Assembly: GCF_020535545.1 (NCBI RefSeq)
Contig: NZ_CP084754.1
Span: forward strand, 62,001-126,000
Direction: 5' to 3'
DNA length: 64,000 nucleotides
From: Roseateles sp. XES5
GTDB lineage: Bacteria; Pseudomonadota; Alphaproteobacteria; Rhizobiales; Rhizobiaceae
Shown here: positions 1 through 64,000 of the stretch, one piece after another
Position numbering within the stretch: position 1 is the first letter of the stretch
Layout of the letters: each line of letters starts with the position of its first letter
Program-made: the position numbers and the translations under genes
The notes under the pieces: generated by a model
The model's database searches: none
The model's input: the letters and a program-made list of their open reading frames with translations, nothing else
Told to the model about the DNA's origin: nothing

Positions 1-103
1 TTTCCTGCCGGCCTATCTCGTCATGGCGGGCGCGGCAGTGGCCTCAGCCTTGCTAGCCCTGTCGATGCCCGGCAGGCCGCAGGAAAGAGAACCGGCGGAA
101 TGA
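1..103 (+). CDS. MFS-type transporter, C-terminal fragment (partial)
   Basis: The reading frame is open from the left edge of the window and stops with TGA at 101-103. The 33 visible residues form one hydrophobic helix (FLPAYLVMAGAAVASALLAL) followed by a short polar tail rich in Pro, Glu and Arg. This is the usual ending of a 12-helix major facilitator permease, but other polytopic membrane proteins end the same way. The bulk of the gene lies outside the window, so substrate and family cannot be confirmed. Confidence 0.5.
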   Translation, partial: FLPAYLVMAGAAVASALLALSMPGRPQEREPAE

Positions 104-178
104 GGCTCGGCCACGACGAGCCCGATATTCCAGCGAAATTTCCGATTCAATAAATAAAACAAAGAGGTATAGGAAAAT

Positions 179-209
179 GCTCCGCCCCGGCAAGGACAGG
201 GGGCGGAGC
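179..209 (-). terminator. Rho-independent terminator of the DUF2165 gene
   Basis: A 10-bp GC-rich stem (179-188 with 200-209) is followed on the minus strand by ATTTTCC. It lies just beyond the DUF2165 stop codon, where a terminator is expected. Confidence 0.65.
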
Positions 210-216
210 GGAGGCC

Positions 217-720
217 TTAGCGGCCGTCGAGTTCGCCGTCCGGCAGAACGACGTAGATCAGCACGGCGATGATGGTGATGAAGAAGCGGAAGGCATCGGG
301 CACGCCATTCCAGGTCTTCGACATCCACATGCCGAACCACTCGCCGCCGACGGACATGAAGCCTACCTGCCAGACGAGGAAGCCGAGCGTCAGGCCGGCA
401 ATGGCAAGCCCCTTGGCACGGTTGAAGACGGCGGCGTCGGCCTTGCGCTGGCGCAGCATGGCGAAGGCGCCAACCCAGCACAGCACCGCGGTCAGCGTTT
501 CAGCCGCGATGATGGCGATATAGCCGAGGTTCTGGAGGAGGGGGCTGGTAATGGCGCGATAGGTGATCGTCGCATCGGGGAAGATGGTGTCCATCGCGAA
601 GACATGCATGACGAAGGCGAAATTCGTGCCGTAGTCGGTGATGTTGCCGAAGGCCACCAGTGAGGCGAAGAAGGCGATGGCGGCAACGAGAGCGGTCTTG
701 CTCAGGCGGGTGATGATCAT
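217..720 (-). CDS. DUF2165 family small integral membrane protein
   Basis: The 167-residue protein has about four hydrophobic helices (near residues 7-26, 66-88, 106-128 and 141-160), which fits the DUF2165 family of predicted small membrane proteins. Aromatic and Gly-rich loops such as GGEWFGMWMSKTWNG lie between the last two helices. The family has no established function. The gene stands alone on the minus strand, with its own terminator downstream and about 280 bp of apparently non-coding DNA upstream. The assignment rests on overall pattern; membrane location is much more certain than family name. Confidence 0.7.
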   Translation of the reverse strand: MIITRLSKTALVAAIAFFASLVAFGNITDYGTNFAFVMHVFAMDTIFPDATITYRAITSPLLQNLGYIAIIAAETLTAVLCWVGAFAMLRQRKADAAVFNRAKGLAIAGLTLGFLVWQVGFMSVGGEWFGMWMSKTWNGVPDAFRFFITIIAVLIYVVLPDGELDGR

Positions 721-937
721 GATGGGCGTCCTTTCCGGTTCGGGGCGCCTCGCCGTTCTTTGAAAGGCGAAACGTCCTTTCCTTTTGCTTCTTGCAGGGC
801 CGGGCCTGTTCTTGCCGGACCTGTTCCAGGCGCGGAAGGGCTGGCTCCCTTGCCTTCCTTCCGCGTCGTCCGGGGTTGCCGCGATTCGCCCGGTGCGTTC
901 AACGCGCGAAATATGAGGGCAGGGGGCACAACGAAAA

Positions 938-973
938 CGGGGAGGAAAGGTCCCTCTGGACCTTTCCTCCCCG
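938..973 (-). terminator. Perfect 16-bp hairpin terminator
   Basis: A perfect 16-bp inverted repeat (938-953 with 958-973) encloses the tetraloop ctct. On the minus strand it is followed by TTTTCG. It lies 25 bp beyond the stop of the I78 inhibitor gene and should end that transcript. Between 721 and 937 no convincing gene was seen. Confidence 0.8.
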
Positions 974-997
974 TCGCAGCGATCGGGATGGCAGGGA

Positions 998-1306
998 TCA
1001 ACCGCACATGGCGCGCGTGATCTTTCCTGTGGCCGGGTCGGTTTCGATGGTCACGCGCTCCTGGCGCAGATCCATCGTCACGCCGTCGCCGGGCTTGATC
1101 TGGCGCACGATCGTCGCGCCCGTCAGTTGCATGGCCTCGGCATCGGTGACCTTGTCCTTGCCGACAAGCGCGTCGGCGGCTTCCCGCTTGCAGATGCCGG
1201 GTTCAGCCGTCGCGGCCGCTTCGGGTTCCTTTTCCTTCTGGCAGCCGGCGGCGAGGAAGGCGAGGACGGTGGCTGCAAGCGCAGCGGTATGACGAATGGG
1301 AAGCAA
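998..1306 (-). CDS. I78 family peptidase inhibitor, lipoprotein
   Basis: The mature region has the inhibitor I78 pattern: a Cys near the start (GICKREAADALVG), then TGATIVRQIKPGDGVTMDLRQERVTI, then a C-terminal ITRAMCG. The two cysteines probably form a disulfide. The N-terminus is a lipoprotein signal with the lipobox LAAGC (Cys22), so the protein should be lipid-anchored and face the periplasm. Known members inhibit serine proteases. The chosen start is TTG at 1306-1304, preceded by AGAAAGGA, and gives 102 residues; the frame stays open further upstream but that part lacks protein character. A G-rich tract and a hairpin lie just upstream. Confidence 0.75.
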   Translation of the reverse strand: MLPIRHTAALAATVLAFLAAGCQKEKEPEAAATAEPGICKREAADALVGKDKVTDAEAMQLTGATIVRQIKPGDGVTMDLRQERVTIETDPATGKITRAMCG

Positions 1307-1391
1307 GACAAATCCTTTCTCTCGAAAGCTGCCAACAACCAACAGAATGCGGCGACAGCGGGGCACAACCCGGTTCACGCGAAGGGGGCAG

Positions 1392-1421
1392 CCCTCCCCT
1401 TCTCCGAAGGGCAGGGGAGGG
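1392..1421 (-). terminator. Hairpin downstream of the NUDIX gene, overlapping a G-tract
   Basis: A 9-bp stem (1392-1400 with 1413-1421) lies between the NUDIX stop (1579) and the I78 start (1306), both on the minus strand. It may terminate NUDIX transcription. Its right arm is part of a (GGGGA)3GGGG tract at 1414-1432, so hairpin and quadruplex folding would compete. Confidence 0.45.
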
Positions 1422-1432
1422 GAGGGGAGGGG
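1414..1432 (+). other. Potential G-quadruplex tract
   Basis: Four runs of four G separated by single A bases form the classic motif for a very stable parallel quadruplex on the plus strand. It lies about 110 bp upstream of the I78 inhibitor start. A related tract with three G-runs follows at 1530-1544. Confidence 0.6.
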
Positions 1433-1578
1433 CCTCGCATTTTCAACAAACAACGAAATCGATGGAATAGGAGGACGCGAGCGTGGCAGCGATGATTTTG
1501 CAACATTCGCCGCGGGCAAATCCGTCTTCGGGGGAGGGGAGGGGCCAAACGGCCCGCATCCGGCAGCCGGGAGAAGTG

Positions 1579-2061
1579 TCAGGCCTGTGTGCGGCGACTG
1601 GCCGGGCGGCGCCGGGCGGTCATTTTCGCAGCAAAGGCCTGCAGCAGCGGCTTCAGGCCGGCATCACCGATGAGCGCGGCCGCCTCGCCTGGTGCAAGCC
1701 AGCGGGTCTCGCGCTGCCAGACCGCCGGCCAGATCTGGTGCTGCCGCACCACTTCGAGCGGATAGACCGCGACCTCGCAGGAGATCGACCGCCCATCCTC
1801 GTCGACACGTTTGTCATAGGTGAAACGGCCGATGGGTTCGCTGCGCACGGTGCCGCGCACGCCGGCTTCCTCGAAGGCTTCGCGGGCCGCCGCTTCCGAT
1901 GGTTCCAGCCCTTCCACGGGCAGGCCCTTCGGCAGAATCCAGCGCCGGCGGCTGCGCGATGTCACGAGCAGGATTTCAATCCCGCCAGTGTCGGTAAAGC
2001 GATAGGGCAGGGCGCCGTACTGGATTTCGAGAACGGCGCTGTTCGACTTGGATTTCGCGAT
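1579..2061 (-). CDS. NUDIX hydrolase (DIPP-like), apparent ATC start
   Basis: The protein carries a NUDIX signature (PKGLPVEGLEP followed by EAAAREAFEEAGV) of the type found in rhizobial diphosphoinositol-polyphosphate-like hydrolases, which cleave nucleoside-diphosphate-linked or polyphosphate substrates. The conserved first strand (VLEIQYGALPYRF) lies upstream of the first ordinary start codon, a GTG at 1965. Reading upstream, the frame reaches TGA without any ATG, GTG or TTG. The best start is ATC at 2061-2059: GGGGAG sits 8 bases before it and the next codons read AKSKSNSAV, as expected after an initiating Met. This gives 160 residues. ATG-to-ATC mutation, true ATC initiation or a sequencing error are all possible. 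Confidence 0.75.
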   Translation of the reverse strand: MAKSKSNSAVLEIQYGALPYRFTDTGGIEILLVTSRSRRRWILPKGLPVEGLEPSEAAAREAFEEAGVRGTVRSEPIGRFTYDKRVDEDGRSISCEVAVYPLEVVRQHQIWPAVWQRETRWLAPGEAAALIGDAGLKPLLQAFAAKMTARRRPASRRTQA

Positions 2062-2294
2062 GGGACGTACTCCCCGGCCGGCGATCGTTCCCCGGCGCCA
2101 TCATGGGCGGGGGTCTCCGCGCATCAAGCGCAGCGCGCTCCTTTTTGCTTTTCCACCGCTTCGGCACAATGCAGGAAAGGTGAATATGACCTTTCCGAAA
2201 TCGTTGAATATGGCCCGCCGCACCACTCCGGCGGGCAGGACATGCCGGCACCCGCGACGCGGAGGAGGGGAGGGCCAACAAAGAAGCAACGGTG
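2062..2294. other. Intergenic region between NUDIX and IS110 genes
   Basis: No supported gene was seen here. A small hairpin (8-bp stem, 2174-2181 with 2189-2196, loop of 7) and a G-rich patch near 2261-2276 are visible. The region should contain the NUDIX promoter and one end of the IS110 element, whose exact border is not recognisable by eye. Confidence 0.4.
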
Positions 2295-3414
<1,120 letters not shown>

Positions 3415-3450
3415 CGAGGCCGGAGCATCATAACCGATGCTCCGGCCTCG
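3415..3450 (-). terminator. Hairpin, 15-bp stem
   Basis: A perfect 15-bp stem (3415-3429 with 3436-3450) and 6-base loop is followed on the minus strand by TTTGTCATTT. It is the second of two hairpins downstream of the chemoreceptor and would insulate the insertion element from read-through. Confidence 0.65.
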
Positions 3451-3460
3451 CAATGTATAA

Positions 3461-3485
3461 GCCGGGCGCTTTTCCAGCGCCCGGC
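3461..3485 (-). terminator. Hairpin terminator of the chemoreceptor gene
   Basis: A perfect 10-bp GC-rich stem (3461-3470 with 3476-3485) lies 28 bp beyond the chemoreceptor stop. It is followed by TTATACATT on the minus strand and then by a second hairpin. Confidence 0.65.
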
Positions 3486-3513
3486 TTCCTTCATTCCTAT
3501 GGATGGAGCCGTC

Positions 3514-5457
3514 TCAGAACTCCTGCCAGTCGTCCTGCTTCACGGCCGCGGCACCGCCGCCGAAGGTGGCGACGAGCGTGTTCACCATGCGCCGGGCCGG
3601 GGAGGGGGCCGGCGCCGAAGCGCGCGAAACGGCAGCCGGACGGCCGGCAGCGGGCGCCGCGCGCACCGCGCCAAGCTGGAAGCGGCCGATCAGCTGGCGC
3701 AGACGGTCCGCCTCGATCGCCAGCGAGCTGCTGGCGGCATTGGCTTCTTCCACCAGGGCCGCGTTCTGCTGCGTGACCTGGTCGAGCTGGTTGACGGCGT
3801 CGTTGACCTGCGAAAGGCCGACCGACTGTTCCTTCGCCGAGGTGGCGATGGCATCGAGCTGGCCGTTGATGGCGGCAACACGCTGCTCGATGGCCTGAAG
3901 CGCTTCGCCCGTGGCGCTGACGAGCTGGACGCCGCTCTGCACTTCCTCCTCGGAGTGGCGGATCAGTTCCTTGATTTCCTTGGCCGCCTTGGCCGAACGC
4001 TGGGCCAGTTCACGCACTTCCTGCGCCACGACCGCAAAGCCCTTGCCGGCTTCGCCCGCACGCGCCGCTTCCACGCCGGCGTTGAGCGCCAAAAGGTTGG
4101 TCTGGAAGGCGATCTCATCGATCACGGAAATGATGTTGGAGATCTGCGTCGAGGATTCTTCGATGCGCTGCATGGCATCGACGGCCTTGGTCATCACAAC
4201 CGCCGACTGACGGGCGGATTCGTTTGCCGCAACGGCCATGGAGCGGGCCTCTTCCGTGCGGTTGGAGGAGTTGGAGACGTTGACGGTAATCTCGTCGAGA
4301 GCGGCCGCGGTCTCCTCCAGCGAGGCGGCCTGCTGCTCCGTGCGCTTGGAGAGGTCGTCCGCACTGCCGGAAAGCTCGCGTGAGCCGGAATCGATGGCCG
4401 CGGTTGCCGCGGCGACGGCGCCGAGCGTTTCGCGCAGCTGCGTGACGGCGGCGTTGAAATCACGGCGCAGACCTTCGAATTCCTCGGCGAAGGGTTGTTC
4501 CAGCGCCACGGTTAGGTCGCCGGCCGAAAGGCGGGTGAGGCCGGAGGCAAGGCCGCCGGTCGCCGCGGCCATGGCTTCGGCGCGCTGCCGATCGGCTTCG
4601 GCGGTACGCAGGCGATCGGCCTCGCGGGCTTCGCGGGCGGCGTCGGCATCGCGAGAGAGTTCGCGAGCGCGCAGGCCTTCGTCCTTGAACACCTGCACGG
4701 CGCGCGCCATGGCGCCGACTTCGTCCTTGCGATCGGTGCCATCGACGCCGGCGGAGAGATCGCCGCCGGCCAGCACCGTCATCGTGCCCTCGAGCTTGCG
4801 GATGGGCAGGACCAGCCAGCCACGGATCGCGATATAGCCAAGACCGATGACAAGGGCGAGGCCAATGACGACGGAAACGAGCATGACCTTGACCGTCGAG
4901 GCGGTCAGAACTTCGAGGTCATGGCTCTTCCGGTCTGCCTCGGCGACGACGGCATCGGTTTCCTTGGTGAAGCGCGCGGCAACCGTGCTGAACTGCGGCT
5001 GGCAATCGGCGGTGAAGGCATCCTGCGAGCGGACGATATCGGCCGAGACCGTCGCGGCCTCCGCAAGGCGGATTGCCGGGCCGCAGATATCGTCGAGCAG
5101 CTTCAGACCATCCGCCTTCAGCCCGGCCAGCGCCGGGTTGGCCGGCATGGCAGCCATGGCCTGGCCCATGAATTCTTCGAACTTCGCCTTGTTGCCGTTG
5201 AGCTCGGCGATGGCGGCGGCGTTGTTCTCGGCGGTGCGGGCAATCATCAGGTCGCCAATGGCGCCGCGCGCGGCCTGCAACGCGCGGTTGGAGCGTGCCA
5301 TCATCAGCGAGGCCTTCGCCTCGTTGTCCAGCAGGGCCGTGTTTTCCCCGTCGATATGCCTGACCTGCACGCTCCCGTAGATCGCGACAGCCAGCGAGAA
5401 GAGGCCGAAAATCGCCATGATGACGATGAATTTGCCGATAATGGGAATGTTTTTCAT
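3514..5457 (-). CDS. Methyl-accepting chemotaxis protein
   Basis: The 647-residue chemoreceptor has a first membrane helix (about residues 6-28), a periplasmic helical sensor of about 160 residues and a second helix (about 190-212). A HAMP domain, a second HAMP-like linker and a long cytoplasmic signalling coiled coil follow. The conserved hairpin tip is clear ([23 protein letters not shown]), so the protein should bind CheA and CheW. The C-terminus ends in DDWQEF after a Pro/Ala-rich linker, resembling the aromatic pentapeptide that tethers CheR and CheB. The ligand cannot be predicted. The start at 5457 puts [10 protein letters not shown] directly before the first helix; an upstream ATG at 5490 would add only a polar extension. 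Confidence 0.93.
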
Positions 5458-5723
5458 GGAACTTCTCGATTGTAGGAGGGCACGTTCCACTCTTTTGTCG
5501 GGTATTCCTTGAAGAATTCATTAAACTTGCGCTTGCCGAATACAACTTTTTATCAACCAAACAGCGTAAACTGTTTTTCCGCAATTCCCGTATGGGCAGG
5601 GCTCTCCAGGAAGACTCGATGCCACCGGGAGTGGTACCCTTGTCAACCGCTCCGGTTTGGCAGAGCATGGACCGTCACTGCTCCGCGTACCGAAGCAGCC
5701 CACTCGTTCCGGAGGATCATCGC

Positions 5724-6206
5724 ATGGCCTGCACACGCGCCGCGACAGTCGCCCTGATCGCACTTTGCGTCTCGTCTCTCACCGCCTTCGCCCAGGAAAC
5801 CGAACAGCCGCGGCCATGGATCGCGCTTTCCGGTCACAATGCCGGCGCTGTCGGAACATGCCCGGATGTCGACGGCGGCGAGGGCAACACCTGCTACATC
5901 GTGCGCTGCGAGAAAAAGGCCGGGCCGGTCTTCGTCATCCAGACGACGGGCGGCGAGGAAGACGACGTGCGCAGCGTGCGCCTCGGCATCGGCAGCTACA
6001 AGGCCGTGATCAAGCTGGATAAGGGCGGTGCCGGCGAACGGCTTACCCGCTTTTCCGATCAGCCGCGTCTGTTGAAAGCCCTGACATCCGGCCGCCGCTG
6101 GGCCGATCTCGAAACCGTCGATGCACCGTTCCACTATACGACGCAGTTCGAGCTGACGAATGCAAAACGCCGCATCGAACAGGTGCTGAAGCACTGTCCG
6201 CTATAA
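5724..6206 (+). CDS. Hypothetical secreted protein
   Basis: This 160-residue protein has a clean signal peptide (TRAATVALIALCVSSLTAFAQE) and should be exported to the periplasm. The mature part contains four cysteines, including CPDVDGGEGNTCYIVRCEKK and a C-terminal KHCPL, so disulfides are likely. No known family was recognised. The start at 5724 is preceded by GGAGG (5711-5715) at good spacing; the longer open frame to 5592 is unlikely. The gene is isolated between two minus-strand genes. Confidence 0.7.
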   Translation: MACTRAATVALIALCVSSLTAFAQETEQPRPWIALSGHNAGAVGTCPDVDGGEGNTCYIVRCEKKAGPVFVIQTTGGEEDDVRSVRLGIGSYKAVIKLDKGGAGERLTRFSDQPRLLKALTSGRRWADLETVDAPFHYTTQFELTNAKRRIEQVLKHCPL

Positions 6207-6282
6207 TGCGAGTCGGATACCGAAATGTTCCATAATTAAACTTATGCAATCATCTTGACGACGCGGATGCTATCCTTCAAGC

Positions 6283-6316
6283 GCGCACCTCCTCCCGAAA
6301 CAGGCCGGAGGTGCGC
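6283..6316. terminator. Hairpin between convergent genes
   Basis: A 10-bp stem (6283-6292 with 6307-6316) with a 14-base loop lies between the secreted-protein gene and the end of the L-fuconate dehydratase gene. No clear T-run follows on either strand, so termination is plausible but not strong. Confidence 0.45.
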
Positions 6317-6327
6317 TGTCGGTGCCC

Positions 6328-7608
6328 CTACCTGCCCGCGAAGGTGTAGGCCGCAATGGATCCGGGTTTCATCTCGATGGAGAAACCCGGCAGCGATGGC
6401 GGCATGTAGGCGGCGTTCTCAATGCGGCAGGGATCGATGAAGTGCTCGTGCAGATGGTCGACATATTCGATCACGCGGCCTTCCTTCGTACCGGAGACGG
6501 CGACGTAATCGATCATCGATAGATGCTGGACATATTCGCAAAGGCCGACGCCGCCGGCATGGGGCCAGACCGGCAGGCCGAATTTCGCGGCCATCAGCAA
6601 GACGGCCAGCACCTCGTTGAGACCGCCCATGCGGCAGGCGTCGATCTGCACGATGTCGATGGCCCCGCCGGCGATCATCTGCTTGAAGACAATGCGGTTC
6701 TGGCACATTTCACCGGTCGCGACCTTCACCGGATGCACGCCCTCGCGGATCGCCTTGTGGCCGGCGATATCGTCCGGGCTCGTCGGCTCCTCGATGAAGA
6801 AGGGCTTGTAGGGCGCGAGCGCCTTCACCCAGTCGATGGCCTCACCCACCTCCCAGACCTGGTTGGCGTCGATCATCATGTAGCGGTCGTCGCCGATCAC
6901 CTCGCGGGCGATCTTCAGCCGGCGGCGGTCGTCCTCAAGGTCGCGGCCGACCTTCATCTTGATATGGGTGAAGCCCGCCTCGACGGCTTCGCGGCAGAGG
7001 CGGCGCAGCTTCTCGTCGTCATAGCCGAGCCAGCCGGCCGAGGTCGTGTAACAGGCATAACCTTCCCGTTCGAGGGTTGCGATGCGCTCTGCCTTGCCGG
7101 CCTCGGCCTTCTTCAGCAGGACGAACGCCTCCTCCGGCGTCAGTGCGTCGGTGAGATAGCGGAAATCGACGATAGCGAGGATTTCCTCCGGGCTCATATC
7201 CGCCACCAGCCGCCAGACCGGCTTGCCGGCCTCCTTGGCGAGCAGGTCCCAGACGGCATTGACGACGGCGCCGGTCGCAAGATGCATTGCCCCCTTGTCC
7301 GGGCCGATCCAGCGCAACTGGCTGTCGCCCGTGACATGCCGCCAGAAGCGGCCGGGATTTTCCCGCACGGCGTCGAGATCGAGGCCGACGACAAGGTGCT
7401 TCATCGCCGTGATGGCGGCGCAGCAGATCTCGTTGCCACGGCCGATGGTAAAGGTGAGGCCATGGCCTTCCAGCCCGTCACGATCCGTGCCGAGCACCAC
7501 ATAGGCGGCGGAATAGTCGGGATCGGGATTCATCGCATCCGAGCCGTCGAGGCTCTGCGAGGTGGGGAAGCGCAGGTCGATGGCGCGGAGGCTGGTGATC
7601 TTGGTCAT
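6328..7608 (-). CDS. L-fuconate dehydratase (enolase superfamily)
   Basis: The enzyme dehydrates L-fuconate to 2-keto-3-deoxy-L-fuconate in the oxidative L-fucose pathway. The N-terminus (FPTSQSLDGSDAMNPDPDYS) is diagnostic of the Xanthomonas-type L-fuconate dehydratase. The acid/base and metal ligands are visible: KMK, DANQ, EEPTSPDD, TGEMCQNR and PHAGGVGLCEYVQH. At 426 residues it has the normal family length. It is the last gene of a minus-strand run of sugar-acid enzymes and a CUT1 importer; a 95-bp gap separates it from the SDR gene upstream. Confidence 0.92.
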   Translation of the reverse strand: MTKITSLRAIDLRFPTSQSLDGSDAMNPDPDYSAAYVVLGTDRDGLEGHGLTFTIGRGNEICCAAITAMKHLVVGLDLDAVRENPGRFWRHVTGDSQLRWIGPDKGAMHLATGAVVNAVWDLLAKEAGKPVWRLVADMSPEEILAIVDFRYLTDALTPEEAFVLLKKAEAGKAERIATLEREGYACYTTSAGWLGYDDEKLRRLCREAVEAGFTHIKMKVGRDLEDDRRRLKIAREVIGDDRYMMIDANQVWEVGEAIDWVKALAPYKPFFIEEPTSPDDIAGHKAIREGVHPVKVATGEMCQNRIVFKQMIAGGAIDIVQIDACRMGGLNEVLAVLLMAAKFGLPVWPHAGGVGLCEYVQHLSMIDYVAVSGTKEGRVIEYVDHLHEHFIDPCRIENAAYMPPSLPGFSIEMKPGSIAAYTFAGR

Positions 7609-7703
7609 GGCGCGGCCTTTGCAATAGGAAACCCTGCCGCCGGTTGCGCCGGCAGTTCGGGACGGGATCGGTTGCGCCGCCGGCGACCGGCGACGATGGC
7701 GTG

Positions 7704-8435
7704 TCAGATGGTCCAGCCGCCGTCGATGGCGTAGGCCTGGCCCGTCGTGTAGGTGGCGCCGGCAAGATGCACGGCGAGATCGGCGATTTCCTCCGGCGAG
7801 CCGATGCGGCCGATCGGCTGGCGGGCGATGAAGGCGGCGCGCGCCGTCTCGTAGTCGCCCTGCGCGCGCAGGCGATCCTGCAGCGAGGGGCTTTCCACCG
7901 TGCCGGGGCAGATGCAGTTGCAGCGGACGCCCTGCCCCACATAGTCGGCCGCCACCGACTTGGTGAGGCCGACGACGGCCGCCTTGGTGATCGTATAGGC
8001 GGCGCGGTTCGGCACGCCCTTCAGGCTGGAGGCGACGGAGGCCATGTTGATGATCGCCCCGTCCTTCCGCTCCAGCATGGCCGGCAGCACGGCGCGGATC
8101 ATGCGAACCATGGCGCGCACGTTGAGATCGAAGGCAAAGTCGAGATCCTTGTCGGCCATCTCGAGGATCGTGCCGGCATGGACGAAGCCGGCGCAGTTGA
8201 AGAGCACGTCGACAGGCCCCCCGTCGGAAACCACCTGCCGCACCGCCTCGTCGCTGAGAACGTCGAGGATGCGGGTCTCGATCCCCTCCCCCGCCAGGCT
8301 TTCCAGCGCGGCAGCGTTGATGTCGGTCGCCAGCACGTTCGCGCCGGCGCTCGCGAAGGCGAGCGCGCTCGCCCGGCCGATGCCCTGGCCGGCGGCGGTG
8401 ATGAGGACGCGCTTGTCTTGAAGGGGAAGGGACAT
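7704..8435 (-). CDS. SDR oxidoreductase, likely 2-keto-3-deoxy-L-fuconate dehydrogenase
   Basis: A classical short-chain dehydrogenase of 243 residues. It has the cofactor motif TAAGQGIG near the N-terminus, an acidic residue after the second strand (ATDIN, favouring NAD), the catalytic Ser in NMASVASS and YTITK as the YxxxK pair. Its neighbour L-fuconate dehydratase makes 2-keto-3-deoxy-L-fuconate, and SDR enzymes oxidise that compound to the 2,4-diketo acid in the established L-fucose pathway. The substrate is inferred from the neighbour and from the typical ending YAIDGGWTI. Another sugar or acid dehydrogenase remains possible. Confidence 0.82.
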   Translation of the reverse strand: MSLPLQDKRVLITAAGQGIGRASALAFASAGANVLATDINAAALESLAGEGIETRILDVLSDEAVRQVVSDGGPVDVLFNCAGFVHAGTILEMADKDLDFAFDLNVRAMVRMIRAVLPAMLERKDGAIINMASVASSLKGVPNRAAYTITKAAVVGLTKSVAADYVGQGVRCNCICPGTVESPSLQDRLRAQGDYETARAAFIARQPIGRIGSPEEIADLAVHLAGATYTTGQAYAIDGGWTI

Positions 8436-8450
8436 GAAAAACTCCTTGGC

Positions 8451-8900
8451 TCAGGCGCTGGGGCGGCGCGAAACGATATAGATATGGTCGGCGGCAAGCA
8501 CGACCTCGCCCTTCTGGTTGACGACTTCCGTGCGCTCGATCACCCGGCCGGCCTCCGCCCGCTTCGGATCGTCCTCCTTGCCGGTAATGGTCACGCGGGT
8601 GTGGATCGTATCGCCGATGAAGACGGGACGCACGAAGCGCAGGCGGTCGTAGCCATAGGAGAAGGCCGCAGGGTTGATGACGCTGGCGGTAAGGCCGACG
8701 CCGATGGAAAAGACCATGGTGCCATGGGCGATACGCTGGCCAAATGGCTGCGTCTTCATGAATTCCGCATCCATGTGGTGCGGGAAAAAATCGCCGGTAT
8801 GGCCGGCATGGACGACAAAATCGGTCTCGGTGATCGTCCGGCCGCTGGTCGCCCGCCCCTCGCCGATCGCGTAGTCTTCGAAATATCTTGTCTGTTCCAT
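8451..8900 (-). CDS. MaoC family dehydratase (hotdog fold)
   Basis: This 149-residue single hotdog-domain protein has the MaoC/R-hydratase pattern: [25 protein letters not shown] carries the Asp/His active-site pair, followed by [15 protein letters not shown]. Such enzymes usually hydrate or dehydrate enoyl-CoA thioesters, some of them short dicarboxylic or branched. A CoA-dependent enzyme is not part of the textbook L-fucose pathway, but a CaiB-type CoA-transferase lies about 9 kb upstream on the same strand. The gene is packed between the SDR (15 bp) and the Gfo/Idh/MocA gene (9 bp), so it is probably co-transcribed. Its substrate is unknown. Confidence 0.85.
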
Positions 8901-8909
8901 CCTGGATCC

Positions 8910-9977
8910 TCAGGGCTTTTCGGCAAGGGGCGTGGCGGGCGCGGCGCTGGAGGCATAGGCCGCCTCGACCAGCGCCATCGTGGCCCAGGCATCTTCTACC
9001 GAGGAGACCAGTTCCCTATCCTCGCCGGAGACGACACGCTGGAGGTTCGCCATGCGACCGACAAAGGCGTCGGGGAACCACGTGCCCGTCAACGGCACGG
9101 GCACCCAGCCCTCGCCGCCCCTCGGATAAATCTCGAGGATATCAGGCTCGCCGCGCGGATAATCGAGATTGACGCCGAGCTGGAGATAGGCCGCGCCTTC
9201 GGTGCCTGAAACACGGAATTCGCAAGCCTGATGCCGGCGGCCGAACCGGTGGTCGTGGTTGATCGAGAGGGCGCAGCGCACGCGCTCGCCATAATCGAGG
9301 ATCGCCGTGGTGCGCGTCTGCGCCATCCGGTGGTTCGGGTGGCCGATGGATTTGGCGTGCACGCCTGTGGGATCGCCGAGAATCTGGCGGATGGCATCGA
9401 GATAGTGGATCGAATGCATGGCGATCTCGATGCGCGGCAGGCCTTCGAGGAACGACCAGAGCTGCCAGGGCGTATCGAGCGCCAGATAGACGTCGAAATC
9501 GACCACCTCCCCGAGGAGGCCCCTGGCAATGGCGTCCTTCAGCGCCAGCAGCATCGGCGCGAAGCGAAGCTGGAAATTGACGGCGGCGGTGAGCTTTTTC
9601 GCCCGGCAGAGCTGCAGGATCTCCGTCGCGGCGGCAAGGTCCGCGCCCATCGGTTTCTGGACCAACGCCGCCGCACCGTCCGGCAGCGCCGACAGCACCC
9701 TGGCATGGGCGGCCGGCGGGATCGCGAGATCGAAGACCGCGCCTTCGACCGCGGCGGCCTCCTCGACGGTGCGATAGGCGGTAACGCCCCATTTTTCCGC
9801 CAGCGCCTTCGCCTTGTCGTGGTCGGGATCGTAAAGCCCGGCGATCGGGAAGCCACCCTTGCGATAGGCGGGGTAATGGGCATCGCCGACGATGGAGCCC
9901 GCGCCGAAGGTGACGATCGGCCGCGGATTTGCAGGCAGCGGCCAGGATTGAACGAGCGATGTCGGATCAAACAGCAT
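8910..9977 (-). CDS. Gfo/Idh/MocA family oxidoreductase
   Basis: The 355-residue protein starts with a Rossmann strand (PIVTFGAGSIVGDAHYPAY) in place of the usual GxGxxG. It continues with the family motif ALVQKPMG, the catalytic Lys region, and AMHSIHYLDAIRQILGDP, which supplies the conserved His/Asp. Family members are NAD(P)-dependent dehydrogenases of sugars, inositols or their lactones. In an L-fucose operon lacking any other sugar dehydrogenase it may catalyse the first oxidation step, but this is inference. The ATG at 9977 was chosen because GGGAGG precedes it; the frame stays open for another 144 bp. Confidence 0.85.
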   Translation of the reverse strand: MLFDPTSLVQSWPLPANPRPIVTFGAGSIVGDAHYPAYRKGGFPIAGLYDPDHDKAKALAEKWGVTAYRTVEEAAAVEGAVFDLAIPPAAHARVLSALPDGAAALVQKPMGADLAAATEILQLCRAKKLTAAVNFQLRFAPMLLALKDAIARGLLGEVVDFDVYLALDTPWQLWSFLEGLPRIEIAMHSIHYLDAIRQILGDPTGVHAKSIGHPNHRMAQTRTTAILDYGERVRCALSINHDHRFGRRHQACEFRVSGTEGAAYLQLGVNLDYPRGEPDILEIYPRGGEGWVPVPLTGTWFPDAFVGRMANLQRVVSGEDRELVSSVEDAWATMALVEAAYASSAAPATPLAEKP

Positions 9978-10024
9978 GGCACGCCTCCCGGCAGGACAGA
10001 GGGGGGTGACGCGCGACGACAGCT

Positions 10025-10354
10025 TCACGCATGGAAGAACACCTCCTCCATGCCGGCCCACCATTCGCCCGCCTTGCGGGTTTCCAGCGGCGCCTGGCAG
10101 GGCATGCAGACGGACCACCATTCCTGCGTCTTCGGATCCGCAGCCATTTTGGCCATGTCGGCGGCATAGTCGTCGCCATGGTATTCGAAAAAGGAGAACA
10201 GCAGGTTCTCCGGCTCCTTCAGAAAGATCGAATAGTTCCGGATGTTGCAGGCGGAGATCATCGCCAGCACGTCGGGCCAGACGGCGGCGTGCAGGCGCTT
10301 GTACTCCGCGATCTTCTCCGGCCGGATGCCGATCACCATGCCGATGCGCTGCAT
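10025..10354 (-). CDS. L-rhamnose/L-fucose mutarotase family protein
   Basis: This 109-residue dimeric ferredoxin-like alpha/beta barrel protein belongs to the RhaM (DUF718) family. It shows MVIGIRPEKIAEYKRLHAAVWPDVL with its active-site His, the central NYSIFL strand and the C-terminal EWWSVCMPCQAPLE. RhaM-type enzymes interconvert alpha and beta anomers of 6-deoxy sugars. Together with L-fuconate dehydratase this suggests a role on L-fucose. The start at 10354 nearly abuts the stop of the upstream enolase-superfamily gene, and RBS-like purines precede it. Confidence 0.85.
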   Translation of the reverse strand: MQRIGMVIGIRPEKIAEYKRLHAAVWPDVLAMISACNIRNYSIFLKEPENLLFSFFEYHGDDYAADMAKMAADPKTQEWWSVCMPCQAPLETRKAGEWWAGMEEVFFHA

Positions 10355-10355
10355 G

Positions 10356-11474
10356 TCATGCTCCCTTGCGGAAATCGCGCTCGAATTCTTGAATCGAGCG
10401 GCTGCGGATGGCATCCCAGTCCCAGTCGATACCGAGGCCCGGCGCGGTGGGGGCGAGCGCCATGCCGTTCTCGACCACCATTTTCGTCGCGGTGATGTCG
10501 TCGAGCTGGGGGATGTATTCGACATATTTGCCGTTCTGCACCGCGCAGGCGAGACTGACATGCAGTTCCATCAGGAAATGCGGGCAGACGGGCATGTCGA
10601 AGGCTTCCGCCGCATGGGCGACCTTCAGCCAGGGCGTGATGCCGCCGATGCGGCCGGCATCGACCTGCACGATGGAGCACGCGCCCTTCTGCATGTATTC
10701 GCGGAAATGGCGGATGGAATAGAGCGACTCGCCGATGGCGACCGGGGTGGCGGTGGCCCTGTTCAGGCGGACATGACCGTCGATATCGTCGGCCGGCAGC
10801 GGCTCCTCGATCCAGCCGAGATCGAGATCGCGCAGGCGCTCGGCGCGGCGGATCGCTTCGTCGACGGAAAAGCCCTGATTGGCGTCGGTCATGATCTCGT
10901 AGTCGTCACCCACCGCCTTGCGCACGGCGGCAAGGCGGGCGAAGTCCTCGGACCCATGCGGCTTGCCGATCTTCACCTTCGAGCCGGAAAAGCCCCTCGC
11001 CTGCGCCTCCAGCGCATCCTGGACCAGCGCCTCCACCGGAATGTGCAGCCAGCCGCCCTCGGTCGTATAAAGCGGGCAGCGATCCTTTGCCCCGCCGGCG
11101 AGCTTCCACAGCGGCAGGTTCTGGCGGCGGGCCCTGAGGTCCCAGAGCGCGGTATCGATGGCGGCGAGCGCAATCGAGGTGATCGCGCCGATGGTCGTGG
11201 CATGGGTGGCGAATTCCAGCTCGTGCCAGATCGCCTCGATCCGGTCGGCATCGCGGCCCAGAAGACGCGGGACGAGATGATCGGCAAGGAGGCGCATGAC
11301 GGAAGAGCCGCCGGTGCCGATGGTGTAGCTGTAGCCCATGCCGACCGCGCCGTCGCTGTCGGTGATGGTGACGAGCGGCGTTTCCTGCGACACGAAGCTC
11401 TGGATGGCGTCCGTGCGCTCGACCTTGGGGCGAAGGTCGACCATTTTCAGTTCGATGCGTTCGATCCGCGCCAT
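10356..11474 (-). CDS. Mandelate racemase/muconate lactonizing family enzyme (acid-sugar dehydratase)
   Basis: The second enolase-superfamily enzyme of the cluster has 372 residues. The capping domain includes GYSYTIGTGG. In the barrel, the base KVKIGK, the metal ligands TDANQG, IEEPL and GESLYS, and PHFLMELHV are visible; the last supplies the general base of the MR subgroup. The sequence is clearly different from the neighbouring L-fuconate dehydratase, so it should act on another acid sugar or a stereoisomer. The ATG at 11474 is one base away from the upstream ATPase stop; a longer frame to 11507 is unlikely. Exact substrate cannot be read from sequence. Confidence 0.85.
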   Translation of the reverse strand: MARIERIELKMVDLRPKVERTDAIQSFVSQETPLVTITDSDGAVGMGYSYTIGTGGSSVMRLLADHLVPRLLGRDADRIEAIWHELEFATHATTIGAITSIALAAIDTALWDLRARRQNLPLWKLAGGAKDRCPLYTTEGGWLHIPVEALVQDALEAQARGFSGSKVKIGKPHGSEDFARLAAVRKAVGDDYEIMTDANQGFSVDEAIRRAERLRDLDLGWIEEPLPADDIDGHVRLNRATATPVAIGESLYSIRHFREYMQKGACSIVQVDAGRIGGITPWLKVAHAAEAFDMPVCPHFLMELHVSLACAVQNGKYVEYIPQLDDITATKMVVENGMALAPTAPGLGIDWDWDAIRSRSIQEFERDFRKGA

Positions 11475-11475
11475 G

Positions 11476-12573
11476 TCAGCCCCGCAGCGTCTTGCCGGTC
11501 GCGCCATCGAAGAGATGGGCCTGCGACAGGTCGAAACAGAAGGACAGGGCCTCGCCCGTCCGCAGCGGCTTCGGGTTCAGCATGCGGCCGACCCATTCCG
11601 CGCCGCTGAAACCGGCGAAGACCAGCGTCTCGTTGCCGAGCGGTTCCGTCAGGATGACGGGCAGATCCACCTTCTGCACATCGGCATCCGTACCGGAATG
11701 AAGGCCATGGCCGGCGGGATAGAGATCGTCCGGGCGCAGGCCGAACGTCACCTTCTGGCCGGCCGAGACGCGCTCGCGGAAGCGCGACGGCAGCGGCAGG
11801 CGGTCACCATTCCCGAAGACCATGTTGCCATCCGAAATCTCGGCATCCTTCAGGTTCATGGGCGGGGAGCCGATGAAGCCGGCCACAAAGGTGGTGGCGG
11901 GGCGCTGGTAGACCTCCTCGGGCGTGCCGATCTGCTCCATATGGCCACCGTTCATCACGATCATGCGCTGGGCCAGGGTCATGGCCTCCACCTGGTCGTG
12001 GGTCACGAAGAGCGAGGTCACACCCAGCTCGGTGTGCAGCTTCTGGATCTCCAGACGGGTCTGGGCGCGCAGCTTGGCGTCGAGGTTGGACAGGGGCTCG
12101 TCGAACAGGAAGACCTGGGGGTTGCGCACGATGGCGCGGCCCATGGCCACGCGCTGGCGCTGGCCGCCCGAGAGCTGCGAAGGACGGCGATCGAGGAGAT
12201 GGGTGAGGTCGAGCGTCCGTGCGGCCTCCTCGACGCGCGGGGCGATCTCGGCCGGTGTCATGCCGGCGATCTTCAGCGAGAAGCCCATGTTCTCGCGCAC
12301 CGTCATGTGGGGATAGAGCGCATAGGACTGGAAGACCATGGCGAGGTTACGCGCCCGCGGCGGCAGGTCGTTGACGATCTTGCCGCCAATCCTGAGATTG
12401 CCGCCGGAGATCGGCTCCAGCCCGGCGATCATGCGCAGCGTCGTCGATTTGCCGCAGCCGGACGGGCCGACCAGCGCGATGAATTCGCGGTCCGCAACCT
12501 CGAGGTCGATGCCGTGCACCACCTCCAGTGCGCCATAGCGCTTGACCAGCTTTTCGAGCGAAACGGTTGCCAT
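11476..12573 (-). CDS. CUT1 sugar ABC transporter ATP-binding protein (UgpC/MalK type)
   Basis: The 365-residue ATPase has Walker A GPSGCGKST, LSGGQRQR signature, Walker B VFLFDEPLSNLDAKLR and the switch His (FVTHDQ). A C-terminal OB-fold regulatory domain ends in FDLSQAHLFD. It powers the importer with the two permeases directly upstream and the binding protein beyond them. Stops and starts in this operon are only a few bases apart. Roughly 11941-12180, which encodes the signature and Walker B region, has markedly more CTG/GTG/GCC codons than the rest of the gene. Confidence 0.95.
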   Translation of the reverse strand: MATVSLEKLVKRYGALEVVHGIDLEVADREFIALVGPSGCGKSTTLRMIAGLEPISGGNLRIGGKIVNDLPPRARNLAMVFQSYALYPHMTVRENMGFSLKIAGMTPAEIAPRVEEAARTLDLTHLLDRRPSQLSGGQRQRVAMGRAIVRNPQVFLFDEPLSNLDAKLRAQTRLEIQKLHTELGVTSLFVTHDQVEAMTLAQRMIVMNGGHMEQIGTPEEVYQRPATTFVAGFIGSPPMNLKDAEISDGNMVFGNGDRLPLPSRFRERVSAGQKVTFGLRPDDLYPAGHGLHSGTDADVQKVDLPVILTEPLGNETLVFAGFSGAEWVGRMLNPKPLRTGEALSFCFDLSQAHLFDGATGKTLRG

Positions 12574-12576
12574 GGA

Positions 12577-13443
12577 CTATCCTTTGACGGCGCCGGAGGT
12601 GAGGCCGGACACGAGATGCTTCTGCACCACGAAGGTCAGCACGAGGGCGGGAACGATCATGATCACCGCCAGCGCGCACATGCCGCGCCAGTCGATGGTG
12701 AATTCCGCGGTGTAGTCGAGCAGGCCGACGGGCAGGGTCTTGGAATTGACGGAGCGGGTGAGCTGCGAAGCGAGCGCGAACTCGTTCCAGGAGGTGAGGA
12801 AGGCGAAGATGCCCGCCGAGGCGATGCCGGGGCCGGCGAGCGGAAACTCCACCTGCCAGAAAGCCTGCCAGCGCGTGCAGCCGTCGATCTGCGCGGCCTC
12901 CGCCAGATCCTTCGGCACCTGCCGGAAGAAGCCGTCGATCAGCCAGATGGTGAAGGGCACGTTGAGGGCGACATAGGCGAGGATCAGCCCGAAATGCGTA
13001 TCGATGATACCGAGCCGCGAATAGACGAAGAACAGCGGTAGCGAAAGTGCGATGCCGGGCACCGTGCGCGTCAGCATCAGGCCGAGGAAGATCGACGACT
13101 TCGCCTTGAAGCGGAAGCGCGCGAAGGCATAGCCGCCGGCCATGCCGATGACGAGCGCAATGGCCGTCGAGGTCACGGAGACGATCAGCGAGTTGCGGAA
13201 ATAATCGATGACCGGAATACCGCCCTGCCCGACGCCGGAGAACATGGCGACATAGGCATCGAAGGAGAGATCCTGCGGCACCCAGACGGGGGGCTTGGCC
13301 ATGATCTCCACCGTCGGACGGAAGGAGGCGAGCACGATCCACAGACCCGGCAGACAGATGACCGTCATCGCCAGGAACAGGCCGATCTTGTGGGCGGCGG
13401 AGAGAAGGAAGCCGTTGAGGCGGGCTTTTGCGTTGTCGTTCAT
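12577..13443 (-). CDS. CUT1 sugar ABC transporter permease (MalG type)
   Basis: The 288-residue permease has six predicted membrane helices and the inner-membrane coupling motif EAAQIDGCTRWQAFWQVEFPLAGPGI. Its N-terminal cytoplasmic stretch and C-terminal HLVSGLTSGAVKG are typical of the MalG half of CUT1 importers. The start at 13443 lies one base from the stop of the other permease gene, indicating coupling. A longer frame up to 13566 overlaps that gene and is not supported. Substrate is probably an L-fucose-related sugar or its oligosaccharide, from context only. Confidence 0.92.
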   Translation of the reverse strand: MNDNAKARLNGFLLSAAHKIGLFLAMTVICLPGLWIVLASFRPTVEIMAKPPVWVPQDLSFDAYVAMFSGVGQGGIPVIDYFRNSLIVSVTSTAIALVIGMAGGYAFARFRFKAKSSIFLGLMLTRTVPGIALSLPLFFVYSRLGIIDTHFGLILAYVALNVPFTIWLIDGFFRQVPKDLAEAAQIDGCTRWQAFWQVEFPLAGPGIASAGIFAFLTSWNEFALASQLTRSVNSKTLPVGLLDYTAEFTIDWRGMCALAVIMIVPALVLTFVVQKHLVSGLTSGAVKG

Positions 13444-13444
13444 C

Positions 13445-14341
13445 TCACCACTCCGCCGCGATCTGGCTGCGTGCTGCCGCAAGCTTGCGGAAGAAATAGA
13501 CGGTGAAGAGGATGGAGAGCAGGATCGCCACATAGGCCATGGCATTGGCAAGGCCCATGCGGGCATCCGAATAGGCGGTGCGCGAGACCAGCGTCCAGAG
13601 CAGTTCCGTACGTTTGGCCGGGCCGCCGTCCGTCATGATCTTCACGATGTCATAGGCCCTTGCGACGTCGAGCGAGCGGATCGTCATGGCGATATAGGCA
13701 AAGGGCATGATGAAGGGCCAGGTGACATAGCGGAAGGTCTGCCAGGGCGTGCAGCCGTCGACCCGTGCCGCCTCGATGGGCTCCTTCGGCATGGCGAGCA
13801 GGCCGGCAAGGATGAGGATGGCGAAGACCGAGGTGGAGGACCAGATTTCCGCGATCAGGATGGCGACGAAGGCCAGCGTGCCGTCGATCAGCCAGGGGAT
13901 CGCCTGGTCGGTGAGACCGAGCGACTGCAGCGCGTTGTTCACGAGGCCGATATTGTCGTTGAACATGAACTTGAACTGGAAGCCGACAAGGATCGGCGAG
14001 AACATCATCGGAAACATCATGATGGTGCGCAGCAGCCGCTGGCCGCGCGTCGCCTTCTCCACCAGCATGGCAAGACCGAGGCCGAGCAGCATTTCCACGT
14101 TGAGCGCGACGGTGAGCAGCAGCACGGTGCGGCCGAAGGCCGTCCAGAACTCCAGGTCGGCAAGAATGCGCGCATAGTTGCGGAAGCCGGCGAAGGTGTA
14201 GAGCGAGGCGGGCTGGGTCAGCCGGAAGGGCGTGAAGCTCGAATAGAGCGACAGGATGAGCGGCACGACGACCACGGCGGCGAGCACCACGACGGCGGGC
14301 AACAGCAGCAGAAACGGCGCCGATGGCCTCCAGCCTTTCAT
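13445..14341 (-). CDS. CUT1 sugar ABC transporter permease (MalF type)
   Basis: This 298-residue permease has six helices, starting with FLLLLPAVVVLAAVVVVPLILS. The EAA loop EAARVDGCTPWQTFRYVTWPFIMP contacts the ATPase. It pairs with the MalG-type permease immediately downstream. Upstream, a 220-bp gap with two strong palindromes separates it from the binding-protein gene; this is common where the binding protein is made in excess over the membrane parts. Confidence 0.92.
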   Translation of the reverse strand: MKGWRPSAPFLLLLPAVVVLAAVVVVPLILSLYSSFTPFRLTQPASLYTFAGFRNYARILADLEFWTAFGRTVLLLTVALNVEMLLGLGLAMLVEKATRGQRLLRTIMMFPMMFSPILVGFQFKFMFNDNIGLVNNALQSLGLTDQAIPWLIDGTLAFVAILIAEIWSSTSVFAILILAGLLAMPKEPIEAARVDGCTPWQTFRYVTWPFIMPFAYIAMTIRSLDVARAYDIVKIMTDGGPAKRTELLWTLVSRTAYSDARMGLANAMAYVAILLSILFTVYFFRKLAAARSQIAAEW

Positions 14342-14441
14342 GAATGCATCCTCCCTCGTGATTGCGGCACGCCATTGGAAGGGCCGCGGATACGGTCCTT
14401 CGCTTGTTGACGGAAGCGCCCGCGTCCGGCCTGCCGGCCAT

Positions 14442-14539
14442 CTTCTCCCGCACGCGGGGAGAAGGGAACGGGCCGCTCCCTGTTCTCAGTCTATCGTCAG
14501 CTGTGGTGCAAGTCCCTCTCCCCGCGCGCGGGGAGAGGG
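14442..14539. repeat. Two rhizobial-type intergenic palindromes
   Basis: Palindromes at 14442-14464 (cttctccc/ggagaag arms) and 14514-14539 (ccctctccccgcg with its complement, 26 bp perfect) lie between the binding-protein and permease genes. They resemble the short GC-rich repeats common between genes in rhizobia. As hairpins in the transcript they could protect the upstream message and reduce transcription of the permeases. Confidence 0.65.
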
Positions 14540-14564
14540 TGAGAATGCGGAGGCAAACGCGCCC

Positions 14565-15881
14565 TCAAAGCGCGCCCGCATCCTCCAGGATCTGCGTCGC
14601 CTTCTCGGCGGCCGCGTCCAGCGCCTCCTTGGAGGTCTTGTCGCCGAGGATGGCGGCCTGCAGCTCCGGGTAGACGGCGTTGGAAATCTCGATCCAGGAC
14701 GGCGTCTGCGGTACGGCGAAGGCATGCTTGGCCGCTTCCTGGAAGGCCGTCAGGACCTCCTTGCGGTAAGGATCGTTTTCCGCCTGCTGGATGTTGTAAT
14801 CCCAGACGGCGGTGCGCGTCGGCAGCGGACCGGCGGAGGATTCCAGCTTCTGGCTGTCCTCGTTTGTGAGGAACCAGACGAGCGAGGCGGCCGCCTCCTT
14901 GTTGGCGCAGCTTTCCGTGACCGAGAAGCCGTGATGGCCCGACCAGCCGGTGCGCTTGCCGGAGGAACCGGCCGGCTGCACCTTCACGCCGACATTTCCG
15001 GCGACCTTGGACGACTTCGGATCGTTGAAGAAGCTCGCCCAGCCAGGCCAGTCGAGATTGAGCGCGATGGTGCCCGAGGCAAAGCCCTGGCCAAGATCGT
15101 CCCAGAGGTAGTTCGTCGTGCCGGCCGGCACGGCTTTCGCCTTGTAGAGATTGACGAACCAGTCGAGCGCGCGCACGCCCGCCTCCGAATTGAAGGCCGG
15201 TTTGCCGTCGGCATCGAGATATTCGCCGCCTTCGGCCACCAGCATCTCGTAGAAGCGGCCGTTGATCGCCTCTTCCTTGCCGGCATATTGCGTGCCGTAG
15301 AAATCCGGCGGGCTGGCGAAGAAGATCGCCTGGTCCGTCACCTGCTGCCAGGTATCCGGCGGGGCGAGGTCGTAGCCGTACTTCTCCTTGAACGCCGTCT
15401 TCTTGGCTTCGTCCTGGTAGAGGCTCTTCTGGTAGTAGAGCGCCGAGACGTCGAACTGGGCGCGCGGCAGCATCACCAGCTTGCCGGCGAGCGTCGAGGA
15501 CGCGATGTTGGCCGGCACGAAGGCGTCGATCTCCTCCTTCGGCAGCAGCGCCGAGAGGTCGGTGTAGATATCGGGATATTGCGGGGCGAAGGACGAATGG
15601 TTCGAGCCGACGCACCAGCCGATACTGCCGGTCGCGATGTCGGACTTGATCTCCTTGTCCAGTTCGAAATGGTTCTTCTTGGAAAGCACGTTCACCTTCG
15701 CGCCGGTCGCCTTCTCCCATTCGGCGATGCGCGCATAGAGCGCTTCATACTGCTGGCCGCCGATGAGTTTGGCATCGATGGTGACGCCCTCGAACTTACC
15801 CGGCAGATCGGCGGCAAGCGCAGACCCGGCCCATGCGCAGATCATGGCGCCGGCGGCAACGCCGGCTAGAAATCTCGACAT
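14565..15881 (-). CDS. CUT1 sugar ABC transporter substrate-binding protein
   Basis: The 438-residue periplasmic binding protein has a signal peptide (RFLAGVAAGAMICAWAGSALAAD) and the family-1 solute-binding architecture, with the strand TIDAKLIGGQQYEALYARIAEWEKATG and many surface aromatics (YLWDD, WPGWASFFND). It delivers sugar to the two permeases and ATPase downstream. The start at 15881 has GGGAGGAGAAG before it. It is divergent from the IclR gene, and inverted TTCATATAC/GTATATGAA elements lie in the shared promoter region. Confidence 0.92.
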   Translation of the reverse strand: MSRFLAGVAAGAMICAWAGSALAADLPGKFEGVTIDAKLIGGQQYEALYARIAEWEKATGAKVNVLSKKNHFELDKEIKSDIATGSIGWCVGSNHSSFAPQYPDIYTDLSALLPKEEIDAFVPANIASSTLAGKLVMLPRAQFDVSALYYQKSLYQDEAKKTAFKEKYGYDLAPPDTWQQVTDQAIFFASPPDFYGTQYAGKEEAINGRFYEMLVAEGGEYLDADGKPAFNSEAGVRALDWFVNLYKAKAVPAGTTNYLWDDLGQGFASGTIALNLDWPGWASFFNDPKSSKVAGNVGVKVQPAGSSGKRTGWSGHHGFSVTESCANKEAAASLVWFLTNEDSQKLESSAGPLPTRTAVWDYNIQQAENDPYRKEVLTAFQEAAKHAFAVPQTPSWIEISNAVYPELQAAILGDKTSKEALDAAAEKATQILEDAGAL

Positions 15882-15930
15882 CTTCTCCTCCCGTTTGGCT
15901 CCTCGCCAGCCCTTGTCCGCAAGAGCTTCC

Positions 15931-16014
15931 TTCATATACAAACTAACTATTCATAAGTCGTCAAGCGAAATTCGGTCCTGCGGGATTGTCAGCCGGCATT
16001 TCTGCGTATATGAA
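15931..16014. promoter_or_regulatory. Divergent promoter with inverted 9-bp motif, candidate IclR operators
   Basis: TTCATATAC at 15931-15939 is repeated as its exact complement GTATATGAA at 16006-16014, inside the AT-rich spacer between the binding-protein gene and the IclR regulator gene. A related palindrome lies upstream of the CoA-transferase gene at 19148-19158. Position and symmetry suggest binding sites for the regulator; this is inference. Confidence 0.5.
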
Positions 16015-16041
16015 ATTAGTCATTTACCAGAGAGGGCTCTA

Positions 16042-16830
16042 GTGTCGGACGAAGACAATGATCGCTACCGCGCGCCGGCGCTGGACAAGGGGCTCGATAT
16101 TCTGGAGCTTCTGGCGGGCGTCGACGGCGGCCTCACGCAGGCGGAAATCGCCAAGCGGCTCGACCGCAGCCCGAACGAATTCTACCGCATGCTCGACCGG
16201 CTGGTGAAACGCGGCTACGTCACCCGCATCGACGGCGACCGCTTCTCGCTGACGCTGAAGCTGTTCGGCCTCGCCCAGTTGCACGCGCCGGTGCGCCGCC
16301 TCGTCTCATTCGCCGTGCCGCTGATGCGCGAGCTGGCGGAGGCCTCGCGGCAGGCCAACCAGCTCGTCGTCTTCGACCGCGGCAATCCCGTCGTCATCGC
16401 CCAGCAGGAGGCGCCCGGCTATTGGGGCATCTCCATCCGTGTCGGCTCGCGCATCGGCCTCTTCGACACCGGGTCCGGCCATGCCCTGCTCGCCTTCCAC
16501 ACGGCGGAGGAGCGCGCGCGCATGATCGCCGAGCACACCGGCGAAGGCAGCGCGGACGGGCGCGTGACGGCGGAGTTCCTGGCGCGGCTCGATCTCATCC
16601 GCACGCGCGGCTACGAGATGATGCCGAGCGCCCAGACGGCCGGCGTCATCAATCTTTCCGCCCCGGTGCTCGGCGCGGACGGCACCGCCATCGCCTCGCT
16701 CACCGTGCCCTATATCACGCTGATCAACGCACCGGGCGCACCGGATATTTCCGCAACGATCCAGCTTCTGGTCGATACGACCCGCAAGCTCTCCGAAATG
16801 ACCGGGGCAGGTTTCAAGTCCGAGGGCTGA
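16042..16830 (+). CDS. IclR family transcriptional regulator
   Basis: The 262-residue protein has the N-terminal winged helix of IclR regulators (ALDKGLDILELLAG, LTQAEIAKRLDRSPNEFYRMLDRLVKRGYV) and the C-terminal effector domain (MRELAEASRQANQLVVFDRGN, TGSGHALLAF, AGVINLSAPVLGADG). It probably controls the divergent sugar importer and enzyme genes, with a sugar acid as effector. The start is GTG at 16042, after AGAGGG; the frame is open upstream to 15763 but that segment is antisense to the binding-protein gene. Its 3' end overlaps the convergent leaderless binding-protein gene by 17 bp. Confidence 0.9.
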   Translation: MSDEDNDRYRAPALDKGLDILELLAGVDGGLTQAEIAKRLDRSPNEFYRMLDRLVKRGYVTRIDGDRFSLTLKLFGLAQLHAPVRRLVSFAVPLMRELAEASRQANQLVVFDRGNPVVIAQQEAPGYWGISIRVGSRIGLFDTGSGHALLAFHTAEERARMIAEHTGEGSADGRVTAEFLARLDLIRTRGYEMMPSAQTAGVINLSAPVLGADGTAIASLTVPYITLINAPGAPDISATIQLLVDTTRKLSEMTGAGFKSEG

Positions 16831-17959
16831 AGCTCTTCAGGAACAGCGCATTGAGGTCCGCGACCGCCCTGGCCGCCGGCTCCCGGCCCGTGACGGCCGC
16901 ATTGATGCGTTGCGACGCCGCCTCCTGAAAGGGCATGTAGCCGTTGTGCCGCGGTCGCAGCCATGCGCCTTCCAGCGTGCGGCGCGTGTTGCGGTAAAAA
17001 CCGAGCGTTGCCGCATTGGCATCCTCATCTTCCCAGGCCGCCGCGTGACCGGGCTGGCCGCCGGCGCGCCAGTAGCGGCCCGCCTGTACCGCACCGCCCG
17101 CAATCGCGTAGGCAAAATCGATCGCCGCCTCCCGATGAACGGAGAAGGCGGAGACTGCAATGCCGGTGCCGCCGAGCGCCGAGCCGACCGGCCCGCCCTG
17201 CCCTATGACGGGCATATCGGCAAAGGCGATGCGGCCGGGGCGGAAGCCCTCCAGACTATAGCTGACATAACCATAGATCAGCGGCGCCAGACTGTGGCGT
17301 GCGTCCGGGCCGCTCATACGGTCCAGCACCGCGATGGGATCCATCGCAATGCAGGCAGGATCGATCAGGGCGGCGAGTTCGCGGATCGCCTCGATGGCCA
17401 CAACGCCCGCCTCCGCATCGATGAATGGTCCTTCCCGTTCCACCCCGCAGGGTCGGCCGAGATTGCCGCAAAGCGTGAAGAGGCACATCAGCGAATGGGG
17501 CGGGCGCAGCGGCAGCAGCACCTCCCCTTGTCGCGCGAGGTCGAGCACCTCACCCCAGGAAGCCGGCGGCGCGGCCAGCCTGTCGGGCCGATAGGCGAGC
17601 ACCTGGGTCGCCGCATCTATGGGAAAGGCCCATTGCCTTGCCTGCCAGTTGTAGCTCGGGAAGGACGCACCGACCGAGCCTTCCGCCAGCGCCGCGAAAG
17701 CGGCGTCCCGGCCAGGAATGTCCAGCGGCGCAAGGCACCCCTCGGCCGTGATCTGGCCGACATGGGGATGGTCGATGACGATGAGGTCATAGCGCCGCGC
17801 CAGTTCCTCCACCGGATAGCTCTCGAAATCCTGCAAGGAGCGCTTGTCCCAGTCGACGGTAATGCCGGTCTCCGCCTGCCAGTCTGCGGCGCAAGCCACC
17901 ATCGGGTCGTAGCCGCGCGGGTGGCTCCAGGTCATGCCCTTGAGGGTGATGCCGGTCAT
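16814..17959 (-). CDS. Solute-binding-protein-like protein without signal peptide
   Basis: The 381 residues show a type-2 periplasmic binding fold of the sugar family (YDLIVIDHPHVGQIT, RQWAFPIDAATQVLAYRPDRL, SWGEVLDLARQ, LGGTGIAVSAFS). The protein begins directly with the first strand (MTGITLKGMTWSHPRGYDPM) and has no signal peptide. Its ATG overlaps the stop of the CoA-transferase gene in an ATGA junction, which leaves no room for a leader. It may therefore be a cytoplasmic ligand-binding protein or an enzyme-associated partner rather than a transporter part. Function is unknown. Confidence 0.8.
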   Translation of the reverse strand: MTGITLKGMTWSHPRGYDPMVACAADWQAETGITVDWDKRSLQDFESYPVEELARRYDLIVIDHPHVGQITAEGCLAPLDIPGRDAAFAALAEGSVGASFPSYNWQARQWAFPIDAATQVLAYRPDRLAAPPASWGEVLDLARQGEVLLPLRPPHSLMCLFTLCGNLGRPCGVEREGPFIDAEAGVVAIEAIRELAALIDPACIAMDPIAVLDRMSGPDARHSLAPLIYGYVSYSLEGFRPGRIAFADMPVIGQGGPVGSALGGTGIAVSAFSVHREAAIDFAYAIAGGAVQAGRYWRAGGQPGHAAAWEDEDANAATLGFYRNTRRTLEGAWLRPRHNGYMPFQEAASQRINAAVTGREPAARAVADLNALFLKSFSPRT

Positions 17960-19113
17960 GCGGAAAACTCCGCCCGAATGCCGGCCGTATGTTCGCCGAT
18001 GCGCGGGGCCGCCCTTCCTCCCGCTGGACGGCGGCCGTCGACCCTCACCGGGCAGCGTGTCGTGCCGATGGAAACATCATCCTCGCGCGTCACGGTCTGC
18101 AGCATGTCGAGAATGCGGAAGCCTTCGCTCGCCAGCAGCTCCGGCCATTCCAGCACCTTGGCGCACCAGATATCGGCCGGCTCCAGTACCGCGAGCCAAT
18201 GTTCGACCGTCTCCTCACCGATGCGCGCGGCGATGATGCGCTTGATTGCATCGCGCTCGGTGAACCAGGCCTTGGCATCGTCGCGATAGGGCGAGAGCGC
18301 CGCGATGCCCAGCAGATCCTGCAGGCGGCCGAGCGGCGTCATGGCGATGGCGAGATACCCATCCCTGGCCGGATAGACGCCGTAGGGCGCGGAGAGATAG
18401 GCATGGGCACTGCGGAAATCCGAGCGTTTTGGCCGGCGGCCGCCGTCGTTGAGATGGGTCGTCAGGACCTCGAACTGGAAGTCGACGAGGCTTTCGAGCA
18501 GGCTCGTCTGGATATGGGCGCCCTTGCCGGAGATACCCCGCCGCACCAGCGCGGCGAGAACGCCCTGGCAGGCATTGGCCCCAGCCAGCATGTCGGCCAC
18601 CGCGAGGCCGAAGGGCACCGGCCCCTGCGCCTCGTCGCCGTTCAGCCACATCAGGCCGGAACGCGCCTGCGCCAGGAGATCCTGCCCCGGCCGCATGACC
18701 CAGGGCCCCTCCTCGCCATAGCCGCTGATCGAGGCATAGACGATGGCGGGGTTGATCGCCTTCACCGCTTCGTAGTCGAGGCCGAGGCGTTCGATGACGC
18801 CGGGGCGGAAATTCTGGATGAGCACGTCGGCCTTGGCGAGCAGCCGACGCAGGAAGGCGAGATCGTCCGGGTTCTTCAGGTCGATGCCGAGGCTTTCCTT
18901 GCCGCGGTTGATGGCATGGAAGAGCGTGGAATCGCCGCCGACTTCCGTGTCGCTGAGATAGAGCCGGCGGGAGAGGTCGCCGCCGTCCGGCCGCTCGACC
19001 TTGATGACGCGCGCGCCGAGATCGGCAAGACGCAGCGAGCAATAGGGACCGGAAAGAAACTGGCTCATGTCGACCACGGTCAAACCGGCCAGCAGTCCGC
19101 TGTCGTCTTGCAT
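17956..19113 (-). CDS. CaiB/BaiF CoA-transferase family protein
   Basis: This 385-residue family III CoA-transferase has the N-terminal pattern LAGLTVVDMSQFLSGPYCSLRLADLGARVIKVERPDGGD. Asp145 in RPGQDLLAQARSG is the expected catalytic aspartate that forms the acyl anhydride. Family III enzymes move CoA between carboxylates such as formate, oxalate, succinate or carnitine. With MaoC in the same region it hints at a CoA-thioester route for an acid product of sugar breakdown. It is translationally coupled to the leaderless binding-protein gene downstream. A TCATATATGA palindrome lies about 40 bp upstream. Confidence 0.9.
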   Translation of the reverse strand: MQDDSGLLAGLTVVDMSQFLSGPYCSLRLADLGARVIKVERPDGGDLSRRLYLSDTEVGGDSTLFHAINRGKESLGIDLKNPDDLAFLRRLLAKADVLIQNFRPGVIERLGLDYEAVKAINPAIVYASISGYGEEGPWVMRPGQDLLAQARSGLMWLNGDEAQGPVPFGLAVADMLAGANACQGVLAALVRRGISGKGAHIQTSLLESLVDFQFEVLTTHLNDGGRRPKRSDFRSAHAYLSAPYGVYPARDGYLAIAMTPLGRLQDLLGIAALSPYRDDAKAWFTERDAIKRIIAARIGEETVEHWLAVLEPADIWCAKVLEWPELLASEGFRILDMLQTVTREDDVSIGTTRCPVRVDGRRPAGGRAAPRIGEHTAGIRAEFSA

Positions 19114-19148
19114 GCCTCCTCCTTGGAATTCTTATTTAAATCTATGCT

Positions 19149-19158
19149 TCATATATGA
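19149..19158. promoter_or_regulatory. TCATATATGA palindrome, candidate IclR site
   Basis: A perfect 10-bp palindrome in the promoter region of the CoA-transferase gene. The longer string TTCATATATGAGA (19148-19160) resembles the TTCATATAC arms at 15931 and 16006, which suggests common regulation. Confidence 0.4.
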
Positions 19159-19185
19159 GAGTACACAGACAGCTTGTCAACGACG

Positions 19186-19218
19186 AACGACGCCGGCAGC
19201 AGAGCCGCCGGCGTCGTT
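19186..19218 (-). terminator. Hairpin terminator of the ferredoxin reductase gene
   Basis: A perfect 12-bp stem (19186-19197 with 19207-19218) with a 9-base loop lies 23 bp past the reductase stop on the minus strand. Its downstream flank reads CGTCGTTGAC, with no long T-run. Confidence 0.6.
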
Positions 19219-19240
19219 GCCTGTTTCGCGGTGGGAAGGG

Positions 19241-20443
19241 TCAGATCAGGCTTTTCAGGTCGAAGGCACTGTCGGCCACCTGTTCCGGCAGGGGCGAACG
19301 GCCTGCCTCGATCAGGCGCTTGCCGACCATATAGCTGCGCGGCTCGTTCATGGCGTCGACGGCGAGCAGCGTGTCGCCGCGGTAATACCAGTGGGAGCGC
19401 GCCTTCTCGCTTGCGCCGGGGCGCGTCACCACGCGGTCGAAAGCCATGTTCAACCCGGCGATCTGCAGCTTGACATCGTACTGGTCGGACCAGAACCAGG
19501 GCTTCGGCACATAGTCCGCCTCCGCGCCCAGCATATTGGCGGCAACCGCTTCGGCCTGGTCGATGGCGTTCTGCACGCTTTCCAGCCGGATCATCTGGCC
19601 GCGATAGGGCAGGCGCGCGCAGTCGCCGGCCGCCCAGATGGCGGCATCGCTCGTGCGCCCATGCGCATCGACGAGAATGCCGCCGTCGCAAGCAAGACCT
19701 GCCGCCGCCGCCAGCCCGTCATTGGCCGCGACGCCGATGCCGACGATGACGAAATCGACCTCGCGGCGCGAGCCGTCCGACAGCCCCACCGTGATCGCCT
19801 CCCCGCGCGACAGCCCGGCTAGCCCTGCCCCTTCCAGGATCTCGACGCCGTTGCCGGCATGAAGACCCCGGAAATAATCCGACGTCTCCGGCGCGGCGAC
19901 GCGCTGGAGGATGCGGGGCGCCGCCTCGATCAGCGTCACCTTGAGGCCAAGCTTGGCCGCCACCGCCGCCGCCTCGAGCCCGATATAGCCGCCACCGACG
20001 ACCAGCACACGCCGCCCCGCCTCAAACTCCGGTGCCATGCGATCGACATCGGCAAGGTTGCGCACGACATAGACGCCGGGCAGGTCGCCGCCGAGCGCCG
20101 CCGGAAGCGCGCGCGGCGTCGCGCCTGTCGTCAGCGCCAGCTGGTCGTAGGAAAGCAGCTCTTCGCCGAAGCGGATCTGCCGCATGGCCGGATCGATGGC
20201 ATCGACCTTCCGGCCGAGATGCAGGGAAATGTCGTTGTCGGCATAGAAGCGCTCGGGCCGCAGGTGCAATTGCTCCAGCGTCATTTCCTTCATCAGATAT
20301 TTCTTGGAAAGCGGTGGACGCTGATAGGGCAGCGTGTCCTCCTCGCCGATCAGCGTGATCCGCCCGCCGAAGCCGAGGCCGCGCAGCTTTGCCGCCAGCG
20401 ACGAGCCGGCCTGCCCGGCCCCCAGGATCGCAATATGGTTCAT
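19241..20443 (-). CDS. NAD(P)/FAD-dependent ferredoxin reductase
   Basis: This 400-residue flavoprotein resembles putidaredoxin/rhodocoxin reductases. It has an FAD Rossmann motif (GAGQAG, residues 8-13), LPYQRPPLSKKYL, the NADH motif VVGGGYIGLEAAA (about 148-160), the second FAD motif AAGDCARLPYRG, and the C-terminal interface domain with WFWSDQYDVKLQIAG. Such enzymes pass electrons from NADH to a 2Fe-2S ferredoxin, and a matching ferredoxin gene lies at 28826. No oxygenase or P450 is visible nearby. The start at 20443 was chosen for its GGGAGGAAGG ribosome site; the long upstream open frame is a shadow. Confidence 0.92.
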   Translation of the reverse strand: MNHIAILGAGQAGSSLAAKLRGLGFGGRITLIGEEDTLPYQRPPLSKKYLMKEMTLEQLHLRPERFYADNDISLHLGRKVDAIDPAMRQIRFGEELLSYDQLALTTGATPRALPAALGGDLPGVYVVRNLADVDRMAPEFEAGRRVLVVGGGYIGLEAAAVAAKLGLKVTLIEAAPRILQRVAAPETSDYFRGLHAGNGVEILEGAGLAGLSRGEAITVGLSDGSRREVDFVIVGIGVAANDGLAAAAGLACDGGILVDAHGRTSDAAIWAAGDCARLPYRGQMIRLESVQNAIDQAEAVAANMLGAEADYVPKPWFWSDQYDVKLQIAGLNMAFDRVVTRPGASEKARSHWYYRGDTLLAVDAMNEPRSYMVGKRLIEAGRSPLPEQVADSAFDLKSLI

Positions 20444-20493
20444 GCCTTCCTCCCCTTCGTTTCTGCCTGCGTCACACCTGTGCGGGAATTGCT

Positions 20494-21456
20494 CTAGGCC
20501 ACCTTGTTCTCCGGCACCCTGCCGAGGAAAAAGGCCTCCAGATTGTCGAGCGCCGTCATGCCCATTCCCTCGCGCGCGGCGCGGGTCGCCGAGCCGAGAT
20601 GCGGCAGCAGCACGACATCGTCGCGCTCGCGCAGCGCCGCCGGCACGGCAGGCTCGAATTCGTAAACATCGAGTGCCGCTCCGGCGATCTGCCGGCTTTC
20701 GAGCGCGCGGATCAGCGCCGCCTCGTCGACCACCTCGCCGCGCGAGACATTGATGAGATGCGTATGCGGCCGCATCAGCGCGAAGGCGTGCGCGTCGATC
20801 AGATGGCGCGTCTCGCTGCCGCCGGGAACGGTCAGCACGATGAAATCGGCGCGCTGCAGCAGATCGTCGAGCGGCACCTGTTCCGCCTCCACGCCCGGCA
20901 CCGCCTTCGGCGACCGGTTGTGGAACAGCACCCGCATGCCGAAACCGGCCGCGGCGCGGCGGGCCACCTCCTGCCCGATGCGCCCCATGCCGACAATGCC
21001 GACCGTGCTGCCGTAAACGTCCTGGCCGAGAAGCTGCACCGGATGCCAGCCCTGCCACGTGCCGGAGCGCACCAGCCGCTCGCCCTCGCCCGCGCGGCGC
21101 GCGGTCATCAGAAGAAGCAGCATGGCGATATCGGCGGTCGGCCCGGTAACGGCGCCCGGCGTATTGGTGACGGCGATGCCCGCGCCCGCGGCGGCGGCAA
21201 GATCGATATGGCTTACCCCGACGCCGAAATTGGCGAGGATCCGGCAGCGCGGCGCGGGCGCGCCGGCAAAGACGTCAGATGAAAAAACATCGCCAAGCGA
21301 GGGCAGGATCGCGTCGTGGTCGCGGAGCGCGGCGGAAAGATCGGCGGCGGTCGTCGGGCCGGTTTCCTTGCGGATCGTCAGGTCGAAAAGCGCTGCCGCG
21401 CGCGCATGGACGGGCTCCGGCAGGGGCCGGGTGATCAGCAGGCGCGGTCGTCTCAT
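20494..21456 (-). CDS. D-2-hydroxyacid dehydrogenase family protein
   Basis: The 320-residue protein has the D-isomer-specific 2-hydroxyacid dehydrogenase layout: NFGVGVSHIDLAAA, the Rossmann motif GIVGMGRIGQEVA (about residues 153-165), and the catalytic Arg in NVSRGEVVDE. The Glu lies in the following segment and the His in LLPHLGSAT. It resembles glyoxylate/hydroxypyruvate reductases (GhrB group) and should interconvert a 2-oxo acid and its D-hydroxy acid. The NADP-preferring residue FHNRS follows the second strand. It lies 50 bp upstream of the ferredoxin reductase on the same strand and is divergent from the creatininase operon. Confidence 0.9.
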   Translation of the reverse strand: MRRPRLLITRPLPEPVHARAAALFDLTIRKETGPTTAADLSAALRDHDAILPSLGDVFSSDVFAGAPAPRCRILANFGVGVSHIDLAAAAGAGIAVTNTPGAVTGPTADIAMLLLLMTARRAGEGERLVRSGTWQGWHPVQLLGQDVYGSTVGIVGMGRIGQEVARRAAAGFGMRVLFHNRSPKAVPGVEAEQVPLDDLLQRADFIVLTVPGGSETRHLIDAHAFALMRPHTHLINVSRGEVVDEAALIRALESRQIAGAALDVYEFEPAVPAALRERDDVVLLPHLGSATRAAREGMGMTALDNLEAFFLGRVPENKVA

Positions 21457-21568
21457 AAGTCCCTCCCAGACCCTGTTCCAGTCGCCCTCCCGGCGGCCGG
21501 AAATCACGAATAAACATGATGATAATCAAAAGCTTATCGTAACATCCGGGAATATCATACCAAATAGT

Positions 21569-21584
21569 TTGACCATTTGCTATG
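21569..21584. promoter_or_regulatory. RutR-like half-site in the divergent promoter
   Basis: TTGACCA at 21569-21575 matches one arm of the known RutR box (TTGACCAnnTGGTCAA). The second arm here is degenerate (TGCTATG). A wider inverted repeat, ATAG at 21564-21567 with CTAT at 21580-21583, is centred on the same place. The RutR-like TetR gene at 27806 makes it a reasonable operator candidate, not a proven one. Confidence 0.35.
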
Positions 21585-21623
21585 AATTTGTTTATCTAAC
21601 CTCGGAGGAAGAGGAGGAGCAAG

Positions 21624-21677
21624 ATGGAGTTTCTGTCAGCAACAGGTATCCCTGGCGGCACGGAGGCTTCGCGATGA
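21624..21677 (+). CDS. Possible 17-residue leader peptide coupled to creatininase
   Basis: An ATG at 21624 follows the strong ribosome site GGAGGAAGAGGAGG and opens a 17-codon frame (MEFLSATGIPGGTEASR) that ends with TGA at 21675-21677. The TGA overlaps the ATG of the creatininase gene (ATGA at 21674-21677). The ribosome site is better than that of the creatininase itself, so initiation here followed by translational coupling is likely. No conserved family is known to match it. Confidence 0.4.
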   Translation: MEFLSATGIPGGTEASR

Positions 21678-22474
21678 AGCGCTTCTGGGCCGACTATTCC
21701 AGCCGCGATTTCGCCGCGCTCGACCGCGATCGCATCATCGCCGTCCTGCCCATCGGGGCCATCGAACAACACGGGCCGCACCTGCCCATGTCCGTCGACA
21801 GCTGTACGGTCGACGGGGTGGCCCGCCGCCTCGCCAGGGCCCTGCCGGAGGACAGTCCGGTGCTGTTCCTGCCGACGCAGGCCGTCTGCAAGAGCGACGA
21901 GCACATCGACTATCCCGGCACGCTCACCCTTTCGGCGGAAACGCTGATCCGCGTCCTCACCGAGATCGGCGCCAGCGTGGCGCGTTCGGGCGTGCGCAAA
22001 TTCGTCCTTCTCAACGGCCATGGCGGCAATATCCCGGTCATGGACGTCGTGACCCGCCAGTTGCGCGTCGCGCACGACATGCTGGCCTTCTCCGTCAACT
22101 GGTTCGGCTTCGGCATGCCCGACGGCATCTATTCCGACATCGAGCGCACCCACGGCATCCATGCCGGCGACATGGAAACCTCGGTCATGCTGGCGCTCGA
22201 CCCCGGCAACGTGAACATGACGGCCGCCCGCGACTTCCGCTCGCGCGGCCAGGACCTTTTCGAAACCTATCGTCATCTCGGCCTTGGTCGCGGCGCAAAG
22301 CCCGGCTGGAAGACGCAGGACTTCAGCACCGCCGGCGCCTGCGGCGAAGCGCACCTCGCCACCGCCGCCAAGGGCGAGGCGACCCTCGACCACGCCATCG
22401 TCCGCCTCGTCGAGGCCATGGCGGAAATCGACAGCCTGCCGGCCGACTGGCTGGACAGAAAACCGGAGTGGTAG
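21674..22474 (+). CDS. Creatininase family amidohydrolase
   Basis: The 266-residue protein has the creatininase metal site: Glu31, His33 and Asp42 in GAIEQHGPHLPMSVD, His116 in LLNGHGGNIPVM and Glu168 in HAGDMETSVML. Members hydrolyse cyclic amides such as creatinine, or deformylate pyrimidine-like products (FAPy-type deformylase). Together with the cytosine-deaminase-like enzyme and RidA downstream it suggests opening of an N-heterocycle. It leads a plus-strand operon, with the importer ATPase starting 1 base after its stop. The frame is open far upstream, but the protein pattern begins at MKRFW. Confidence 0.88.
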   Translation: MKRFWADYSSRDFAALDRDRIIAVLPIGAIEQHGPHLPMSVDSCTVDGVARRLARALPEDSPVLFLPTQAVCKSDEHIDYPGTLTLSAETLIRVLTEIGASVARSGVRKFVLLNGHGGNIPVMDVVTRQLRVAHDMLAFSVNWFGFGMPDGIYSDIERTHGIHAGDMETSVMLALDPGNVNMTAARDFRSRGQDLFETYRHLGLGRGAKPGWKTQDFSTAGACGEAHLATAAKGEATLDHAIVRLVEAMAEIDSLPADWLDRKPEW

Positions 22475-22475
22475 C

Positions 22476-23300
22476 ATGAACGCGGCAAGCCCCCTCCCCA
22501 AGGCCGCCGGCCTGACCGAAAGCCCCGTCCTCATCGACATGAAGGACGTCTCCAAGCGCTTCGCCAACGGCACGGTGGCGCTGCGCGGCATGTCGCTGCA
22601 GATCCGCAACGGCGAGTTCGTCTCCTTCCTCGGCCCGTCCGGCTGCGGCAAGAGCACCGCGCTGAAGATGGTTTCCGGCCTGCTGTCGTTTTCCTCGGGC
22701 TCGATCACCGTCAACGGCCATCCGGCCGGCGAAAGCCCGCATGGCAGCGATATCGGCTATGTCTTCCAGGAGGCGACGCTGATGCCCTGGGCGACGGTCT
22801 TCGACAACGTCTTCCTGCCGCTGAAGCTGCAGGGCCTCGGCAAGGGCGAAGCGAAGGCCCGCGTGGAAGAGGCGCTCTCCATGGTCGGGCTTGCCAATTT
22901 CGCCCGTTCCTATCCGCGCGAACTTTCGGGCGGCATGAAGATGCGCGTCTCCATCGCCCGCGCGATGGTGACGAAGCCGAAGCTGCTGCTGATGGACGAA
23001 CCCTTCGCGGCGCTCGACGAGATGACGCGCTCCAAGCTCAACGACGAGGTGCTGGGCCTCTGGCGCTCGCACGGGCTGACGGTGATCTTCGTCACCCACT
23101 CGGTCTTCGAGTCCGTCTATCTGTCCAGCCGCGTCGTGGTCATGGCCGCACGCCCCGGCCGCGTGGTGCACGACATCGCGCTGCCCGGCGCCGAGACCCG
23201 GACGAGCGCCTACCGCATGACATCCGAGTACACCGAGAACTGCCGTCTGGTCAGCAACGCGCTCGAAGGGACCATGGACCATGTCGATCTCAACCATTGA
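22476..23300 (+). CDS. ABC transporter ATP-binding protein (TauB/SsuB type)
   Basis: This 274-residue ATPase has Walker A GPSGCGKST, a Q-loop in VFQEATLMPWATV, the signature LSGGMKMRVSIARA, Walker B LLLMDEPFAALDE and switch His VTHSVFES. These sequences are typical of the nitrate/sulfonate/taurine/pyrimidine importer family. It works with the permease that overlaps it by 20 bp and the binding protein at 26740. Cargo is probably the ring compound processed by the enclosed hydrolases. Confidence 0.94.
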   Translation: MNAASPLPKAAGLTESPVLIDMKDVSKRFANGTVALRGMSLQIRNGEFVSFLGPSGCGKSTALKMVSGLLSFSSGSITVNGHPAGESPHGSDIGYVFQEATLMPWATVFDNVFLPLKLQGLGKGEAKARVEEALSMVGLANFARSYPRELSGGMKMRVSIARAMVTKPKLLLMDEPFAALDEMTRSKLNDEVLGLWRSHGLTVIFVTHSVFESVYLSSRVVVMAARPGRVVHDIALPGAETRTSAYRMTSEYTENCRLVSNALEGTMDHVDLNH

Positions 23301-24135
23301 TCCGGCTGCCGCCGACAGCGAAATCGTCGATCCGCGCATCCTTTTCGAACGCCGCGAGCGGCGCCTGCGCGTCATCATGCCCATCGTCTCGATCCTCGCG
23401 GTCCTCTGTCTGTGGGAATTCCTCGTCTGGTACAACGAGGTGCCGCACTATCTCATCCCCGCGCCGAGCCTGATCGCCAAGACGCTGGTGCAGGACTGGT
23501 CCTCGCTGATGCAGAGCGCGGCCTTCACGGTGAAGCTGACGCTGCTGTCGCTGAGCCTTGCGATCATCGGCGGCGTACTGCTCGGCATGCTCTTCGCGCT
23601 GTCGCGCACGGTGGAAATGTGTCTCTTCCCGTTCGCCGTCATCCTGCAGGTAACGCCGATCATCGCCATCGCACCGCTGATCCTCATCTATGTCAGCAAC
23701 ACCTTCTTCGCGCTGCTCATCTGCGCCTGGATCGTCGCCTTCTTCCCGATCCTGTCGAACACGGCGATCGGCCTGCGCAGCGCCGACCATAACCTGCGCG
23801 ACATGTTCCGCCTCTACCAGGCGACGCCCTGGCAGCGCCTGCGCTATCTGCTGATCCCCTCGGCGCTGCCCTATTTCATGGCGGCCCTGAAGATCGCCGG
23901 CGGTCTCTCGCTGATCGGCGCGGTCGTCGCCGAATTCGTCGCCGGCACGGCGGGCCAGAACACCGGCCTTGCCTCGCGCATCCTCGAATCGAGCTTCCGC
24001 AACGAAATCCCGCGCATGTTCGCCGCGCTGTTCCTCGTCTCGGTGCTCGGCGTCGGCATCTTCCTCGTCACGTCCTGGCTGTCGAACCTCGTGCTCGGCC
24101 ACTGGCACGAAAGCGAAATCAAGCGCGAGACGTGA
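23281..24135 (+). CDS. ABC transporter permease (TauC/SsuC type)
   Basis: This 284-residue permease has about six helices. The coupling loop contains NLRDMFRLYQATPWQRLRYLLIPSALPYFMAALK, and the next segment SLIGAVVAEFVAGTAGQNTGLASRI is the hallmark of the family. Its ATG lies inside the end of the ATPase gene, and its own TGA overlaps the GTG start of the amidohydrolase gene, so the three are translationally coupled. The N-terminus carries about 35 charged residues before the first helix. Confidence 0.92.
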   Translation: MSISTIDPAAADSEIVDPRILFERRERRLRVIMPIVSILAVLCLWEFLVWYNEVPHYLIPAPSLIAKTLVQDWSSLMQSAAFTVKLTLLSLSLAIIGGVLLGMLFALSRTVEMCLFPFAVILQVTPIIAIAPLILIYVSNTFFALLICAWIVAFFPILSNTAIGLRSADHNLRDMFRLYQATPWQRLRYLLIPSALPYFMAALKIAGGLSLIGAVVAEFVAGTAGQNTGLASRILESSFRNEIPRMFAALFLVSVLGVGIFLVTSWLSNLVLGHWHESEIKRET

Positions 24136-25352
24136 GCGCCATGCGGACCGCTGACAACACCATCGCCGATGCCGGCGCCGGCGGAGCGCGCCTTGCCGGC
24201 GTCCGTATCGCCGGCCGGGACGGCCATTGGGATATCGCCATCCGGGGCGGCCGCATCGCGGCCCTCGATCCCTCCACGGAGAGGGACGGCGGCCTCGTCC
24301 TGCCGCTGATGGCCGATATCCACACCCATCTCGACAAGACCTTTACCGCGTCGCGCATGCCGGCCCGCGCCACCTCGCTGTTCCATGCCATCGAAATGAT
24401 GCAGGCCGACGCCGCGCGCTGGGATCATGTCGACCTCACCCTGCGGGCCGGCCGAGGGCTGGACCGGGCATATCGCCACGGCACGGCGCTGATGCGCAGC
24501 CATGTCGACTGGTATGGCGCAACGCCGCCGGCAGGATGGCATGTGCTGCGCGATCTTGCCGGCGAATGGCGGGGCCGCGTCGATCTGGAACTTGCTTCCC
24601 TGACACCGCTCGACCTCTTCGCCGAGGTGGGCGAGGCCATCGCCCGCGAGGTCAAGGCGGCCGGCGGCGTGCTCGGCGCCTTCATCTATCGCAACGACGA
24701 TCTCGAAGCGCGGCTCGCCGCGGTCTTCGACCTTGCCGAAAAGCACGATCTCCCGCTCGATTTCCATGTCGACGAGGGACTGGACATCGAGGCGCGCGGC
24801 ATCGATGCCATCGTGGCAGAGACCGAGCGACGCGGCCTTGCCGGCCGGGTGCTGTGCGGCCATGGCTGCGCGCTATCGGTGCGCGATCCAGACGAGGTCG
24901 CGGGAATTCTCGCCCGCGCGGGCGCCGCAGGCGTCGGCCTCACGGTGCTGCCCGGCTGCAACGCCTATCTCCAGGACGCCAGGGCCGGCCGCACGCCGCG
25001 CCTGCGCGGCCTTGCGCCCCTGCACGAGGCGCGCGCCGCCGGGCTGGAGGTGATGATCGGTTCGGACAATGTGCGCGACGCCTTCTTCCCCTTCGGCGAC
25101 TACGACCTTTTCGACGCCTTCCGCGGCGCGGTCCTCCTCGGCCACCTTCAGCCCGAGGATTGGCTGAACGCGGTGAGCGAGGCGCCGGCCCGCTGGATGG
25201 GCCGGAGCCTGGCGCTTGCCGAGGGCGGCCCCGCCGATTTCATCCGGCTCGACGCCGAGGACCTGACCGATGCCCTGAGCCGCCCCCGTGCCGACCGCGC
25301 GGTCTGGCGCAACGGCCGCATCCTGACCGATCACCAAGGAGAACAGACATGA
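24132..25352 (+). CDS. Cytosine-deaminase-like amidohydrolase
   Basis: This 406-residue protein belongs to the amidohydrolase superfamily of the CodA type. Metal ligands are His64 and His66 in ADIHTHLDKTF, with HVDEGLD, GHGCALS and SDNVRDAFFPFGDYD supplying the later His and Asp. CodA relatives deaminate cytosine, creatinine or isoguanine, and some hydrolyse other ring amides. Its location between the TauC-like permease and the FAD oxidase points to a role in the same catabolic route as the creatininase. The listed start is GTG, overlapping the permease stop; an ATG 9 bases later is also possible. Confidence 0.88.
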   Translation: MSAMRTADNTIADAGAGGARLAGVRIAGRDGHWDIAIRGGRIAALDPSTERDGGLVLPLMADIHTHLDKTFTASRMPARATSLFHAIEMMQADAARWDHVDLTLRAGRGLDRAYRHGTALMRSHVDWYGATPPAGWHVLRDLAGEWRGRVDLELASLTPLDLFAEVGEAIAREVKAAGGVLGAFIYRNDDLEARLAAVFDLAEKHDLPLDFHVDEGLDIEARGIDAIVAETERRGLAGRVLCGHGCALSVRDPDEVAGILARAGAAGVGLTVLPGCNAYLQDARAGRTPRLRGLAPLHEARAAGLEVMIGSDNVRDAFFPFGDYDLFDAFRGAVLLGHLQPEDWLNAVSEAPARWMGRSLALAEGGPADFIRLDAEDLTDALSRPRADRAVWRNGRILTDHQGEQT

Positions 25353-26716
25353 CCGGACACCGCGACTGGGCGTCGATCAAGGCGGCGCTGAACGGCATTC
25401 GCGCCCATGACGACGAGAACTACATCGCCGCACGTTCGCGCGATTACTTCTGGTACAGCCCGATCCTCAACGAGCAGCTGAAAGACAAGCTCGGCGAACT
25501 GATCGTCGTGCCGCAGAACATCGAGGAGGTCGTGCATGTCGCCTCCGTCGTCGCGCGTCACAAGGTTCCGCTGACGCTGCGCGGCGGCGGCACCGGCAAT
25601 TACGGCCAGTGCGTGCCGCTGGAGGGCGGCATCGTCATGGATCTCACCCGTCTCGACCGGGTGATCGAGATCACCGACGGCCATGTGCGCGTCGAAGCGG
25701 GCGCCCGCATCTCGCGGCTCGACGATGCCGCGCACGAGACCGGCCAGGAACTGATGATGTATCCCTCGACGCGCCAGATGGCGACCATCGGCGGTTTCGT
25801 CGCCGGCGGCTCGGGCGGCATCGGCTCGCTGCGCCACGGCATGCTGCGCGATCCCGGCAATCTCACCTATGCCAAGGTCGTCACCGTCGAGCCGGAACCG
25901 CAGGTGATCGAACTCTTCGGCGAGGACGTGCAGAAGGTACAGCACGCCTATGGCACCAACGGCATCGTCGTGGAACTCGGCGTCGGCCTCACCCGCGCGA
26001 CGGACTGGATCCACACCGCGGCGCTTTTCGACGGTTACGATGCCGCGCTGCGCTTTGCCAGCGACGCGCAGGAAAAGGGCCTCGACTGCTACCTGCTGAC
26101 CACCGTCGAGCGCCGCTTCGCGCCCTTCTACAACAAGCTCGGCGATCTCTTCCCGGCCGATCGCGACGCGGTCTTCGCCATGGTCGCGCCGGAGGAAATG
26201 GCCCGCTTCACCGCCGAGGCCGAGGCCCATGGCGGGCGCATCTCCTTTGCCATGAGCAAGCCGGAAATCCGCGCCGCCGGTCTTCAGCCCGCCTATGAAT
26301 GCGGCTGGAACCACACCACGCTGCAGGCCCTCAAGGCCGACAAGAGCTGGACCTATCTCCAGGTCGCCTATCCGCGCCCCTTCGATCCCGAACTGGTGCT
26401 CCGCCAGATGGCCCGCTACGGCGAGGAAATCTACTGGCACCACGAGATGGCGCGCATGGACGGCGAGGTGCAGATCTTCGCCCTGCCGCTGGTGCGCTAT
26501 CGCGGCGAGGAAGCCATGTACAAGCTCATCGCCGAGCTCGAGGAAACGGACGGCTGCACGATCTTCGATCCCCATGTCGTGACCATCGAGGACGGCGGCA
26601 TGAAGCAGATCGACCAGACGCAGATCGAATTCAAGAAACGCGCCGACCCGTATGGCCTGATGAACCCCGGCAAGACCCGGGGCTGGACCGACGGCATGGC
26701 CCGCACCGATATCTGA
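25349..26716 (+). CDS. FAD-binding oxidoreductase (PCMH/VAO type)
   Basis: The 455-residue flavoenzyme has the PCMH-type FAD domain: LIVVPQNIEEVVHVASVVARHKVPLTLRGGGTGNYGQCVPLEGG, the pyrophosphate loop, then GQELMMYPSTRQMATIGGFVAGGSGGIGSLRHG and GTNGIVVELGVGL. The C-terminus ends with DPYGLMNPGKTRGW, as in lactate/glycolate oxidase relatives. It probably oxidises a hydroxy acid or an amine-bearing intermediate; the acceptor is unknown, and the ferredoxin in this cluster is a candidate partner. The ATG overlaps the preceding stop by 4 bases, after AAGGAG. Confidence 0.88.
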   Translation: MTGHRDWASIKAALNGIRAHDDENYIAARSRDYFWYSPILNEQLKDKLGELIVVPQNIEEVVHVASVVARHKVPLTLRGGGTGNYGQCVPLEGGIVMDLTRLDRVIEITDGHVRVEAGARISRLDDAAHETGQELMMYPSTRQMATIGGFVAGGSGGIGSLRHGMLRDPGNLTYAKVVTVEPEPQVIELFGEDVQKVQHAYGTNGIVVELGVGLTRATDWIHTAALFDGYDAALRFASDAQEKGLDCYLLTTVERRFAPFYNKLGDLFPADRDAVFAMVAPEEMARFTAEAEAHGGRISFAMSKPEIRAAGLQPAYECGWNHTTLQALKADKSWTYLQVAYPRPFDPELVLRQMARYGEEIYWHHEMARMDGEVQIFALPLVRYRGEEAMYKLIAELEETDGCTIFDPHVVTIEDGGMKQIDQTQIEFKKRADPYGLMNPGKTRGWTDGMARTDI

Positions 26717-26739
26717 GATAGCAAAAGGGGAGAACTTCC

Positions 26740-27750
26740 ATGAAGCGCATGACAAGTCTTTTCGCCGCCGTGGGCCTGCTGCTCGCCGCCGGCTCGTCCT
26801 GGGCGGCCGACAAGGTCGTCTTCGGCACCAACTGGCTGGCCCAGGGTGGCCACGGCGGCTTCTACCAGGCCGTGGTGGACGGCACCTATGCCAAATACGG
26901 CCTCGACGTCGAGATCAAGATGGGCGGCCCGCAGGTCAATACCCGGCCGATGCTGCCGGCCGGCCGGCTCGACTTCCTGATGGGCGGCAACCTGCTGCTC
27001 GCCTTCGACAACGTGCGCAACGGCATTCCGACCACCGTCGTCGCGGCGATCTTCCAGAAGGACCCGCAGGCCTTCATGGCGCACAAGGGTGAATATGCCG
27101 ATTTCGCGGCGCTCACCAACGCGCCCTCCATCCTCGTTTCCAAGGACGGCCAGTTCAGCTTCTGGCAGTGGATGGTCACCCGTCTCGGCTTCAAGGACGA
27201 GCAGCTTCGCCCCTACGGCTTCAACCTCGCGCAGTTCCTGAGCGACAAGAAGATGGTGCAGCAGGCCTATGGCACGGCCGAGCCGCTCTATGCCGCGAAG
27301 GAAGGCGCCGACGTCGACGTGTTCCTGCTCGCCGATCAGGGCTGGAGCACCTATGGCTCGATCATCGAAACGCGCAGCGAACTGGTCGAGAAGAACCCCG
27401 ACCTCGTGCAGCGCTTCCTCGACGCTTCCATCGAGGGCTGGAACAACTACCTCTACGGCGACCGCAAGGCGGCCTATGAGGCGATCATCGCCGCCAATCC
27501 AGAAATGACGGTCGAAAAGCTCGACGCCGAAATGGCGCAGTTCGACAAGCTGCAGATCATCGATTCCGGCGATGCCGTGGAAAAGGGCATCGGCGCGATG
27601 AGCGCCGAGCGCATCAAGGCCTTCCATGACCTTGCCGTCGAAAGCAAGATCATCGAGGCTGGCTCGGTCGACCTCTCCAAGGTCGCCGACACGCGCTTCG
27701 TCAACAAGGGCAAGGGCCTCGACATCAAGGCCAAGCTGACGGGCAAGTAA
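26740..27750 (+). CDS. ABC transporter substrate-binding protein (NMT1/THI5/TauA type)
   Basis: This 336-residue exported binding protein has a signal peptide (MTSLFAAVGLLLAAGSSWAAD). The NMT1-like fold shows in VVFGTNWLAQGGHGGFYQAVVDGTYAKYGLDVEI, MLPAGRLDFLMGGNLLLAFDNVRNGIP and KDGQFSFWQWMVTRLG. Proteins of this type bind thiamine pyrimidines, sulfonates, nitrate or riboflavin. It completes the importer whose ATPase and permease lie about 3 kb upstream. A GC-rich hairpin follows its stop. Confidence 0.92.
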   Translation: MKRMTSLFAAVGLLLAAGSSWAADKVVFGTNWLAQGGHGGFYQAVVDGTYAKYGLDVEIKMGGPQVNTRPMLPAGRLDFLMGGNLLLAFDNVRNGIPTTVVAAIFQKDPQAFMAHKGEYADFAALTNAPSILVSKDGQFSFWQWMVTRLGFKDEQLRPYGFNLAQFLSDKKMVQQAYGTAEPLYAAKEGADVDVFLLADQGWSTYGSIIETRSELVEKNPDLVQRFLDASIEGWNNYLYGDRKAAYEAIIAANPEMTVEKLDAEMAQFDKLQIIDSGDAVEKGIGAMSAERIKAFHDLAVESKIIEAGSVDLSKVADTRFVNKGKGLDIKAKLTGK

Positions 27751-27761
27751 CCGAAACCCCG

Positions 27762-27782
27762 GGCCGGCGCCACGCGCCGGCC
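27762..27782 (+). terminator. Short hairpin after the binding-protein gene
   Basis: A perfect 9-bp stem with the 3-base loop cac lies between the binding-protein gene and the TetR gene. There is no T-run, so it may stabilise the upstream message or attenuate transcription rather than stop it fully. Confidence 0.5.
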
Positions 27783-27805
27783 TGCTCTCCATCGCCAGGA
27801 CCGCC

Positions 27806-28423
27806 ATGAGCACTGTTCAGAAAAAGCGCAAGGAAATCCACGCCGCGATCCGCAATGCCGCGATCCAGGAATTCGCACGCAACGGCCTGTCGGGGACCTC
27901 CACCCAGGCGATCGCCCAGACGGCCGGCATCACCAAGGCGCAGCTTCACTACTACATCACCTCGAAGGAAGAGCTGTACCAGGATGTGCTGAGCGACATC
28001 GTGGAGGCCTACAAGGACATCTTCTTCCTCTCCGCCTCGCGCGACGATCCGGCGCTGGCGATCACCCAGTATATCGAGCGCAAGGTGCGCCATACGCTGG
28101 AATTCCCGGATCTCTCGCGCTTCTTCGCCAACGAGATCGCCCGCGGCGCGCCGGAAATGACGCCGCACTGGGGCGCGCTGAAAGCCGCCGTCGAGGAAGC
28201 GAATGCCGTCATCCAGCAATGGGTGGACAGCGGCAAGATCGCACCGGTCGATCCGCTGCTCTTCCAGATGAACATCTGGGCCGTGACCCAGCACTATGCC
28301 GAATACGAGGCGCAGGCCCGCGTGCTGATGGGCAAGCCCGACGACGAACCGCTCGACGCGGAGCGCATCATCGCCGAGGCGAGCCAGCTTTTCCTGCGCC
28401 GCTGCGGATTGAAGGAGGCCTGA
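27806..28423 (+). CDS. TetR family regulator, RutR-like
   Basis: This 205-residue regulator has an N-terminal TetR helix-turn-helix (AAIQEFARNGLSGTSTQAIAQTAGITKAQLHYYITSKEELY). Its ligand domain is like that of RutR (LSRFFANEIARGAPEM, NIWAVTQHYAEYEAQ). RutR senses uracil or thymine and controls pyrimidine degradation. Here it sits inside an operon with ring hydrolases and a RidA gene, so it probably senses the imported heterocycle or a product. A half-match to the RutR box lies in the operon promoter. Confidence 0.88.
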   Translation: MSTVQKKRKEIHAAIRNAAIQEFARNGLSGTSTQAIAQTAGITKAQLHYYITSKEELYQDVLSDIVEAYKDIFFLSASRDDPALAITQYIERKVRHTLEFPDLSRFFANEIARGAPEMTPHWGALKAAVEEANAVIQQWVDSGKIAPVDPLLFQMNIWAVTQHYAEYEAQARVLMGKPDDEPLDAERIIAEASQLFLRRCGLKEA

Positions 28424-28427
28424 AACG

Positions 28428-29149
<722 letters not shown>

Positions 29150-29635
29150 TCACGCCTTGCCCTTCAGGTGCCCGGTCGGCAGCGCCGTCGTGTACTTGAT
29201 CTGGCTGAGGGCGAAGCTGGAGCGGATATTGGCGACACAGGGAATGAGCGTCAGGAAATCCACCACCAGCGCCTGGAATTTCGACAGATCCTCCACGACG
29301 ACGCGCAGCATGTAATCCGCCTCGCCCGTCATCAGGTAACATTCGACGATCTCCGGTTTGGTGCGGATGGCCGCGTCGAAAATATCCAGCGATTGCCGGT
29401 CCTGCTGCTTGAGCGAGACCTGCACGAAGACATTGACCGCCAGCCCCAGCGAGGGCGCATCGACCAGCGCCACGGAGCCCTTGATGACGCCGCTTTCCTT
29501 CAGCTCGTTGACGCGTCGCCAGCAGGGAGACGCCGAAAGGCCGGTCGCCTCCGCAAGCTCCGCAACGCTCATCTCGGCGTTCTGCTGGAGGAGGTCGAGA
29601 ATGCGGATGGAGGCGGCATCCAAGGAATGAGGCAT
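29150..29635 (-). CDS. Lrp/AsnC family transcriptional regulator
   Basis: This 161-residue regulator has an N-terminal winged helix (LDAASIRILDLLQQNAEMSVAELAEATGLSASPCWRRVNELKESGVI) and a C-terminal RAM/AsnC effector domain (VECYLMTGEADYMLRVVVEDL). It is divergent from the E1-type dehydrogenase gene and presumably controls it in response to an amino acid or keto acid. ATG at 29635 begins the conserved domain; the longer frame to 29803 lacks sense. In Pseudomonas putida an Lrp-type gene (mdeR) is linked to an E1-type gene (mdeB) in a similar way. Confidence 0.92.
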   Translation of the reverse strand: MPHSLDAASIRILDLLQQNAEMSVAELAEATGLSASPCWRRVNELKESGVIKGSVALVDAPSLGLAVNVFVQVSLKQQDRQSLDIFDAAIRTKPEIVECYLMTGEADYMLRVVVEDLSKFQALVVDFLTLIPCVANIRSSFALSQIKYTTALPTGHLKGKA

Positions 29636-29766
29636 GATTGACCGGAATTTTGCGAAGAACCGGTAAAACCATTCGCAAAATCCACCAAGAAGGTCAACTG
29701 AGATCAGTTTTTTCCGGGAACGGGGTGTAGAATTTCTGCGGAATGGGAAGTGAGGAGCAAGACACC

Positions 29767-32166
29767 ATGACGAAGCCGGCCGTATCGCCTGCGACCCTGG
29801 CATGCCTGAAGGATCTGGAACGACAGGTCCTGTGGCACGCCTGCTGGATGATCCACAATGCCAACCATCTGCGCGAGAAGGGCGAGGTGAAGGTCGGGGG
29901 GCACCAGGCCTCCTCCGCTTCGCTCGCCGCGATCATGACCGCGCTCTACTTCCATGTGCTGCGGCCGGAAGACCGCGTGGCCGTCAAGCCGCATGCTTCC
30001 CCCGTCTTCCACGGCATCCAGTATGTCATGGGCAACCAGACGCGCGAAAAGCTTGAGAATTTCCGCGGCTTCGGCGGCGCGCAGTCCTATCCGAGCCGCA
30101 CCAAGGATATCGACGACGTCGATTTCTCGACCGGCTCCGTCGGTCTTGGCGTCGCCATCACCGCCTTCGCCTCCATCGTGCAGGACTACATCGCCGCCAA
30201 ACAATGGTCGAAGCGCCCCGAGGGCCGCATGATCGCGCTGGTGGGCGATGCCGAACTCGACGAGGGCAACATCTACGAGTGTCTGCAGGAAGGCTGGAAG
30301 CATGACCTTCGCAACACCTGGTGGGTGATCGACTACAACCGCCAGAGCCTCGACGGCGTGGTGCGCGAAGGCCTGTGGCAGCGCATCGAGGGCATCTTCA
30401 CCGCCTTCGGCTGGGACGTGAAGGTGCTGAAATACGGCGCATTGCAGGAAGCCGCCTTCAAGGAGCCGGGCGGCGAGGCGCTGCGCGGCTGGATCGACCG
30501 CTGCCCGAACCAGCTCTATTCGGCCCTCACCTTCCAGGGCGGCGCAGCCTGGCGCAAGCGCCTCACCGACGAGATCGGCACGGAGCCGGGTGTTGCCGCG
30601 CTGCTCGCCGCGCGCAGCGACGACCAGCTCTCCGACCTCATGAACAATCTCGGCGGCCACTGCCTGGAAACGCTGATCCGTACCTTCGAGAGCATCGACC
30701 ACGACCGGCCGACCGTCTTCCTCGCCTATACGATCAAGGGCTGGGGCACGCCGCTGGCCGGTCACAAGGACAACCATGCCGGCCTGATGACCAAGGCGCA
30801 GATGGAAACCTTCCAGACCCGCATCGGCGTCAAGTCCGGCGAAGAATGGGACACGTTCGGCGCAATCTCCTCGCCCGAGCCGGTGCGCGCCTTCCTGAAG
30901 TCCGTACCCTTCTTCGCCGAAGGTGCACGGCGCTTCTCCTCGCCCGCCGTCGCCACGCCCGGTCCGGTCTTCCTCGACGACCGGGAGCTTTCCACGCAGG
31001 CCGGCTTCGGCAAGATCCTCGACGCGCTTGCCCAGCGAAACGACGCACTTGCCGCACGCATCGTCACCACCGCACCCGACGTCACGGTCTCGACCAATCT
31101 CGGCCCCTGGGTCAACCGGCGCGGCCTCTTCGCCCGCGGCAAGCTGGCCGATACGTTCCGCGACGAGCGCGTGCCCTCGGCACAGAAATGGGAGTTCGGC
31201 CCGGCCGGCCAGCATATCGAGCTGGGCATCGCCGAAATGAACCTCTTCCTGCTGCTCGGTGCGGCAGGGCTTTCCCACTCGCTGTTCGGCGAGCGGCTGC
31301 TGCCCATCGGCACGGTCTACGATCCCTTCGTGGCGCGTGGCCTCGATGCGCTCAACTACGCCTGCTACCAGGACGCCCGCTTCATGATCGTCGGCACGCC
31401 CTCCGGCGTGACGCTGGCCCCGGAAGGCGGCGCGCACCAGTCGATCGGCTCGCAGCTCATCGGGATGAGCCAGGACGGGCTGGCGAGCTTCGAACCCGCC
31501 TATCTCGACGAGCTCTCGGTCATCATGGACTGGTCGTTCGACTATATGCAGCGCGACGGTGGCGGCACGCATGACACGCGCACCTGGCTTCGCGATGGCA
31601 CCGGCGGCTCGGTCTATCTGCGCCTCACCACCCGGCCGCTGGAGCAGATCGCACTGCGCCGCGAGGACCCGGCCTTCCGGCAGGGTGTGATCGACGGGGC
31701 TTACTGGCTGCGCGCGCCGTCCGCCCGCACCCGTATCGTGCTCGCCTATCAGGGCTGCGTGGCGCCGGAAGTGCTGATGGCGGCCGGGCAGCTTGCCGAG
31801 GCGCATGGCGATGTCGCGGTTCTCGCCGTCACCTCCGCCGACCGGCTGAATGCCGGCTGGACGGCGGCGCAGCGCGCCCGTCGCCATGGCGACGCCAGCG
31901 CCTGCAGCCATATCGAAGCGCTGTTCGACGATGTCTCGCGCGCCGCGACCGTCATCACCGTCACCGACGGGCACCCCGCGACGCTCGGCTGGCTCGGCTC
32001 GGTCCAGGGCCATCGGACGATCTCGCTCGGCGTCGAGCATTTCGGCCAGACCGGCACCATCGCCGATCTCTATGCCCATTTCGGCATCGACACCCACGCC
32101 ATCATCGAAGCGGCGGACTCCGTCCTCCGTGTCGAGGCGCAGCCGCGCCGGGCCGGCGCGGCCTGA
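29767..32166 (+). CDS. AceE-like homodimeric 2-oxoacid dehydrogenase E1 / transketolase family
   Basis: This 799-residue protein has the thiamine diphosphate and Mg2+ motif GDAELDEGNIYECLQEGWKH followed by VIDYNRQ, plus the pyrimidine-domain stretch ELGIAEMNLFLLLGAAGLS. Length and layout match homodimeric E1 enzymes such as AceE. No lipoyl E2 or E3 gene is visible nearby, so it is an orphan E1. The closest described arrangement is MdeB with an Lrp regulator, where the E1 handles 2-oxobutyrate from methionine; no methionine gamma-lyase is visible here. ATG at 29767 is preceded by GAGGAGC; a longer frame starts at 29743. Confidence 0.85.
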   Translation: MTKPAVSPATLACLKDLERQVLWHACWMIHNANHLREKGEVKVGGHQASSASLAAIMTALYFHVLRPEDRVAVKPHASPVFHGIQYVMGNQTREKLENFRGFGGAQSYPSRTKDIDDVDFSTGSVGLGVAITAFASIVQDYIAAKQWSKRPEGRMIALVGDAELDEGNIYECLQEGWKHDLRNTWWVIDYNRQSLDGVVREGLWQRIEGIFTAFGWDVKVLKYGALQEAAFKEPGGEALRGWIDRCPNQLYSALTFQGGAAWRKRLTDEIGTEPGVAALLAARSDDQLSDLMNNLGGHCLETLIRTFESIDHDRPTVFLAYTIKGWGTPLAGHKDNHAGLMTKAQMETFQTRIGVKSGEEWDTFGAISSPEPVRAFLKSVPFFAEGARRFSSPAVATPGPVFLDDRELSTQAGFGKILDALAQRNDALAARIVTTAPDVTVSTNLGPWVNRRGLFARGKLADTFRDERVPSAQKWEFGPAGQHIELGIAEMNLFLLLGAAGLSHSLFGERLLPIGTVYDPFVARGLDALNYACYQDARFMIVGTPSGVTLAPEGGAHQSIGSQLIGMSQDGLASFEPAYLDELSVIMDWSFDYMQRDGGGTHDTRTWLRDGTGGSVYLRLTTRPLEQIALRREDPAFRQGVIDGAYWLRAPSARTRIVLAYQGCVAPEVLMAAGQLAEAHGDVAVLAVTSADRLNAGWTAAQRARRHGDASACSHIEALFDDVSRAATVITVTDGHPATLGWLGSVQGHRTISLGVEHFGQTGTIADLYAHFGIDTHAIIEAADSVLRVEAQPRRAGAA

Positions 32167-32183
32167 AAACAGGATCGAAGGAG

Positions 32184-32212
32184 AAAGGGCGGTGCCGATG
32201 GCGCCGCCCTTT
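32184..32212. terminator. Bidirectional terminator between convergent genes
   Basis: A 9-bp stem AAAGGGCGG/CCGCCCTTT (32184-32192 with 32204-32212) is nested with an inner GCC/GGC pair. The A-rich and T-rich arms allow termination in both directions between the E1 gene and the DppF-like gene. Confidence 0.75.
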
Positions 32213-32217
32213 TGCGT

Positions 32218-32967
32218 TCAGCCGTTGCGGCGGAAGCCTTCGCTCGCCGTGAGCAATCCGCGGGTATAGTCCGCGTTCACCTTGCGGGTGGCGAGGTCGC
32301 CGGAGGCCAGTTCCTCGACCGCGCGGCCGCCGCGCATCACCAGCAGGCGCTCGCACATATGCGTGACCACGCCCAGGTCGTGGCTCACCATCAGGAAGGA
32401 GAGGCCGCGCTCGCGGCGCAGCGCCTCCAGCAGGTTCAGCACCTCGGCCTGCACCGAGGCGTCCAGCGCCGAGGTGGGCTCGTCCAGCAGCAGGATCTGC
32501 GGCTCCAGGATCAGGGCTCGCGCGATGGCGATGCGCTGGCGCTGGCCGCCGCTGAGCTGATGCGGATAACGGAAGCGAAAGCCCTGGCCCAGGCCCACCT
32601 CGTCGAGCGCGCGGCGGATGCGTGCCTCCGCATCGGGCATGCCGTGGATGGCCAGGGGCTCGGCCAGGATGCGGTCCACCGTGTGGCGCGGGTGCAGGGA
32701 ACCGTAGGGGTCCTGGAACACCATCTGCACTTTGCGATAGAAGGCCTTGTCGCGTTTTTCACCGAGCGGCTTGCCGTCCATCGTGATCGTGCCGGCGGAA
32801 ACCGGCGCAAGGCCCGCCACGGCGCGCAGGAGCGTCGACTTGCCCGAGCCGGACTCGCCGACGAGCCCGAAGGATTCACCCGGCGCGACCTTGAGACTGA
32901 CATCGTCCAGCGCCACGAAATCGTCGTAGGCGACGCCGAGGCCGTCGATGGCGAGAGCCGGCGTCAT
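32218..32967 (-). CDS. Peptide ABC transporter ATP-binding protein, DppF type (cluster 1)
   Basis: This 249-residue ATPase has Walker A GESGSGKST, MVFQDPYGSLHPRHTV (Q-loop of the DppF/OppF group), signature LSGGQRQRIAIARAL, Walker B ILLLDEPTSALD and switch MVSHDLGVV. It pairs with the DppD-type ATPase just upstream. ATG at 32967 overlaps that gene's stop (ATGA). The segment from about 32340 to 32730 has GTG/CTG/GCC-heavy codons unlike the ends of the same gene. Confidence 0.93.
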   Translation of the reverse strand: MTPALAIDGLGVAYDDFVALDDVSLKVAPGESFGLVGESGSGKSTLLRAVAGLAPVSAGTITMDGKPLGEKRDKAFYRKVQMVFQDPYGSLHPRHTVDRILAEPLAIHGMPDAEARIRRALDEVGLGQGFRFRYPHQLSGGQRQRIAIARALILEPQILLLDEPTSALDASVQAEVLNLLEALRRERGLSFLMVSHDLGVVTHMCERLLVMRGGRAVEELASGDLATRKVNADYTRGLLTASEGFRRNG

Positions 32968-33812
32968 GTTCTCCACTCCGGTTTGCGGTCGAGCACCGGC
33001 AGCGGATGCCTGTCGGCGCCGATCTCGGGCATGCAGTTGAGAAGACCCCTCGTATAGGGATGCTTGGCCTCGGAAAGCTGTGTCGCCGGCAGTTCCTCGA
33101 CGATGCGGCCGGCATACATGACGATGACGCGGTCGCAGAAAGACGAAACGAGGCGCAGGTCGTGCGAGATGAAGATCAATCCCATGCCGCGCTCGACGAC
33201 GAGACGGTCGAGGATGGCGAGCACGTCGAGCTGCACCGTCACGTCGAGCGCCGAGGTCGGCTCGTCGGCGATCAGGAGTTCCGGACCGGCGATCAGCATC
33301 ATGGCGATCATGGCGCGCTGTCCCATGCCGCCCGAAACCTCGTGCGGGTAGAGATCGAAGACGCGCTCGGGGTCACGGATCTGCACGGCGGCCAGCATGT
33401 CGAGCGCGCGCTTGCGCGCCTCCGCGCGGCCGACCGGCTCGTGGGCGCGCAGCGTCTCGACGATCTGGCGGCCGATGGTCATGACCGGGTTCAGCGAATA
33501 TTTCGGATCCTGCAGGATCATGGCGATGCGCTTGCCACGCAAAGCCCGCCGCTCGGCCTTCGAGGCCTTGAGAAGGTCGATGCCGTTGAAGTCGAGGCGC
33601 TTTGCGTCGATGACGCCGTGTTCGGCGGTGAGGCCCAGGATGGCGCGGCCGGTCTGCGACTTGCCGGAGCCCGACTCGCCCACGATGCCCAGGCGCTCCT
33701 GGCCCAGGCTGAAGCTCACACCGCGCACGGCCTCGAATACGCCGCCGTCGCGGGTGGGGAAGCTGACCCGCAGGTCATCGACCTCGAGCAGGGGAGATGT
33801 AGCGTCGCTCAT
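32964..33812 (-). CDS. Peptide ABC transporter ATP-binding protein, DppD type (cluster 1)
   Basis: This 282-residue ATPase has Walker A GESGSGKSQ (last residue Gln where Ser/Thr is usual), Q-loop AMILQDPKYSLNPVM, signature VSGGMGQRAMIAMML, Walker B LLIADEPTSALD and FISHDLRLV. It has the C-terminal HPYTRGLL peptide-transporter motif. The gene is coupled by ATGA junctions to DppC upstream and DppF downstream. Its first roughly 50 codons (about 33655-33800) share the foreign-looking codon use, whereas the middle and end match the host. Confidence 0.92.
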   Translation of the reverse strand: MSDATSPLLEVDDLRVSFPTRDGGVFEAVRGVSFSLGQERLGIVGESGSGKSQTGRAILGLTAEHGVIDAKRLDFNGIDLLKASKAERRALRGKRIAMILQDPKYSLNPVMTIGRQIVETLRAHEPVGRAEARKRALDMLAAVQIRDPERVFDLYPHEVSGGMGQRAMIAMMLIAGPELLIADEPTSALDVTVQLDVLAILDRLVVERGMGLIFISHDLRLVSSFCDRVIVMYAGRIVEELPATQLSEAKHPYTRGLLNCMPEIGADRHPLPVLDRKPEWRT

Positions 33813-34717
33813 TTCTTGGGATCCAGCGCGTCGCGCAGGCCGTCGCCCAGCAGATTGAAGGCCAGGCTGACGACGAAGATGGCCAGGCCCGGCCCCGCGG
33901 CCACCCACCACTGGTCCAGCACATACTGGCGGCCGGCGGCGATCATGGCGCCCCATTCGGGCAGCGGCGGCTGGGCGCCCAGGCCCAGAAAGCCCAGGCC
34001 GGCGGCGGTGAGGATGATGCCGGCCATGTCCAAGGTGACACGCACGATCACCGAGGGCAGGCACAGGGGCATGATGTGGCGCAGCACGATGCGGCTGTGC
34101 GAGGCGCCCACCAGCTGCACGGCGGCGATGTAGTCGGCCTGGCGGATGGTGAGGGTCTCGGCGCGCGCGATGCGGGCATAGGGCGGCCAGGAGGTCAGGG
34201 CGATGGCCAGCACCGCGTTCTCGATGCCGGGCCCCAGGGCGGCCACAAAGGCCAGGGCCAGGATCAGTCGCGGGAAGGCCAGGAAGATGTCGGTGATGCG
34301 CATCAGCGCCGCATCGATCCAGCCGCCGCGATAGCCGGCCACCGTGCCCACGATCAGGCCGATGGGCGCGGCCAGCACAGCCACCAGCACCACCACGAAG
34401 AGCGTGATGCGCGAGCCGTGGATCAGACGCGAGAGGATGTCGCGGCCCTGGTCATCGGTGCCGAACCAGTGCCCCGGCCCCGGCGTCAGCAGGCGCGACT
34501 TGGCGAGGTCACCGACATAGGGCGAATGGGGCGCCAGCAGCGGCGCGAAAACCGCGAGGAAGACGAGGCCGAGGATGATGAGAAGGCCGAGCACGGCGAG
34601 CCGGTTGGCCGTGAAGCGCCGCCAGGCGACATAGGCGCGGCCAAGCCGGGCCTGCAGGCGGGACTGCGGCCGGTCGGTCAGGAGCCATTCGCGGCGGGTC
34701 ATGGTCGTTTCGCTCAT
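33809..34717 (-). CDS. Peptide ABC transporter permease, DppC type (cluster 1)
   Basis: This 302-residue permease has an N-terminal cytoplasmic arm, six helices, HWFGTDDQGRDILSRLIHGSR and the coupling loop VQLVGASHSRIVLRHIMPLCLPSVIV. About 33819-34500 has strong GTG/CTG/GCC codon bias, while the first 70 codons look native. The last 263 bp (33819-34081) are identical to 46627-46889 in the second DppC-type gene, although the two proteins differ clearly outside that stretch. Confidence 0.93.
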   Translation of the reverse strand: MSETTMTRREWLLTDRPQSRLQARLGRAYVAWRRFTANRLAVLGLLIILGLVFLAVFAPLLAPHSPYVGDLAKSRLLTPGPGHWFGTDDQGRDILSRLIHGSRITLFVVVLVAVLAAPIGLIVGTVAGYRGGWIDAALMRITDIFLAFPRLILALAFVAALGPGIENAVLAIALTSWPPYARIARAETLTIRQADYIAAVQLVGASHSRIVLRHIMPLCLPSVIVRVTLDMAGIILTAAGLGFLGLGAQPPLPEWGAMIAAGRQYVLDQWWVAAGPGLAIFVVSLAFNLLGDGLRDALDPKK

Positions 34718-35787
34718 CGTGTCCTCGTGCGCGGGTCGAGCAGGCGGTACAGCAGATCGGACAAGAGATTCAGGGCGATGAAGATGGAGCCCACCACCAG
34801 GGTGCCGCCCAGCACCGCGTTCATATCGGCGTTCTGCAGCGAGTTGGTGATGTACAGGCCCAGGCCCGGCCAGGCGAAGACGGTCTCGGTCAGCACCGAG
34901 CCCTCCAGCAGGCCGGCGTAGGAGAGCGCGATCACGGTGACCAGGGGCACCATGGCATTGCGCAGGGCGTGGCGCCAGACGATGCGCGCCTCCGACAGGC
35001 CCTTGGCACGCGCCGCGATCACATACTCCTGGCTCAGCTCATTGAGCATGAAGCTGCGCGTCATGCGGCTGATATAGGCCAGCGAGAAGTAGCCCAGCAG
35101 GGCGCCCGGCAGGGCCAGGTGGGAAAGCGCATTGAAGAAGGGCTCCCAGCCATTGCCCTCGAAGCCGCCCAGGGCGGTGTCCACCAGCATCAGGCCGGTG
35201 ACCGGCGTGATGCTGTATTCGAAGGCCACGTCGATGCGCCCCGGCCCGGCCACCCAGTCCAGCTTGGCATAGAAGACCACCAGGGCCATCAGGCCCAGCC
35301 AGAAGATGGGCACGGAGTAGCCGATCAGGCCCATCACCCGCACCGCCTGGTCGGCCAGACCGCCGCGCCGCACCGCGGCCCAGACGCCCAGCGGCACGCC
35401 CAGGCCGGCGCCCAGGATGATGCCCACCGTGGCCAGCTCCAGGGTGGCGGGGAAGACCCGGCCGATGTCCTGCAGCACCGGGTTGGCGGTGAGGATGGAG
35501 GTGCCGAAATCGCCCTGGGCGATCTTGGTGAGGTAGATCCAGAACTGCTCCCAGAGCGGCTTGTTGAAGCCCATCTCCTCGCGCACGCGCTGGATCACAT
35601 GCTCGGGTGCGCGGTCGCCCACGATGGCCAGCACCGGGTCGACCGGCACCACCCGACCGATGAAGAAGGTGACGGCCAGCAGACCCAGATAGGTGGTGGC
35701 GACGACGACGAGGAAGCCGGCCACCGCCTTCAGCCGTGCATGGGCGCGCCGGTTGGCGCGCCGCACGGGCTTTGCGGTTTCAGTCAT
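34714..35787 (-). CDS. Peptide ABC transporter permease, DppB type (cluster 1)
   Basis: This 357-residue permease has six helices and typical motifs: FFIGRVVPVDPVLAIVGDRAP, the EAA-type loop RAKGLSEARIVWRHALRNAMVPLVTVI and ETVFAWPGLGLYI. ATG at 35787 is given; a TTG two codons upstream (35793) with AAGGA before it is an alternative. Its stop overlaps the DppC start. Nearly the whole gene (about 34735-35690) has the foreign codon pattern, while the basic N-terminus returns to native use. Confidence 0.92.
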   Translation of the reverse strand: MTETAKPVRRANRRAHARLKAVAGFLVVVATTYLGLLAVTFFIGRVVPVDPVLAIVGDRAPEHVIQRVREEMGFNKPLWEQFWIYLTKIAQGDFGTSILTANPVLQDIGRVFPATLELATVGIILGAGLGVPLGVWAAVRRGGLADQAVRVMGLIGYSVPIFWLGLMALVVFYAKLDWVAGPGRIDVAFEYSITPVTGLMLVDTALGGFEGNGWEPFFNALSHLALPGALLGYFSLAYISRMTRSFMLNELSQEYVIAARAKGLSEARIVWRHALRNAMVPLVTVIALSYAGLLEGSVLTETVFAWPGLGLYITNSLQNADMNAVLGGTLVVGSIFIALNLLSDLLYRLLDPRTRTR

Positions 35788-35799
35788 GCTCAAGGAAGA

Positions 35800-37452
35800 T
35801 CATTCCTTGGAGACGGGTGCGAGCGGGTTCGAGTCGAAGCTCGGACCGAGCCTGTAACCCTTGACCTTGCCGCGCACGCCCGCCACTTCGATCTGCTGGA
35901 AGATCATGACGAAGGGGCTGGTGTCGAGCGCTTCCTGCTGGAGCTTCTTGTACATCTCGGCGCGCTTGTCGGCGTCACGCTCAAGAAGCGCGGCCTTCGC
36001 CTCGGCCGTCAGCTCGGGGATGTCCCAGGCATTGCGCCAGGACAGGGGCTTGGCGTTGGCGCTGTCGCTGTTGTCCGGGTTGCGGGCAAAGGTGTCGGCA
36101 TTGGTGTGCGGGTCCCAGTAGTCGGTGCCCCACTGGCCGATGTAGATGTCGTGCTGACGGGCGCGGTACTTGGTCAGGGTCTGCTTGCCGTCGCCGGGGA
36201 TGATCTCGATGTCGATGCCGGCGCGCTTGGCGGTCTGCTGGAAGTTCTCGGCGATGCCCTGCACCGGCTGCACGGTGCGCATGTCGATGCTGACCTTGAA
36301 GCCATTGGGCAGGCCGGCCTTGGCCAGCAGGCCCTTGGCCTTGTCCACGTCCAGCTTGAAGGGGTTCTCGGTGCTGGCGCCCAGCAGACCCACGGGCAGG
36401 AAGTTCTGGTGCACGCGGCCGATGTGCTGGATCAGGGTCTTGCCGATGCCCTCGTAGTCCACCAGGTACTTCATGGCTTCACGCACCTCGGGCTTGGCGA
36501 GGTTGGCGTTCTTCATATTGAAGCTCATGTAGAAGACCGTGCCCTTGGGCTGGGTGGCGATCTTCACGTCCTTGCTCTCGGCCAGGGCGCTCACGTCCTG
36601 GGGCGCCAGGTTGCGGGCGATGTCGATATCACCCTTCTCCAGCAGCAGGCGCTGGGTGGCGGCTTCCTTCACGTGACGGTAGATCACGCGCGCCAGCGGG
36701 GCCTTGGCGCCCACGCTGTAGTTGGGGTTGCGCTCCAGGGCGATGATCTCGTTGGCGCGCCACTCGCGCAGCTTAAAGGGGCCCGAGCCGGCGTAATTGG
36801 TCTTGAGCCAGCCGTAGCCCATATCGGTGTCGTACTTGTACTCGTCGCTCGGCGTGGTGGCAGCAGCGTGTTCCATCACCAGCTTCTTGTCGAGCACGGC
36901 GCCGACGGTGGCGGTGAGGCAGTTCAGCACGAAGCTCGGCGCGTAGGGCTTGTCCACGGTGAAGACGAAGGTCGTCTCGTCGACGGCCTTGGCCTTCTCG
37001 GCGACGTTCTCGCCCGTCAGGCCGAACTGGGTGAGGATGAAGGCGGGGCTCTTGTCGAGCTTGACGACGCGCTCGAAGGACCAGGCGACATCCTCGGCGG
37101 TAACAGGGTTGCCGGAGGCGAACTTGATGCCCGGCTTCAGCTTGAACGTATAGGTGAGGCCGTCGTCGGAAACGGTCCAGCTGTCGGCGACGCCGCCCTT
37201 GACCTTGGTCGTGTCGTCGATGTCGAGACGCACCAGCATGTCATAGGCGTTGCCGATGAATTCGGCCGGCGACAGCTCGAAGGATTCCGCCGGGTCGAGC
37301 GTGATCGTGTCGTCGATCGCCCAGGCCTGGACGAGCGTGTCGGCCGGCGTTTCGGCGAAGGCCGGCGCCATGCCGCCCGAGACGAGCAGCATCGAGAAGG
37401 CCGCGCCGGCGAGCAGCGGGCGAATGCGCGTCGTGATCTTTTCCCTGTTCAT
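35800..37452 (-). CDS. Peptide ABC transporter substrate-binding protein, DppA type (cluster 1)
   Basis: This 550-residue exported binding protein (family 5) has a signal peptide ending near APAFAE. Typical segments are LKPGIKFASGNPVTAEDVAWSFERVV, NYAGSGPFKLREWRANE and REAMKYLVDYEGIG. It is the first gene of the minus-strand operon BCDF. The two ends have native codon use, but about 36010-36890 switches to the GTG/CTG/GCC-rich pattern, so the gene is a compositional sandwich. Cargo is probably peptides; another family-5 ligand is possible. Confidence 0.93.
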   Translation of the reverse strand: MNREKITTRIRPLLAGAAFSMLLVSGGMAPAFAETPADTLVQAWAIDDTITLDPAESFELSPAEFIGNAYDMLVRLDIDDTTKVKGGVADSWTVSDDGLTYTFKLKPGIKFASGNPVTAEDVAWSFERVVKLDKSPAFILTQFGLTGENVAEKAKAVDETTFVFTVDKPYAPSFVLNCLTATVGAVLDKKLVMEHAAATTPSDEYKYDTDMGYGWLKTNYAGSGPFKLREWRANEIIALERNPNYSVGAKAPLARVIYRHVKEAATQRLLLEKGDIDIARNLAPQDVSALAESKDVKIATQPKGTVFYMSFNMKNANLAKPEVREAMKYLVDYEGIGKTLIQHIGRVHQNFLPVGLLGASTENPFKLDVDKAKGLLAKAGLPNGFKVSIDMRTVQPVQGIAENFQQTAKRAGIDIEIIPGDGKQTLTKYRARQHDIYIGQWGTDYWDPHTNADTFARNPDNSDSANAKPLSWRNAWDIPELTAEAKAALLERDADKRAEMYKKLQQEALDTSPFVMIFQQIEVAGVRGKVKGYRLGPSFDSNPLAPVSKE

Positions 37453-37580
37453 TCCAGTTCCCCGTTTTCCACGATTGTCCTTGTGGCGCCCGGTGTTCCG
37501 AAACGCCATTTTCGAAATTCAATCATACTATTGAGGGCAAATATAGTCCCCCTGCCCTATCATTCCCGACTGCTAAAACA

Positions 37581-37628
37581 GCGCCCGCCGACGCTGGCCG
37601 GGAAACCGGCTGCGTGTCGGGCGGGCGC
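37581..37628 (-). terminator. Terminator of the ytfQRT-yjfF operon
   Basis: A long hairpin has GCGCCCGCC/GGCGGGCGC outer arms and a nested CCGG-aaa-CCGG inner stem, and is followed on the minus strand by TGTTTTAG. It lies about 30 bp past the yjfF stop. Confidence 0.75.
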
Positions 37629-37655
37629 CGCTTTCAGCGGGCTGTGGACGAGGTT

Positions 37656-38624
37656 TCAGGCGTAGCGCCGGCGACGATCGGTAAGGTGGATCAGACCCTT
37701 CTGGAGCAGGATGAACGTGAAGAGCAGGAGGCCGATGAGGATCTTCGTCCACCAGCTCGACAGCGAGCCGTCGAAGGTGATGTAGGTCTGGATGAGGCCC
37801 TGGATGAGAATGCCGACCAGCGTGCCGGCAACGAAGCCGGAACCGCCCGTCAGCAACGTGCCGCCGATGACCACGGCCGCGATGGCGTCGAGCTCCACGC
37901 CGACCGTGGCGAGCGAATAGCCGGCCGAGGTGTAGAGCGAGAAGACGATGCCCGAGAGGCCGGCGAGGAAGCCGGAGAGCGCGTAGATGCGGATGGTTGT
38001 CGCGCCGACCGGCACACCCATCAGCCGCGCCGTCGCCGCCCCGCCGCCGAGCGCATAGACATTGGCGCCGAAGCGGGTGCGGTGGGCGATGAGGATGCCC
38101 GCCGCGAAGACCAGCAGCATCAGCCCGCCGATCAGCGTGATGCGCCCGCCGCCGGGCAGCTTGTAGTAGAGGCTTTTCAGCGTGGCGTAGAACGGATGCT
38201 TGATCGGGATGGAATCGATCGACAGCACGAAGGCCATGCCGCGCGCCAGAAACATGCCGGCGAGCGTGACGATGAAGGGCGGCATTTCGAGATGATGGAT
38301 GATCGCCCCCATCAGCGCGCCGAAGGCCGTGGTGACGGCAAGGGCCAGCGCGAAGGCGAGTAGTGGATGGATCGACGTCGATTCCAGGAGCACGGCGAGG
38401 AACACGCCGGTGAAGGCGATGACCGCGCCGATGGAGAGGTCGATGCCGCCGGACAGGATCACGAAGGTCATGCCCACGGCCGCGATGCCGAGGAAGGCGT
38501 TGTCCGTCAGGAGATTGCCGATGACGCGCGTCGACAGCATGTTGGGATACTGGCCGATGCAGACGGCGTAGGCGATCAGGAAGATCGCGACCGTGGCGGC
38601 GAGCGGAAGATAGCGCGGGTTCAT
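37656..38624 (-). CDS. yjfF: Galactofuranose-type ABC transporter permease YjfF
   Basis: This 322-residue CUT2 permease has the core motif GGIDLSIGAVIAFTGVF and the EAA-like segment GGTLLTGGSGFVAGTLVGILIQG. The sequence around YYKLPGGGRITLIGG matches the YjfF group of galactofuranose importers. It overlaps the ytfT gene by 4 bases (ATGA) and is the last gene of the operon. Specificity for galactofuranose rests on family resemblance to Escherichia coli YtfQRT-YjfF. Confidence 0.9.
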   Translation of the reverse strand: MNPRYLPLAATVAIFLIAYAVCIGQYPNMLSTRVIGNLLTDNAFLGIAAVGMTFVILSGGIDLSIGAVIAFTGVFLAVLLESTSIHPLLAFALALAVTTAFGALMGAIIHHLEMPPFIVTLAGMFLARGMAFVLSIDSIPIKHPFYATLKSLYYKLPGGGRITLIGGLMLLVFAAGILIAHRTRFGANVYALGGGAATARLMGVPVGATTIRIYALSGFLAGLSGIVFSLYTSAGYSLATVGVELDAIAAVVIGGTLLTGGSGFVAGTLVGILIQGLIQTYITFDGSLSSWWTKILIGLLLFTFILLQKGLIHLTDRRRRYA

Positions 38625-39646
38625 TTCACCTCCTGCTCCGTCTTGCTCGTCTTCGGTTGCGGGCGCGAGAGGAAGACGAAGGCCGACTGGGCGCGCGGCG
38701 ACTGGATGACGAGGATCAGCACGATGATCGCCGCCTTGATGATGAGGTTGAATTCAGGCGGGAAGCCCGAAAGCAGGATGCCGGTATTGACCGACTGGAT
38801 GATCAGCGCGCCGATAAGCGAGGCGGCGATGGAGAAGCGCCCGCCGAGCAGCGACGTGCCGCCGACGACGACCGCAAGGATCGCATCGAGCTCCAGCCAG
38901 AGGCCAGCATTGTTGGCGTCCGCGCCGCGGATATCCGCCGCCGCGACGATGCCGGCAATGGCGGCGCACAGGCCCGAGAGCACATAGGCGGCGATCAGCA
39001 GCACGCCCGTCGAGACACCGGCGAGCGTGGAGGCGCGGCGGTTGACGCCGAGCGCCTCGATCAGCATGCCGAGCGCCGTCCGGCGCACGACGAGCGCGAC
39101 GACGAGGCCGAAGACGAGCCAGATGACGACAGGCATCGGCAGGCCGAGAAAGGCCCCGCTGCCGATGAAGATCAGCCCGGCATCGTTGAAGGTGAGGATC
39201 GCGCCCTCGGTGATGAGCTGGGCGATGCCGCGACCGGCGACCATCAGCACCAGCGTCGCGATGATCGGCTGAATATCGAGCACGGCGACGAGGATGCCGT
39301 TCCACAGGCCGCACAGGATGCCGGTGCCGAGCGTGATGAGCAGCGTCATCGCCAGTCCATGGCCAGACGTGATGCAGGCGGCGGCGACCGCGCCGCAGAT
39401 CGCCATGACCGCGCCGACCGAGAGGTCGATGCCCTTGGTGGCGATGACGACCGTCATGCCGATGGCGAGCAGTGCTACGGGCGCGCCGCGGTTGAGGATA
39501 TCGATCAGGCTGCCATAGAGCCGTCCGTTCTGCATTTCGAGGCGGAAGAAGCCGGGAAAGGCGATGGAGACCATGACGAGGATGATCGCGAGCGCGGCAA
39601 CCTGCGGGAAGAGCCTGATGGCGTAAGTTTTCAATGTGGATGTCAT
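38621..39646 (-). CDS. ytfT: Galactofuranose-type ABC transporter permease YtfT
   Basis: This 341-residue CUT2 permease has RLEMQNGRLYGSLIDILNRGAPVALLAIGMTVVIATKGIDLSVGAVMAICGAVAAA, the typical start of YtfT, and GGTSLLGGRFSIAASLIGALIIQSVNTGILLSGFPPE near the end. It pairs with YjfF to form the channel. Both junctions to its neighbours are ATGA overlaps. Codon use is native throughout, unlike the peptide importer next door. Confidence 0.92.
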   Translation of the reverse strand: MTSTLKTYAIRLFPQVAALAIILVMVSIAFPGFFRLEMQNGRLYGSLIDILNRGAPVALLAIGMTVVIATKGIDLSVGAVMAICGAVAAACITSGHGLAMTLLITLGTGILCGLWNGILVAVLDIQPIIATLVLMVAGRGIAQLITEGAILTFNDAGLIFIGSGAFLGLPMPVVIWLVFGLVVALVVRRTALGMLIEALGVNRRASTLAGVSTGVLLIAAYVLSGLCAAIAGIVAAADIRGADANNAGLWLELDAILAVVVGGTSLLGGRFSIAASLIGALIIQSVNTGILLSGFPPEFNLIIKAAIIVLILVIQSPRAQSAFVFLSRPQPKTSKTEQEVK

Positions 39647-41163
39647 GCTTCCACGCTCCCCGCCGAGGCGGCGATGGCCTCGACGATCCCCTCGGTCGTG
39701 ACCGCGCTGCCGGTCAGTTCGGCGACATGGGCGCGGTCGCGCAACACGATCACACGATGCGAATAGGCGACGAGTTCTTCGAGCTCGGATGAAATCACGA
39801 TCAGCGACATGCCTTTCTCGCAGAGGGATTCGATGAGGCGGATGATTTCCGCATGGGCGCCGACGTCGATGCCGCGCGTCGGCTCGTCGAGGATCAGGAA
39901 ATCCGGATTGGTGGCGAGCCAGCGGGCAAGGATCGCCTTCTGCTGGTTGCCGCCGGACAGCAGCCGGATCGGCTTTTCCCGGTCGCTGGTGCGGATATCG
40001 AGCGCCTTGATGTAGTGGTCGGCCAGCTTGTCCTGTTCGCTGCGGCTGATCGGCCGCGCCCAGCCGCGCCGTGCCTGGAGCGCCAGCGCGATGTTCTCGC
40101 GCACCGAAAGGTCGCCGACGATGCCGTCGACCTTGCGGTCCTCGGGACAGAAGCCGAATTTCTCGCGGATCGCCGCGCGGGGCGAGGACAGGTCGAGCGG
40201 ACGGCCGTCCGCCGCCGCCGTGCCGCTGTCGGCGCGCTCGGCGCCGAAGAGGATTTCCGCCGTCTCCGTGCGGCCCGAGCCGAGCAGGCCGGCGATGCCG
40301 ACGACCTCTCCGGCACGGATGTCGAGATCGAAGGGCTGGATATGGCCCTTTCGGCCGAAGCCCTGGAAGCGAAAACGCACGTCGCCACCCGCACCCTTCG
40401 CCCCGTGCTCGCCGGCGACCTCCTGCACCAGCTCGCGGCCGAGCATCATGGCGATCAGTTCGCGGCGCGGCAGGTCGGCCGTCTCGCGCGTGCCGACGAG
40501 CTGGCCGTTGCGCAGCACGGTGATGCGGTCGGCGATCTCGTAGACCTGCTCGAGGAAATGGGTGATGAAGACGATGCCGAGGCCGCGTTCCTTGAGCCGC
40601 CGCACGATGCGGAACAGCATCGCCACCTCATGCGCGTCGAGGCTTGCCGTCGGCTCGTCGAGGATCAAAACCTTGCCGGAGAGATCGACCGCGCGCGCGA
40701 TGGCGACGACCTGCTGCACGGCGACGGAATAGGCGGCAAGCTCGGCGGTGACATCGATGTCGAGATCGTATTCGGCCAGCAGCGCCTTGGCGCGGCGGTT
40801 CATCTCCCGGGCGTCGACAAGACCGAAGCGCCGCGGCTGGCGGCCGAGAAAGAGGTTTTCCGCGACCGTGAGGTTCGCGAGCAGGTTCACTTCCTGATAG
40901 ACCGTGCCGATGCCGAGGTTCTGCGCCTCGAGCGTGCTCTGCGGGTCGGCCTCAGCACCGTCGACGAGAATGCGTCCGCCGTCGCGGCGATAGGCGCCGG
41001 TCAGGCATTTGACCAGCGTCGACTTGCCCGCGCCGTTCTCGCCGAGCAGCGCATGCACCTCACCGCGCCGCAGGGAAAAATCGACACGGTTCAAAGCCCG
41101 CGCGCCGGGGAAGATCTTGTCGATCCCGGTCGCGGAGAGAACATGGATATTGTCAGGCTGCAT
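39643..41163 (-). CDS. ytfR: Galactofuranose-type ABC transporter ATP-binding protein YtfR
   Basis: This 506-residue double ATPase of the CUT2 type has a first cassette with LGENGAGKST and ILDEPTASLDAHE. The second cassette is degenerate in Walker A (GLLGSGRTE) but has LSGGNQQKAILARWL and LILDEPTRGIDVGAH. This asymmetry is normal for sugar importers of the RbsA family. The start at 41163 is preceded by a 212-bp gap with hairpins after the binding-protein gene; a longer frame upstream is not supported. Confidence 0.93.
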   Translation of the reverse strand: MQPDNIHVLSATGIDKIFPGARALNRVDFSLRRGEVHALLGENGAGKSTLVKCLTGAYRRDGGRILVDGAEADPQSTLEAQNLGIGTVYQEVNLLANLTVAENLFLGRQPRRFGLVDAREMNRRAKALLAEYDLDIDVTAELAAYSVAVQQVVAIARAVDLSGKVLILDEPTASLDAHEVAMLFRIVRRLKERGLGIVFITHFLEQVYEIADRITVLRNGQLVGTRETADLPRRELIAMMLGRELVQEVAGEHGAKGAGGDVRFRFQGFGRKGHIQPFDLDIRAGEVVGIAGLLGSGRTETAEILFGAERADSGTAAADGRPLDLSSPRAAIREKFGFCPEDRKVDGIVGDLSVRENIALALQARRGWARPISRSEQDKLADHYIKALDIRTSDREKPIRLLSGGNQQKAILARWLATNPDFLILDEPTRGIDVGAHAEIIRLIESLCEKGMSLIVISSELEELVAYSHRVIVLRDRAHVAELTGSAVTTEGIVEAIAASAGSVEA

Positions 41164-41375
41164 GATCCGACCCTGATGGCAATGGCCGCCCGCCGTCCCC
41201 GCGGGAACGGCAGGCGGGCAAGAGCATTTCCAGCCAAAACGGCATCGCCTCGGCGTCGGACAATGCGACAAGAACAAGAGGCCAGGGCAATTCCCGTAAA
41301 CCGGTATTCACCGGAACTGCCCTGGTCCGATGCCCAACGCCCGGCTTGAGACCGGACGCAGGACATCGGGAGAGA
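41164..41375 (-). other. Intergenic region with two hairpins between ytfQ and ytfR
   Basis: No gene was seen. One palindrome has CCAGGGCA/TGCCCTGG arms (near 41282-41324) and another GC-rich one lies near 41184-41216. Such structures after a binding-protein gene usually keep its transcript level above that of the transporter core. Confidence 0.5.
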
Positions 41376-42338
41376 TCAGTAGCCGAGGCCCTTCTTTTCC
41401 TCGTACACCTTCGCCGGGTCGTCGGCCTGGGTGTAGAGCTTGGACTCCGTCTGGATCCATTTCGGCGGCGCCTTGCCGTCCTTGCGGAACGCGTCGAGCG
41501 CGTCGAAGGCGGGGCCGGCCATGTTCGGCGTCAGTTCCACCGTAGCATTCGCCTCGCCGGCCGCCATCGCCTGGAAGATATCCGGAACGGCGTCGATGGA
41601 GACGACGAGGATGTCCGTGCCCGGCTTCAGGCCGGCTTCCTTGATCGCCTGGATGGCGCCGACGGCCATGTCGTCGTTATGGGCATAGAGCGCGCAGATG
41701 TTCTTGCCGCCGTCTTCCGCCTTCAGGAAGCTTTCCATGACTTCCTTGCCCTTGGTGCGGGTGAAGTCGCCGGTCTGGCTGCGGATGATCTTCAGGTTGT
41801 CCTTGCCTGCGAGCGCTTCTTCAAAACCCTTCTTGCGGTCGATGGCCGGCGAGGAGCCGGTCGTGCCCTGCAGCTCGACGACGTTGCACGGCTTGCCGGC
41901 GACGGTGTCGACCAGCCACTGGCCGGCGACCTTGCCCTCGTGCACGAGGTCGGAGGTGACGGCGGTCATGTAGAGGTCCTCAGGCGCATCGACCATGCGG
42001 TCGAGCAGGATGACCGGGATTTCCGCGTCCTTGGCTTCCTGCAGCACTTCGTCCCAGCCCGTGGCGACGACAGGTGCGACGAGAATGGCGTCGACGCCCT
42101 GCGCGATGAAGGAGCGCAGCGCCTTGATCTGGTTTTCCTGCTTCTGCTGCGCGTCGGCGAACTTGAGATCGATGCCGCGCTGTTCGGCCTGCTGCTTGGT
42201 GAGCGTCGTCTCGGCGGCGCGCCAGCCGGACTCCGACCCGATCTGCGAAAAGCCGACCGTCATGTCAGCGGCGGATGCGGCGCTGAACAACGAGGCAGCA
42301 AGGATCGTGGCACTGGCAAGTGCGGTGGTGAATTTCAT
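41376..42338 (-). CDS. ytfQ: Galactofuranose-type ABC transporter substrate-binding protein YtfQ
   Basis: This 320-residue periplasmic protein has a signal peptide ending at SAASAAD. The YtfQ-like start TVGFSQIGSESGWRAAETTLTKQQAEQRGIDLKFADAQQKQENQIKALRSFIAQGVDAI is characteristic, and QGTTGSSPAIDRKKGFEEAL and HNDDMAVGAIQAIKEAG are the sugar-binding segments. ATG at 42338 follows GGGAGGACATC. It is the first gene of the operon and probably sets its specificity, galactofuranose by family. Confidence 0.93.
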   Translation of the reverse strand: MKFTTALASATILAASLFSAASAADMTVGFSQIGSESGWRAAETTLTKQQAEQRGIDLKFADAQQKQENQIKALRSFIAQGVDAILVAPVVATGWDEVLQEAKDAEIPVILLDRMVDAPEDLYMTAVTSDLVHEGKVAGQWLVDTVAGKPCNVVELQGTTGSSPAIDRKKGFEEALAGKDNLKIIRSQTGDFTRTKGKEVMESFLKAEDGGKNICALYAHNDDMAVGAIQAIKEAGLKPGTDILVVSIDAVPDIFQAMAAGEANATVELTPNMAGPAFDALDAFRKDGKAPPKWIQTESKLYTQADDPAKVYEEKKGLGY

Positions 42339-42468
42339 GATGTCCTCCCAAAGAAAGCTGCTCCTCAGCAGCGAGGTTAAAACATCATATTGTATTACTA
42401 TTGTAAATCGCAAAATTGCGGAAAGGCACATTTTCGCTCGCAGACGCCCCCAGGCGAACAAAGCAAAA

Positions 42469-42508
42469 CCGCCGCGCCGACAGGGGTAAATCCCTGCCGG
42501 CGCGGCGG
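42469..42508 (-). terminator. Strong terminator of the D-aminopeptidase operon
   Basis: An 11-bp GC stem (42469-42479 with 42498-42508) and a nested CAGGG/CCCTG stem are followed on the minus strand by GGTTTTGC. It lies 40 bp past the stop of the M55 peptidase gene. Confidence 0.8.
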
Positions 42509-42547
42509 TGAAAATCGGAAACGGCAATGAAACGAGCGGTTTGGCGC

Positions 42548-43348
42548 TCAGACCTTGAGGAACAGCAGCGCGCGCAGGATCTCGGCGAAATCGCGGCTCT
42601 CGAACGCCACGGCGCGAGGACCGTGGGATTTCGCACCGGGATACCAGCCGGCGCGGTAGGCGCATGTCGGGTCGTTGAACTCGAGCACCACCTCGAAGCG
42701 GTCTGCCAGCTTGGGCAGAGCGCCGGCAAAATCGCCCTTCAGCGCAGCCTCCACCCCTTCGCGGATGAGACGCCGGGCGCGGACGGGCGCGATGGAGTTC
42801 GTGGCGCTGCCGTTGCCGTCCAGCGTCTCGACCGTGGCGAGGCCCGGCACCATGTCCCGCGCCTCGCCGCACATGGCGACGTCGCCCGAAAGAAACACGG
42901 AGGGTACGCCGTAGCTGGCGGCGCAGAGCGCATTGAAGGTGAACTCGGACGCGACCTCACCGTTCAGCAGCAGGCGTGAGATGCGCAGGTTCGAGGTATG
43001 GGCAAGCGGGTTTGCCTCGCTGCCGGCCTTGCAATGATAGCCGGTGTAGAGCGCGGCGGAAAAGCCGGCGTCGATGCCATACATCATCTCGTCGGGGTGG
43101 CCGGACCAGCCGCGCACGATGCGGGCATAGTCGGGCAGCCGGTCGAGGATGAGGTTGCGGCCGCTGGAATGGGCGTCCTTGATCACCACTTCCTCCGCGC
43201 CCGCGGCGCGCGCGCCCTCGCAGGCCGCGACCACCTCTGCCGTCATCAGCGCGCGGAATTCGATCCAGTCGGGATGCTTTCGGTCGGCCTCGTTCCAGTG
43301 GGCGATGCCGGCGGTGCCTTCGATGTCGGCGGAGAGGAAGACTTTCAT
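42548..43348 (-). CDS. M55 family D-aminopeptidase (DppA zinc peptidase)
   Basis: This 266-residue zinc peptidase of family M55 is related to Bacillus subtilis DppA, which releases D-Ala from short D-peptides. Metal ligands are visible: Asp8 and Glu10 in SADIEGTAG, the His in IKDAHSSGRN, GYHCKAGS, and a later Glu in EFTFNALC. The nucleophile-like stretch NSIAPVRARR is present. It is the last gene of the peptide-importer operon and follows another D-aminopeptidase. ATG at 43348 has GAAGGAGA upstream. Confidence 0.93.
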   Translation of the reverse strand: MKVFLSADIEGTAGIAHWNEADRKHPDWIEFRALMTAEVVAACEGARAAGAEEVVIKDAHSSGRNLILDRLPDYARIVRGWSGHPDEMMYGIDAGFSAALYTGYHCKAGSEANPLAHTSNLRISRLLLNGEVASEFTFNALCAASYGVPSVFLSGDVAMCGEARDMVPGLATVETLDGNGSATNSIAPVRARRLIREGVEAALKGDFAGALPKLADRFEVVLEFNDPTCAYRAGWYPGAKSHGPRAVAFESRDFAEILRALLFLKV

Positions 43349-43363
43349 GGGGGATTCTCCTTC

Positions 43364-43413
43364 AGAATGATCATGCGCAGCGCGCATCGGCAAAATGATC
43401 ATACGCAGCGCGC
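43364..43413. repeat. Imperfect tandem direct repeat of about 22 bp
   Basis: AATGATCATGCGCAGCGCGC recurs as AATGATCATACGCAGCGCGC about 27 bp further on. The second copy encodes the last residues and stop of the D-aminopeptidase gene; the first lies in the spacer before the M55 gene. It looks like a local slippage duplication. Confidence 0.6.
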
Positions 43414-44949
43414 ATAGGCGATGCCGCGCGCCAGCCAGCAGCCGAGCGTCAGGCCGCTGACGCGCCCTTCGCCGTCGCGCTGCACCTGCAAGGTCCACTC
43501 GCCCGGCGCGGGCGCATCCATGGAGCGGCGCGTCACGAGGGTCCAGAGGTCCGGCCCGGCGGGCAGCACGATCTCCGGCCGGCCGATGCCGAGAAAGCCC
43601 TCGGCCCACAGGAACGTACCGCCATCGCGGCATTCGATGACGATCTCGGCGTCGATCTCGGCCGAGCGATAGCGCCCGGCAATATCGGTTGCCGGCAGCG
43701 CGGCGGGGACCGGAGCCAGGGTCTCGCTGAGATTTTCCTGCGGGCGCCGCATCACCAGCGCCTCGCCCTCCAGCCGGACCGTGACCGTGGTCGAGACAAG
43801 ATCGCCGTCCGGCGTTTCGCAAAGCGTGTCCGGTCCCGTGCCGAAGCGCAGGGTCGCGGTGTCGTAGCCGGGTTCCAGTCGGGCCAGGAGGCCGGTCTCC
43901 TGGCTGATCCAGCGGCCGGCCGGTCGCCGGCTGAGCGGCGTGGACACGGGATGCGGCAGGCCGAGCGCCGCGCGCAGCAGGCGCTGCACCGCCCCGCCGG
44001 CATCGCCGTGATGATTGAACATGACCACGACGGAAAGCCGCGCCTCGGGCGAATAGAGCCGGCCGGAGCGGAAGCCGCGCAGGCCGCCGCCATGGCCGGT
44101 GAAGGCGAAATCGCCGGTGCGCGAATGCTGCAGGCCGAAGCCGTAGCTCGCCGGTGCGCCGTCCCGGAACGTCTGCGGCGTGGCAATGCGCCGGTAGAGG
44201 CTGTCCGGATCCTCGCGCGTCGCGTCGATCCAGCATTCATAGGCCAGCATGTCGTCGAGCGAGACGGAGAGGCCGGCATCGCCGCGCCAGTAGATGCCGT
44301 TCTGCGCCGGCAGGTAGCCGGCGGGATCGTTGCCCTCATAGCCGATGACGCCGTCGGCGGGCACGCGCGTATCGGCGGTCAGTTCCGCGCGCGCCATGCC
44401 GGCGGGCGTGAAGATGTGCCTGCTGTAGAGCGTTTCCAGCGTTTCGCCCGTCGCCTCTTCCAGCAGGTCGGAGAGGAGACGGAAATTGCCGTTGTTGTAG
44501 GAGTAGCGCGTACCGGGCGCGAAATGCCCCGTGCGCATGCGGGCGAAGGCCGGCGCGGCATCCGCGCGGGAAAAGGTCTGTTCGGCCCTGCCGCCATGCA
44601 GCACGGTCAGCGCCCAGTAGTCGCGCAGGCCCGACTGGTTGTTGCAGAGGTCGCGCACCCGCGGCAACGGGCCGGTGAAATTCGGCAGATGCGCGGCAAG
44701 GCGGCCGTCCAGCGCCTCCGGCTCGCCGCAGGCGGCCAGCAGGGCCGCGCAGGTGAACTGCTTGGAGATGGAGCAGATCGGCAGGCGCGTGTCCGATGTC
44801 ATCGCCTGATGCGTATCGAGATTGGCGAAGCCGAAGGCGCGGCGGGCGACGACACGCCCCTCGCTCACCACCCCGACCACGCCGCCCGGCCCGGAGAACC
44901 GCGCGGGAAGCGCATCCAGTTCCGCGTCCAGCCGCTTGCCGTCGATCAT
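43399..44949 (-). CDS. dap: D-aminopeptidase DAP (serine peptidase S12)
   Basis: This 516-residue penicillin-recognising hydrolase closely follows the Ochrobactrum (Brucella) anthropi D-aminopeptidase. Ser60 and Lys63 lie in ICSISKQFTC, Tyr151 and Asn153 in RYSYNNGNF, and the third element is GHGGGLRGF. The LCNNQSGLRDYWAL segment is also shared. The C-terminal lipocalin-like domains (from about residue 340) end in SMDAPAPGEWTLQV and LTLGCWLARG, as in that enzyme. It removes N-terminal D-residues, especially D-Ala, from peptides. No signal peptide is seen, so it acts in the cytoplasm after peptide import. Confidence 0.93.
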   Translation of the reverse strand: MIDGKRLDAELDALPARFSGPGGVVGVVSEGRVVARRAFGFANLDTHQAMTSDTRLPICSISKQFTCAALLAACGEPEALDGRLAAHLPNFTGPLPRVRDLCNNQSGLRDYWALTVLHGGRAEQTFSRADAAPAFARMRTGHFAPGTRYSYNNGNFRLLSDLLEEATGETLETLYSRHIFTPAGMARAELTADTRVPADGVIGYEGNDPAGYLPAQNGIYWRGDAGLSVSLDDMLAYECWIDATREDPDSLYRRIATPQTFRDGAPASYGFGLQHSRTGDFAFTGHGGGLRGFRSGRLYSPEARLSVVVMFNHHGDAGGAVQRLLRAALGLPHPVSTPLSRRPAGRWISQETGLLARLEPGYDTATLRFGTGPDTLCETPDGDLVSTTVTVRLEGEALVMRRPQENLSETLAPVPAALPATDIAGRYRSAEIDAEIVIECRDGGTFLWAEGFLGIGRPEIVLPAGPDLWTLVTRRSMDAPAPGEWTLQVQRDGEGRVSGLTLGCWLARGIAYARCV

Positions 44950-45016
44950 GCCCTGCCCTTCCGTCGCTGCGATTCTCGCGGCGGATATTGGTCAAAGCCC
45001 GTGGGCATGGCAACTC

Positions 45017-45760
45017 TCACGCGCCGGAAAGCGTGCTGCGATGGCTCGCCTTAAAGAGCGTGCGGGTATAGTCGGCCTGCATGTCCCCGGCGCGCAACTG
45101 TTCGCGGGTCAGCGTTTCCACGGGCGAAGCGTTCTGCATCACCATCAGCCGGTCGCACATATAGGAAATGACCGCGAGATCGTGGCTGACGATGACGAAG
45201 GTCAGGTCCAGTTCCCGCCGCAACCGATTGAGCAGGTTGAGGATTTCCGCCTGTACGGAAACATCGAGCGCCGAAGTCGGCTCGTCGAGCAGGAGAAGGC
45301 GCGGCGACAGCGAAAGCGCGCGGGCAATCGCCACGCGCTGGCGCTGGCCACCGGAAAGCTCGTGGGGAAAGCGGAAGCGGTGCGCCGCCGTCAGACCGAT
45401 CATCTCCAGCAGTTCGACCGTGCGGCCGTCGGGGTCCGGCAGGCGGTTGATGCGCATCGGCTCGGCGATGGCCTGCCCGATCGTGTAGCGCGGGTGGAGC
45501 GAGGCATAGGGGTCCTGGAACACCATCTGGGCAAGACGGACCAGCTCCGCCCGCCGCCCCTTGCGCAGGTCGATGCCGCCGAGGCTGACGTCGCCCGTCC
45601 AGCTGCGGTTGAGGCCCATGAGGGTGCGCAGCACGGTGGATTTGCCCGAGCCGCTTTCGCCGACGAGGCCAAAACTCTCGCCCGGCGCCACGGAGAGACT
45701 GAGGTCGCGGACGGCAACGGCGCTGCCGAAGCGCACGGTGAGGTTTTCAATGCGGATCAT
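45017..45760 (-). CDS. Peptide ABC transporter ATP-binding protein, DppF type (cluster 2)
   Basis: This 247-residue ATPase has Walker A GESGSGKST, MVFQDPYASLHPRYTIGQA, signature LSGGQRQRVAIARAL, Walker B LLLLDEPTSALDV and FVIVSHDLAV. It couples by an ATGA overlap to the DppD-type gene upstream, and the D-aminopeptidase gene follows 67 bp later. Codon use is native throughout, in contrast to the cluster 1 copy. Confidence 0.93.
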   Translation of the reverse strand: MIRIENLTVRFGSAVAVRDLSLSVAPGESFGLVGESGSGKSTVLRTLMGLNRSWTGDVSLGGIDLRKGRRAELVRLAQMVFQDPYASLHPRYTIGQAIAEPMRINRLPDPDGRTVELLEMIGLTAAHRFRFPHELSGGQRQRVAIARALSLSPRLLLLDEPTSALDVSVQAEILNLLNRLRRELDLTFVIVSHDLAVISYMCDRLMVMQNASPVETLTREQLRAGDMQADYTRTLFKASHRSTLSGA

Positions 45761-46608
45761 ATGCCGGCCTCGCTCCAGCTCGCTTCGCGCGCAAGGGTCG
45801 GCAGCGGCGTCAGCGGCCCGTCGATGGCGGGAAGGCAGGCCAGCAGCCCGCGCGTATAGGGGTGCTGCGCCTCGTGCATGCGCCGCGCATCCAGCGTCTC
45901 GACGATCCGCCCGGCATACATGACCAGCACGCGGTCGCAGAAGCTCGACACCAGGCGCAGATCGTGCGAGACGAAGATGAGGCCCATGCCGCGCTCTTTC
46001 ACCAGCTTGTCCAGGATGGACAGCACCTGCAGCTGCACGGTCACGTCCAGGGCCGAGGTGGGCTCGTCGGCGATCAGCAGCTGGGGCTCGGCAATCAGCA
46101 TCATCGCGATCATCACGCGCTGGCCCATGCCGCCCGAGACCTCGTGCGGATAGAGCTTGTAGACCCGCTCGGGGGAACGGATATGCACTGCCTCAAGCAC
46201 CTCCAGCACCTTGCGGCGCACGGCAGCGCGGGGCATCGCGCGGTCGCCGAGCCGGATCGCCTCGGCGATCTGCTTGCCGACGCGCATGACCGGGTTCAGC
46301 GAGAATTTCGGATCCTGCAGGATCATGCCCATGCGGCTGCCGCGCAATTGCCGGCGAAGCCGCGGCGCGGCCGAGAGAAGATCGATGCCGGCAAAGGACA
46401 TGGCATCGGCCGAAACCCGCGCGTGAGGGGGCAGAACGCCCATCAGCGCCCGGCTGGACAGGCTCTTGCCCGAACCGCTTTCCCCGACGATACCAAGCTT
46501 TTCCCGGCCGACGCGGAAGGTGACGCCCTTGACCGCCTCCACCACGCCGCCGCCCTCGCCGGCAAAGCCGATACGCAGGTTTTCCACATTCACCAGGGTC
46601 TCGCTCAT
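45757..46608 (-). CDS. Peptide ABC transporter ATP-binding protein, DppD type (cluster 2)
   Basis: This 283-residue ATPase has Walker A GESGSGKSL (Leu where Ser/Thr is usual, as the cluster 1 copy has Gln), Q-loop GMILQDPKFSLNPVM, signature VSGGMGQRVMIAMML, Walker B LLIADEPTSALDV and the C-terminal HPYTRGLL motif. About 46000-46165, which encodes the conserved core, uses GTG/CTG/GCC codons unlike its flanks. The open frame extends far upstream, but that part is antisense-like noise over the permease gene. Confidence 0.92.
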   Translation of the reverse strand: MSETLVNVENLRIGFAGEGGGVVEAVKGVTFRVGREKLGIVGESGSGKSLSSRALMGVLPPHARVSADAMSFAGIDLLSAAPRLRRQLRGSRMGMILQDPKFSLNPVMRVGKQIAEAIRLGDRAMPRAAVRRKVLEVLEAVHIRSPERVYKLYPHEVSGGMGQRVMIAMMLIAEPQLLIADEPTSALDVTVQLQVLSILDKLVKERGMGLIFVSHDLRLVSSFCDRVLVMYAGRIVETLDARRMHEAQHPYTRGLLACLPAIDGPLTPLPTLAREASWSEAGI

Positions 46609-47510
46609 GCGCGCCTCCTCAGATGCGGATCCAGCGCGTCGCGCAGGCCGTCGCCCAGCAGATTGAAGGCCAGGCTGACGACGAAGATGGCCAGGCCCGG
46701 CCCCGCGGCCACCCACCACTGGTCCAGCACATACTGGCGGCCGGCGGCGATCATGGCGCCCCATTCGGGCAGCGGCGGCTGGGCGCCCAGGCCCAGAAAG
46801 CCCAGGCCGGCGGCGGTGAGGATGATGCCGGCCATGTCCAAGGTGACACGCACGATCACCGAGGGCAGGCACAGGGGCATGATGTGGCGGAAGACGATGC
46901 GGAACTCCGAGCCGCCGGCAAGGCGCACGGCATTCACATAATCGCTGTCGCGCACGATCAGCGCCTCGGCGCGGGCGAGCCGCGCATAGGGCGGCCAGGC
47001 GGTGAGCGTGATCGCCAGCGCCGCGTTGACGATGCCGGGACCGAGCGCGGCGACGAAGGCGAGCGCCAAAAGCAGCTTCGGCACGGCGAGGAACACGTCG
47101 GTGATGCGCATGAAGACGGCATCGACCCAGCCGCCCGCCGTGCCCGCGACGGCCCCGACGACGAGACCGATGGGCGCGGAAGTGGCGACGACGAGACCGA
47201 CGATCAGGAGCGTCAGCCGCGCGCCGTAGAGGATGCGCGAGAAGATGTCGCGGCCGAGCTCGTCCGTGCCGAACCAGTTCTGCGCGCTCGGCGCGGAAAG
47301 GCGGCGGACAAGCTCGGGCAGATAGGGATCGTGCGTTGCGAGCAGCGGCGCGAAGACGGCGGCGAGCACCAGCACGGCGAGGATGAGAAGGCCGAGCATG
47401 CCGAGCGGATTGCGGGCGAAACGGCGGGCGAACTGCTGCAACTCGCCGAGGCGCGCGCGCCGCAGCTGGCGCCGGCTTTCGGCACGGGCATCGATGGGGA
47501 CGACGGTCAT
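46605..47510 (-). CDS. Peptide ABC transporter permease, DppC type (cluster 2)
   Basis: This 301-residue permease has six helices, NWFGTDELGRDIFSRILYGARL and the coupling loop VRLAGGSEFRIVFRHIMPLCLPSVIV. Its last 263 bp (46627-46889) are identical to the cluster 1 DppC gene and have a foreign codon pattern. The rest of the gene has native codons and differs from cluster 1. The stop overlaps the start of the DppD-type gene. Confidence 0.93.
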   Translation of the reverse strand: MTVVPIDARAESRRQLRRARLGELQQFARRFARNPLGMLGLLILAVLVLAAVFAPLLATHDPYLPELVRRLSAPSAQNWFGTDELGRDIFSRILYGARLTLLIVGLVVATSAPIGLVVGAVAGTAGGWVDAVFMRITDVFLAVPKLLLALAFVAALGPGIVNAALAITLTAWPPYARLARAEALIVRDSDYVNAVRLAGGSEFRIVFRHIMPLCLPSVIVRVTLDMAGIILTAAGLGFLGLGAQPPLPEWGAMIAAGRQYVLDQWWVAAGPGLAIFVVSLAFNLLGDGLRDALDPHLRRRA

Positions 47511-47519
47511 GGCAGCCTC

Positions 47520-48569
47520 CTACCGGCGACGAAGGTTCGAGCGCGGATCGAGCGTCTGGTAGAGCACGTCCGAGACCATGTTGAGCAGGACGAAGACCGT
47601 GCCGACCAGCACCGTGCCGCCAAGCACGGCGTTGATATCCGCCCGGAACAGCGAAGAGGCGATATAGTTGCCGATGCCGGGCCAGGCGAAGACCGTCTCC
47701 ACCAGCACAGAACCCTCGAGCAGCCCGCCATAGGAGAGTGCGATCACCGTCACCAGCGGGATCGCCGCATTGCGCAACGCATGCAGCATGACGGCCCGGT
47801 ACTCCGTCGCGCCCTTCAGCCGCGCGGTCAGCACATATTCGCGCGAGAGCTGGTCGAGCATCAGCGAGCGCGTCATGCGCGAGATATAGGCGAGGCTGTA
47901 ATAGCCGAGCAGCACGGCCGGCAGCACGATATGGCTCCAGGCATTGGCGAAGACCTCGTATTCGCCCGCGATCAGGGAATCGATCAACAGCGACCCCGTC
48001 ATCGGCTTGACGATGCCCTGGTAGAAAACGTCGATCTGCCCCGGCCCGGACACCCAGTCGAGCCGCGAATAGAAGACGAAGAGGCCGACGAGGCCGAGCC
48101 AGAAGATCGGCACGGAATAGCCGATGAGGCCGATGAAGCGGATGAGGTAGTCCGGCCAGCGATCGTGCCAATAGGCGGCCGCGACGCCGGCGGGCACGCC
48201 AAGCAGCGTGCCGAGGATGAGACCGAAGGTCGCCAGTTCCAGCGTCGCCGGGAAGAAGCCCGCAAGATCCGACAGGACCGGCCGGTTGGTGACGAAGGAC
48301 GTGCCGAAATCGCCTTGCGCCAGCTTGCCGGCATAGGCAAGGAACTGCTGCCAGACCGGCTTGTCCAGCCCCATTTCGAGGAAGACACGCTGATAGACTT
48401 CCTCGCTCGCCTTCGGCCCCACGACCGAGATCACCGGATCGATCGGCACCACGCGACCGATGAAGAAGGTGAGCGTCAGAAGGCCGACGAGGGTGATGCC
48501 CACCGTCAGGAGCAGCGAAAGGACCCGGCCGCTGAGACCGAGGACCCGGTGGATGAAAACTGCCGACAC
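47520..48569 (-). CDS. Peptide ABC transporter permease, DppB type (cluster 2)
   Basis: This 349-residue permease has six helices, FFIGRVVPIDPVISVVGPKA, the coupling loop RLKGATEYRAVMLHALRNAAIPLVTVI and ETVFAWPGIGNYIASSLF. The start appears to be GTG at 48569, because no ATG precedes the first helix. A 12-bp hairpin lies between it and the binding-protein gene upstream. Codon use is native. Confidence 0.91.
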   Translation of the reverse strand: MSAVFIHRVLGLSGRVLSLLLTVGITLVGLLTLTFFIGRVVPIDPVISVVGPKASEEVYQRVFLEMGLDKPVWQQFLAYAGKLAQGDFGTSFVTNRPVLSDLAGFFPATLELATFGLILGTLLGVPAGVAAAYWHDRWPDYLIRFIGLIGYSVPIFWLGLVGLFVFYSRLDWVSGPGQIDVFYQGIVKPMTGSLLIDSLIAGEYEVFANAWSHIVLPAVLLGYYSLAYISRMTRSLMLDQLSREYVLTARLKGATEYRAVMLHALRNAAIPLVTVIALSYGGLLEGSVLVETVFAWPGIGNYIASSLFRADINAVLGGTVLVGTVFVLLNMVSDVLYQTLDPRSNLRRR

Positions 48570-48596
48570 GACCGCGCTCCGGTTTCTGACTGGCGA

Positions 48597-48623
48597 GCGG
48601 CGCCGGGCTAGGCCCGGCGCCGC
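48597..48623 (-). terminator. Attenuating hairpin between the binding-protein and DppB genes
   Basis: A perfect 12-bp GC stem (48597-48608 with 48612-48623) has a 3-base loop. It sits directly after the binding-protein gene inside the operon and has no T-run, which suits message stabilisation or partial termination. Confidence 0.6.
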
Positions 48624-48633
48624 TTCGCGCTTC

Positions 48634-50220
48634 TTACTTGCTCACGTTCCAGTAGCGGTCGTCGGAGAAGGTCTGGCCGAGCACGAGACCCTTGACCGAA
48701 CTGCGCACGCCGACCTTGCGCACCTGCTGGAACATGTAGAGGAAGGGCGAAGTGTCGGTATGGGCCTTCTGCAGCGTCTCGTACATGGTGCGACGCTTGT
48801 CCGCGTCCTGCTCGCGCACCGCTGCCATCGCATCCTCCGAGAGCTTGCCGGCATCCCAGCCGAAGCGGTCGGCAAGGCCGGTGGAGCCGTCCGGCGCATC
48901 CTTCTGGTTGACGGCGAAGGCCTTGGCGTTGGAATGCGGATCGGGATAGTCCGGCCCCCACAGGCCGAACCAGATGTCGAGGCTTGCGGCACGGTAGCGC
49001 TCCAGCCATTGCTGGCCGTCGACCACTTCGAGGTTCAGCTTGACGCCGGCCTGCGCCATGGTCGCCTGGATGGCCTGGGCGAAGTCCGTATAGGGCGGCG
49101 TGTTCCAGACCACGGAGTCCAGCGTGAATTCGCCGGAAACGCCGGCCTCGCCAAGCAGCGCCTTGGCCTTGTCGATGTCGAGCTTGTAGGGGTTGTAGTC
49201 GATGGCGCCGAGGAAGCCCTTCGGCACGAGCGTCTGGTGCACCTCCATCGTGCCGCGCGAGATGGTGCCGGCAATGCCCTGGTAGTCGACGAGATATTTC
49301 AGCGCCTCGACCACCTTGGGCTTGGCGAGATACTCGTTCCGCACATTGAGGCCCATATAGTAGATCGTGCCGGAGACGCCGTCGACGAAACCGACATCCG
49401 CATTGCCTTCCAGCGCGCCGAAATCGTCCGGACCGAGCTTGTTGGCGATGTCGATGTCGCCCTTTTCCAGCAGCAGGCGCTGGGCGGCGCTTTCGGGAAT
49501 GTGCTGCAGGAAGATGCGTTCGAGCCCGCCCGTCTCGCCGGTATAGTTCGGGTTGCGGGTGAGCAGGATCGACTGCTTCGGCTCCCAGCGCGTCAGCACA
49601 TAGGGACCGGAACCGGCGGAATTCTCGCTCTTCAGCCAGGCATTGCCGAAGTCGCCGTTCGCCTCGTGCTCCTGCACCAGCTTGGAATCGACGATGCCGC
49701 CGACATAGGAGGAGAGGCAGTAATAGAGGAAGGACGGCGCGTAGGTGTCGCCGATCTCGATGACCAGCGTCGTGTCGTCCGTCGCCTTGATACGGTCCTT
49801 GACGTTTTCCGGCGTGAAGCCGAACTGGGTCAGGATGAAGGCCGGGGTCTTGTCCAGCAGCACGGCGCGGTGCAGGGAATAGACCACGTCCTCGGCGGTG
49901 AGCGGATTGCCGGAGGCGAACTTCAGGCCGGGCTTGAGCTCGAAGGTAAAGGTCTTGCCATCGGCCGAGACGGTCCAGCTCTCCGCGAGAACGCCGATGA
50001 TCTTGCTGGAATCATCCGGCGCGACGCTGACCAGCGGCTGGTAGATCTGGTTGGCGGCCAGCACGCCGCCAAGCTCGGAGACTTCGCCCGGATCGAGCGT
50101 GATGATGTCGTCGATGGTGTCGGCCACGACGAGCGTGTTCTTCGGCGTCTCGGCCATTGCCAGAGCCGTGGTCATTGCCAGCGCCACCATCGCGCCGCCG
50201 ATCAGTCCGTGTACGCGCAT
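48634..50220 (-). CDS. Peptide ABC transporter substrate-binding protein, DppA type (cluster 2)
   Basis: This 528-residue family-5 binding protein has a signal peptide (LIGGAMVALAMTTALAMAE) and the segments LKPGLKFASGNPLTAEDVVYSLHRAV, NSAGSGPYVLTRWEPKQ and EALKYLVDYQGIAGT. As the first gene of an operon that ends in two D-aminopeptidases, it probably captures D-amino-acid-containing peptides, perhaps from peptidoglycan or antibiotics. ATG at 50220 follows GGAGGAAGC. A palindromic operator candidate lies 160 bp upstream. Confidence 0.92.
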   Translation of the reverse strand: MRVHGLIGGAMVALAMTTALAMAETPKNTLVVADTIDDIITLDPGEVSELGGVLAANQIYQPLVSVAPDDSSKIIGVLAESWTVSADGKTFTFELKPGLKFASGNPLTAEDVVYSLHRAVLLDKTPAFILTQFGFTPENVKDRIKATDDTTLVIEIGDTYAPSFLYYCLSSYVGGIVDSKLVQEHEANGDFGNAWLKSENSAGSGPYVLTRWEPKQSILLTRNPNYTGETGGLERIFLQHIPESAAQRLLLEKGDIDIANKLGPDDFGALEGNADVGFVDGVSGTIYYMGLNVRNEYLAKPKVVEALKYLVDYQGIAGTISRGTMEVHQTLVPKGFLGAIDYNPYKLDIDKAKALLGEAGVSGEFTLDSVVWNTPPYTDFAQAIQATMAQAGVKLNLEVVDGQQWLERYRAASLDIWFGLWGPDYPDPHSNAKAFAVNQKDAPDGSTGLADRFGWDAGKLSEDAMAAVREQDADKRRTMYETLQKAHTDTSPFLYMFQQVRKVGVRSSVKGLVLGQTFSDDRYWNVSK

Positions 50221-50567
50221 GCTTCCTCCTCCGGGGACGGGTTCGACCCGCCGCCTCCTGTTTCCCGCGTTCCGTTCAGATAGTCTTCCCCGCGTTGCCG
50301 CCGGGGCCGTCTCCTCCGCCTGCCAGCCAACCTCGGCAGGCGGTATTTCCAGGCTCGGGCGGCTCCTCCGGCCGCTCCGAAACTTTAGTCAGGCTAAAGT
50401 TTATCGCGCCCGCTTGTCAATGGCTTTCATGCGGCTTTTCCGAAAGAAACGACGCCGCACAAAAGCCTAGAGTTTGTCGGGGAAAAGTGGGAACCGGTTT
50501 TCCCGAAAAGACAAACGAAAACAAAAGAATTCAGAGCATGTCTGGTTCAATCTGAACCTGACATGCT
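50221..50567. other. Regulatory intergenic region upstream of the D-peptide operon
   Basis: The 347-bp gap contains the operon promoter region, an ACTTTAG-N5-CTAAAGT operator (50380-50402) and a rhizobial repeat ending in a hairpin (50466-50571). A small basic frame at 50420-50470 (MAFMRLFRKKRRRTKA) is present without a ribosome site and is not called as a gene. Confidence 0.6.
50380..50402. promoter_or_regulatory. XRE-cupin operator candidate, site 1
   Basis: The perfect inverted repeat AAACTTTAG-N5-CTAAAGTTT lies upstream of the DppA-type gene at 48634. The same core is found before the regulator gene at 51223-51243. Confidence 0.65.
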
Positions 50568-50571
50568 CTAG
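50466..50571. repeat. Rhizobial intergenic repeat with terminal hairpin
   Basis: The stretch GGGAACCGGTTTTCCCGAAA, followed by an A-rich part and a hairpin with AGAGCATGTC/GACATGCTCT arms (50534-50543 with 50561-50570), resembles a repeat scattered in rhizobial genomes. The hairpin also sits at the stop codon of the regulator gene and may act as its terminator. Confidence 0.6.
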
Positions 50572-51209
50572 CGATCCGGAATGATCCGCGTCGTGCCCAC
50601 CCACAATTCCCGCGCCTCGCCGGGGCCGATATTGCGCGCCCGGTGCGGCAGGGAGGCCGGGAAATGCAGCGTGTCCCCCGCGCTCAACCGATACTGCCGC
50701 TCGCCGATTTCGTAGAGCATCTCGCCTTCGATGAGATAGAGGAAATCCTCGCCCTCGTGGCGCGTCAGTTCGGAGACGTAACCGGGCGGCATATGGGTGA
50801 TGCAGCTGTTGAGGCGGGCGTCGGGAAAGCCGCGCTGCAGGATCTGGTAGACGCGCTCTTCCTTGTCGAGGCTGTAGCCCGGCCGCTCGGCCGCATGGGA
50901 CACCATGGAATGATCGCGCTGCGGCACCTGTGGCAGGAAGGCCTCCACGCTGGTCTCCAGCGTCGAGGCGAGATTGTAGAGCGAGATCAGCGAGGGCGTC
51001 GAAAGCCCGCGCTCGATCTGGCTGATGAAGCCTTCGCTCAAGCCCGCTTCCTGCGCGACCTGTCGCATCGTCTTGCCGATTTCCTTGCGTCGCTGCCGCA
51101 ACGCCCGGCCGAGCGACAGCGCAGGCAAGAGGTCCGCCGCCGCGCGCCCCTGCCCGGCGTCCTTCCCTCGCGCCTCCCGTTCATCCATTTCCATGCCATC
51201 CCGCCGCAT
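50568..51209 (-). CDS. XRE family regulator with C-terminal cupin domain
   Basis: This 213-residue regulator has an HTH of the Cro/CI type (LGRALRQRRKEIGKTMRQVAQEAGLSEGFISQIERGLSTPSLISLYNLASTLETSVEAFL) and a C-terminal cupin (RHEGEDFLYLIEGEMLYEIGERQYRLSAGDTLHFPASLPHRARN). Regulators of this type (PuuR-like) respond to amines or amino acids. It lies directly upstream of the peptide-import and D-aminopeptidase operon on the same strand, and matching palindromes precede both. The first of three close ATG codons (51209, 51194, 51188) is given, and the true start is uncertain. Confidence 0.9.
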   Translation of the reverse strand: MRRDGMEMDEREARGKDAGQGRAAADLLPALSLGRALRQRRKEIGKTMRQVAQEAGLSEGFISQIERGLSTPSLISLYNLASTLETSVEAFLPQVPQRDHSMVSHAAERPGYSLDKEERVYQILQRGFPDARLNSCITHMPPGYVSELTRHEGEDFLYLIEGEMLYEIGERQYRLSAGDTLHFPASLPHRARNIGPGEARELWVGTTRIIPDR

Positions 51210-51222
51210 CGTTGATCGCGTA

Positions 51223-51243
51223 GACTTTAGTGTGACTAAAGTC
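51223..51243. promoter_or_regulatory. XRE-cupin operator candidate, site 2 (autoregulatory)
   Basis: GACTTTAG-N5-CTAAAGTC, a perfect palindrome with the same ACTTTAG core and 5-bp spacer as site 1, lies 14 bp before the first ATG of the regulator gene. This suggests autoregulation. Confidence 0.65.
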
Positions 51244-51289
51244 AATTGCGCAAGATCAAAATGATGCGGGCGGGCAGGTCCTCCCCGGG

Positions 51290-51430
51290 CTATTCGAGGT
51301 TCTCCTGGATGAAGACTTCCGTCACGTGGATCTCGGTGATTTCGAGCAGGCCCGGACCCAGATTGACGAATGTGTGCAGCACGTTTGCCGGGCCGAACAC
51401 GACCTCCCTTTCCTTTTCCCGCACGATCAC
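51290..51430 (-). pseudogene. Cupin protein C-terminal fragment
   Basis: Forty-six codons read (V)IVREKEREVVFGPANVL, then HTFVNLGPGLLEITEIHVTE, then VFIQENLE and TAG. This looks like the last two strands of a small cupin protein, with the PANVLHTFVNLG segment where cupins place a conserved Pro and His. The N-terminal part of the domain is missing. A GTG at 51430-51428 overlaps the stop of the pentapeptide gene, so the fragment could be translated by coupling, but as a fold it is incomplete. It is most likely a deletion remnant. Confidence 0.6.
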
Positions 51431-52047
51431 TTGGTGCGTACATCCAGCCCGAGGGCCTCGGCGATGGCGATGGTCTGGTCGATGGTGATGATCGCGTCCT
51501 TGAGGCGGACGTTTTCCGGATTGATGGCGCTGAGGTCGCTGCCCCGCAGGTCACAGGCCGAAAAATCGGCGCCATGCAGCCAGGCGCCGGAGAGGTCGAC
51601 ATCCCGAAGCGACCCGCCCTTGCAGGATGCCCCCGTCAGATCGGCCTCCCGCAGGCGCGCATCCTTGAAGGTGGCACGGTCGAGCACGGCCCCGGGCAGG
51701 CCGGTGAAGGACCAGTCGCCGCCCGTCACCTGCATCTGGTCGAAGTCGCAGGCATCGAACATGCTGCCGACGAACTTGCACTCGGTAAAGCGGCTGTCGA
51801 AGAACTTGCAGGACACGAAGGTGCAATTGACGAAGGCGCTCGCCTGGTGGGTGGACGCGTTGAAGCGGGCGCGTCGAAACGTGCATTCGTGGAAGATCGC
51901 GCCATGGGTCTGCGCCTCGATCATGTCGAGGTCGACGAACAGCGTGTTCGCGTGGCGCTCGCGCTCGATGGTCCGGCCGTACCAGTCCGCTCCGGCCAGC
52001 GTCGTATCGGTCTTCGGCGGCGCTTCGCCATATCGTCTTTCAGCCAT
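51427..52047 (-). CDS. Pentapeptide repeat protein
   Basis: This 206-residue protein consists largely of A(D/N)LxX-type repeats, for example CTFVSCKFFDSRFTECKFVGSMFDACDF, then AVLDRATFKDARLREADLTGASCKGGSLRDVDLSGAWLHGADFSACDLRGSDLS. These should form a right-handed quadrilateral beta-helix. Family members range from DNA mimics that protect gyrase to unknown scaffolds, and no feature here decides. There is no signal peptide or membrane helix. ATG at 52047 was chosen at the start of the conserved-looking region; the longer frame is not convincing. Confidence 0.88.
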   Translation of the reverse strand: MAERRYGEAPPKTDTTLAGADWYGRTIERERHANTLFVDLDMIEAQTHGAIFHECTFRRARFNASTHQASAFVNCTFVSCKFFDSRFTECKFVGSMFDACDFDQMQVTGGDWSFTGLPGAVLDRATFKDARLREADLTGASCKGGSLRDVDLSGAWLHGADFSACDLRGSDLSAINPENVRLKDAIITIDQTIAIAEALGLDVRTK

Positions 52048-52438
52048 CGTCACCCACCGGAATCGCCTCTCCGCACGATAGGCAAAATGGCGGAAACGAC
52101 AAAAGGGAAAAGACGCCGGCGCGCCGAAATCCGGCGATTTTGGCGCCGGTGGATCCAGGTCGAAACGAAAAACTACAACCATTGGTTATTATCGTACGTC
52201 TTCGGTCGTCGCCGGAAACGAACACGTTGAGCCGCGAACAAGGCGGCGTCCGGTCGGCAAAATCGCATCACATCCTATGTAATTGGTTTTAATTGATTTA
52301 TTGCGCATTCAATTTCAACCAGATCACAACCAAAAAGTGATGCTCCCTAGAATACCCTCATAGGTTAACCAATTCTTCACTATCCGCTTAACTCCTAAAG
52401 TGGCATGAATTAAAACACCTCAACCGGAGGTGATAAAT
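52048..52438 (+). promoter_or_regulatory. AT-rich promoter region of the polysaccharide genes
   Basis: No gene was seen in this 391-bp stretch. From about 52255 the sequence is far more AT-rich than the surroundings, with GGTTAACC (52353-52360) and several AATT/TTAATT runs. A strong ribosome site, GGAGGTGAT (52425-52433), precedes the WecB-type gene. AT-rich leaders of this kind are common before rhizobial exopolysaccharide genes, where they are targets of MucR-type silencers; that link is inference. Confidence 0.5.
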
Positions 52439-53302
52439 ATGGTCGATATTGATAGAGGTGGAAAGCAGGAAACGCAGGGCGAATATACGTCCTCAGGTAG
52501 AATTCAGTTGACCCCGCCCGCCCTTTCTCCGGTGGAAGATGCCGCATGGAGCCTGCCGCCGATTCCGCAGGCGCTGATCGGGGGCATGAGCATCGCCGCG
52601 CTCGATCGCGAGGCGGCCGCGGCACTCATGATCGCCGCCGCGCGGCACCGCGGCAAACGGCCGCTCTACTTCACCTCGGCCAATGGCGAGGTTCTGGCGC
52701 GGGCACATTCCAATGCCACCATCGCCAAACTCTTCCGCAGCGCCGATCAAATCCTCGCCGACGGCCAGCCGCTGGTTTTCGCCTCGCGCTGGCTGTGCCG
52801 CGAGAAGCTTCCCGAGCGGGTGGCGACGACGGACCTCTTCCATGACGTGGCGCGCCGGGCCGAGCGGGAACGGGTGACGTTCTATCTGTTCGGCGCGAGC
52901 GAGACGGCGAACAACAAGGCCGTCGCGGCCGTACGCAAACGCTATCCGGCGCTGCGCATCGTCGGCCACTCCCACGGCTACCTCACCGGCGCGGCGCTTG
53001 ACGGCAAGCTGGAGGAAATCAACGCGCTGGCGCCGGATATCCTGTGGCTGGGGCTTGGCGTGCCGCGCGAGCAGGTCTTCGTGCGCGACTTCGCTGCGCG
53101 GCTCAACCGGGTCGGCCTCATCAAGACATCGGGCGGGCTGTTCGATCATCTGGCCGAGAAGGCGCCCCGCGCGCCCGTCTGGGTACAGCAGGCCGGTTTC
53201 GAATGGCTGTGGCGCACAGCGATGGAGCCGCGCCGTCTCCTGTGGCGCTACCTCACGACCAACCCGCACGCCCTCTACGTCATCCTGCGCTATTCCCGCT
53301 GA
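52439..53302 (+). CDS. WecB/TagA/CpsF family glycosyltransferase
   Basis: This 287-residue enzyme of glycosyltransferase family 26 shows PLYFTSANGEVLARAHSNATIAKLFRSADQILADGQPLVFASRW, which carries the conserved Asn and Asp, then FYLFGASETANNKAVAAVRKRYPALRIVGHSHGYL and ILWLGLGVPREQVFV, with the GLGxPxQE-like motif, and SGGLFDHLAEKAPRAPVWVQQAGFEWLWR. Members transfer ManNAcA or related sugars to lipid-linked intermediates. It starts a plus-strand run of polysaccharide genes. ATG at 52439 follows a near-perfect ribosome site. Confidence 0.92.
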   Translation: MVDIDRGGKQETQGEYTSSGRIQLTPPALSPVEDAAWSLPPIPQALIGGMSIAALDREAAAALMIAAARHRGKRPLYFTSANGEVLARAHSNATIAKLFRSADQILADGQPLVFASRWLCREKLPERVATTDLFHDVARRAERERVTFYLFGASETANNKAVAAVRKRYPALRIVGHSHGYLTGAALDGKLEEINALAPDILWLGLGVPREQVFVRDFAARLNRVGLIKTSGGLFDHLAEKAPRAPVWVQQAGFEWLWRTAMEPRRLLWRYLTTNPHALYVILRYSR

Positions 53303-53362
53303 TGCGGCGGGATGTCCGTTGAGCAACCATGAAGAGCATGATTAGAAATTTCGAAAGTAACC

Positions 53363-54823
53363 ATGGCGAGCATTTCCGATAGCGTCGCGGCGCAATCGGG
53401 GTTATCTCCATCCATACGCGCATTGAACGCATCGCCGATGCCAGTTCAATCAAAAGGACATGCCGTGACCCCTGGCGAACGTTTCCCGCTCCGCACCCTC
53501 GCCCGCAACGGCGCGGCCACCGGCGTCATCAAGCTGGCGAGCGCCGGCCTCACCTTCCTGCTCTTCGTGGCGGCGGCGATGGTCACGGATCAGCGGCAGT
53601 TCGGCCTGTTCAGCACGGCCTATGCGGGGGCCAGCCTCGTCTCCTTCTTCGCGATCGTCGGCCAGCATGCCGCCGTCATGCGCTTCTGGCCGCAGCATGC
53701 CGGCAGCGGCGACATCGCGACGGCAAACGGGCTGCTCGCCCGCGCCATCCGTCTCACCCTGATCGGCATCGTCGTTTCCAGCCTGCTCGTCGCCGCTGCC
53801 GCGCTCCTGCCCTTCTTCCGCGAAACGCCGGAATGGGCGGATCTCTGCCTTGCCACCGCCGTGCTCGCCTTCGCGCTCGGCTGGTCGGAATTCACCGCCT
53901 GTGCCCTGCGCGCCAAGAACGTGTTGTTCGGTGGCCTCCTGCCGCGCGACATCGTCTGGCGTGTCGTCAGCATCGCCGCCTTCCTGGCTATCCGGCTTTT
54001 CGCGCCGGGCGTGAGCGCGGTCGAGGCGACATGGCTCATCGCCGTCCTGCTTCTCCTCTGCGTGCTGCCCCAGACGATCGTGCTGCTGCGCGACACGCGA
54101 CGCCTGCCGCGCGGGCCGCTCGGCGCGGCGGAAAAGGCGGAATTCAAGGCCGTGACGTTCGGCCTGTGGGGCGTCACCGCCCTGCCGCCGGCTTTGGCCC
54201 AGGCAAGCACGCTGCTCGTCGCCGGCCTGCTGGGGCCGGAAGCGGCCGGCGCGCTCTTCGTCGCCGACCGGGTCATGCGCCTTGCCGTGCTGGCGCTCAA
54301 CGGCATCAACCAGGCGCTCGCCCCGCAGATTTCCGCCAGCTTCCATCGCGGCGAACGGGCGCATGTGCAGCGCATCGTCGGGCTCACGGCCATTGCCGGC
54401 TTTGCACTGGCGCTCGCCATGCTCGTCGTCTTCATCCTGTTCGGCCAGCCGATCCTCGCCATCTTCGACCACGCCTATGCGACGGGCACCATGCATGCCG
54501 CGCTGGTCATTCTCGGTCTCGGCGCGCTGGTCGGCACCGCCTGCGGGCCGACGGAGCTGACCATGCAGTTGACCGGCCTGCAACGCGAACTGTTCCGCAC
54601 GCTCATCGTCGTCAACACGCTGGGCCTTTGCGCCACCGCCGCCTTCACCCTGTCCTTCGGCCCGATCGGTTCGGCCTGCGGCATGGCGGGCACGATGGCG
54701 GTGTGGTGCGTCATCGGCGCGGCCACCACCCGCCGGCGCATCGGCATCGATCCGTCGATCCTCGGCTTTCTGTCTTCCGAAGATGCAATCGCCGTGCGCG
54801 CCATCCTGAAAGGCCGGTCATGA
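53363..54823 (+). CDS. Polysaccharide flippase (Wzx/MATE-like)
   Basis: This 486-residue membrane protein has about 12-14 helices, beginning with LARNGAATGVIKLASAGLTFLLFVAAAMV. It contains the typical MVTDQRQFGLFSTAYAGASLVSFF segment and the internal repeat ADRVMRLAVLALNGINQALAPQISASFH. It should flip lipid-linked repeat units across the inner membrane. The first 35 residues are polar and may be partly untranslated; starts further inside are possible. The stop overlaps the start of the glycosyltransferase gene. Confidence 0.88.
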   Translation: MASISDSVAAQSGLSPSIRALNASPMPVQSKGHAVTPGERFPLRTLARNGAATGVIKLASAGLTFLLFVAAAMVTDQRQFGLFSTAYAGASLVSFFAIVGQHAAVMRFWPQHAGSGDIATANGLLARAIRLTLIGIVVSSLLVAAAALLPFFRETPEWADLCLATAVLAFALGWSEFTACALRAKNVLFGGLLPRDIVWRVVSIAAFLAIRLFAPGVSAVEATWLIAVLLLLCVLPQTIVLLRDTRRLPRGPLGAAEKAEFKAVTFGLWGVTALPPALAQASTLLVAGLLGPEAAGALFVADRVMRLAVLALNGINQALAPQISASFHRGERAHVQRIVGLTAIAGFALALAMLVVFILFGQPILAIFDHAYATGTMHAALVILGLGALVGTACGPTELTMQLTGLQRELFRTLIVVNTLGLCATAAFTLSFGPIGSACGMAGTMAVWCVIGAATTRRRIGIDPSILGFLSSEDAIAVRAILKGRS

Positions 54824-55974
54824 AGATTCTCCAGGTCCAGACACAGGCGGAAGCCGGCGGCGCACAGCGCATCTCCGACATGCTGGGCAAGAGCCTGCGC
54901 GCCCGCGGCCACGAGGTGCGGACGGTGTTCCTCTACCGCAAGACCGATGTCTATGATCGCGATCCGCATGCCGATTTCATCCTGACGGAACCGCCGAAGG
55001 GGCCTCTCGGGCAGATGCGCGCCGTGCTCGGCCTTGTCGGCCATATGCGCAAGGCGCGCCCGGATGCCGTCGTCTCCTTCCAGCATTACGGCAACATCGC
55101 CGGAACGCTTGCCGCGCGGGCCTCCGGCGCCCGGTCGATCCTCGCCAACCAGAGCGGCGCGCCCGAGATGCGCGGCCTGCGGGGCCTTGCGACCGGGGTC
55201 GATGTGCTGATGGGCATGACGGGCCTCTATCAGGCCAACATCGTCAATTCCGGCTGGACCGAGACACAGTTCGTCAATTTTCCCACCGCCTATCGCAGGC
55301 GCCTGCGGCGTATCGACCATGGCGTCTGCGCGCCCGACCGGAGTTTCGACAAACGGGAGGCGCGCGCGGCCTTCGGCCTGCCGGCGGACGTGCCGCTGGT
55401 GCTTTCCTCCGGCCGGCTGGCGGCTTCCAAGAACCAGGCGGCGCTGGTGGGCGCGCTTGCGCTGGTGCCGCACATGCACCTTGCCATTGCCGGCACGGGG
55501 CCGGAGGAAGGCAATCTGCTGGCCCTTGCCGAGCGTCTTCATGTGCGGGACCGCCTGCATCTCATCGGCGAAGTGCCGCCGGCCCGCATCTTCGCCTTCC
55601 TGGCGGCGGGCGATGCCTATGCCTTCTCGTCGATGACGGAAACCTTCGGGCTTGCCGCGGTCGAGGCGGCGATCGCCGGCCTTCCCGTCGTCGCCGGCGA
55701 GCTGCCGGTGCTGCGCGAGGTGCTGACGACGGATGAAGGACAACCGGCCGCCCTGTTCGTGCGGGCCGATGCGGATGGCATTGCGGGCGGCCTTGCCGAC
55801 CTCTTCGCCGATCCGGTGCTTGCCGACAATCTCGCGACCGCCGGACGGCAGTTGCGGACGCATTACGCGCCCGAGACGATGTGCGCCGCCTACGAGGCCT
55901 TGCTTCTCCAGGGCTTCGGCACCGCGACAATCCCGTCGATCACCTCGAGCGGACCGGAGCGGTTGAGCGTGTGA
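54820..55974 (+). CDS. Family 4 glycosyltransferase
   Basis: This 384-residue GT-B enzyme has an N-terminal AGGAQRISDMLGKSLRARGHEVRTVFLYRK. In the C-terminal half it has LVLSSGRLAASKNQAALVGALALV, LAIAGTGPEEGNLLALA and the family-4 EX7E region in SSMTETFGLAAVEAAIAGLPVVAGELPVLREVL. It adds a sugar to a polysaccharide precursor. ATGA coupling links it to the flippase gene. Its 3' end overlaps the convergent gene by 85 bp. Confidence 0.92.
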   Translation: MKILQVQTQAEAGGAQRISDMLGKSLRARGHEVRTVFLYRKTDVYDRDPHADFILTEPPKGPLGQMRAVLGLVGHMRKARPDAVVSFQHYGNIAGTLAARASGARSILANQSGAPEMRGLRGLATGVDVLMGMTGLYQANIVNSGWTETQFVNFPTAYRRRLRRIDHGVCAPDRSFDKREARAAFGLPADVPLVLSSGRLAASKNQAALVGALALVPHMHLAIAGTGPEEGNLLALAERLHVRDRLHLIGEVPPARIFAFLAAGDAYAFSSMTETFGLAAVEAAIAGLPVVAGELPVLREVLTTDEGQPAALFVRADADGIAGGLADLFADPVLADNLATAGRQLRTHYAPETMCAAYEALLLQGFGTATIPSITSSGPERLSV

Positions 55975-57377
55975 ATGCGCGGATAGGGCCAGTCGCCATC
56001 CGCCTGGATCGGTCGCGGATGGGCAAGGCGCACCGTGCCACCGTCCAGCGCCAGGAGCTCCGACAGGCCAAGCCCGCCGCCATAACCGAGCGTGCCGTCC
56101 TGCACCGGCAGGAACAGGCTTCCCGAGGCATCGCGCAGGAACGCGCCGCCCGGCCGCGCCCGACGCCGGTCGATGATGACGGGGTTCAGCGGATGGGGCT
56201 GCCACGGCCCCTTCAGCGTCAGGGCAGAGAACACCACCAGCGTGTCGGAAGTGCTGCCGAAGCCGTCGCGCAGCGTGGCGAAGAGCCAGAGCCGGCCGCC
56301 ATGGTCGAGCAATGTCGCATCGGAAACCTCACCCTCCAGAAGCACCGCCTCGGCGACCCAGCGGTCCGGGAAATCCGCAGCGCGGTAGAGCGTCAGCCGG
56401 CCGCTCGTGCTCGCCTCCGGCAGCATCCACACCGCGCCGTCGCGGGCGAAGACCTGCGGATAGGAAAGGTGGTGCGGCTCCTCCAGCACGACACGGGGCG
56501 TACCGGGACGCCGGGCGGTATCGAAAGGCACGACCGAGATCACCGCCTTGCGGGCGGCATGCACGTAATCCTCGACGAAGAGGTAGGATCGCCCCTGCCA
56601 ATGGAAGGGAAAGGGATCGGCATAGAAGCGGTCGCCGCCATCCGGCAGCACCTGCCAGCCGGTTCCGAGCTGTCCCTCCTCCGCCACCCCCGGCCCGTCG
56701 CGGAACCGGTAGCCGACGCGCCAATGCGCCTGGTGGAAGGAGACGCGGCGCAGCGCCTCCCGCGCGAGGCGTGGCAGGGCGCGGGCGAGATAGGCGCCCG
56801 CAAAGCCGGCGCCGCTGCCCTCCGGCATGGGCCGGCCGTGGCAGGCGAGCCGCCCTTCGGCAAAAGCCTTCACGGTTGCGGCGAGCAGCGTGACGGCGCG
56901 GGCGAGCACATCGTCAAGGCCGAGCGAGGCGGCCTCGCGCCGGTCGATCATCGGCCAGGCCCGGCCCACCACCGTGCGTCCGTCGAGGACCGCCTCGATG
57001 ACCGGCAGCCCGCCCGCCGCCACCACCGCGGCGACGGAAAGATCCAGCGCGGAACGGCCGAAACGCAGGGCGACGGTCGGCACGGAGCGCAGCGCGGCAT
57101 AACCGGCAAGATCGAGCCGCAACTCGGGAGGACGCCGGCCCGGACGCTCCGGAATGCCATTGAGCGGCGCGGCAAGCCCTTCCCCGCGCCGGCGGAAAAT
57201 CACCCGCTCCAGCGCGACGAGCGCATTCGCCGTGCCCGGCCATGGCCGCGCGCCGGGATCGTGCAGCACGGCGATATCGTGGCCATCGGCCGCAAGCCGG
57301 CGGATCAGCACATCCTGCCAGCGTCGCGGCTTTTCACGGGGAACGATGATATCGATGGCGAGGGAACGGTGCATCAT
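55890..57377 (-). CDS. Beta-propeller sugar-transferase-like protein (GIPC-transferase-like domain)
   Basis: This 495-residue protein has an N-terminal formyl-transferase-like Rossmann part (DIIVPREKPRRWQDVLIRRLAADGHDIAVLHD). A C-terminal five-bladed propeller resembles GH43/68-type folds: FYADPFPFHWQGRSYLFVEDYVHAARKAVISVV, HHLSYPQVFARDGAVWMLPEASTSGRLTLYRA, VSDATLLDHGGRLWLFATLRDG and RPGGAFLRDASGSLFLPVQD. The propeller resembles the bacterial form of the glucosamine inositolphosphorylceramide transferase domain. It is coupled by ATGA to the acyltransferase-like gene upstream. The biochemical role is unknown; modification of an exported glycan is plausible. Confidence 0.75.
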   Translation of the reverse strand: MMHRSLAIDIIVPREKPRRWQDVLIRRLAADGHDIAVLHDPGARPWPGTANALVALERVIFRRRGEGLAAPLNGIPERPGRRPPELRLDLAGYAALRSVPTVALRFGRSALDLSVAAVVAAGGLPVIEAVLDGRTVVGRAWPMIDRREAASLGLDDVLARAVTLLAATVKAFAEGRLACHGRPMPEGSGAGFAGAYLARALPRLAREALRRVSFHQAHWRVGYRFRDGPGVAEEGQLGTGWQVLPDGGDRFYADPFPFHWQGRSYLFVEDYVHAARKAVISVVPFDTARRPGTPRVVLEEPHHLSYPQVFARDGAVWMLPEASTSGRLTLYRAADFPDRWVAEAVLLEGEVSDATLLDHGGRLWLFATLRDGFGSTSDTLVVFSALTLKGPWQPHPLNPVIIDRRRARPGGAFLRDASGSLFLPVQDGTLGYGGGLGLSELLALDGGTVRLAHPRPIQADGDWPYPRIHTLNRSGPLEVIDGIVAVPKPWRSKAS

Positions 57378-58255
57378 GAGCCGAAAACGACGAATTCCGT
57401 GAAGGCGAGATCGCCCGGCGCCGGCGGGTTCGGCCCCTTGGCATATTTCGGCCCGATGTCCGGGAAATACCGGCCGACGAGACCCGGAACCGGCGCAGAG
57501 GCATCGACGAGGCCGAAGAGCTGCCCTCTGCGCAGGAGGTAGCGCCCGAGCGCGCCGACGCAGGCGGCAAGCTCGGCATGGGAGCGGCAGAAGATGACCT
57601 GGCTGCATGGCACCAGCCCGCGCAGCACGCGCCGCGTCTTGAAGACGAAGGGATGGGCAACGCCGTCCCGCATGCAGATCAGCGCCTCGCAGCCAAGCGC
57701 GGCATGATCGAGCAACAGGAGACGCTCGCCTTCGGAAAGGCCGTCCAGCTCGGCGATGCCCGGCCGCGCCGCCACCACCCGCGCGCCATGGGCGGGCGCC
57801 AGCAGCGGCACGAAGGCATGCTGCCCATCGGCAAAACGCTTGAAGCGCAAGGCCTCCGTCACCTTCAGCGTCACCGGGGCGGGCGTGATGCTAAGATAGG
57901 TCACGTCGCGGCGGCGCATCGCCGTCATGATGAGTTTGCCGGCATAGGCCCGGAAATCCTCGTCCACCGCCCAGCTCGACAGGTTGCAGCGGATCGGCGC
58001 ATCGGCATCGCCCGAAGCCCGGAAGAACAGCGTCAGGATGACGCCGACGATATGCCCGTCCTTGACCAGCGCGTAGCCGTAGCGGGTCAGGTCCTCGACT
58101 GCCGGACGCAGCGCCATGCGCGACAGCGCTTCCTGCCAGTGCTCGACCGGCCGTTCAGGAAAGCCGCGCCCGAGGCAGGCAATGACCTCCGCGCGGTCCG
58201 CCTCACCGATGGGTCGGCAAACGAGGCCTTCCGGAAGGCTTCCGAGGATGCTCAT
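57374..58255 (-). CDS. GNAT-like acyltransferase in polysaccharide cluster
   Basis: This 293-residue protein has an N-terminal GNAT-like half (VCRPIGEADRAEVIACLGRGFPERPVEHWQEAL, YGYALVKDGHIVGVILTLFF, NLSSWAVDEDFRAYAGKLIMTAMRR). The sequence then continues with VTYLSITPAPVTLKVTEALRFKRF and ends with DLAFTEFVVFG. Similar proteins occur next to exopolysaccharide genes, but no substrate is known. It forms a two-gene minus-strand unit with the propeller protein. Confidence 0.65.
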   Translation of the reverse strand: MSILGSLPEGLVCRPIGEADRAEVIACLGRGFPERPVEHWQEALSRMALRPAVEDLTRYGYALVKDGHIVGVILTLFFRASGDADAPIRCNLSSWAVDEDFRAYAGKLIMTAMRRRDVTYLSITPAPVTLKVTEALRFKRFADGQHAFVPLLAPAHGARVVAARPGIAELDGLSEGERLLLLDHAALGCEALICMRDGVAHPFVFKTRRVLRGLVPCSQVIFCRSHAELAACVGALGRYLLRRGQLFGLVDASAPVPGLVGRYFPDIGPKYAKGPNPPAPGDLAFTEFVVFGS

Positions 58256-58333
58256 GGCAACTCCCTACGCTGTAATCACCGATTGCATCGTAAGACAGAT
58301 ACTCTTAAAAATATATGTCCGCCGCTAAACCCT

Positions 58334-58957
58334 TCAATTCGCCAGCACCGACGTCCGATCCAGCGCGGTGGCAAAGCCCTTCAGCGAGATGGTGAAGGGA
58401 ATTTCCGTCCCGCCATCGGCTATAGCCTTGACGTTGAGGACCGCTCCGGCGCGCAGTGCCTCGGCCATCGCGCCATCGAAGACCAGGGGAACGAGGCAGC
58501 CGACAGGCAGGCAGGTGCGGAAGCGCACCGGCTCCAGCGCCGCCTGTTCGTCCACCTGGAAACGCACGCCGGAATCGAGCGCCAGCCCGAAGGGAAGCAC
58601 CAGCGTGCCGGTCACCTTGTTCTCGCGAGGCGCGGCGAACTCGATGGCCAGCATGCGCTGCCCGTTCTGCTGCGCCTGGATCTGCGACAGCGCGCAACGC
58701 TTGCCGTCCCCCTGCAACACGCAGGAAACGCGCCAGTCCTCATAGGTCTCGTCCAGCGAGGAGGCCCCTCCCGGCAGGACGGCGACAGCCTGCGCCAGCG
58801 CGAAACGCTGCGGCTCCGGGTCCGGCAGGCTCGACATCGAGGCTGCCCGGCTTGTGGTCGGCAGCAGCAGGCCGGGTGCAAGCACGAGCCCCGCGCCGGC
58901 GGCAAGCGCCAGCAGCAGGAAGGAAGAAAGGCAGAGATAGCTGGTCCTGGTGCGCAT
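58334..58957 (-). CDS. Invasion-associated locus B (IalB) family protein
   Basis: This 207-residue exported protein has an N-terminal hydrophobic segment (YLCLSSFLLLALAAGAGLVL). The IalB-like core reads DWRVSCVLQGDGKRCALSQIQAQQNGQRMLAIEF, VLPFGLALDSGVRFQVDEQ, FRTCLPVGCLVPLVFDGAMAEALRAG and FTISLKGFATALDR. The two cysteine pairs are typical of the family. IalB proteins are envelope-associated in Bartonella and related rhizobia, and the molecular role is unclear. The gene lies directly downstream of the autotransporter on the same strand. Confidence 0.88.
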   Translation of the reverse strand: MRTRTSYLCLSSFLLLALAAGAGLVLAPGLLLPTTSRAASMSSLPDPEPQRFALAQAVAVLPGGASSLDETYEDWRVSCVLQGDGKRCALSQIQAQQNGQRMLAIEFAAPRENKVTGTLVLPFGLALDSGVRFQVDEQAALEPVRFRTCLPVGCLVPLVFDGAMAEALRAGAVLNVKAIADGGTEIPFTISLKGFATALDRTSVLAN

Positions 58958-59030
58958 CGTGGGCGTCTTCCATCGGTTGAGCAGGAGCGGGAAAGGCGGG
59001 CCGTCCTCACCGGGACGGCTCGAAAGGGGG

Positions 59031-59056
59031 TGGTCCGCCGCGGGGGCGGCGGACCA
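59031..59056 (-). terminator. Hairpin after the autotransporter gene
   Basis: A perfect 11-bp stem (59031-59041 with 59046-59056) and GGGG loop lie 14 bp past the autotransporter stop. The following minus-strand bases are CCCCCTTTCG, so the T-run is weak. Confidence 0.6.
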
Positions 59057-59069
59057 GGGTGCGGTGGTT

Positions 59070-62000
59070 TCAGAACTTCACGTTCAAGGTCCCCTTGAAG
59101 GACTGGTCCACCGCACCCGAGCCGAACTGGCCGCTATAGGTGATGCCGAGCGTCGCGCTGGGCGTGAGCGTCATGTCGAGGCCCGCCTCGACCACGGCCG
59201 CATCGCGCGTGATCGGCACGCCGCTGATGGCAAAGGCATTGCCCCCGCTGGCAAAGCGCATGGAGGAAGACGGCGTCTCGTCGCCGAAGGCGTGGCGCCA
59301 GCCGACCATGCCACGCGCCGTCACCGCCGCGCCGGCAAGGTCGAAGGCGGTGGAGGCGCGCAGGCCGAACGTCGAAAAGGCCATGTCCGTGGTTTCGTCC
59401 CGTGTCACGAGCGCCGCCGCGCCGCCGCGCTCGGTAAAGCCATCCGTGTGCAGGCTGACATAGGCGAGGTTGGCGAAAGGCTCGAAGGCCAGGCCTCCAA
59501 CCTCCATGCGATAGCCGAGTTCGCTGAAGACCTGCGCCGTACCCGCGTCGTAGTCGCCCTTCAGGCCGTCGGAAAAGCCGGTGAAGGAGACAGTGCGGCT
59601 GGTCGAGACATCGTGCCAGGTATAGGCCGCGCCGGTGCGCAGCGCGACGTCGCCCCAGGTCGCTCCGCCATAGACGCCGACATGGTAGTCGTCGCTCGAG
59701 CCGGAGGATTGGCGGTCCTTCACAGAGAAGGACGAGTGGCCGTAGCCCGCCACCGCGCCGAAACGCCAGGTATCGAAGACCGGCGCATCCGCGCCGACGA
59801 AGAAACCACCGGTCGAGCGGTCGAGCCGCGCGGCATTGCCGTCGCCGCCGACATGACCCCAGGAGCCGAAACCCTGGCTCCAGAGAGAAAGCCCGTCGGC
59901 AGACGGCGTCGGCACACCGTTCTCGTCGAGCGCCACGCCGCTGTCGAGCGTCCCGCGCAGATGGTCGTTGACCGCGTTGCGCAGGAAGCGGCTGTCATCG
60001 AGCATCGCCGTGCGGGCGGACGCATGGATCTCGCCCGAAAGCTGGTCGAAGGCTGCGCGGGCATCGTCCGTCGCAAGGCCGAGCACAGCATCGTAGACCG
60101 CATTGCCGGCGCCCAGGCTCTCCGCGCCGCGCCCGGTGGCGATCTGGTTTGCGGTGCGGCCGATGCTTGCGAAGTCGACTCCGTTGCGCGCCAGCGTCAG
60201 ATAGACGTTGTTGGCGTCGTAGCCGAGGGTGGGGTCGAGGAAGGCAAGGTTCGAGGTGACGCCGGTGAACGTACCGGTGCGCCCGCCATCGGCCGTCAGG
60301 ATCGTATACCGGGTCCGGGCCCCGTAGTCGCCCGTCCCCGCCAGGACGCGGACCGTGCCGCCGGCGATGGTCGCCCCGCCGCTGGCGAGGATCTTGTCCG
60401 CCTGCCCCGCCGTGTCCGCTTCCACCTCGAAAACCGAGCCCGCCGCGAAGCTGATGTTGCCGGCGACGGTGAGCGTGCCGATGGAATTGCCGGGCGCGAT
60501 GGTGCCGTTCACCACGGTGTCGCCGATGGTACCTGTGCCCTGAAGGCGCGCAGCCGCGGCAAGGTCGAGATGCCCGCCGAGCCTGCCATTGACGGCGAGC
60601 GTGCCGCCCAGCACCGAGGTCGTGCCGGTGAAGGCGGCGGATGAGCCGGTCAGTTCCAGCCGTCCCGTGCCGGTCTTGCCGAAGCGGCCTGCCCCGCTGA
60701 GCACGCCCGCATAGACCGCATCCGCCTGCTGGTCGAAATCGAGCGACGCCCCGGAAGCGATAGCCGCATTGCCACCGAACCGCTCGGCCGCCGTCGCAAG
60801 ACCGCCCGCCTCGACGGACCAGTCGAGCGACGAGCGCCCGGCCAGGGCGAGCGTACCTGCGCCGCGCTTGGCCATCGAGCCGCGCGTGCCATCAAGGCCG
60901 ACGATATCGCCGGCAAAACGACCGTCTGCCGCCTGGTCGAACACCACCGTGCCGGCATTGCCGACCGTACCGGACATCGAGCCGGCGTGGCCAACGAGCG
61001 TGCCGGCGCGCACGAGAGTATCGCCATAGGCATTGGACGCATTGTCGAGACGCAGCAGGCCGGCCCCGGTCTTGACGAGGTCCGCGCCGCCGGAGACGGC
61101 GCCGGTCAGGCCAAGGGTCGTGCCCGCCGCCACGTCGAAGGTGCCGGCCTGCACGAGGGTAACAGTGCGGGCCGTGTCGAAGCTTGCGGTCGTCGCCAGC
61201 CTGCCCCCGTTCATCGTCAGGCCGCCCGCGGCCGCGCCGAGATTGGCGTCACGCGAGACCTGCAGCGTGCCGGTGCGGATTTCCGTGCCGCCCGTATAGT
61301 CGTTGGCCCCTTCGAGGATCAAGTTTCCATGGTCCGTCTTCACCAGCCGGCCCGCACCGCCAAGGCTGGAGCCGATGGTGGCCGTGGTCGAAGCACCCGA
61401 GGCCGCGCCGTTGCCGACACGCAGGATGGTTTCGCCGCCCGCGCCGCCGAGCGTGATCGCGCCACCTTCCAGCCGGTAGCCGTTCGTCTCGAATTGCATG
61501 CCGGTCACTGCCAGGGTGCCGGCCACGGTGACGGTCCCGGCCGCGCCCTGAAACACGGCGAAGCGGTCGGACCAGGCGTCGTTGACCTCACCATTGGCGC
61601 GCGTCCAGTTGGTCGTGGCCGGCCCCCACGTTCCCGCACCGCCACCGATGCGGCCATCCGCCGTGGTCCCGCCGCCATCCCAGAACTGGATGTCCGGCAC
61701 CGGGCCCGGATCCGGGTCCTCGCCGGCGACGACGATGTTGACCTGCCGCGCGATGGCCGTCTGCAGGGAGATGTCGCTGAACGGCGTGCTGCCGGGCACG
61801 CCGATAATGTCGAGGCCGTTGTCGGTGAGCGAACCGCCATAGTCGAACAGGCGATAGACGCCGCGCCCGAAACCACCGGCATCGGCGATCGACAGGCGCC
61901 CGTCGAGGATGAGGTTGCCACCCACGTCGAAGAGCGCATCGGTGCTCGCAGCGCCGAGGCGGGCATCGATATAGGAACTGTTGTTCAGGGTCAGACTGCC

Positions 62001-63677
62001 GGTCATCGTCAGCTTGCTGCCGGAGCGGCCGGCCAGCATGCCGCCGCTCTGGATCGTGACGTCCCCCTCGACGGTGCCGCTGCCGGTCAGCGTTGCGTCG
62101 GCGAACACGGTCACCGGGCTCCGGATACGTCCGTCCACCTGCAAGGTGCCGGCCTCGACGTCAGCGTGATCCATGATCGTTCCGGTGCCCGCCAGCACCA
62201 GCGTGCCCCCGCCATGCTTGTTGAGGCCGAGGTCGCCGCCGGCCGGACTCATCTCATAGAAGCGACCGCCCAAGGTGCCGGTCTCGCCGTCGCGCACCTC
62301 GATATTGGCATCGTCCCAGGTGAGTTCCACATCGTTGTCGAGCCGCACGCCATCGCGCAGGACCAGCATCGTCTCGTCACCGAACCGGACCCGGCCGGTC
62401 CCCAGCGCGCCCGACGCCGCGGCGACGAGCGTTCCCTGCGCGATGGTGGTGCCGTCCTCGTAAGTGTTGCGACTGCGCAGCGTCAGCACGCCCGCGCCCT
62501 CCTTGCGGAAGCTGCCGCCACCCGTGATGACCCCGCCGTAGCCGGTATCGGCATCGCCGATCACCGTCAGCTCCGAGTCGCTGTCCTCGATCCGCACCAC
62601 GCCCTGACCGATGACTTCCTTGACCGTCTCGTGACCGAGGACACGGAACGTTCCCCTGCGGTCGATGATGATGCTCGCCGCATCGGAGAGGCCATCACCG
62701 CCGCTGGCATCGCTGGTCAACGTCCCGGCATTGAGGAAGATGCGGCCGTCTGCAACGTGCTCGCCGCGAAACACGAGTTCGCCGGCGCCGACCTTGAAGA
62801 CATCCCCCGTGCCGCTGATCGGACCGCTCATCGTGGCGGTTCGACCGCTCTCGACGTCGAGGCTGAGCGTCGCATCGTGCATCACCACGCTGTTGTCGAG
62901 GGAGGCTCCGCTGCCAAAGGCGATGGAGGAGCCCAGGCCATCGACCCGCACCGTCCCGACGCCAAGCGCCTGGCTGTTGCTGACCCGCACGCTGCCCCCG
63001 GCAAGCACCGTGCCCCCGCCATAGGTGTTGAACTCCGTCAGGAGAACGCTTGCACCGCTTTCGACACGCAGGCCCACCGATCCGTTGCCGTTGACGATCC
63101 TGCTTTGAAAGCCGGTTTCGCCGGTGGCTGCACTGAAGATCAATGTCGCGTCCGTGCCGGTCGTGTAGTTGCCGACTGTCGAGCCGCTGAAGCCGGAGAC
63201 ACGCCCCAGGGTAAGGTCAGCGCCGGCGAGATCGAGGGTGCCGCCCGAGAGATAGAAATTCGCGCTGTTGGCGATGAAGCTGCGCGCGACCGCGCTGCCA
63301 AGCCGCAGAGTGCCCCTTCGCATCTCCACAAAGACACGGTCGGCGGTCTGGTTGGTCATCGCCGTCGGCGCGAAGACCAGCGTGCCGTTGCTGCCATTGT
63401 CGAGGCCGAGATGCAGGCTGTTGTTGTTTCCCGTCTGGAACGTGACGGTGCCGGCGAATGTGGCGGTCCCGGCCGCCGGGGTCGCGTAGATCCGCGACCC
63501 GCCCGCACCGACCACCACCGCATCGGTATGCGGGCCGGGCGTGGTGTATTCATAGTCGGCCGCCCCTGCCGCCTGCGCCAGCAGCGCACCCGCTGCGGCA
63601 AGCGCCGTTGCAGAAAGAAGGCGGGTTTTGCGGCGCGAGAGGGAGGACACGGCAGGCTTGGATTGACGAGCTTTCAT
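59070..63677 (-). CDS. Autotransporter (type Va) with PATR-type beta-helix passenger
   Basis: This 1535-residue protein starts with a basic, long signal region (RRKTRLLSATALAAAGALLAQAAGAAD). The passenger consists of many autotransporter-associated beta-strand repeats (VKTGAGLLRLDNASNAYGDTLVRAGTL, MAKRGAGTLALAG, FGKTGTGRLELTGSSAAFTGTTSVLGGTLAVNG). From about residue 1260 a typical 12-stranded barrel follows (LSLWSQGFGSWGHV, FFVGADAPVFDTWRFGAVAGYGHSSFSV, VTARGMVGWRHAFGD) and ends in NVKF with the terminal Phe. It should export itself to the cell surface. Function may be adhesion or autoaggregation; no protease motif was seen. Confidence 0.95.
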   Translation of the reverse strand: MKARQSKPAVSSLSRRKTRLLSATALAAAGALLAQAAGAADYEYTTPGPHTDAVVVGAGGSRIYATPAAGTATFAGTVTFQTGNNNSLHLGLDNGSNGTLVFAPTAMTNQTADRVFVEMRRGTLRLGSAVARSFIANSANFYLSGGTLDLAGADLTLGRVSGFSGSTVGNYTTGTDATLIFSAATGETGFQSRIVNGNGSVGLRVESGASVLLTEFNTYGGGTVLAGGSVRVSNSQALGVGTVRVDGLGSSIAFGSGASLDNSVVMHDATLSLDVESGRTATMSGPISGTGDVFKVGAGELVFRGEHVADGRIFLNAGTLTSDASGGDGLSDAASIIIDRRGTFRVLGHETVKEVIGQGVVRIEDSDSELTVIGDADTGYGGVITGGGSFRKEGAGVLTLRSRNTYEDGTTIAQGTLVAAASGALGTGRVRFGDETMLVLRDGVRLDNDVELTWDDANIEVRDGETGTLGGRFYEMSPAGGDLGLNKHGGGTLVLAGTGTIMDHADVEAGTLQVDGRIRSPVTVFADATLTGSGTVEGDVTIQSGGMLAGRSGSKLTMTGSLTLNNSSYIDARLGAASTDALFDVGGNLILDGRLSIADAGGFGRGVYRLFDYGGSLTDNGLDIIGVPGSTPFSDISLQTAIARQVNIVVAGEDPDPGPVPDIQFWDGGGTTADGRIGGGAGTWGPATTNWTRANGEVNDAWSDRFAVFQGAAGTVTVAGTLAVTGMQFETNGYRLEGGAITLGGAGGETILRVGNGAASGASTTATIGSSLGGAGRLVKTDHGNLILEGANDYTGGTEIRTGTLQVSRDANLGAAAGGLTMNGGRLATTASFDTARTVTLVQAGTFDVAAGTTLGLTGAVSGGADLVKTGAGLLRLDNASNAYGDTLVRAGTLVGHAGSMSGTVGNAGTVVFDQAADGRFAGDIVGLDGTRGSMAKRGAGTLALAGRSSLDWSVEAGGLATAAERFGGNAAIASGASLDFDQQADAVYAGVLSGAGRFGKTGTGRLELTGSSAAFTGTTSVLGGTLAVNGRLGGHLDLAAAARLQGTGTIGDTVVNGTIAPGNSIGTLTVAGNISFAAGSVFEVEADTAGQADKILASGGATIAGGTVRVLAGTGDYGARTRYTILTADGGRTGTFTGVTSNLAFLDPTLGYDANNVYLTLARNGVDFASIGRTANQIATGRGAESLGAGNAVYDAVLGLATDDARAAFDQLSGEIHASARTAMLDDSRFLRNAVNDHLRGTLDSGVALDENGVPTPSADGLSLWSQGFGSWGHVGGDGNAARLDRSTGGFFVGADAPVFDTWRFGAVAGYGHSSFSVKDRQSSGSSDDYHVGVYGGATWGDVALRTGAAYTWHDVSTSRTVSFTGFSDGLKGDYDAGTAQVFSELGYRMEVGGLAFEPFANLAYVSLHTDGFTERGGAAALVTRDETTDMAFSTFGLRASTAFDLAGAAVTARGMVGWRHAFGDETPSSSMRFASGGNAFAISGVPITRDAAVVEAGLDMTLTPSATLGITYSGQFGSGAVDQSFKGTLNVKF

Positions 63678-63727
63678 TATCGAACCTTTGAAAAATGCTA
63701 TAGGCCGCGGGCCGCAAGGCCGGCGTT

Positions 63728-64000
63728 TCATTCGGATGGGCGAAGGAGAAGCGCACGCAGGCGCGGGGCAATGGGGCGCACGGCATCGGCGAAAGCGGCG
63801 CCCTCGGCGCGCCGCGCAAGAAGCCGTCCATATTCCTCGTCGATGGTCTTCAGCGCCTCCGCCGCCCGGCTTCCGCCCAATTGCCGAAGCGTGCGGATGC
63901 CGCCGCGCAGGTCCTCATGGAGAGCTGCCAGTTCGTCCTCGCCCATGGAGGCAATGAAGCCCTGCACCGTTTCCCGGACCGCGCGGCTCCAGCTTTCGGC
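63728..64000 (-). CDS. Hypothetical protein, C-terminal part (partial)
   Basis: The frame is open to the right edge; 90 residues before the stop are visible. They are mainly helical and charged (GEDELAALHEDLRGGIRTLRQLGGSRAAEALKTIDEEYGRLLARR). No family was recognised and the start lies outside the window. An internal ATG-like start at 63967 is only an artefact of truncation, because coding character continues upstream of it. Confidence 0.5.
   Translation of the reverse strand, partial: AESWSRAVRETVQGFIASMGEDELAALHEDLRGGIRTLRQLGGSRAAEALKTIDEEYGRLLARRAEGAAFADAVRPIAPRLRALLLRPSE

What the first reader, a model, noticed from the sequence alone, without database searches (positions are those of the whole stretch)
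32340..36890. Foreign-looking codon patches inside peptide-importer genes
Within cluster 1 the segments about 32340-32730, 33655-33800, 33819-34500, 34735-35690 and 36010-36890 switch to GTG/CTG/GCC-dominated codons of a Burkholderiales-like flavour. The gaps between them match the rest of the window. Borders fall inside genes, and the affected segments are mainly the conserved cores. Two explanations fit: mosaic homologous recombination with a distant donor, or consensus contamination by reads of another organism at conserved sites.
Basis: seen in the sequence. Interest (0 to 1): 0.72.

Follow-up and report, generated by a model that had tools for sequence, protein, structure and literature searches.

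The report
Another bacterium's reads overwrote genes
The foreign patches in this peptide-importer operon are real in the deposited sequence but are almost certainly an assembly error: DNA reads of a different bacterium (a Roseateles, sequenced in the same project) replaced conserved stretches of a Shinella genome, so no unusual biology is needed and the genome record needs checking.

Summary
The window lies in a Shinella-backbone genome (contig C3). Four tracts of the five-gene dpp/opp-like operon (402-937 bp, 2,960 bp in all) are 90.5-92.8% identical to a Roseateles genome and 74-81% to the closest Shinella; the stretches between are 83-92% Shinella and 65-70% Roseateles. Local horizontal transfer does not explain this. 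Tracts of the same donor type occur on the chromosome in clpX, lon, acnA, hslU and malate synthase G (mostly 93-99% to R. asaccharophilus), and in the one 16S rRNA gene found: nt 1-225 Rhizobiaceae, the rest nearly identical to Roseateles. Replacement follows local Shinella-Roseateles similarity. All six contig lengths equal those that a 2021 announcement lists for "Kinneretia (Roseateles) sp. XES5", sequenced beside Shinella sp. XGS7 and polished with medaka and Pilon; its table is inconsistent for these two strains. Best explanation: Kinneretia/Roseateles reads overwrote conserved parts of a Shinella consensus, probably during polishing. Not a real biological feature. Reads could not be mapped here.

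The parts
36042..36822 (-). foreign tract 1 (781 bp) inside the substrate-binding protein gene (35800-37509)
   Evidence: HMM segmentation: Shinella L015 73.9%, Roseateles L179 91.8%, L180 86.3%
34750..35686 (-). foreign tract 2 (937 bp) covering most of the DppB-like permease gene (34714-35793)
   Evidence: L015 76.9%, L179 90.5%, L180 88.0%; closest protein P0001 is 98% identical over 94% of the query, and the next hits that carry an organism name are Roseateles (P0005, P0006) and Paucibacter (P0014)
33633..34472 (-). foreign tract 3 (840 bp) from inside the DppC-like permease gene (33809-34717) across the gene border into the start of the DppD-like ATPase gene (32964-33812)
   Evidence: L015 80.5%, L179 91.5%, L180 95.8%
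32330..32731 (-). foreign tract 4 (402 bp) inside the DppF-like ATPase gene (32218-32976)
   Evidence: L015 79.9%, L179 92.8%, L180 95.0%
36823..37470 (-). native (Shinella) stretch, first part of the binding protein gene (37470 is where the alignment begins, not a border)
   Evidence: L015 92.4%, L179 69.3%
35687..36041 (-). native stretch, end of the binding protein gene and start of the DppB-like gene
   Evidence: L015 88.7%, L179 66.5%
34473..34749 (-). native stretch, end of the DppB-like and start of the DppC-like gene
   Evidence: L015 88.1%, L179 67.9%
32732..33632 (-). native stretch, most of the DppD-like gene and start of the DppF-like gene
   Evidence: L015 90.7%, L179 69.8%
32210..32329 (-). 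native stretch, 3' end of the DppF-like gene (32210 is where the alignment ends)
   Evidence: L015 82.8%, L179 65.2%

Best explanation
The backbone is a real Shinella genome; the patches are not in the living organism. During consensus making, reads of a co-sequenced Roseateles (Kinneretia sp. XES5 or a near twin) aligned to the parts of the Shinella contigs where the two genera are most alike and outvoted or replaced the Shinella bases, leaving Roseateles sequence in conserved islands and Shinella sequence elsewhere. The most likely step is short-read polishing (Pilon, 300-base MiSeq reads) with a wrong or mixed read set, perhaps after a mix-up of the two isolates' files. Shown: the mosaic, its single donor lineage in the loci compared, its spread to chromosomal genes and a 16S rRNA, its dependence on local similarity, and the match of all six contig lengths to the paper's table. 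Inferred: that reads caused it, that Pilon was the step, and that files were swapped. The figure below (0.95) is for an artefact of any step; about 0.7 for polishing as the step. In the native organism the operon is presumably an ordinary peptide/opine-type ABC importer.
For: (1) Same donor type elsewhere in the genome: clpX is 96% identical to G041 (the genome of L036, R. asaccharophilus DSM 25082) over 1,164 bp and 79% to Shinella G001; foreign tracts, mostly 93-99% to G041, in lon and acnA, hslU and malate synthase G (these genes named). (2) The one 16S gene found: nt 1-225 follow Rhizobiaceae (80 diagnostic sites against 12), nt 226-1503 follow Roseateles G041 (249 against 1) (recounted in 77). 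I would not expect a living alphaproteobacterium to carry this chimera. (3) Foreign share rises with local Shinella-Roseateles identity: 93 foreign and 79 native windows, AUC 0.80. (4) The mosaic binding protein is matched in full only by the entry on the window's own 733,869-bp contig among the 120 listed of 7,819 hits. (5) Contigs of 4,026,671, 895,176, 733,869, 102,922, 33,339 and 18,961 bp, total 5,810,938, equal Table 1 of PMC8675264 for Kinneretia XES5. That paper sequenced XES5 beside Shinella XGS7, names K. asaccharophila DSM 25082 and Kinneretia DAIF2 as XES5's nearest genomes, and polished with medaka and Pilon. (6) The sampled genome (2.25 Mb) is 64.4% GC, near the paper's value for Shinella (64), not for XES5 (68).
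Against: No raw reads could be inspected. Native stretches show no clear frameshift: in about 21 kb aligned to Shinella, tracts included, non-triplet indels are mostly paired or lie outside genes or upstream of likely starts (judged by eye), so they do not look like unpolished nanopore sequence, as a complete read swap might predict. Some tract interiors are only 51-58% identical to native Shinella per 90-100 bp, which needs local reassembly or walking, not simple read alignment. Some similar stretches are untouched: two ~100-bp islands of acnA where the genome is native yet 79-83% like Roseateles, part of the DppD-like gene, and a 2.5-kb stretch of C1 (fusA, by recall) that is 71% like Roseateles. 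The table gives CheckM contamination 0.39% and the paper says all sequences circularised. Homologous recombination would also favour similar stretches, so point (3) alone does not decide. The test of border homology is inconclusive: runs identical in both parents are 0-14 bp across the 29 borders as placed, but within 40 bp of 6 of them there is a run of 20-31 bp. Identity of the operon tracts to G041's operon is uneven (73-97% per 150 bp); the exact donor genome was not in hand.
Confidence: 0.95

Rival explanations
1. Real mosaic homologous recombination: Shinella took up Roseateles DNA, for example by natural transformation, and exchanged several short tracts within the operon.
For: Clean tracts with open frames in all five genes, the same gene order in donor and recipient, and exchange at the more similar stretches; 6 of 29 borders have an identical run of 20-31 bp within 40 bp.
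Against: Would also have to replace conserved parts of clpX, lon, acnA, hslU, malate synthase G and most of a 16S rRNA, across two classes of Proteobacteria, from one donor lineage and recently. None of 13 Shinella operons shares the mosaic, nor does any other listed protein hit. An organism of the donor lineage was sequenced in the same project.
Confidence: 0.02
2. Same artefact, different step (this share lies inside the 0.95 above): mixed long reads, from a contaminated culture or barcode cross-talk, made the chimeric consensus in Trycycler or medaka, before any short-read polishing.
For: Tracts of up to 1,131 bp with low-identity interiors fit long alignments better than 300-base reads. 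An 18,961-bp plasmid is listed for both isolates in the paper's table, which may mean mixed DNA or mixed files.
Against: Tracts as short as 175-261 bp separated by native stretches of a few hundred bp are hard to get from reads with N50 near 14-15 kb.
Confidence: 0.25
3. Ordinary within-genome codon heterogeneity or normal divergence between Shinella species, read by eye as foreign.
For: GC content per 1 kb does not set the region apart.
Against: 13 of 13 Shinella operons drop together at the patches and the Roseateles operons rise there.
Confidence: 0.01

Closest known systems
Cross-sample or wrong-read polishing artefact (consensus contamination) in a hybrid bacterial assembly
   Same: Similar stretches carry another organism's sequence, dissimilar stretches are mostly untouched, frames stay open, and an organism of the donor lineage was sequenced in the same project with Pilon polishing.
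   Different: The donor is of another class, the tracts are long (up to about 1.1 kb) and numerous, and the completeness and contamination figures stayed clean. The general phenomenon is recalled; two literature searches aimed at it (listings only) returned no paper that I can cite as describing this pattern.
Mosaic genes from interspecies homologous recombination (recalled example: penicillin-binding protein genes of naturally competent bacteria)
   Same: Alternating recipient and donor tracts with open frames.
   Different: There, as recalled, the exchange is between close relatives, at selected loci, and shared by related strains; here it crosses classes, reaches 16S rRNA and housekeeping genes, and I found it in one assembly only.
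Dpp/Opp/Nik-type ABC importers of peptides, opines or metals
   Same: Gene order binding protein, two permeases, two ATPases; all five proteins match NCBIfam models of this kind. Orthologous operons lie in 13 Shinella genomes.
   Different: Among the listed models only Opp2C (DppC-like protein, 301.5 against a cut-off of 300 bits) passes its curated cut-off, and the proteins as deposited are chimeras, so the substrate cannot be named.

Membership tests
consensus contamination artefact | foreign tracts come from one identifiable second organism | tested here: met
   Roseateles G041/G045 fit the tracts best in the dpp operon, clpX, lon, acnA, hslU, malate synthase G and 16S; the exact donor genome was not in hand
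consensus contamination artefact | tracts scattered over the genome where the two organisms are similar | tested here: met
   donor share 6 of 40, 39 of 74 and 48 of 58 windows with rising similarity, in 10 genes: the five of the finding and five chosen for their composition runs
consensus contamination artefact | rRNA genes affected | tested here: met
   chimera in the one 16S gene found; the paper's table gives three rRNA operons for this size column, the others were not seen
consensus contamination artefact | second organism present in the same sequencing project | tested here: met
   Table 1 of PMC8675264
consensus contamination artefact | reads of the second organism support the tracts; mixed or clipped reads at borders | not testable with these tools
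   raw reads not available
mosaic homologous recombination | borders in stretches of identical sequence long enough for RecA | tested here: inconclusive
   identical runs of 0-14 bp across the 29 borders as placed, but 20-31 bp within 40 bp of 6 borders; proxies for donor and recipient were used
mosaic homologous recombination | mosaic limited to particular loci or shared by other strains | tested here: not met
   absent from 13 Shinella orthologs; only own contig among the 120 listed protein hits; found in other loci of the genome
Dpp/Opp ABC importer | binding protein, two permeases, two ATPases in one operon | tested here: met
Dpp/Opp ABC importer | all five proteins pass the curated cut-off of one named substrate family | tested here: not met
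   only the DppC-like protein passes (Opp2C, 301.5 vs 300 bits) among the listed models

The most novel reading that the evidence does not exclude
A living Shinella strain that has recently replaced conserved parts of many genes, including most of a 16S rRNA gene, with Roseateles DNA by cross-class homologous recombination during co-residence on frog skin.
Probability: 0.02. Interest if true: 0.95.

Novelty: not a real feature. Interest (0 to 1): 0.25.

Why it matters
The assembly stands for a species in the genome set searched here and shows completeness 100 and contamination 0.15. Yet the 16S rRNA gene found and the ten protein genes examined in full are chimeras that would mislead trees, transfer scans, k-mer classifiers and protein databases. 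Marker-based quality figures did not show it; an identity profile against two genera does.

Tried and rejected
Normal divergence or codon heterogeneity: rejected by the two-way profile. Transfer of the whole operon: rejected, since the gaps are Shinella. A second copy as donor inside the same genome: the longest other match in G000 is 70% over 3.35 kb. Small contigs as the donor genome: C5 and the sampled parts of C4 and C6 do not score like Roseateles beyond one run in C4. Second importer cluster of the window (45000-50500): best 70% to G001 and G003 and 71% to Roseateles, so its one compositional run cannot be judged. Residual nanopore errors in native stretches as a fingerprint of wrong-read polishing: none clear, inconclusive. 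Border homology as a test of recombination: inconclusive. Shinella 16S references: none found in four Shinella genomes, so an Ensifer 16S was used. The 5-mer scan alone was not taken as proof; one hit came from withheld letters (N) misread by my script, was dropped, and the script was corrected. My label 'prlC' in the notes and script output was wrong; the gene is malate synthase G. The 'internal stop' flags for four genes come from slices that I cut out of frame; the full frames are open stop to stop. One tract listed (12 bp) is too short to trust, and one border (end of the binding protein alignment) is an alignment end.
Full report
What the window is. The window is G000:C3:62001-126000 of a 5,810,938-bp genome in six contigs, given as the same genus as 20 of the 40 relatives searched. 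One of these, G001, has a 684,612-bp contig, the length of plasmid NZ_CP069304.1 of Shinella sp. PSBB067. The finding covers a five-gene operon on the minus strand: a substrate-binding protein (35800-37509), two permeases and two ATPases of the Dpp/Opp/Nik kind. Operons of the same order lie in the 13 Shinella genomes used here and in Roseateles and relatives.

The observation. A two-state segmentation with 13 Shinella and 3 Roseateles-type sequences gives four tracts: 36822-36042, 35686-34750, 34472-33633 and 32731-32330 (781, 937, 840 and 402 bp). Inside, identity is 73.9-80.5% to Shinella L015 and 90.5-92.8% to Roseateles L179; outside, 82.8-92.4% and 65.2-69.8%. A 5-mer model agrees. The DppB-like protein is 98% identical over 94% of its length to a metagenome protein (P0001), and the next hits with an organism name are Roseateles and Paucibacter. 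The mosaic binding protein has no equal among the 120 listed of 7,819 hits except the entry on the window's own 733,869-bp contig. Five other hits that I profiled are 90-100% identical in residues 31-210 and 40-90% per 30 residues in the patch.

Not a local event. I scanned 2,252,830 of 5,810,938 bases of the genome with the same model: all of C3, 1,020,000 of C1, 400,000 of C2 and 98,961 of C4-C6. It shows 21 runs in C3 and 33, 2 and 1 in the scanned parts of C1, C2 and C4, against none in 13 Shinella control loci (166,539 bases, but all around the same operon). Of 17 runs or groups of runs that I translated (16 in C1, one in C2), many lie in what look like conserved housekeeping genes; I named them by eye, and one search confirms ClpX, Lon, AcnA, HslU and malate synthase G. 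I compared these five with Shinella and Roseateles directly; they were chosen because they had runs. All five are mosaics: foreign tracts mostly 93-99% identical to G041, the genome of locus L036 (Roseateles asaccharophilus DSM 25082), and native stretches mostly 80-99% to Shinella. One stretch without any run (C1:20001-40000) is 92-94% Shinella over 18.5 of 20 kb, with one 279-bp match to G041 at 97% and one of 114 bp at 96%; two further matches (about 1.2 kb at 87% to both genera, 3.1 kb at 79% to G041) were not resolved. A 19.9-kb stretch of the window (10500-30400) shows no Roseateles match longer than 100 bp above 80% among the listed rows. These two serve as partial negative controls.

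The 16S gene. The SSU model found one gene in G000, with 21 of 147 candidates scored; the paper's table gives three rRNA operons for this size column, so others may have been missed. Aligned with Ensifer and Roseateles, its first 225 nt follow Rhizobiaceae (80 diagnostic sites against 12) and nt 226-1503 follow Roseateles G041 (249 against 1). A flank of the same locus is 88-100% identical to Roseateles G041 over 400 bases. The search found no SSU gene in four Shinella genomes.

What governs the tracts. Over ten genes, 75-bp windows are foreign in 6 of 40 cases where Shinella and Roseateles are less than 60% identical, in 39 of 74 at 60-75%, and in 48 of 58 at 75% or more (AUC 0.80). Complete tracts measure 175-1,131 bp, leaving aside one of 12 bp. 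Runs identical in both parents are 0-14 bp across the 29 borders as placed, but 6 borders have a run of 20-31 bp within 40 bp, so this does not exclude recombination. Frames remain open. This is what reads of a second organism would leave when they align wherever they can. Recombination also favours similar stretches, so the similarity alone is not decisive; the breadth, the single donor lineage, the chimeric rRNA and the origin of the genome are.

Where the genome comes from. The six contigs measure 4,026,671, 895,176, 733,869, 102,922, 33,339 and 18,961 bp. Table 1 of PMC8675264 (I read part 1 of 2 of the text, which holds the announcement and the table) lists exactly these numbers under 'Kinneretia sp. 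strain XES5', sequenced together with Shinella sp. XGS7 and Vogesella sp. XCS3 from Xenopus skin. Kinneretia now resolves to Roseateles. The paper gives XES5's nearest genomes as K. asaccharophila DSM 25082 (ANI 89.91) and Kinneretia DAIF2 (85.83), the two genomes that fit the patches best here; G045 has the 6,010,585-bp length of the contig behind the Roseateles sp. DAIF2 protein. Yet the backbone with these lengths is Shinella: its given relatives are Shinella and its sampled GC is 64.4%, near the paper's value for Shinella (64) and not for XES5 (68). The XGS7 column does not add up (4,025,507 + 69,886 + 18,961 = 4,114,354 against a stated 5,248,830), and an 18,961-bp plasmid is listed for both. 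The assemblies were made with Trycycler from nanopore reads and polished with medaka and Pilon; MiSeq 300-base reads were made. It appears that data of the two strains were mixed at least in the table, and possibly in the files.

Mechanism. The simplest account is that a Shinella long-read assembly was polished with reads that were wholly or mostly Kinneretia. Where those reads aligned, the sequence was rewritten; where they did not, it was left. Against a complete swap, I saw no clear uncorrected frameshift in about 21 kb, and tract interiors of 51-58% identity require local reassembly. A mixed long-read set is the main alternative within the artefact class.

Literature. Searches for the general artefact (listings only) gave no paper that I can cite as describing it. 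The search that led to the announcement was. A search for the strain names and accessions (7 papers) gave the announcement and one pond metagenome paper that names 'Shinella sp. XGS7' (one passage seen); the other five looked unrelated by their titles. I found no correction in these searches; most subscription journals are not in the library.

Verdict. It is of interest for database hygiene, not as biology.

Noticed in passing
G000:C1:1709827-1711329 (L287:1501-3003), outside the window: The one SSU rRNA gene found is a chimera: about 225 nt Rhizobiaceae, the rest nearly identical to Roseateles asaccharophilus.
   Followed up: yes
PMC8675264, Table 1: Sizes of the two isolates look exchanged or mixed: the XES5 column carries this Shinella-backbone genome, the XGS7 column does not sum, and an 18,961-bp plasmid is listed for both.
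   Followed up: partly
window 11851-12225: A Roseateles-like composition run in a stretch (about 11851-12573, by its paralogs an ABC transporter ATPase gene) that is 79% identical to G041 and G045 and at most 74% to G001; probably a further small patch.
   Followed up: partly
window 46501-46950: A compositional run in the second peptide-importer cluster; no close ortholog in G001 or G003, so not judged.
   Followed up: partly
G000:C3:247551-250000, outside the window: An RND-type efflux transporter gene that drops to about 55-88% identity per 100 bp with three Shinella copies, against 65-92% with a Comamonadaceae plasmid copy; probably the same artefact, not tested against Roseateles.
   Followed up: partly
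G000:C1:20001-40000 (L199:13976-14254): A 279-bp stretch is 97% identical to Roseateles G041 although the composition scan showed nothing there, so the number of patches is probably underestimated.
   Followed up: no
PMC12174113 (one passage): A pond study lists 'Shinella sp. XGS7' as enriched in sediment beside Rhizobacter and Rubrivivax; classification against a chimeric or mislabelled reference could produce this, but this was not tested.
   Followed up: no
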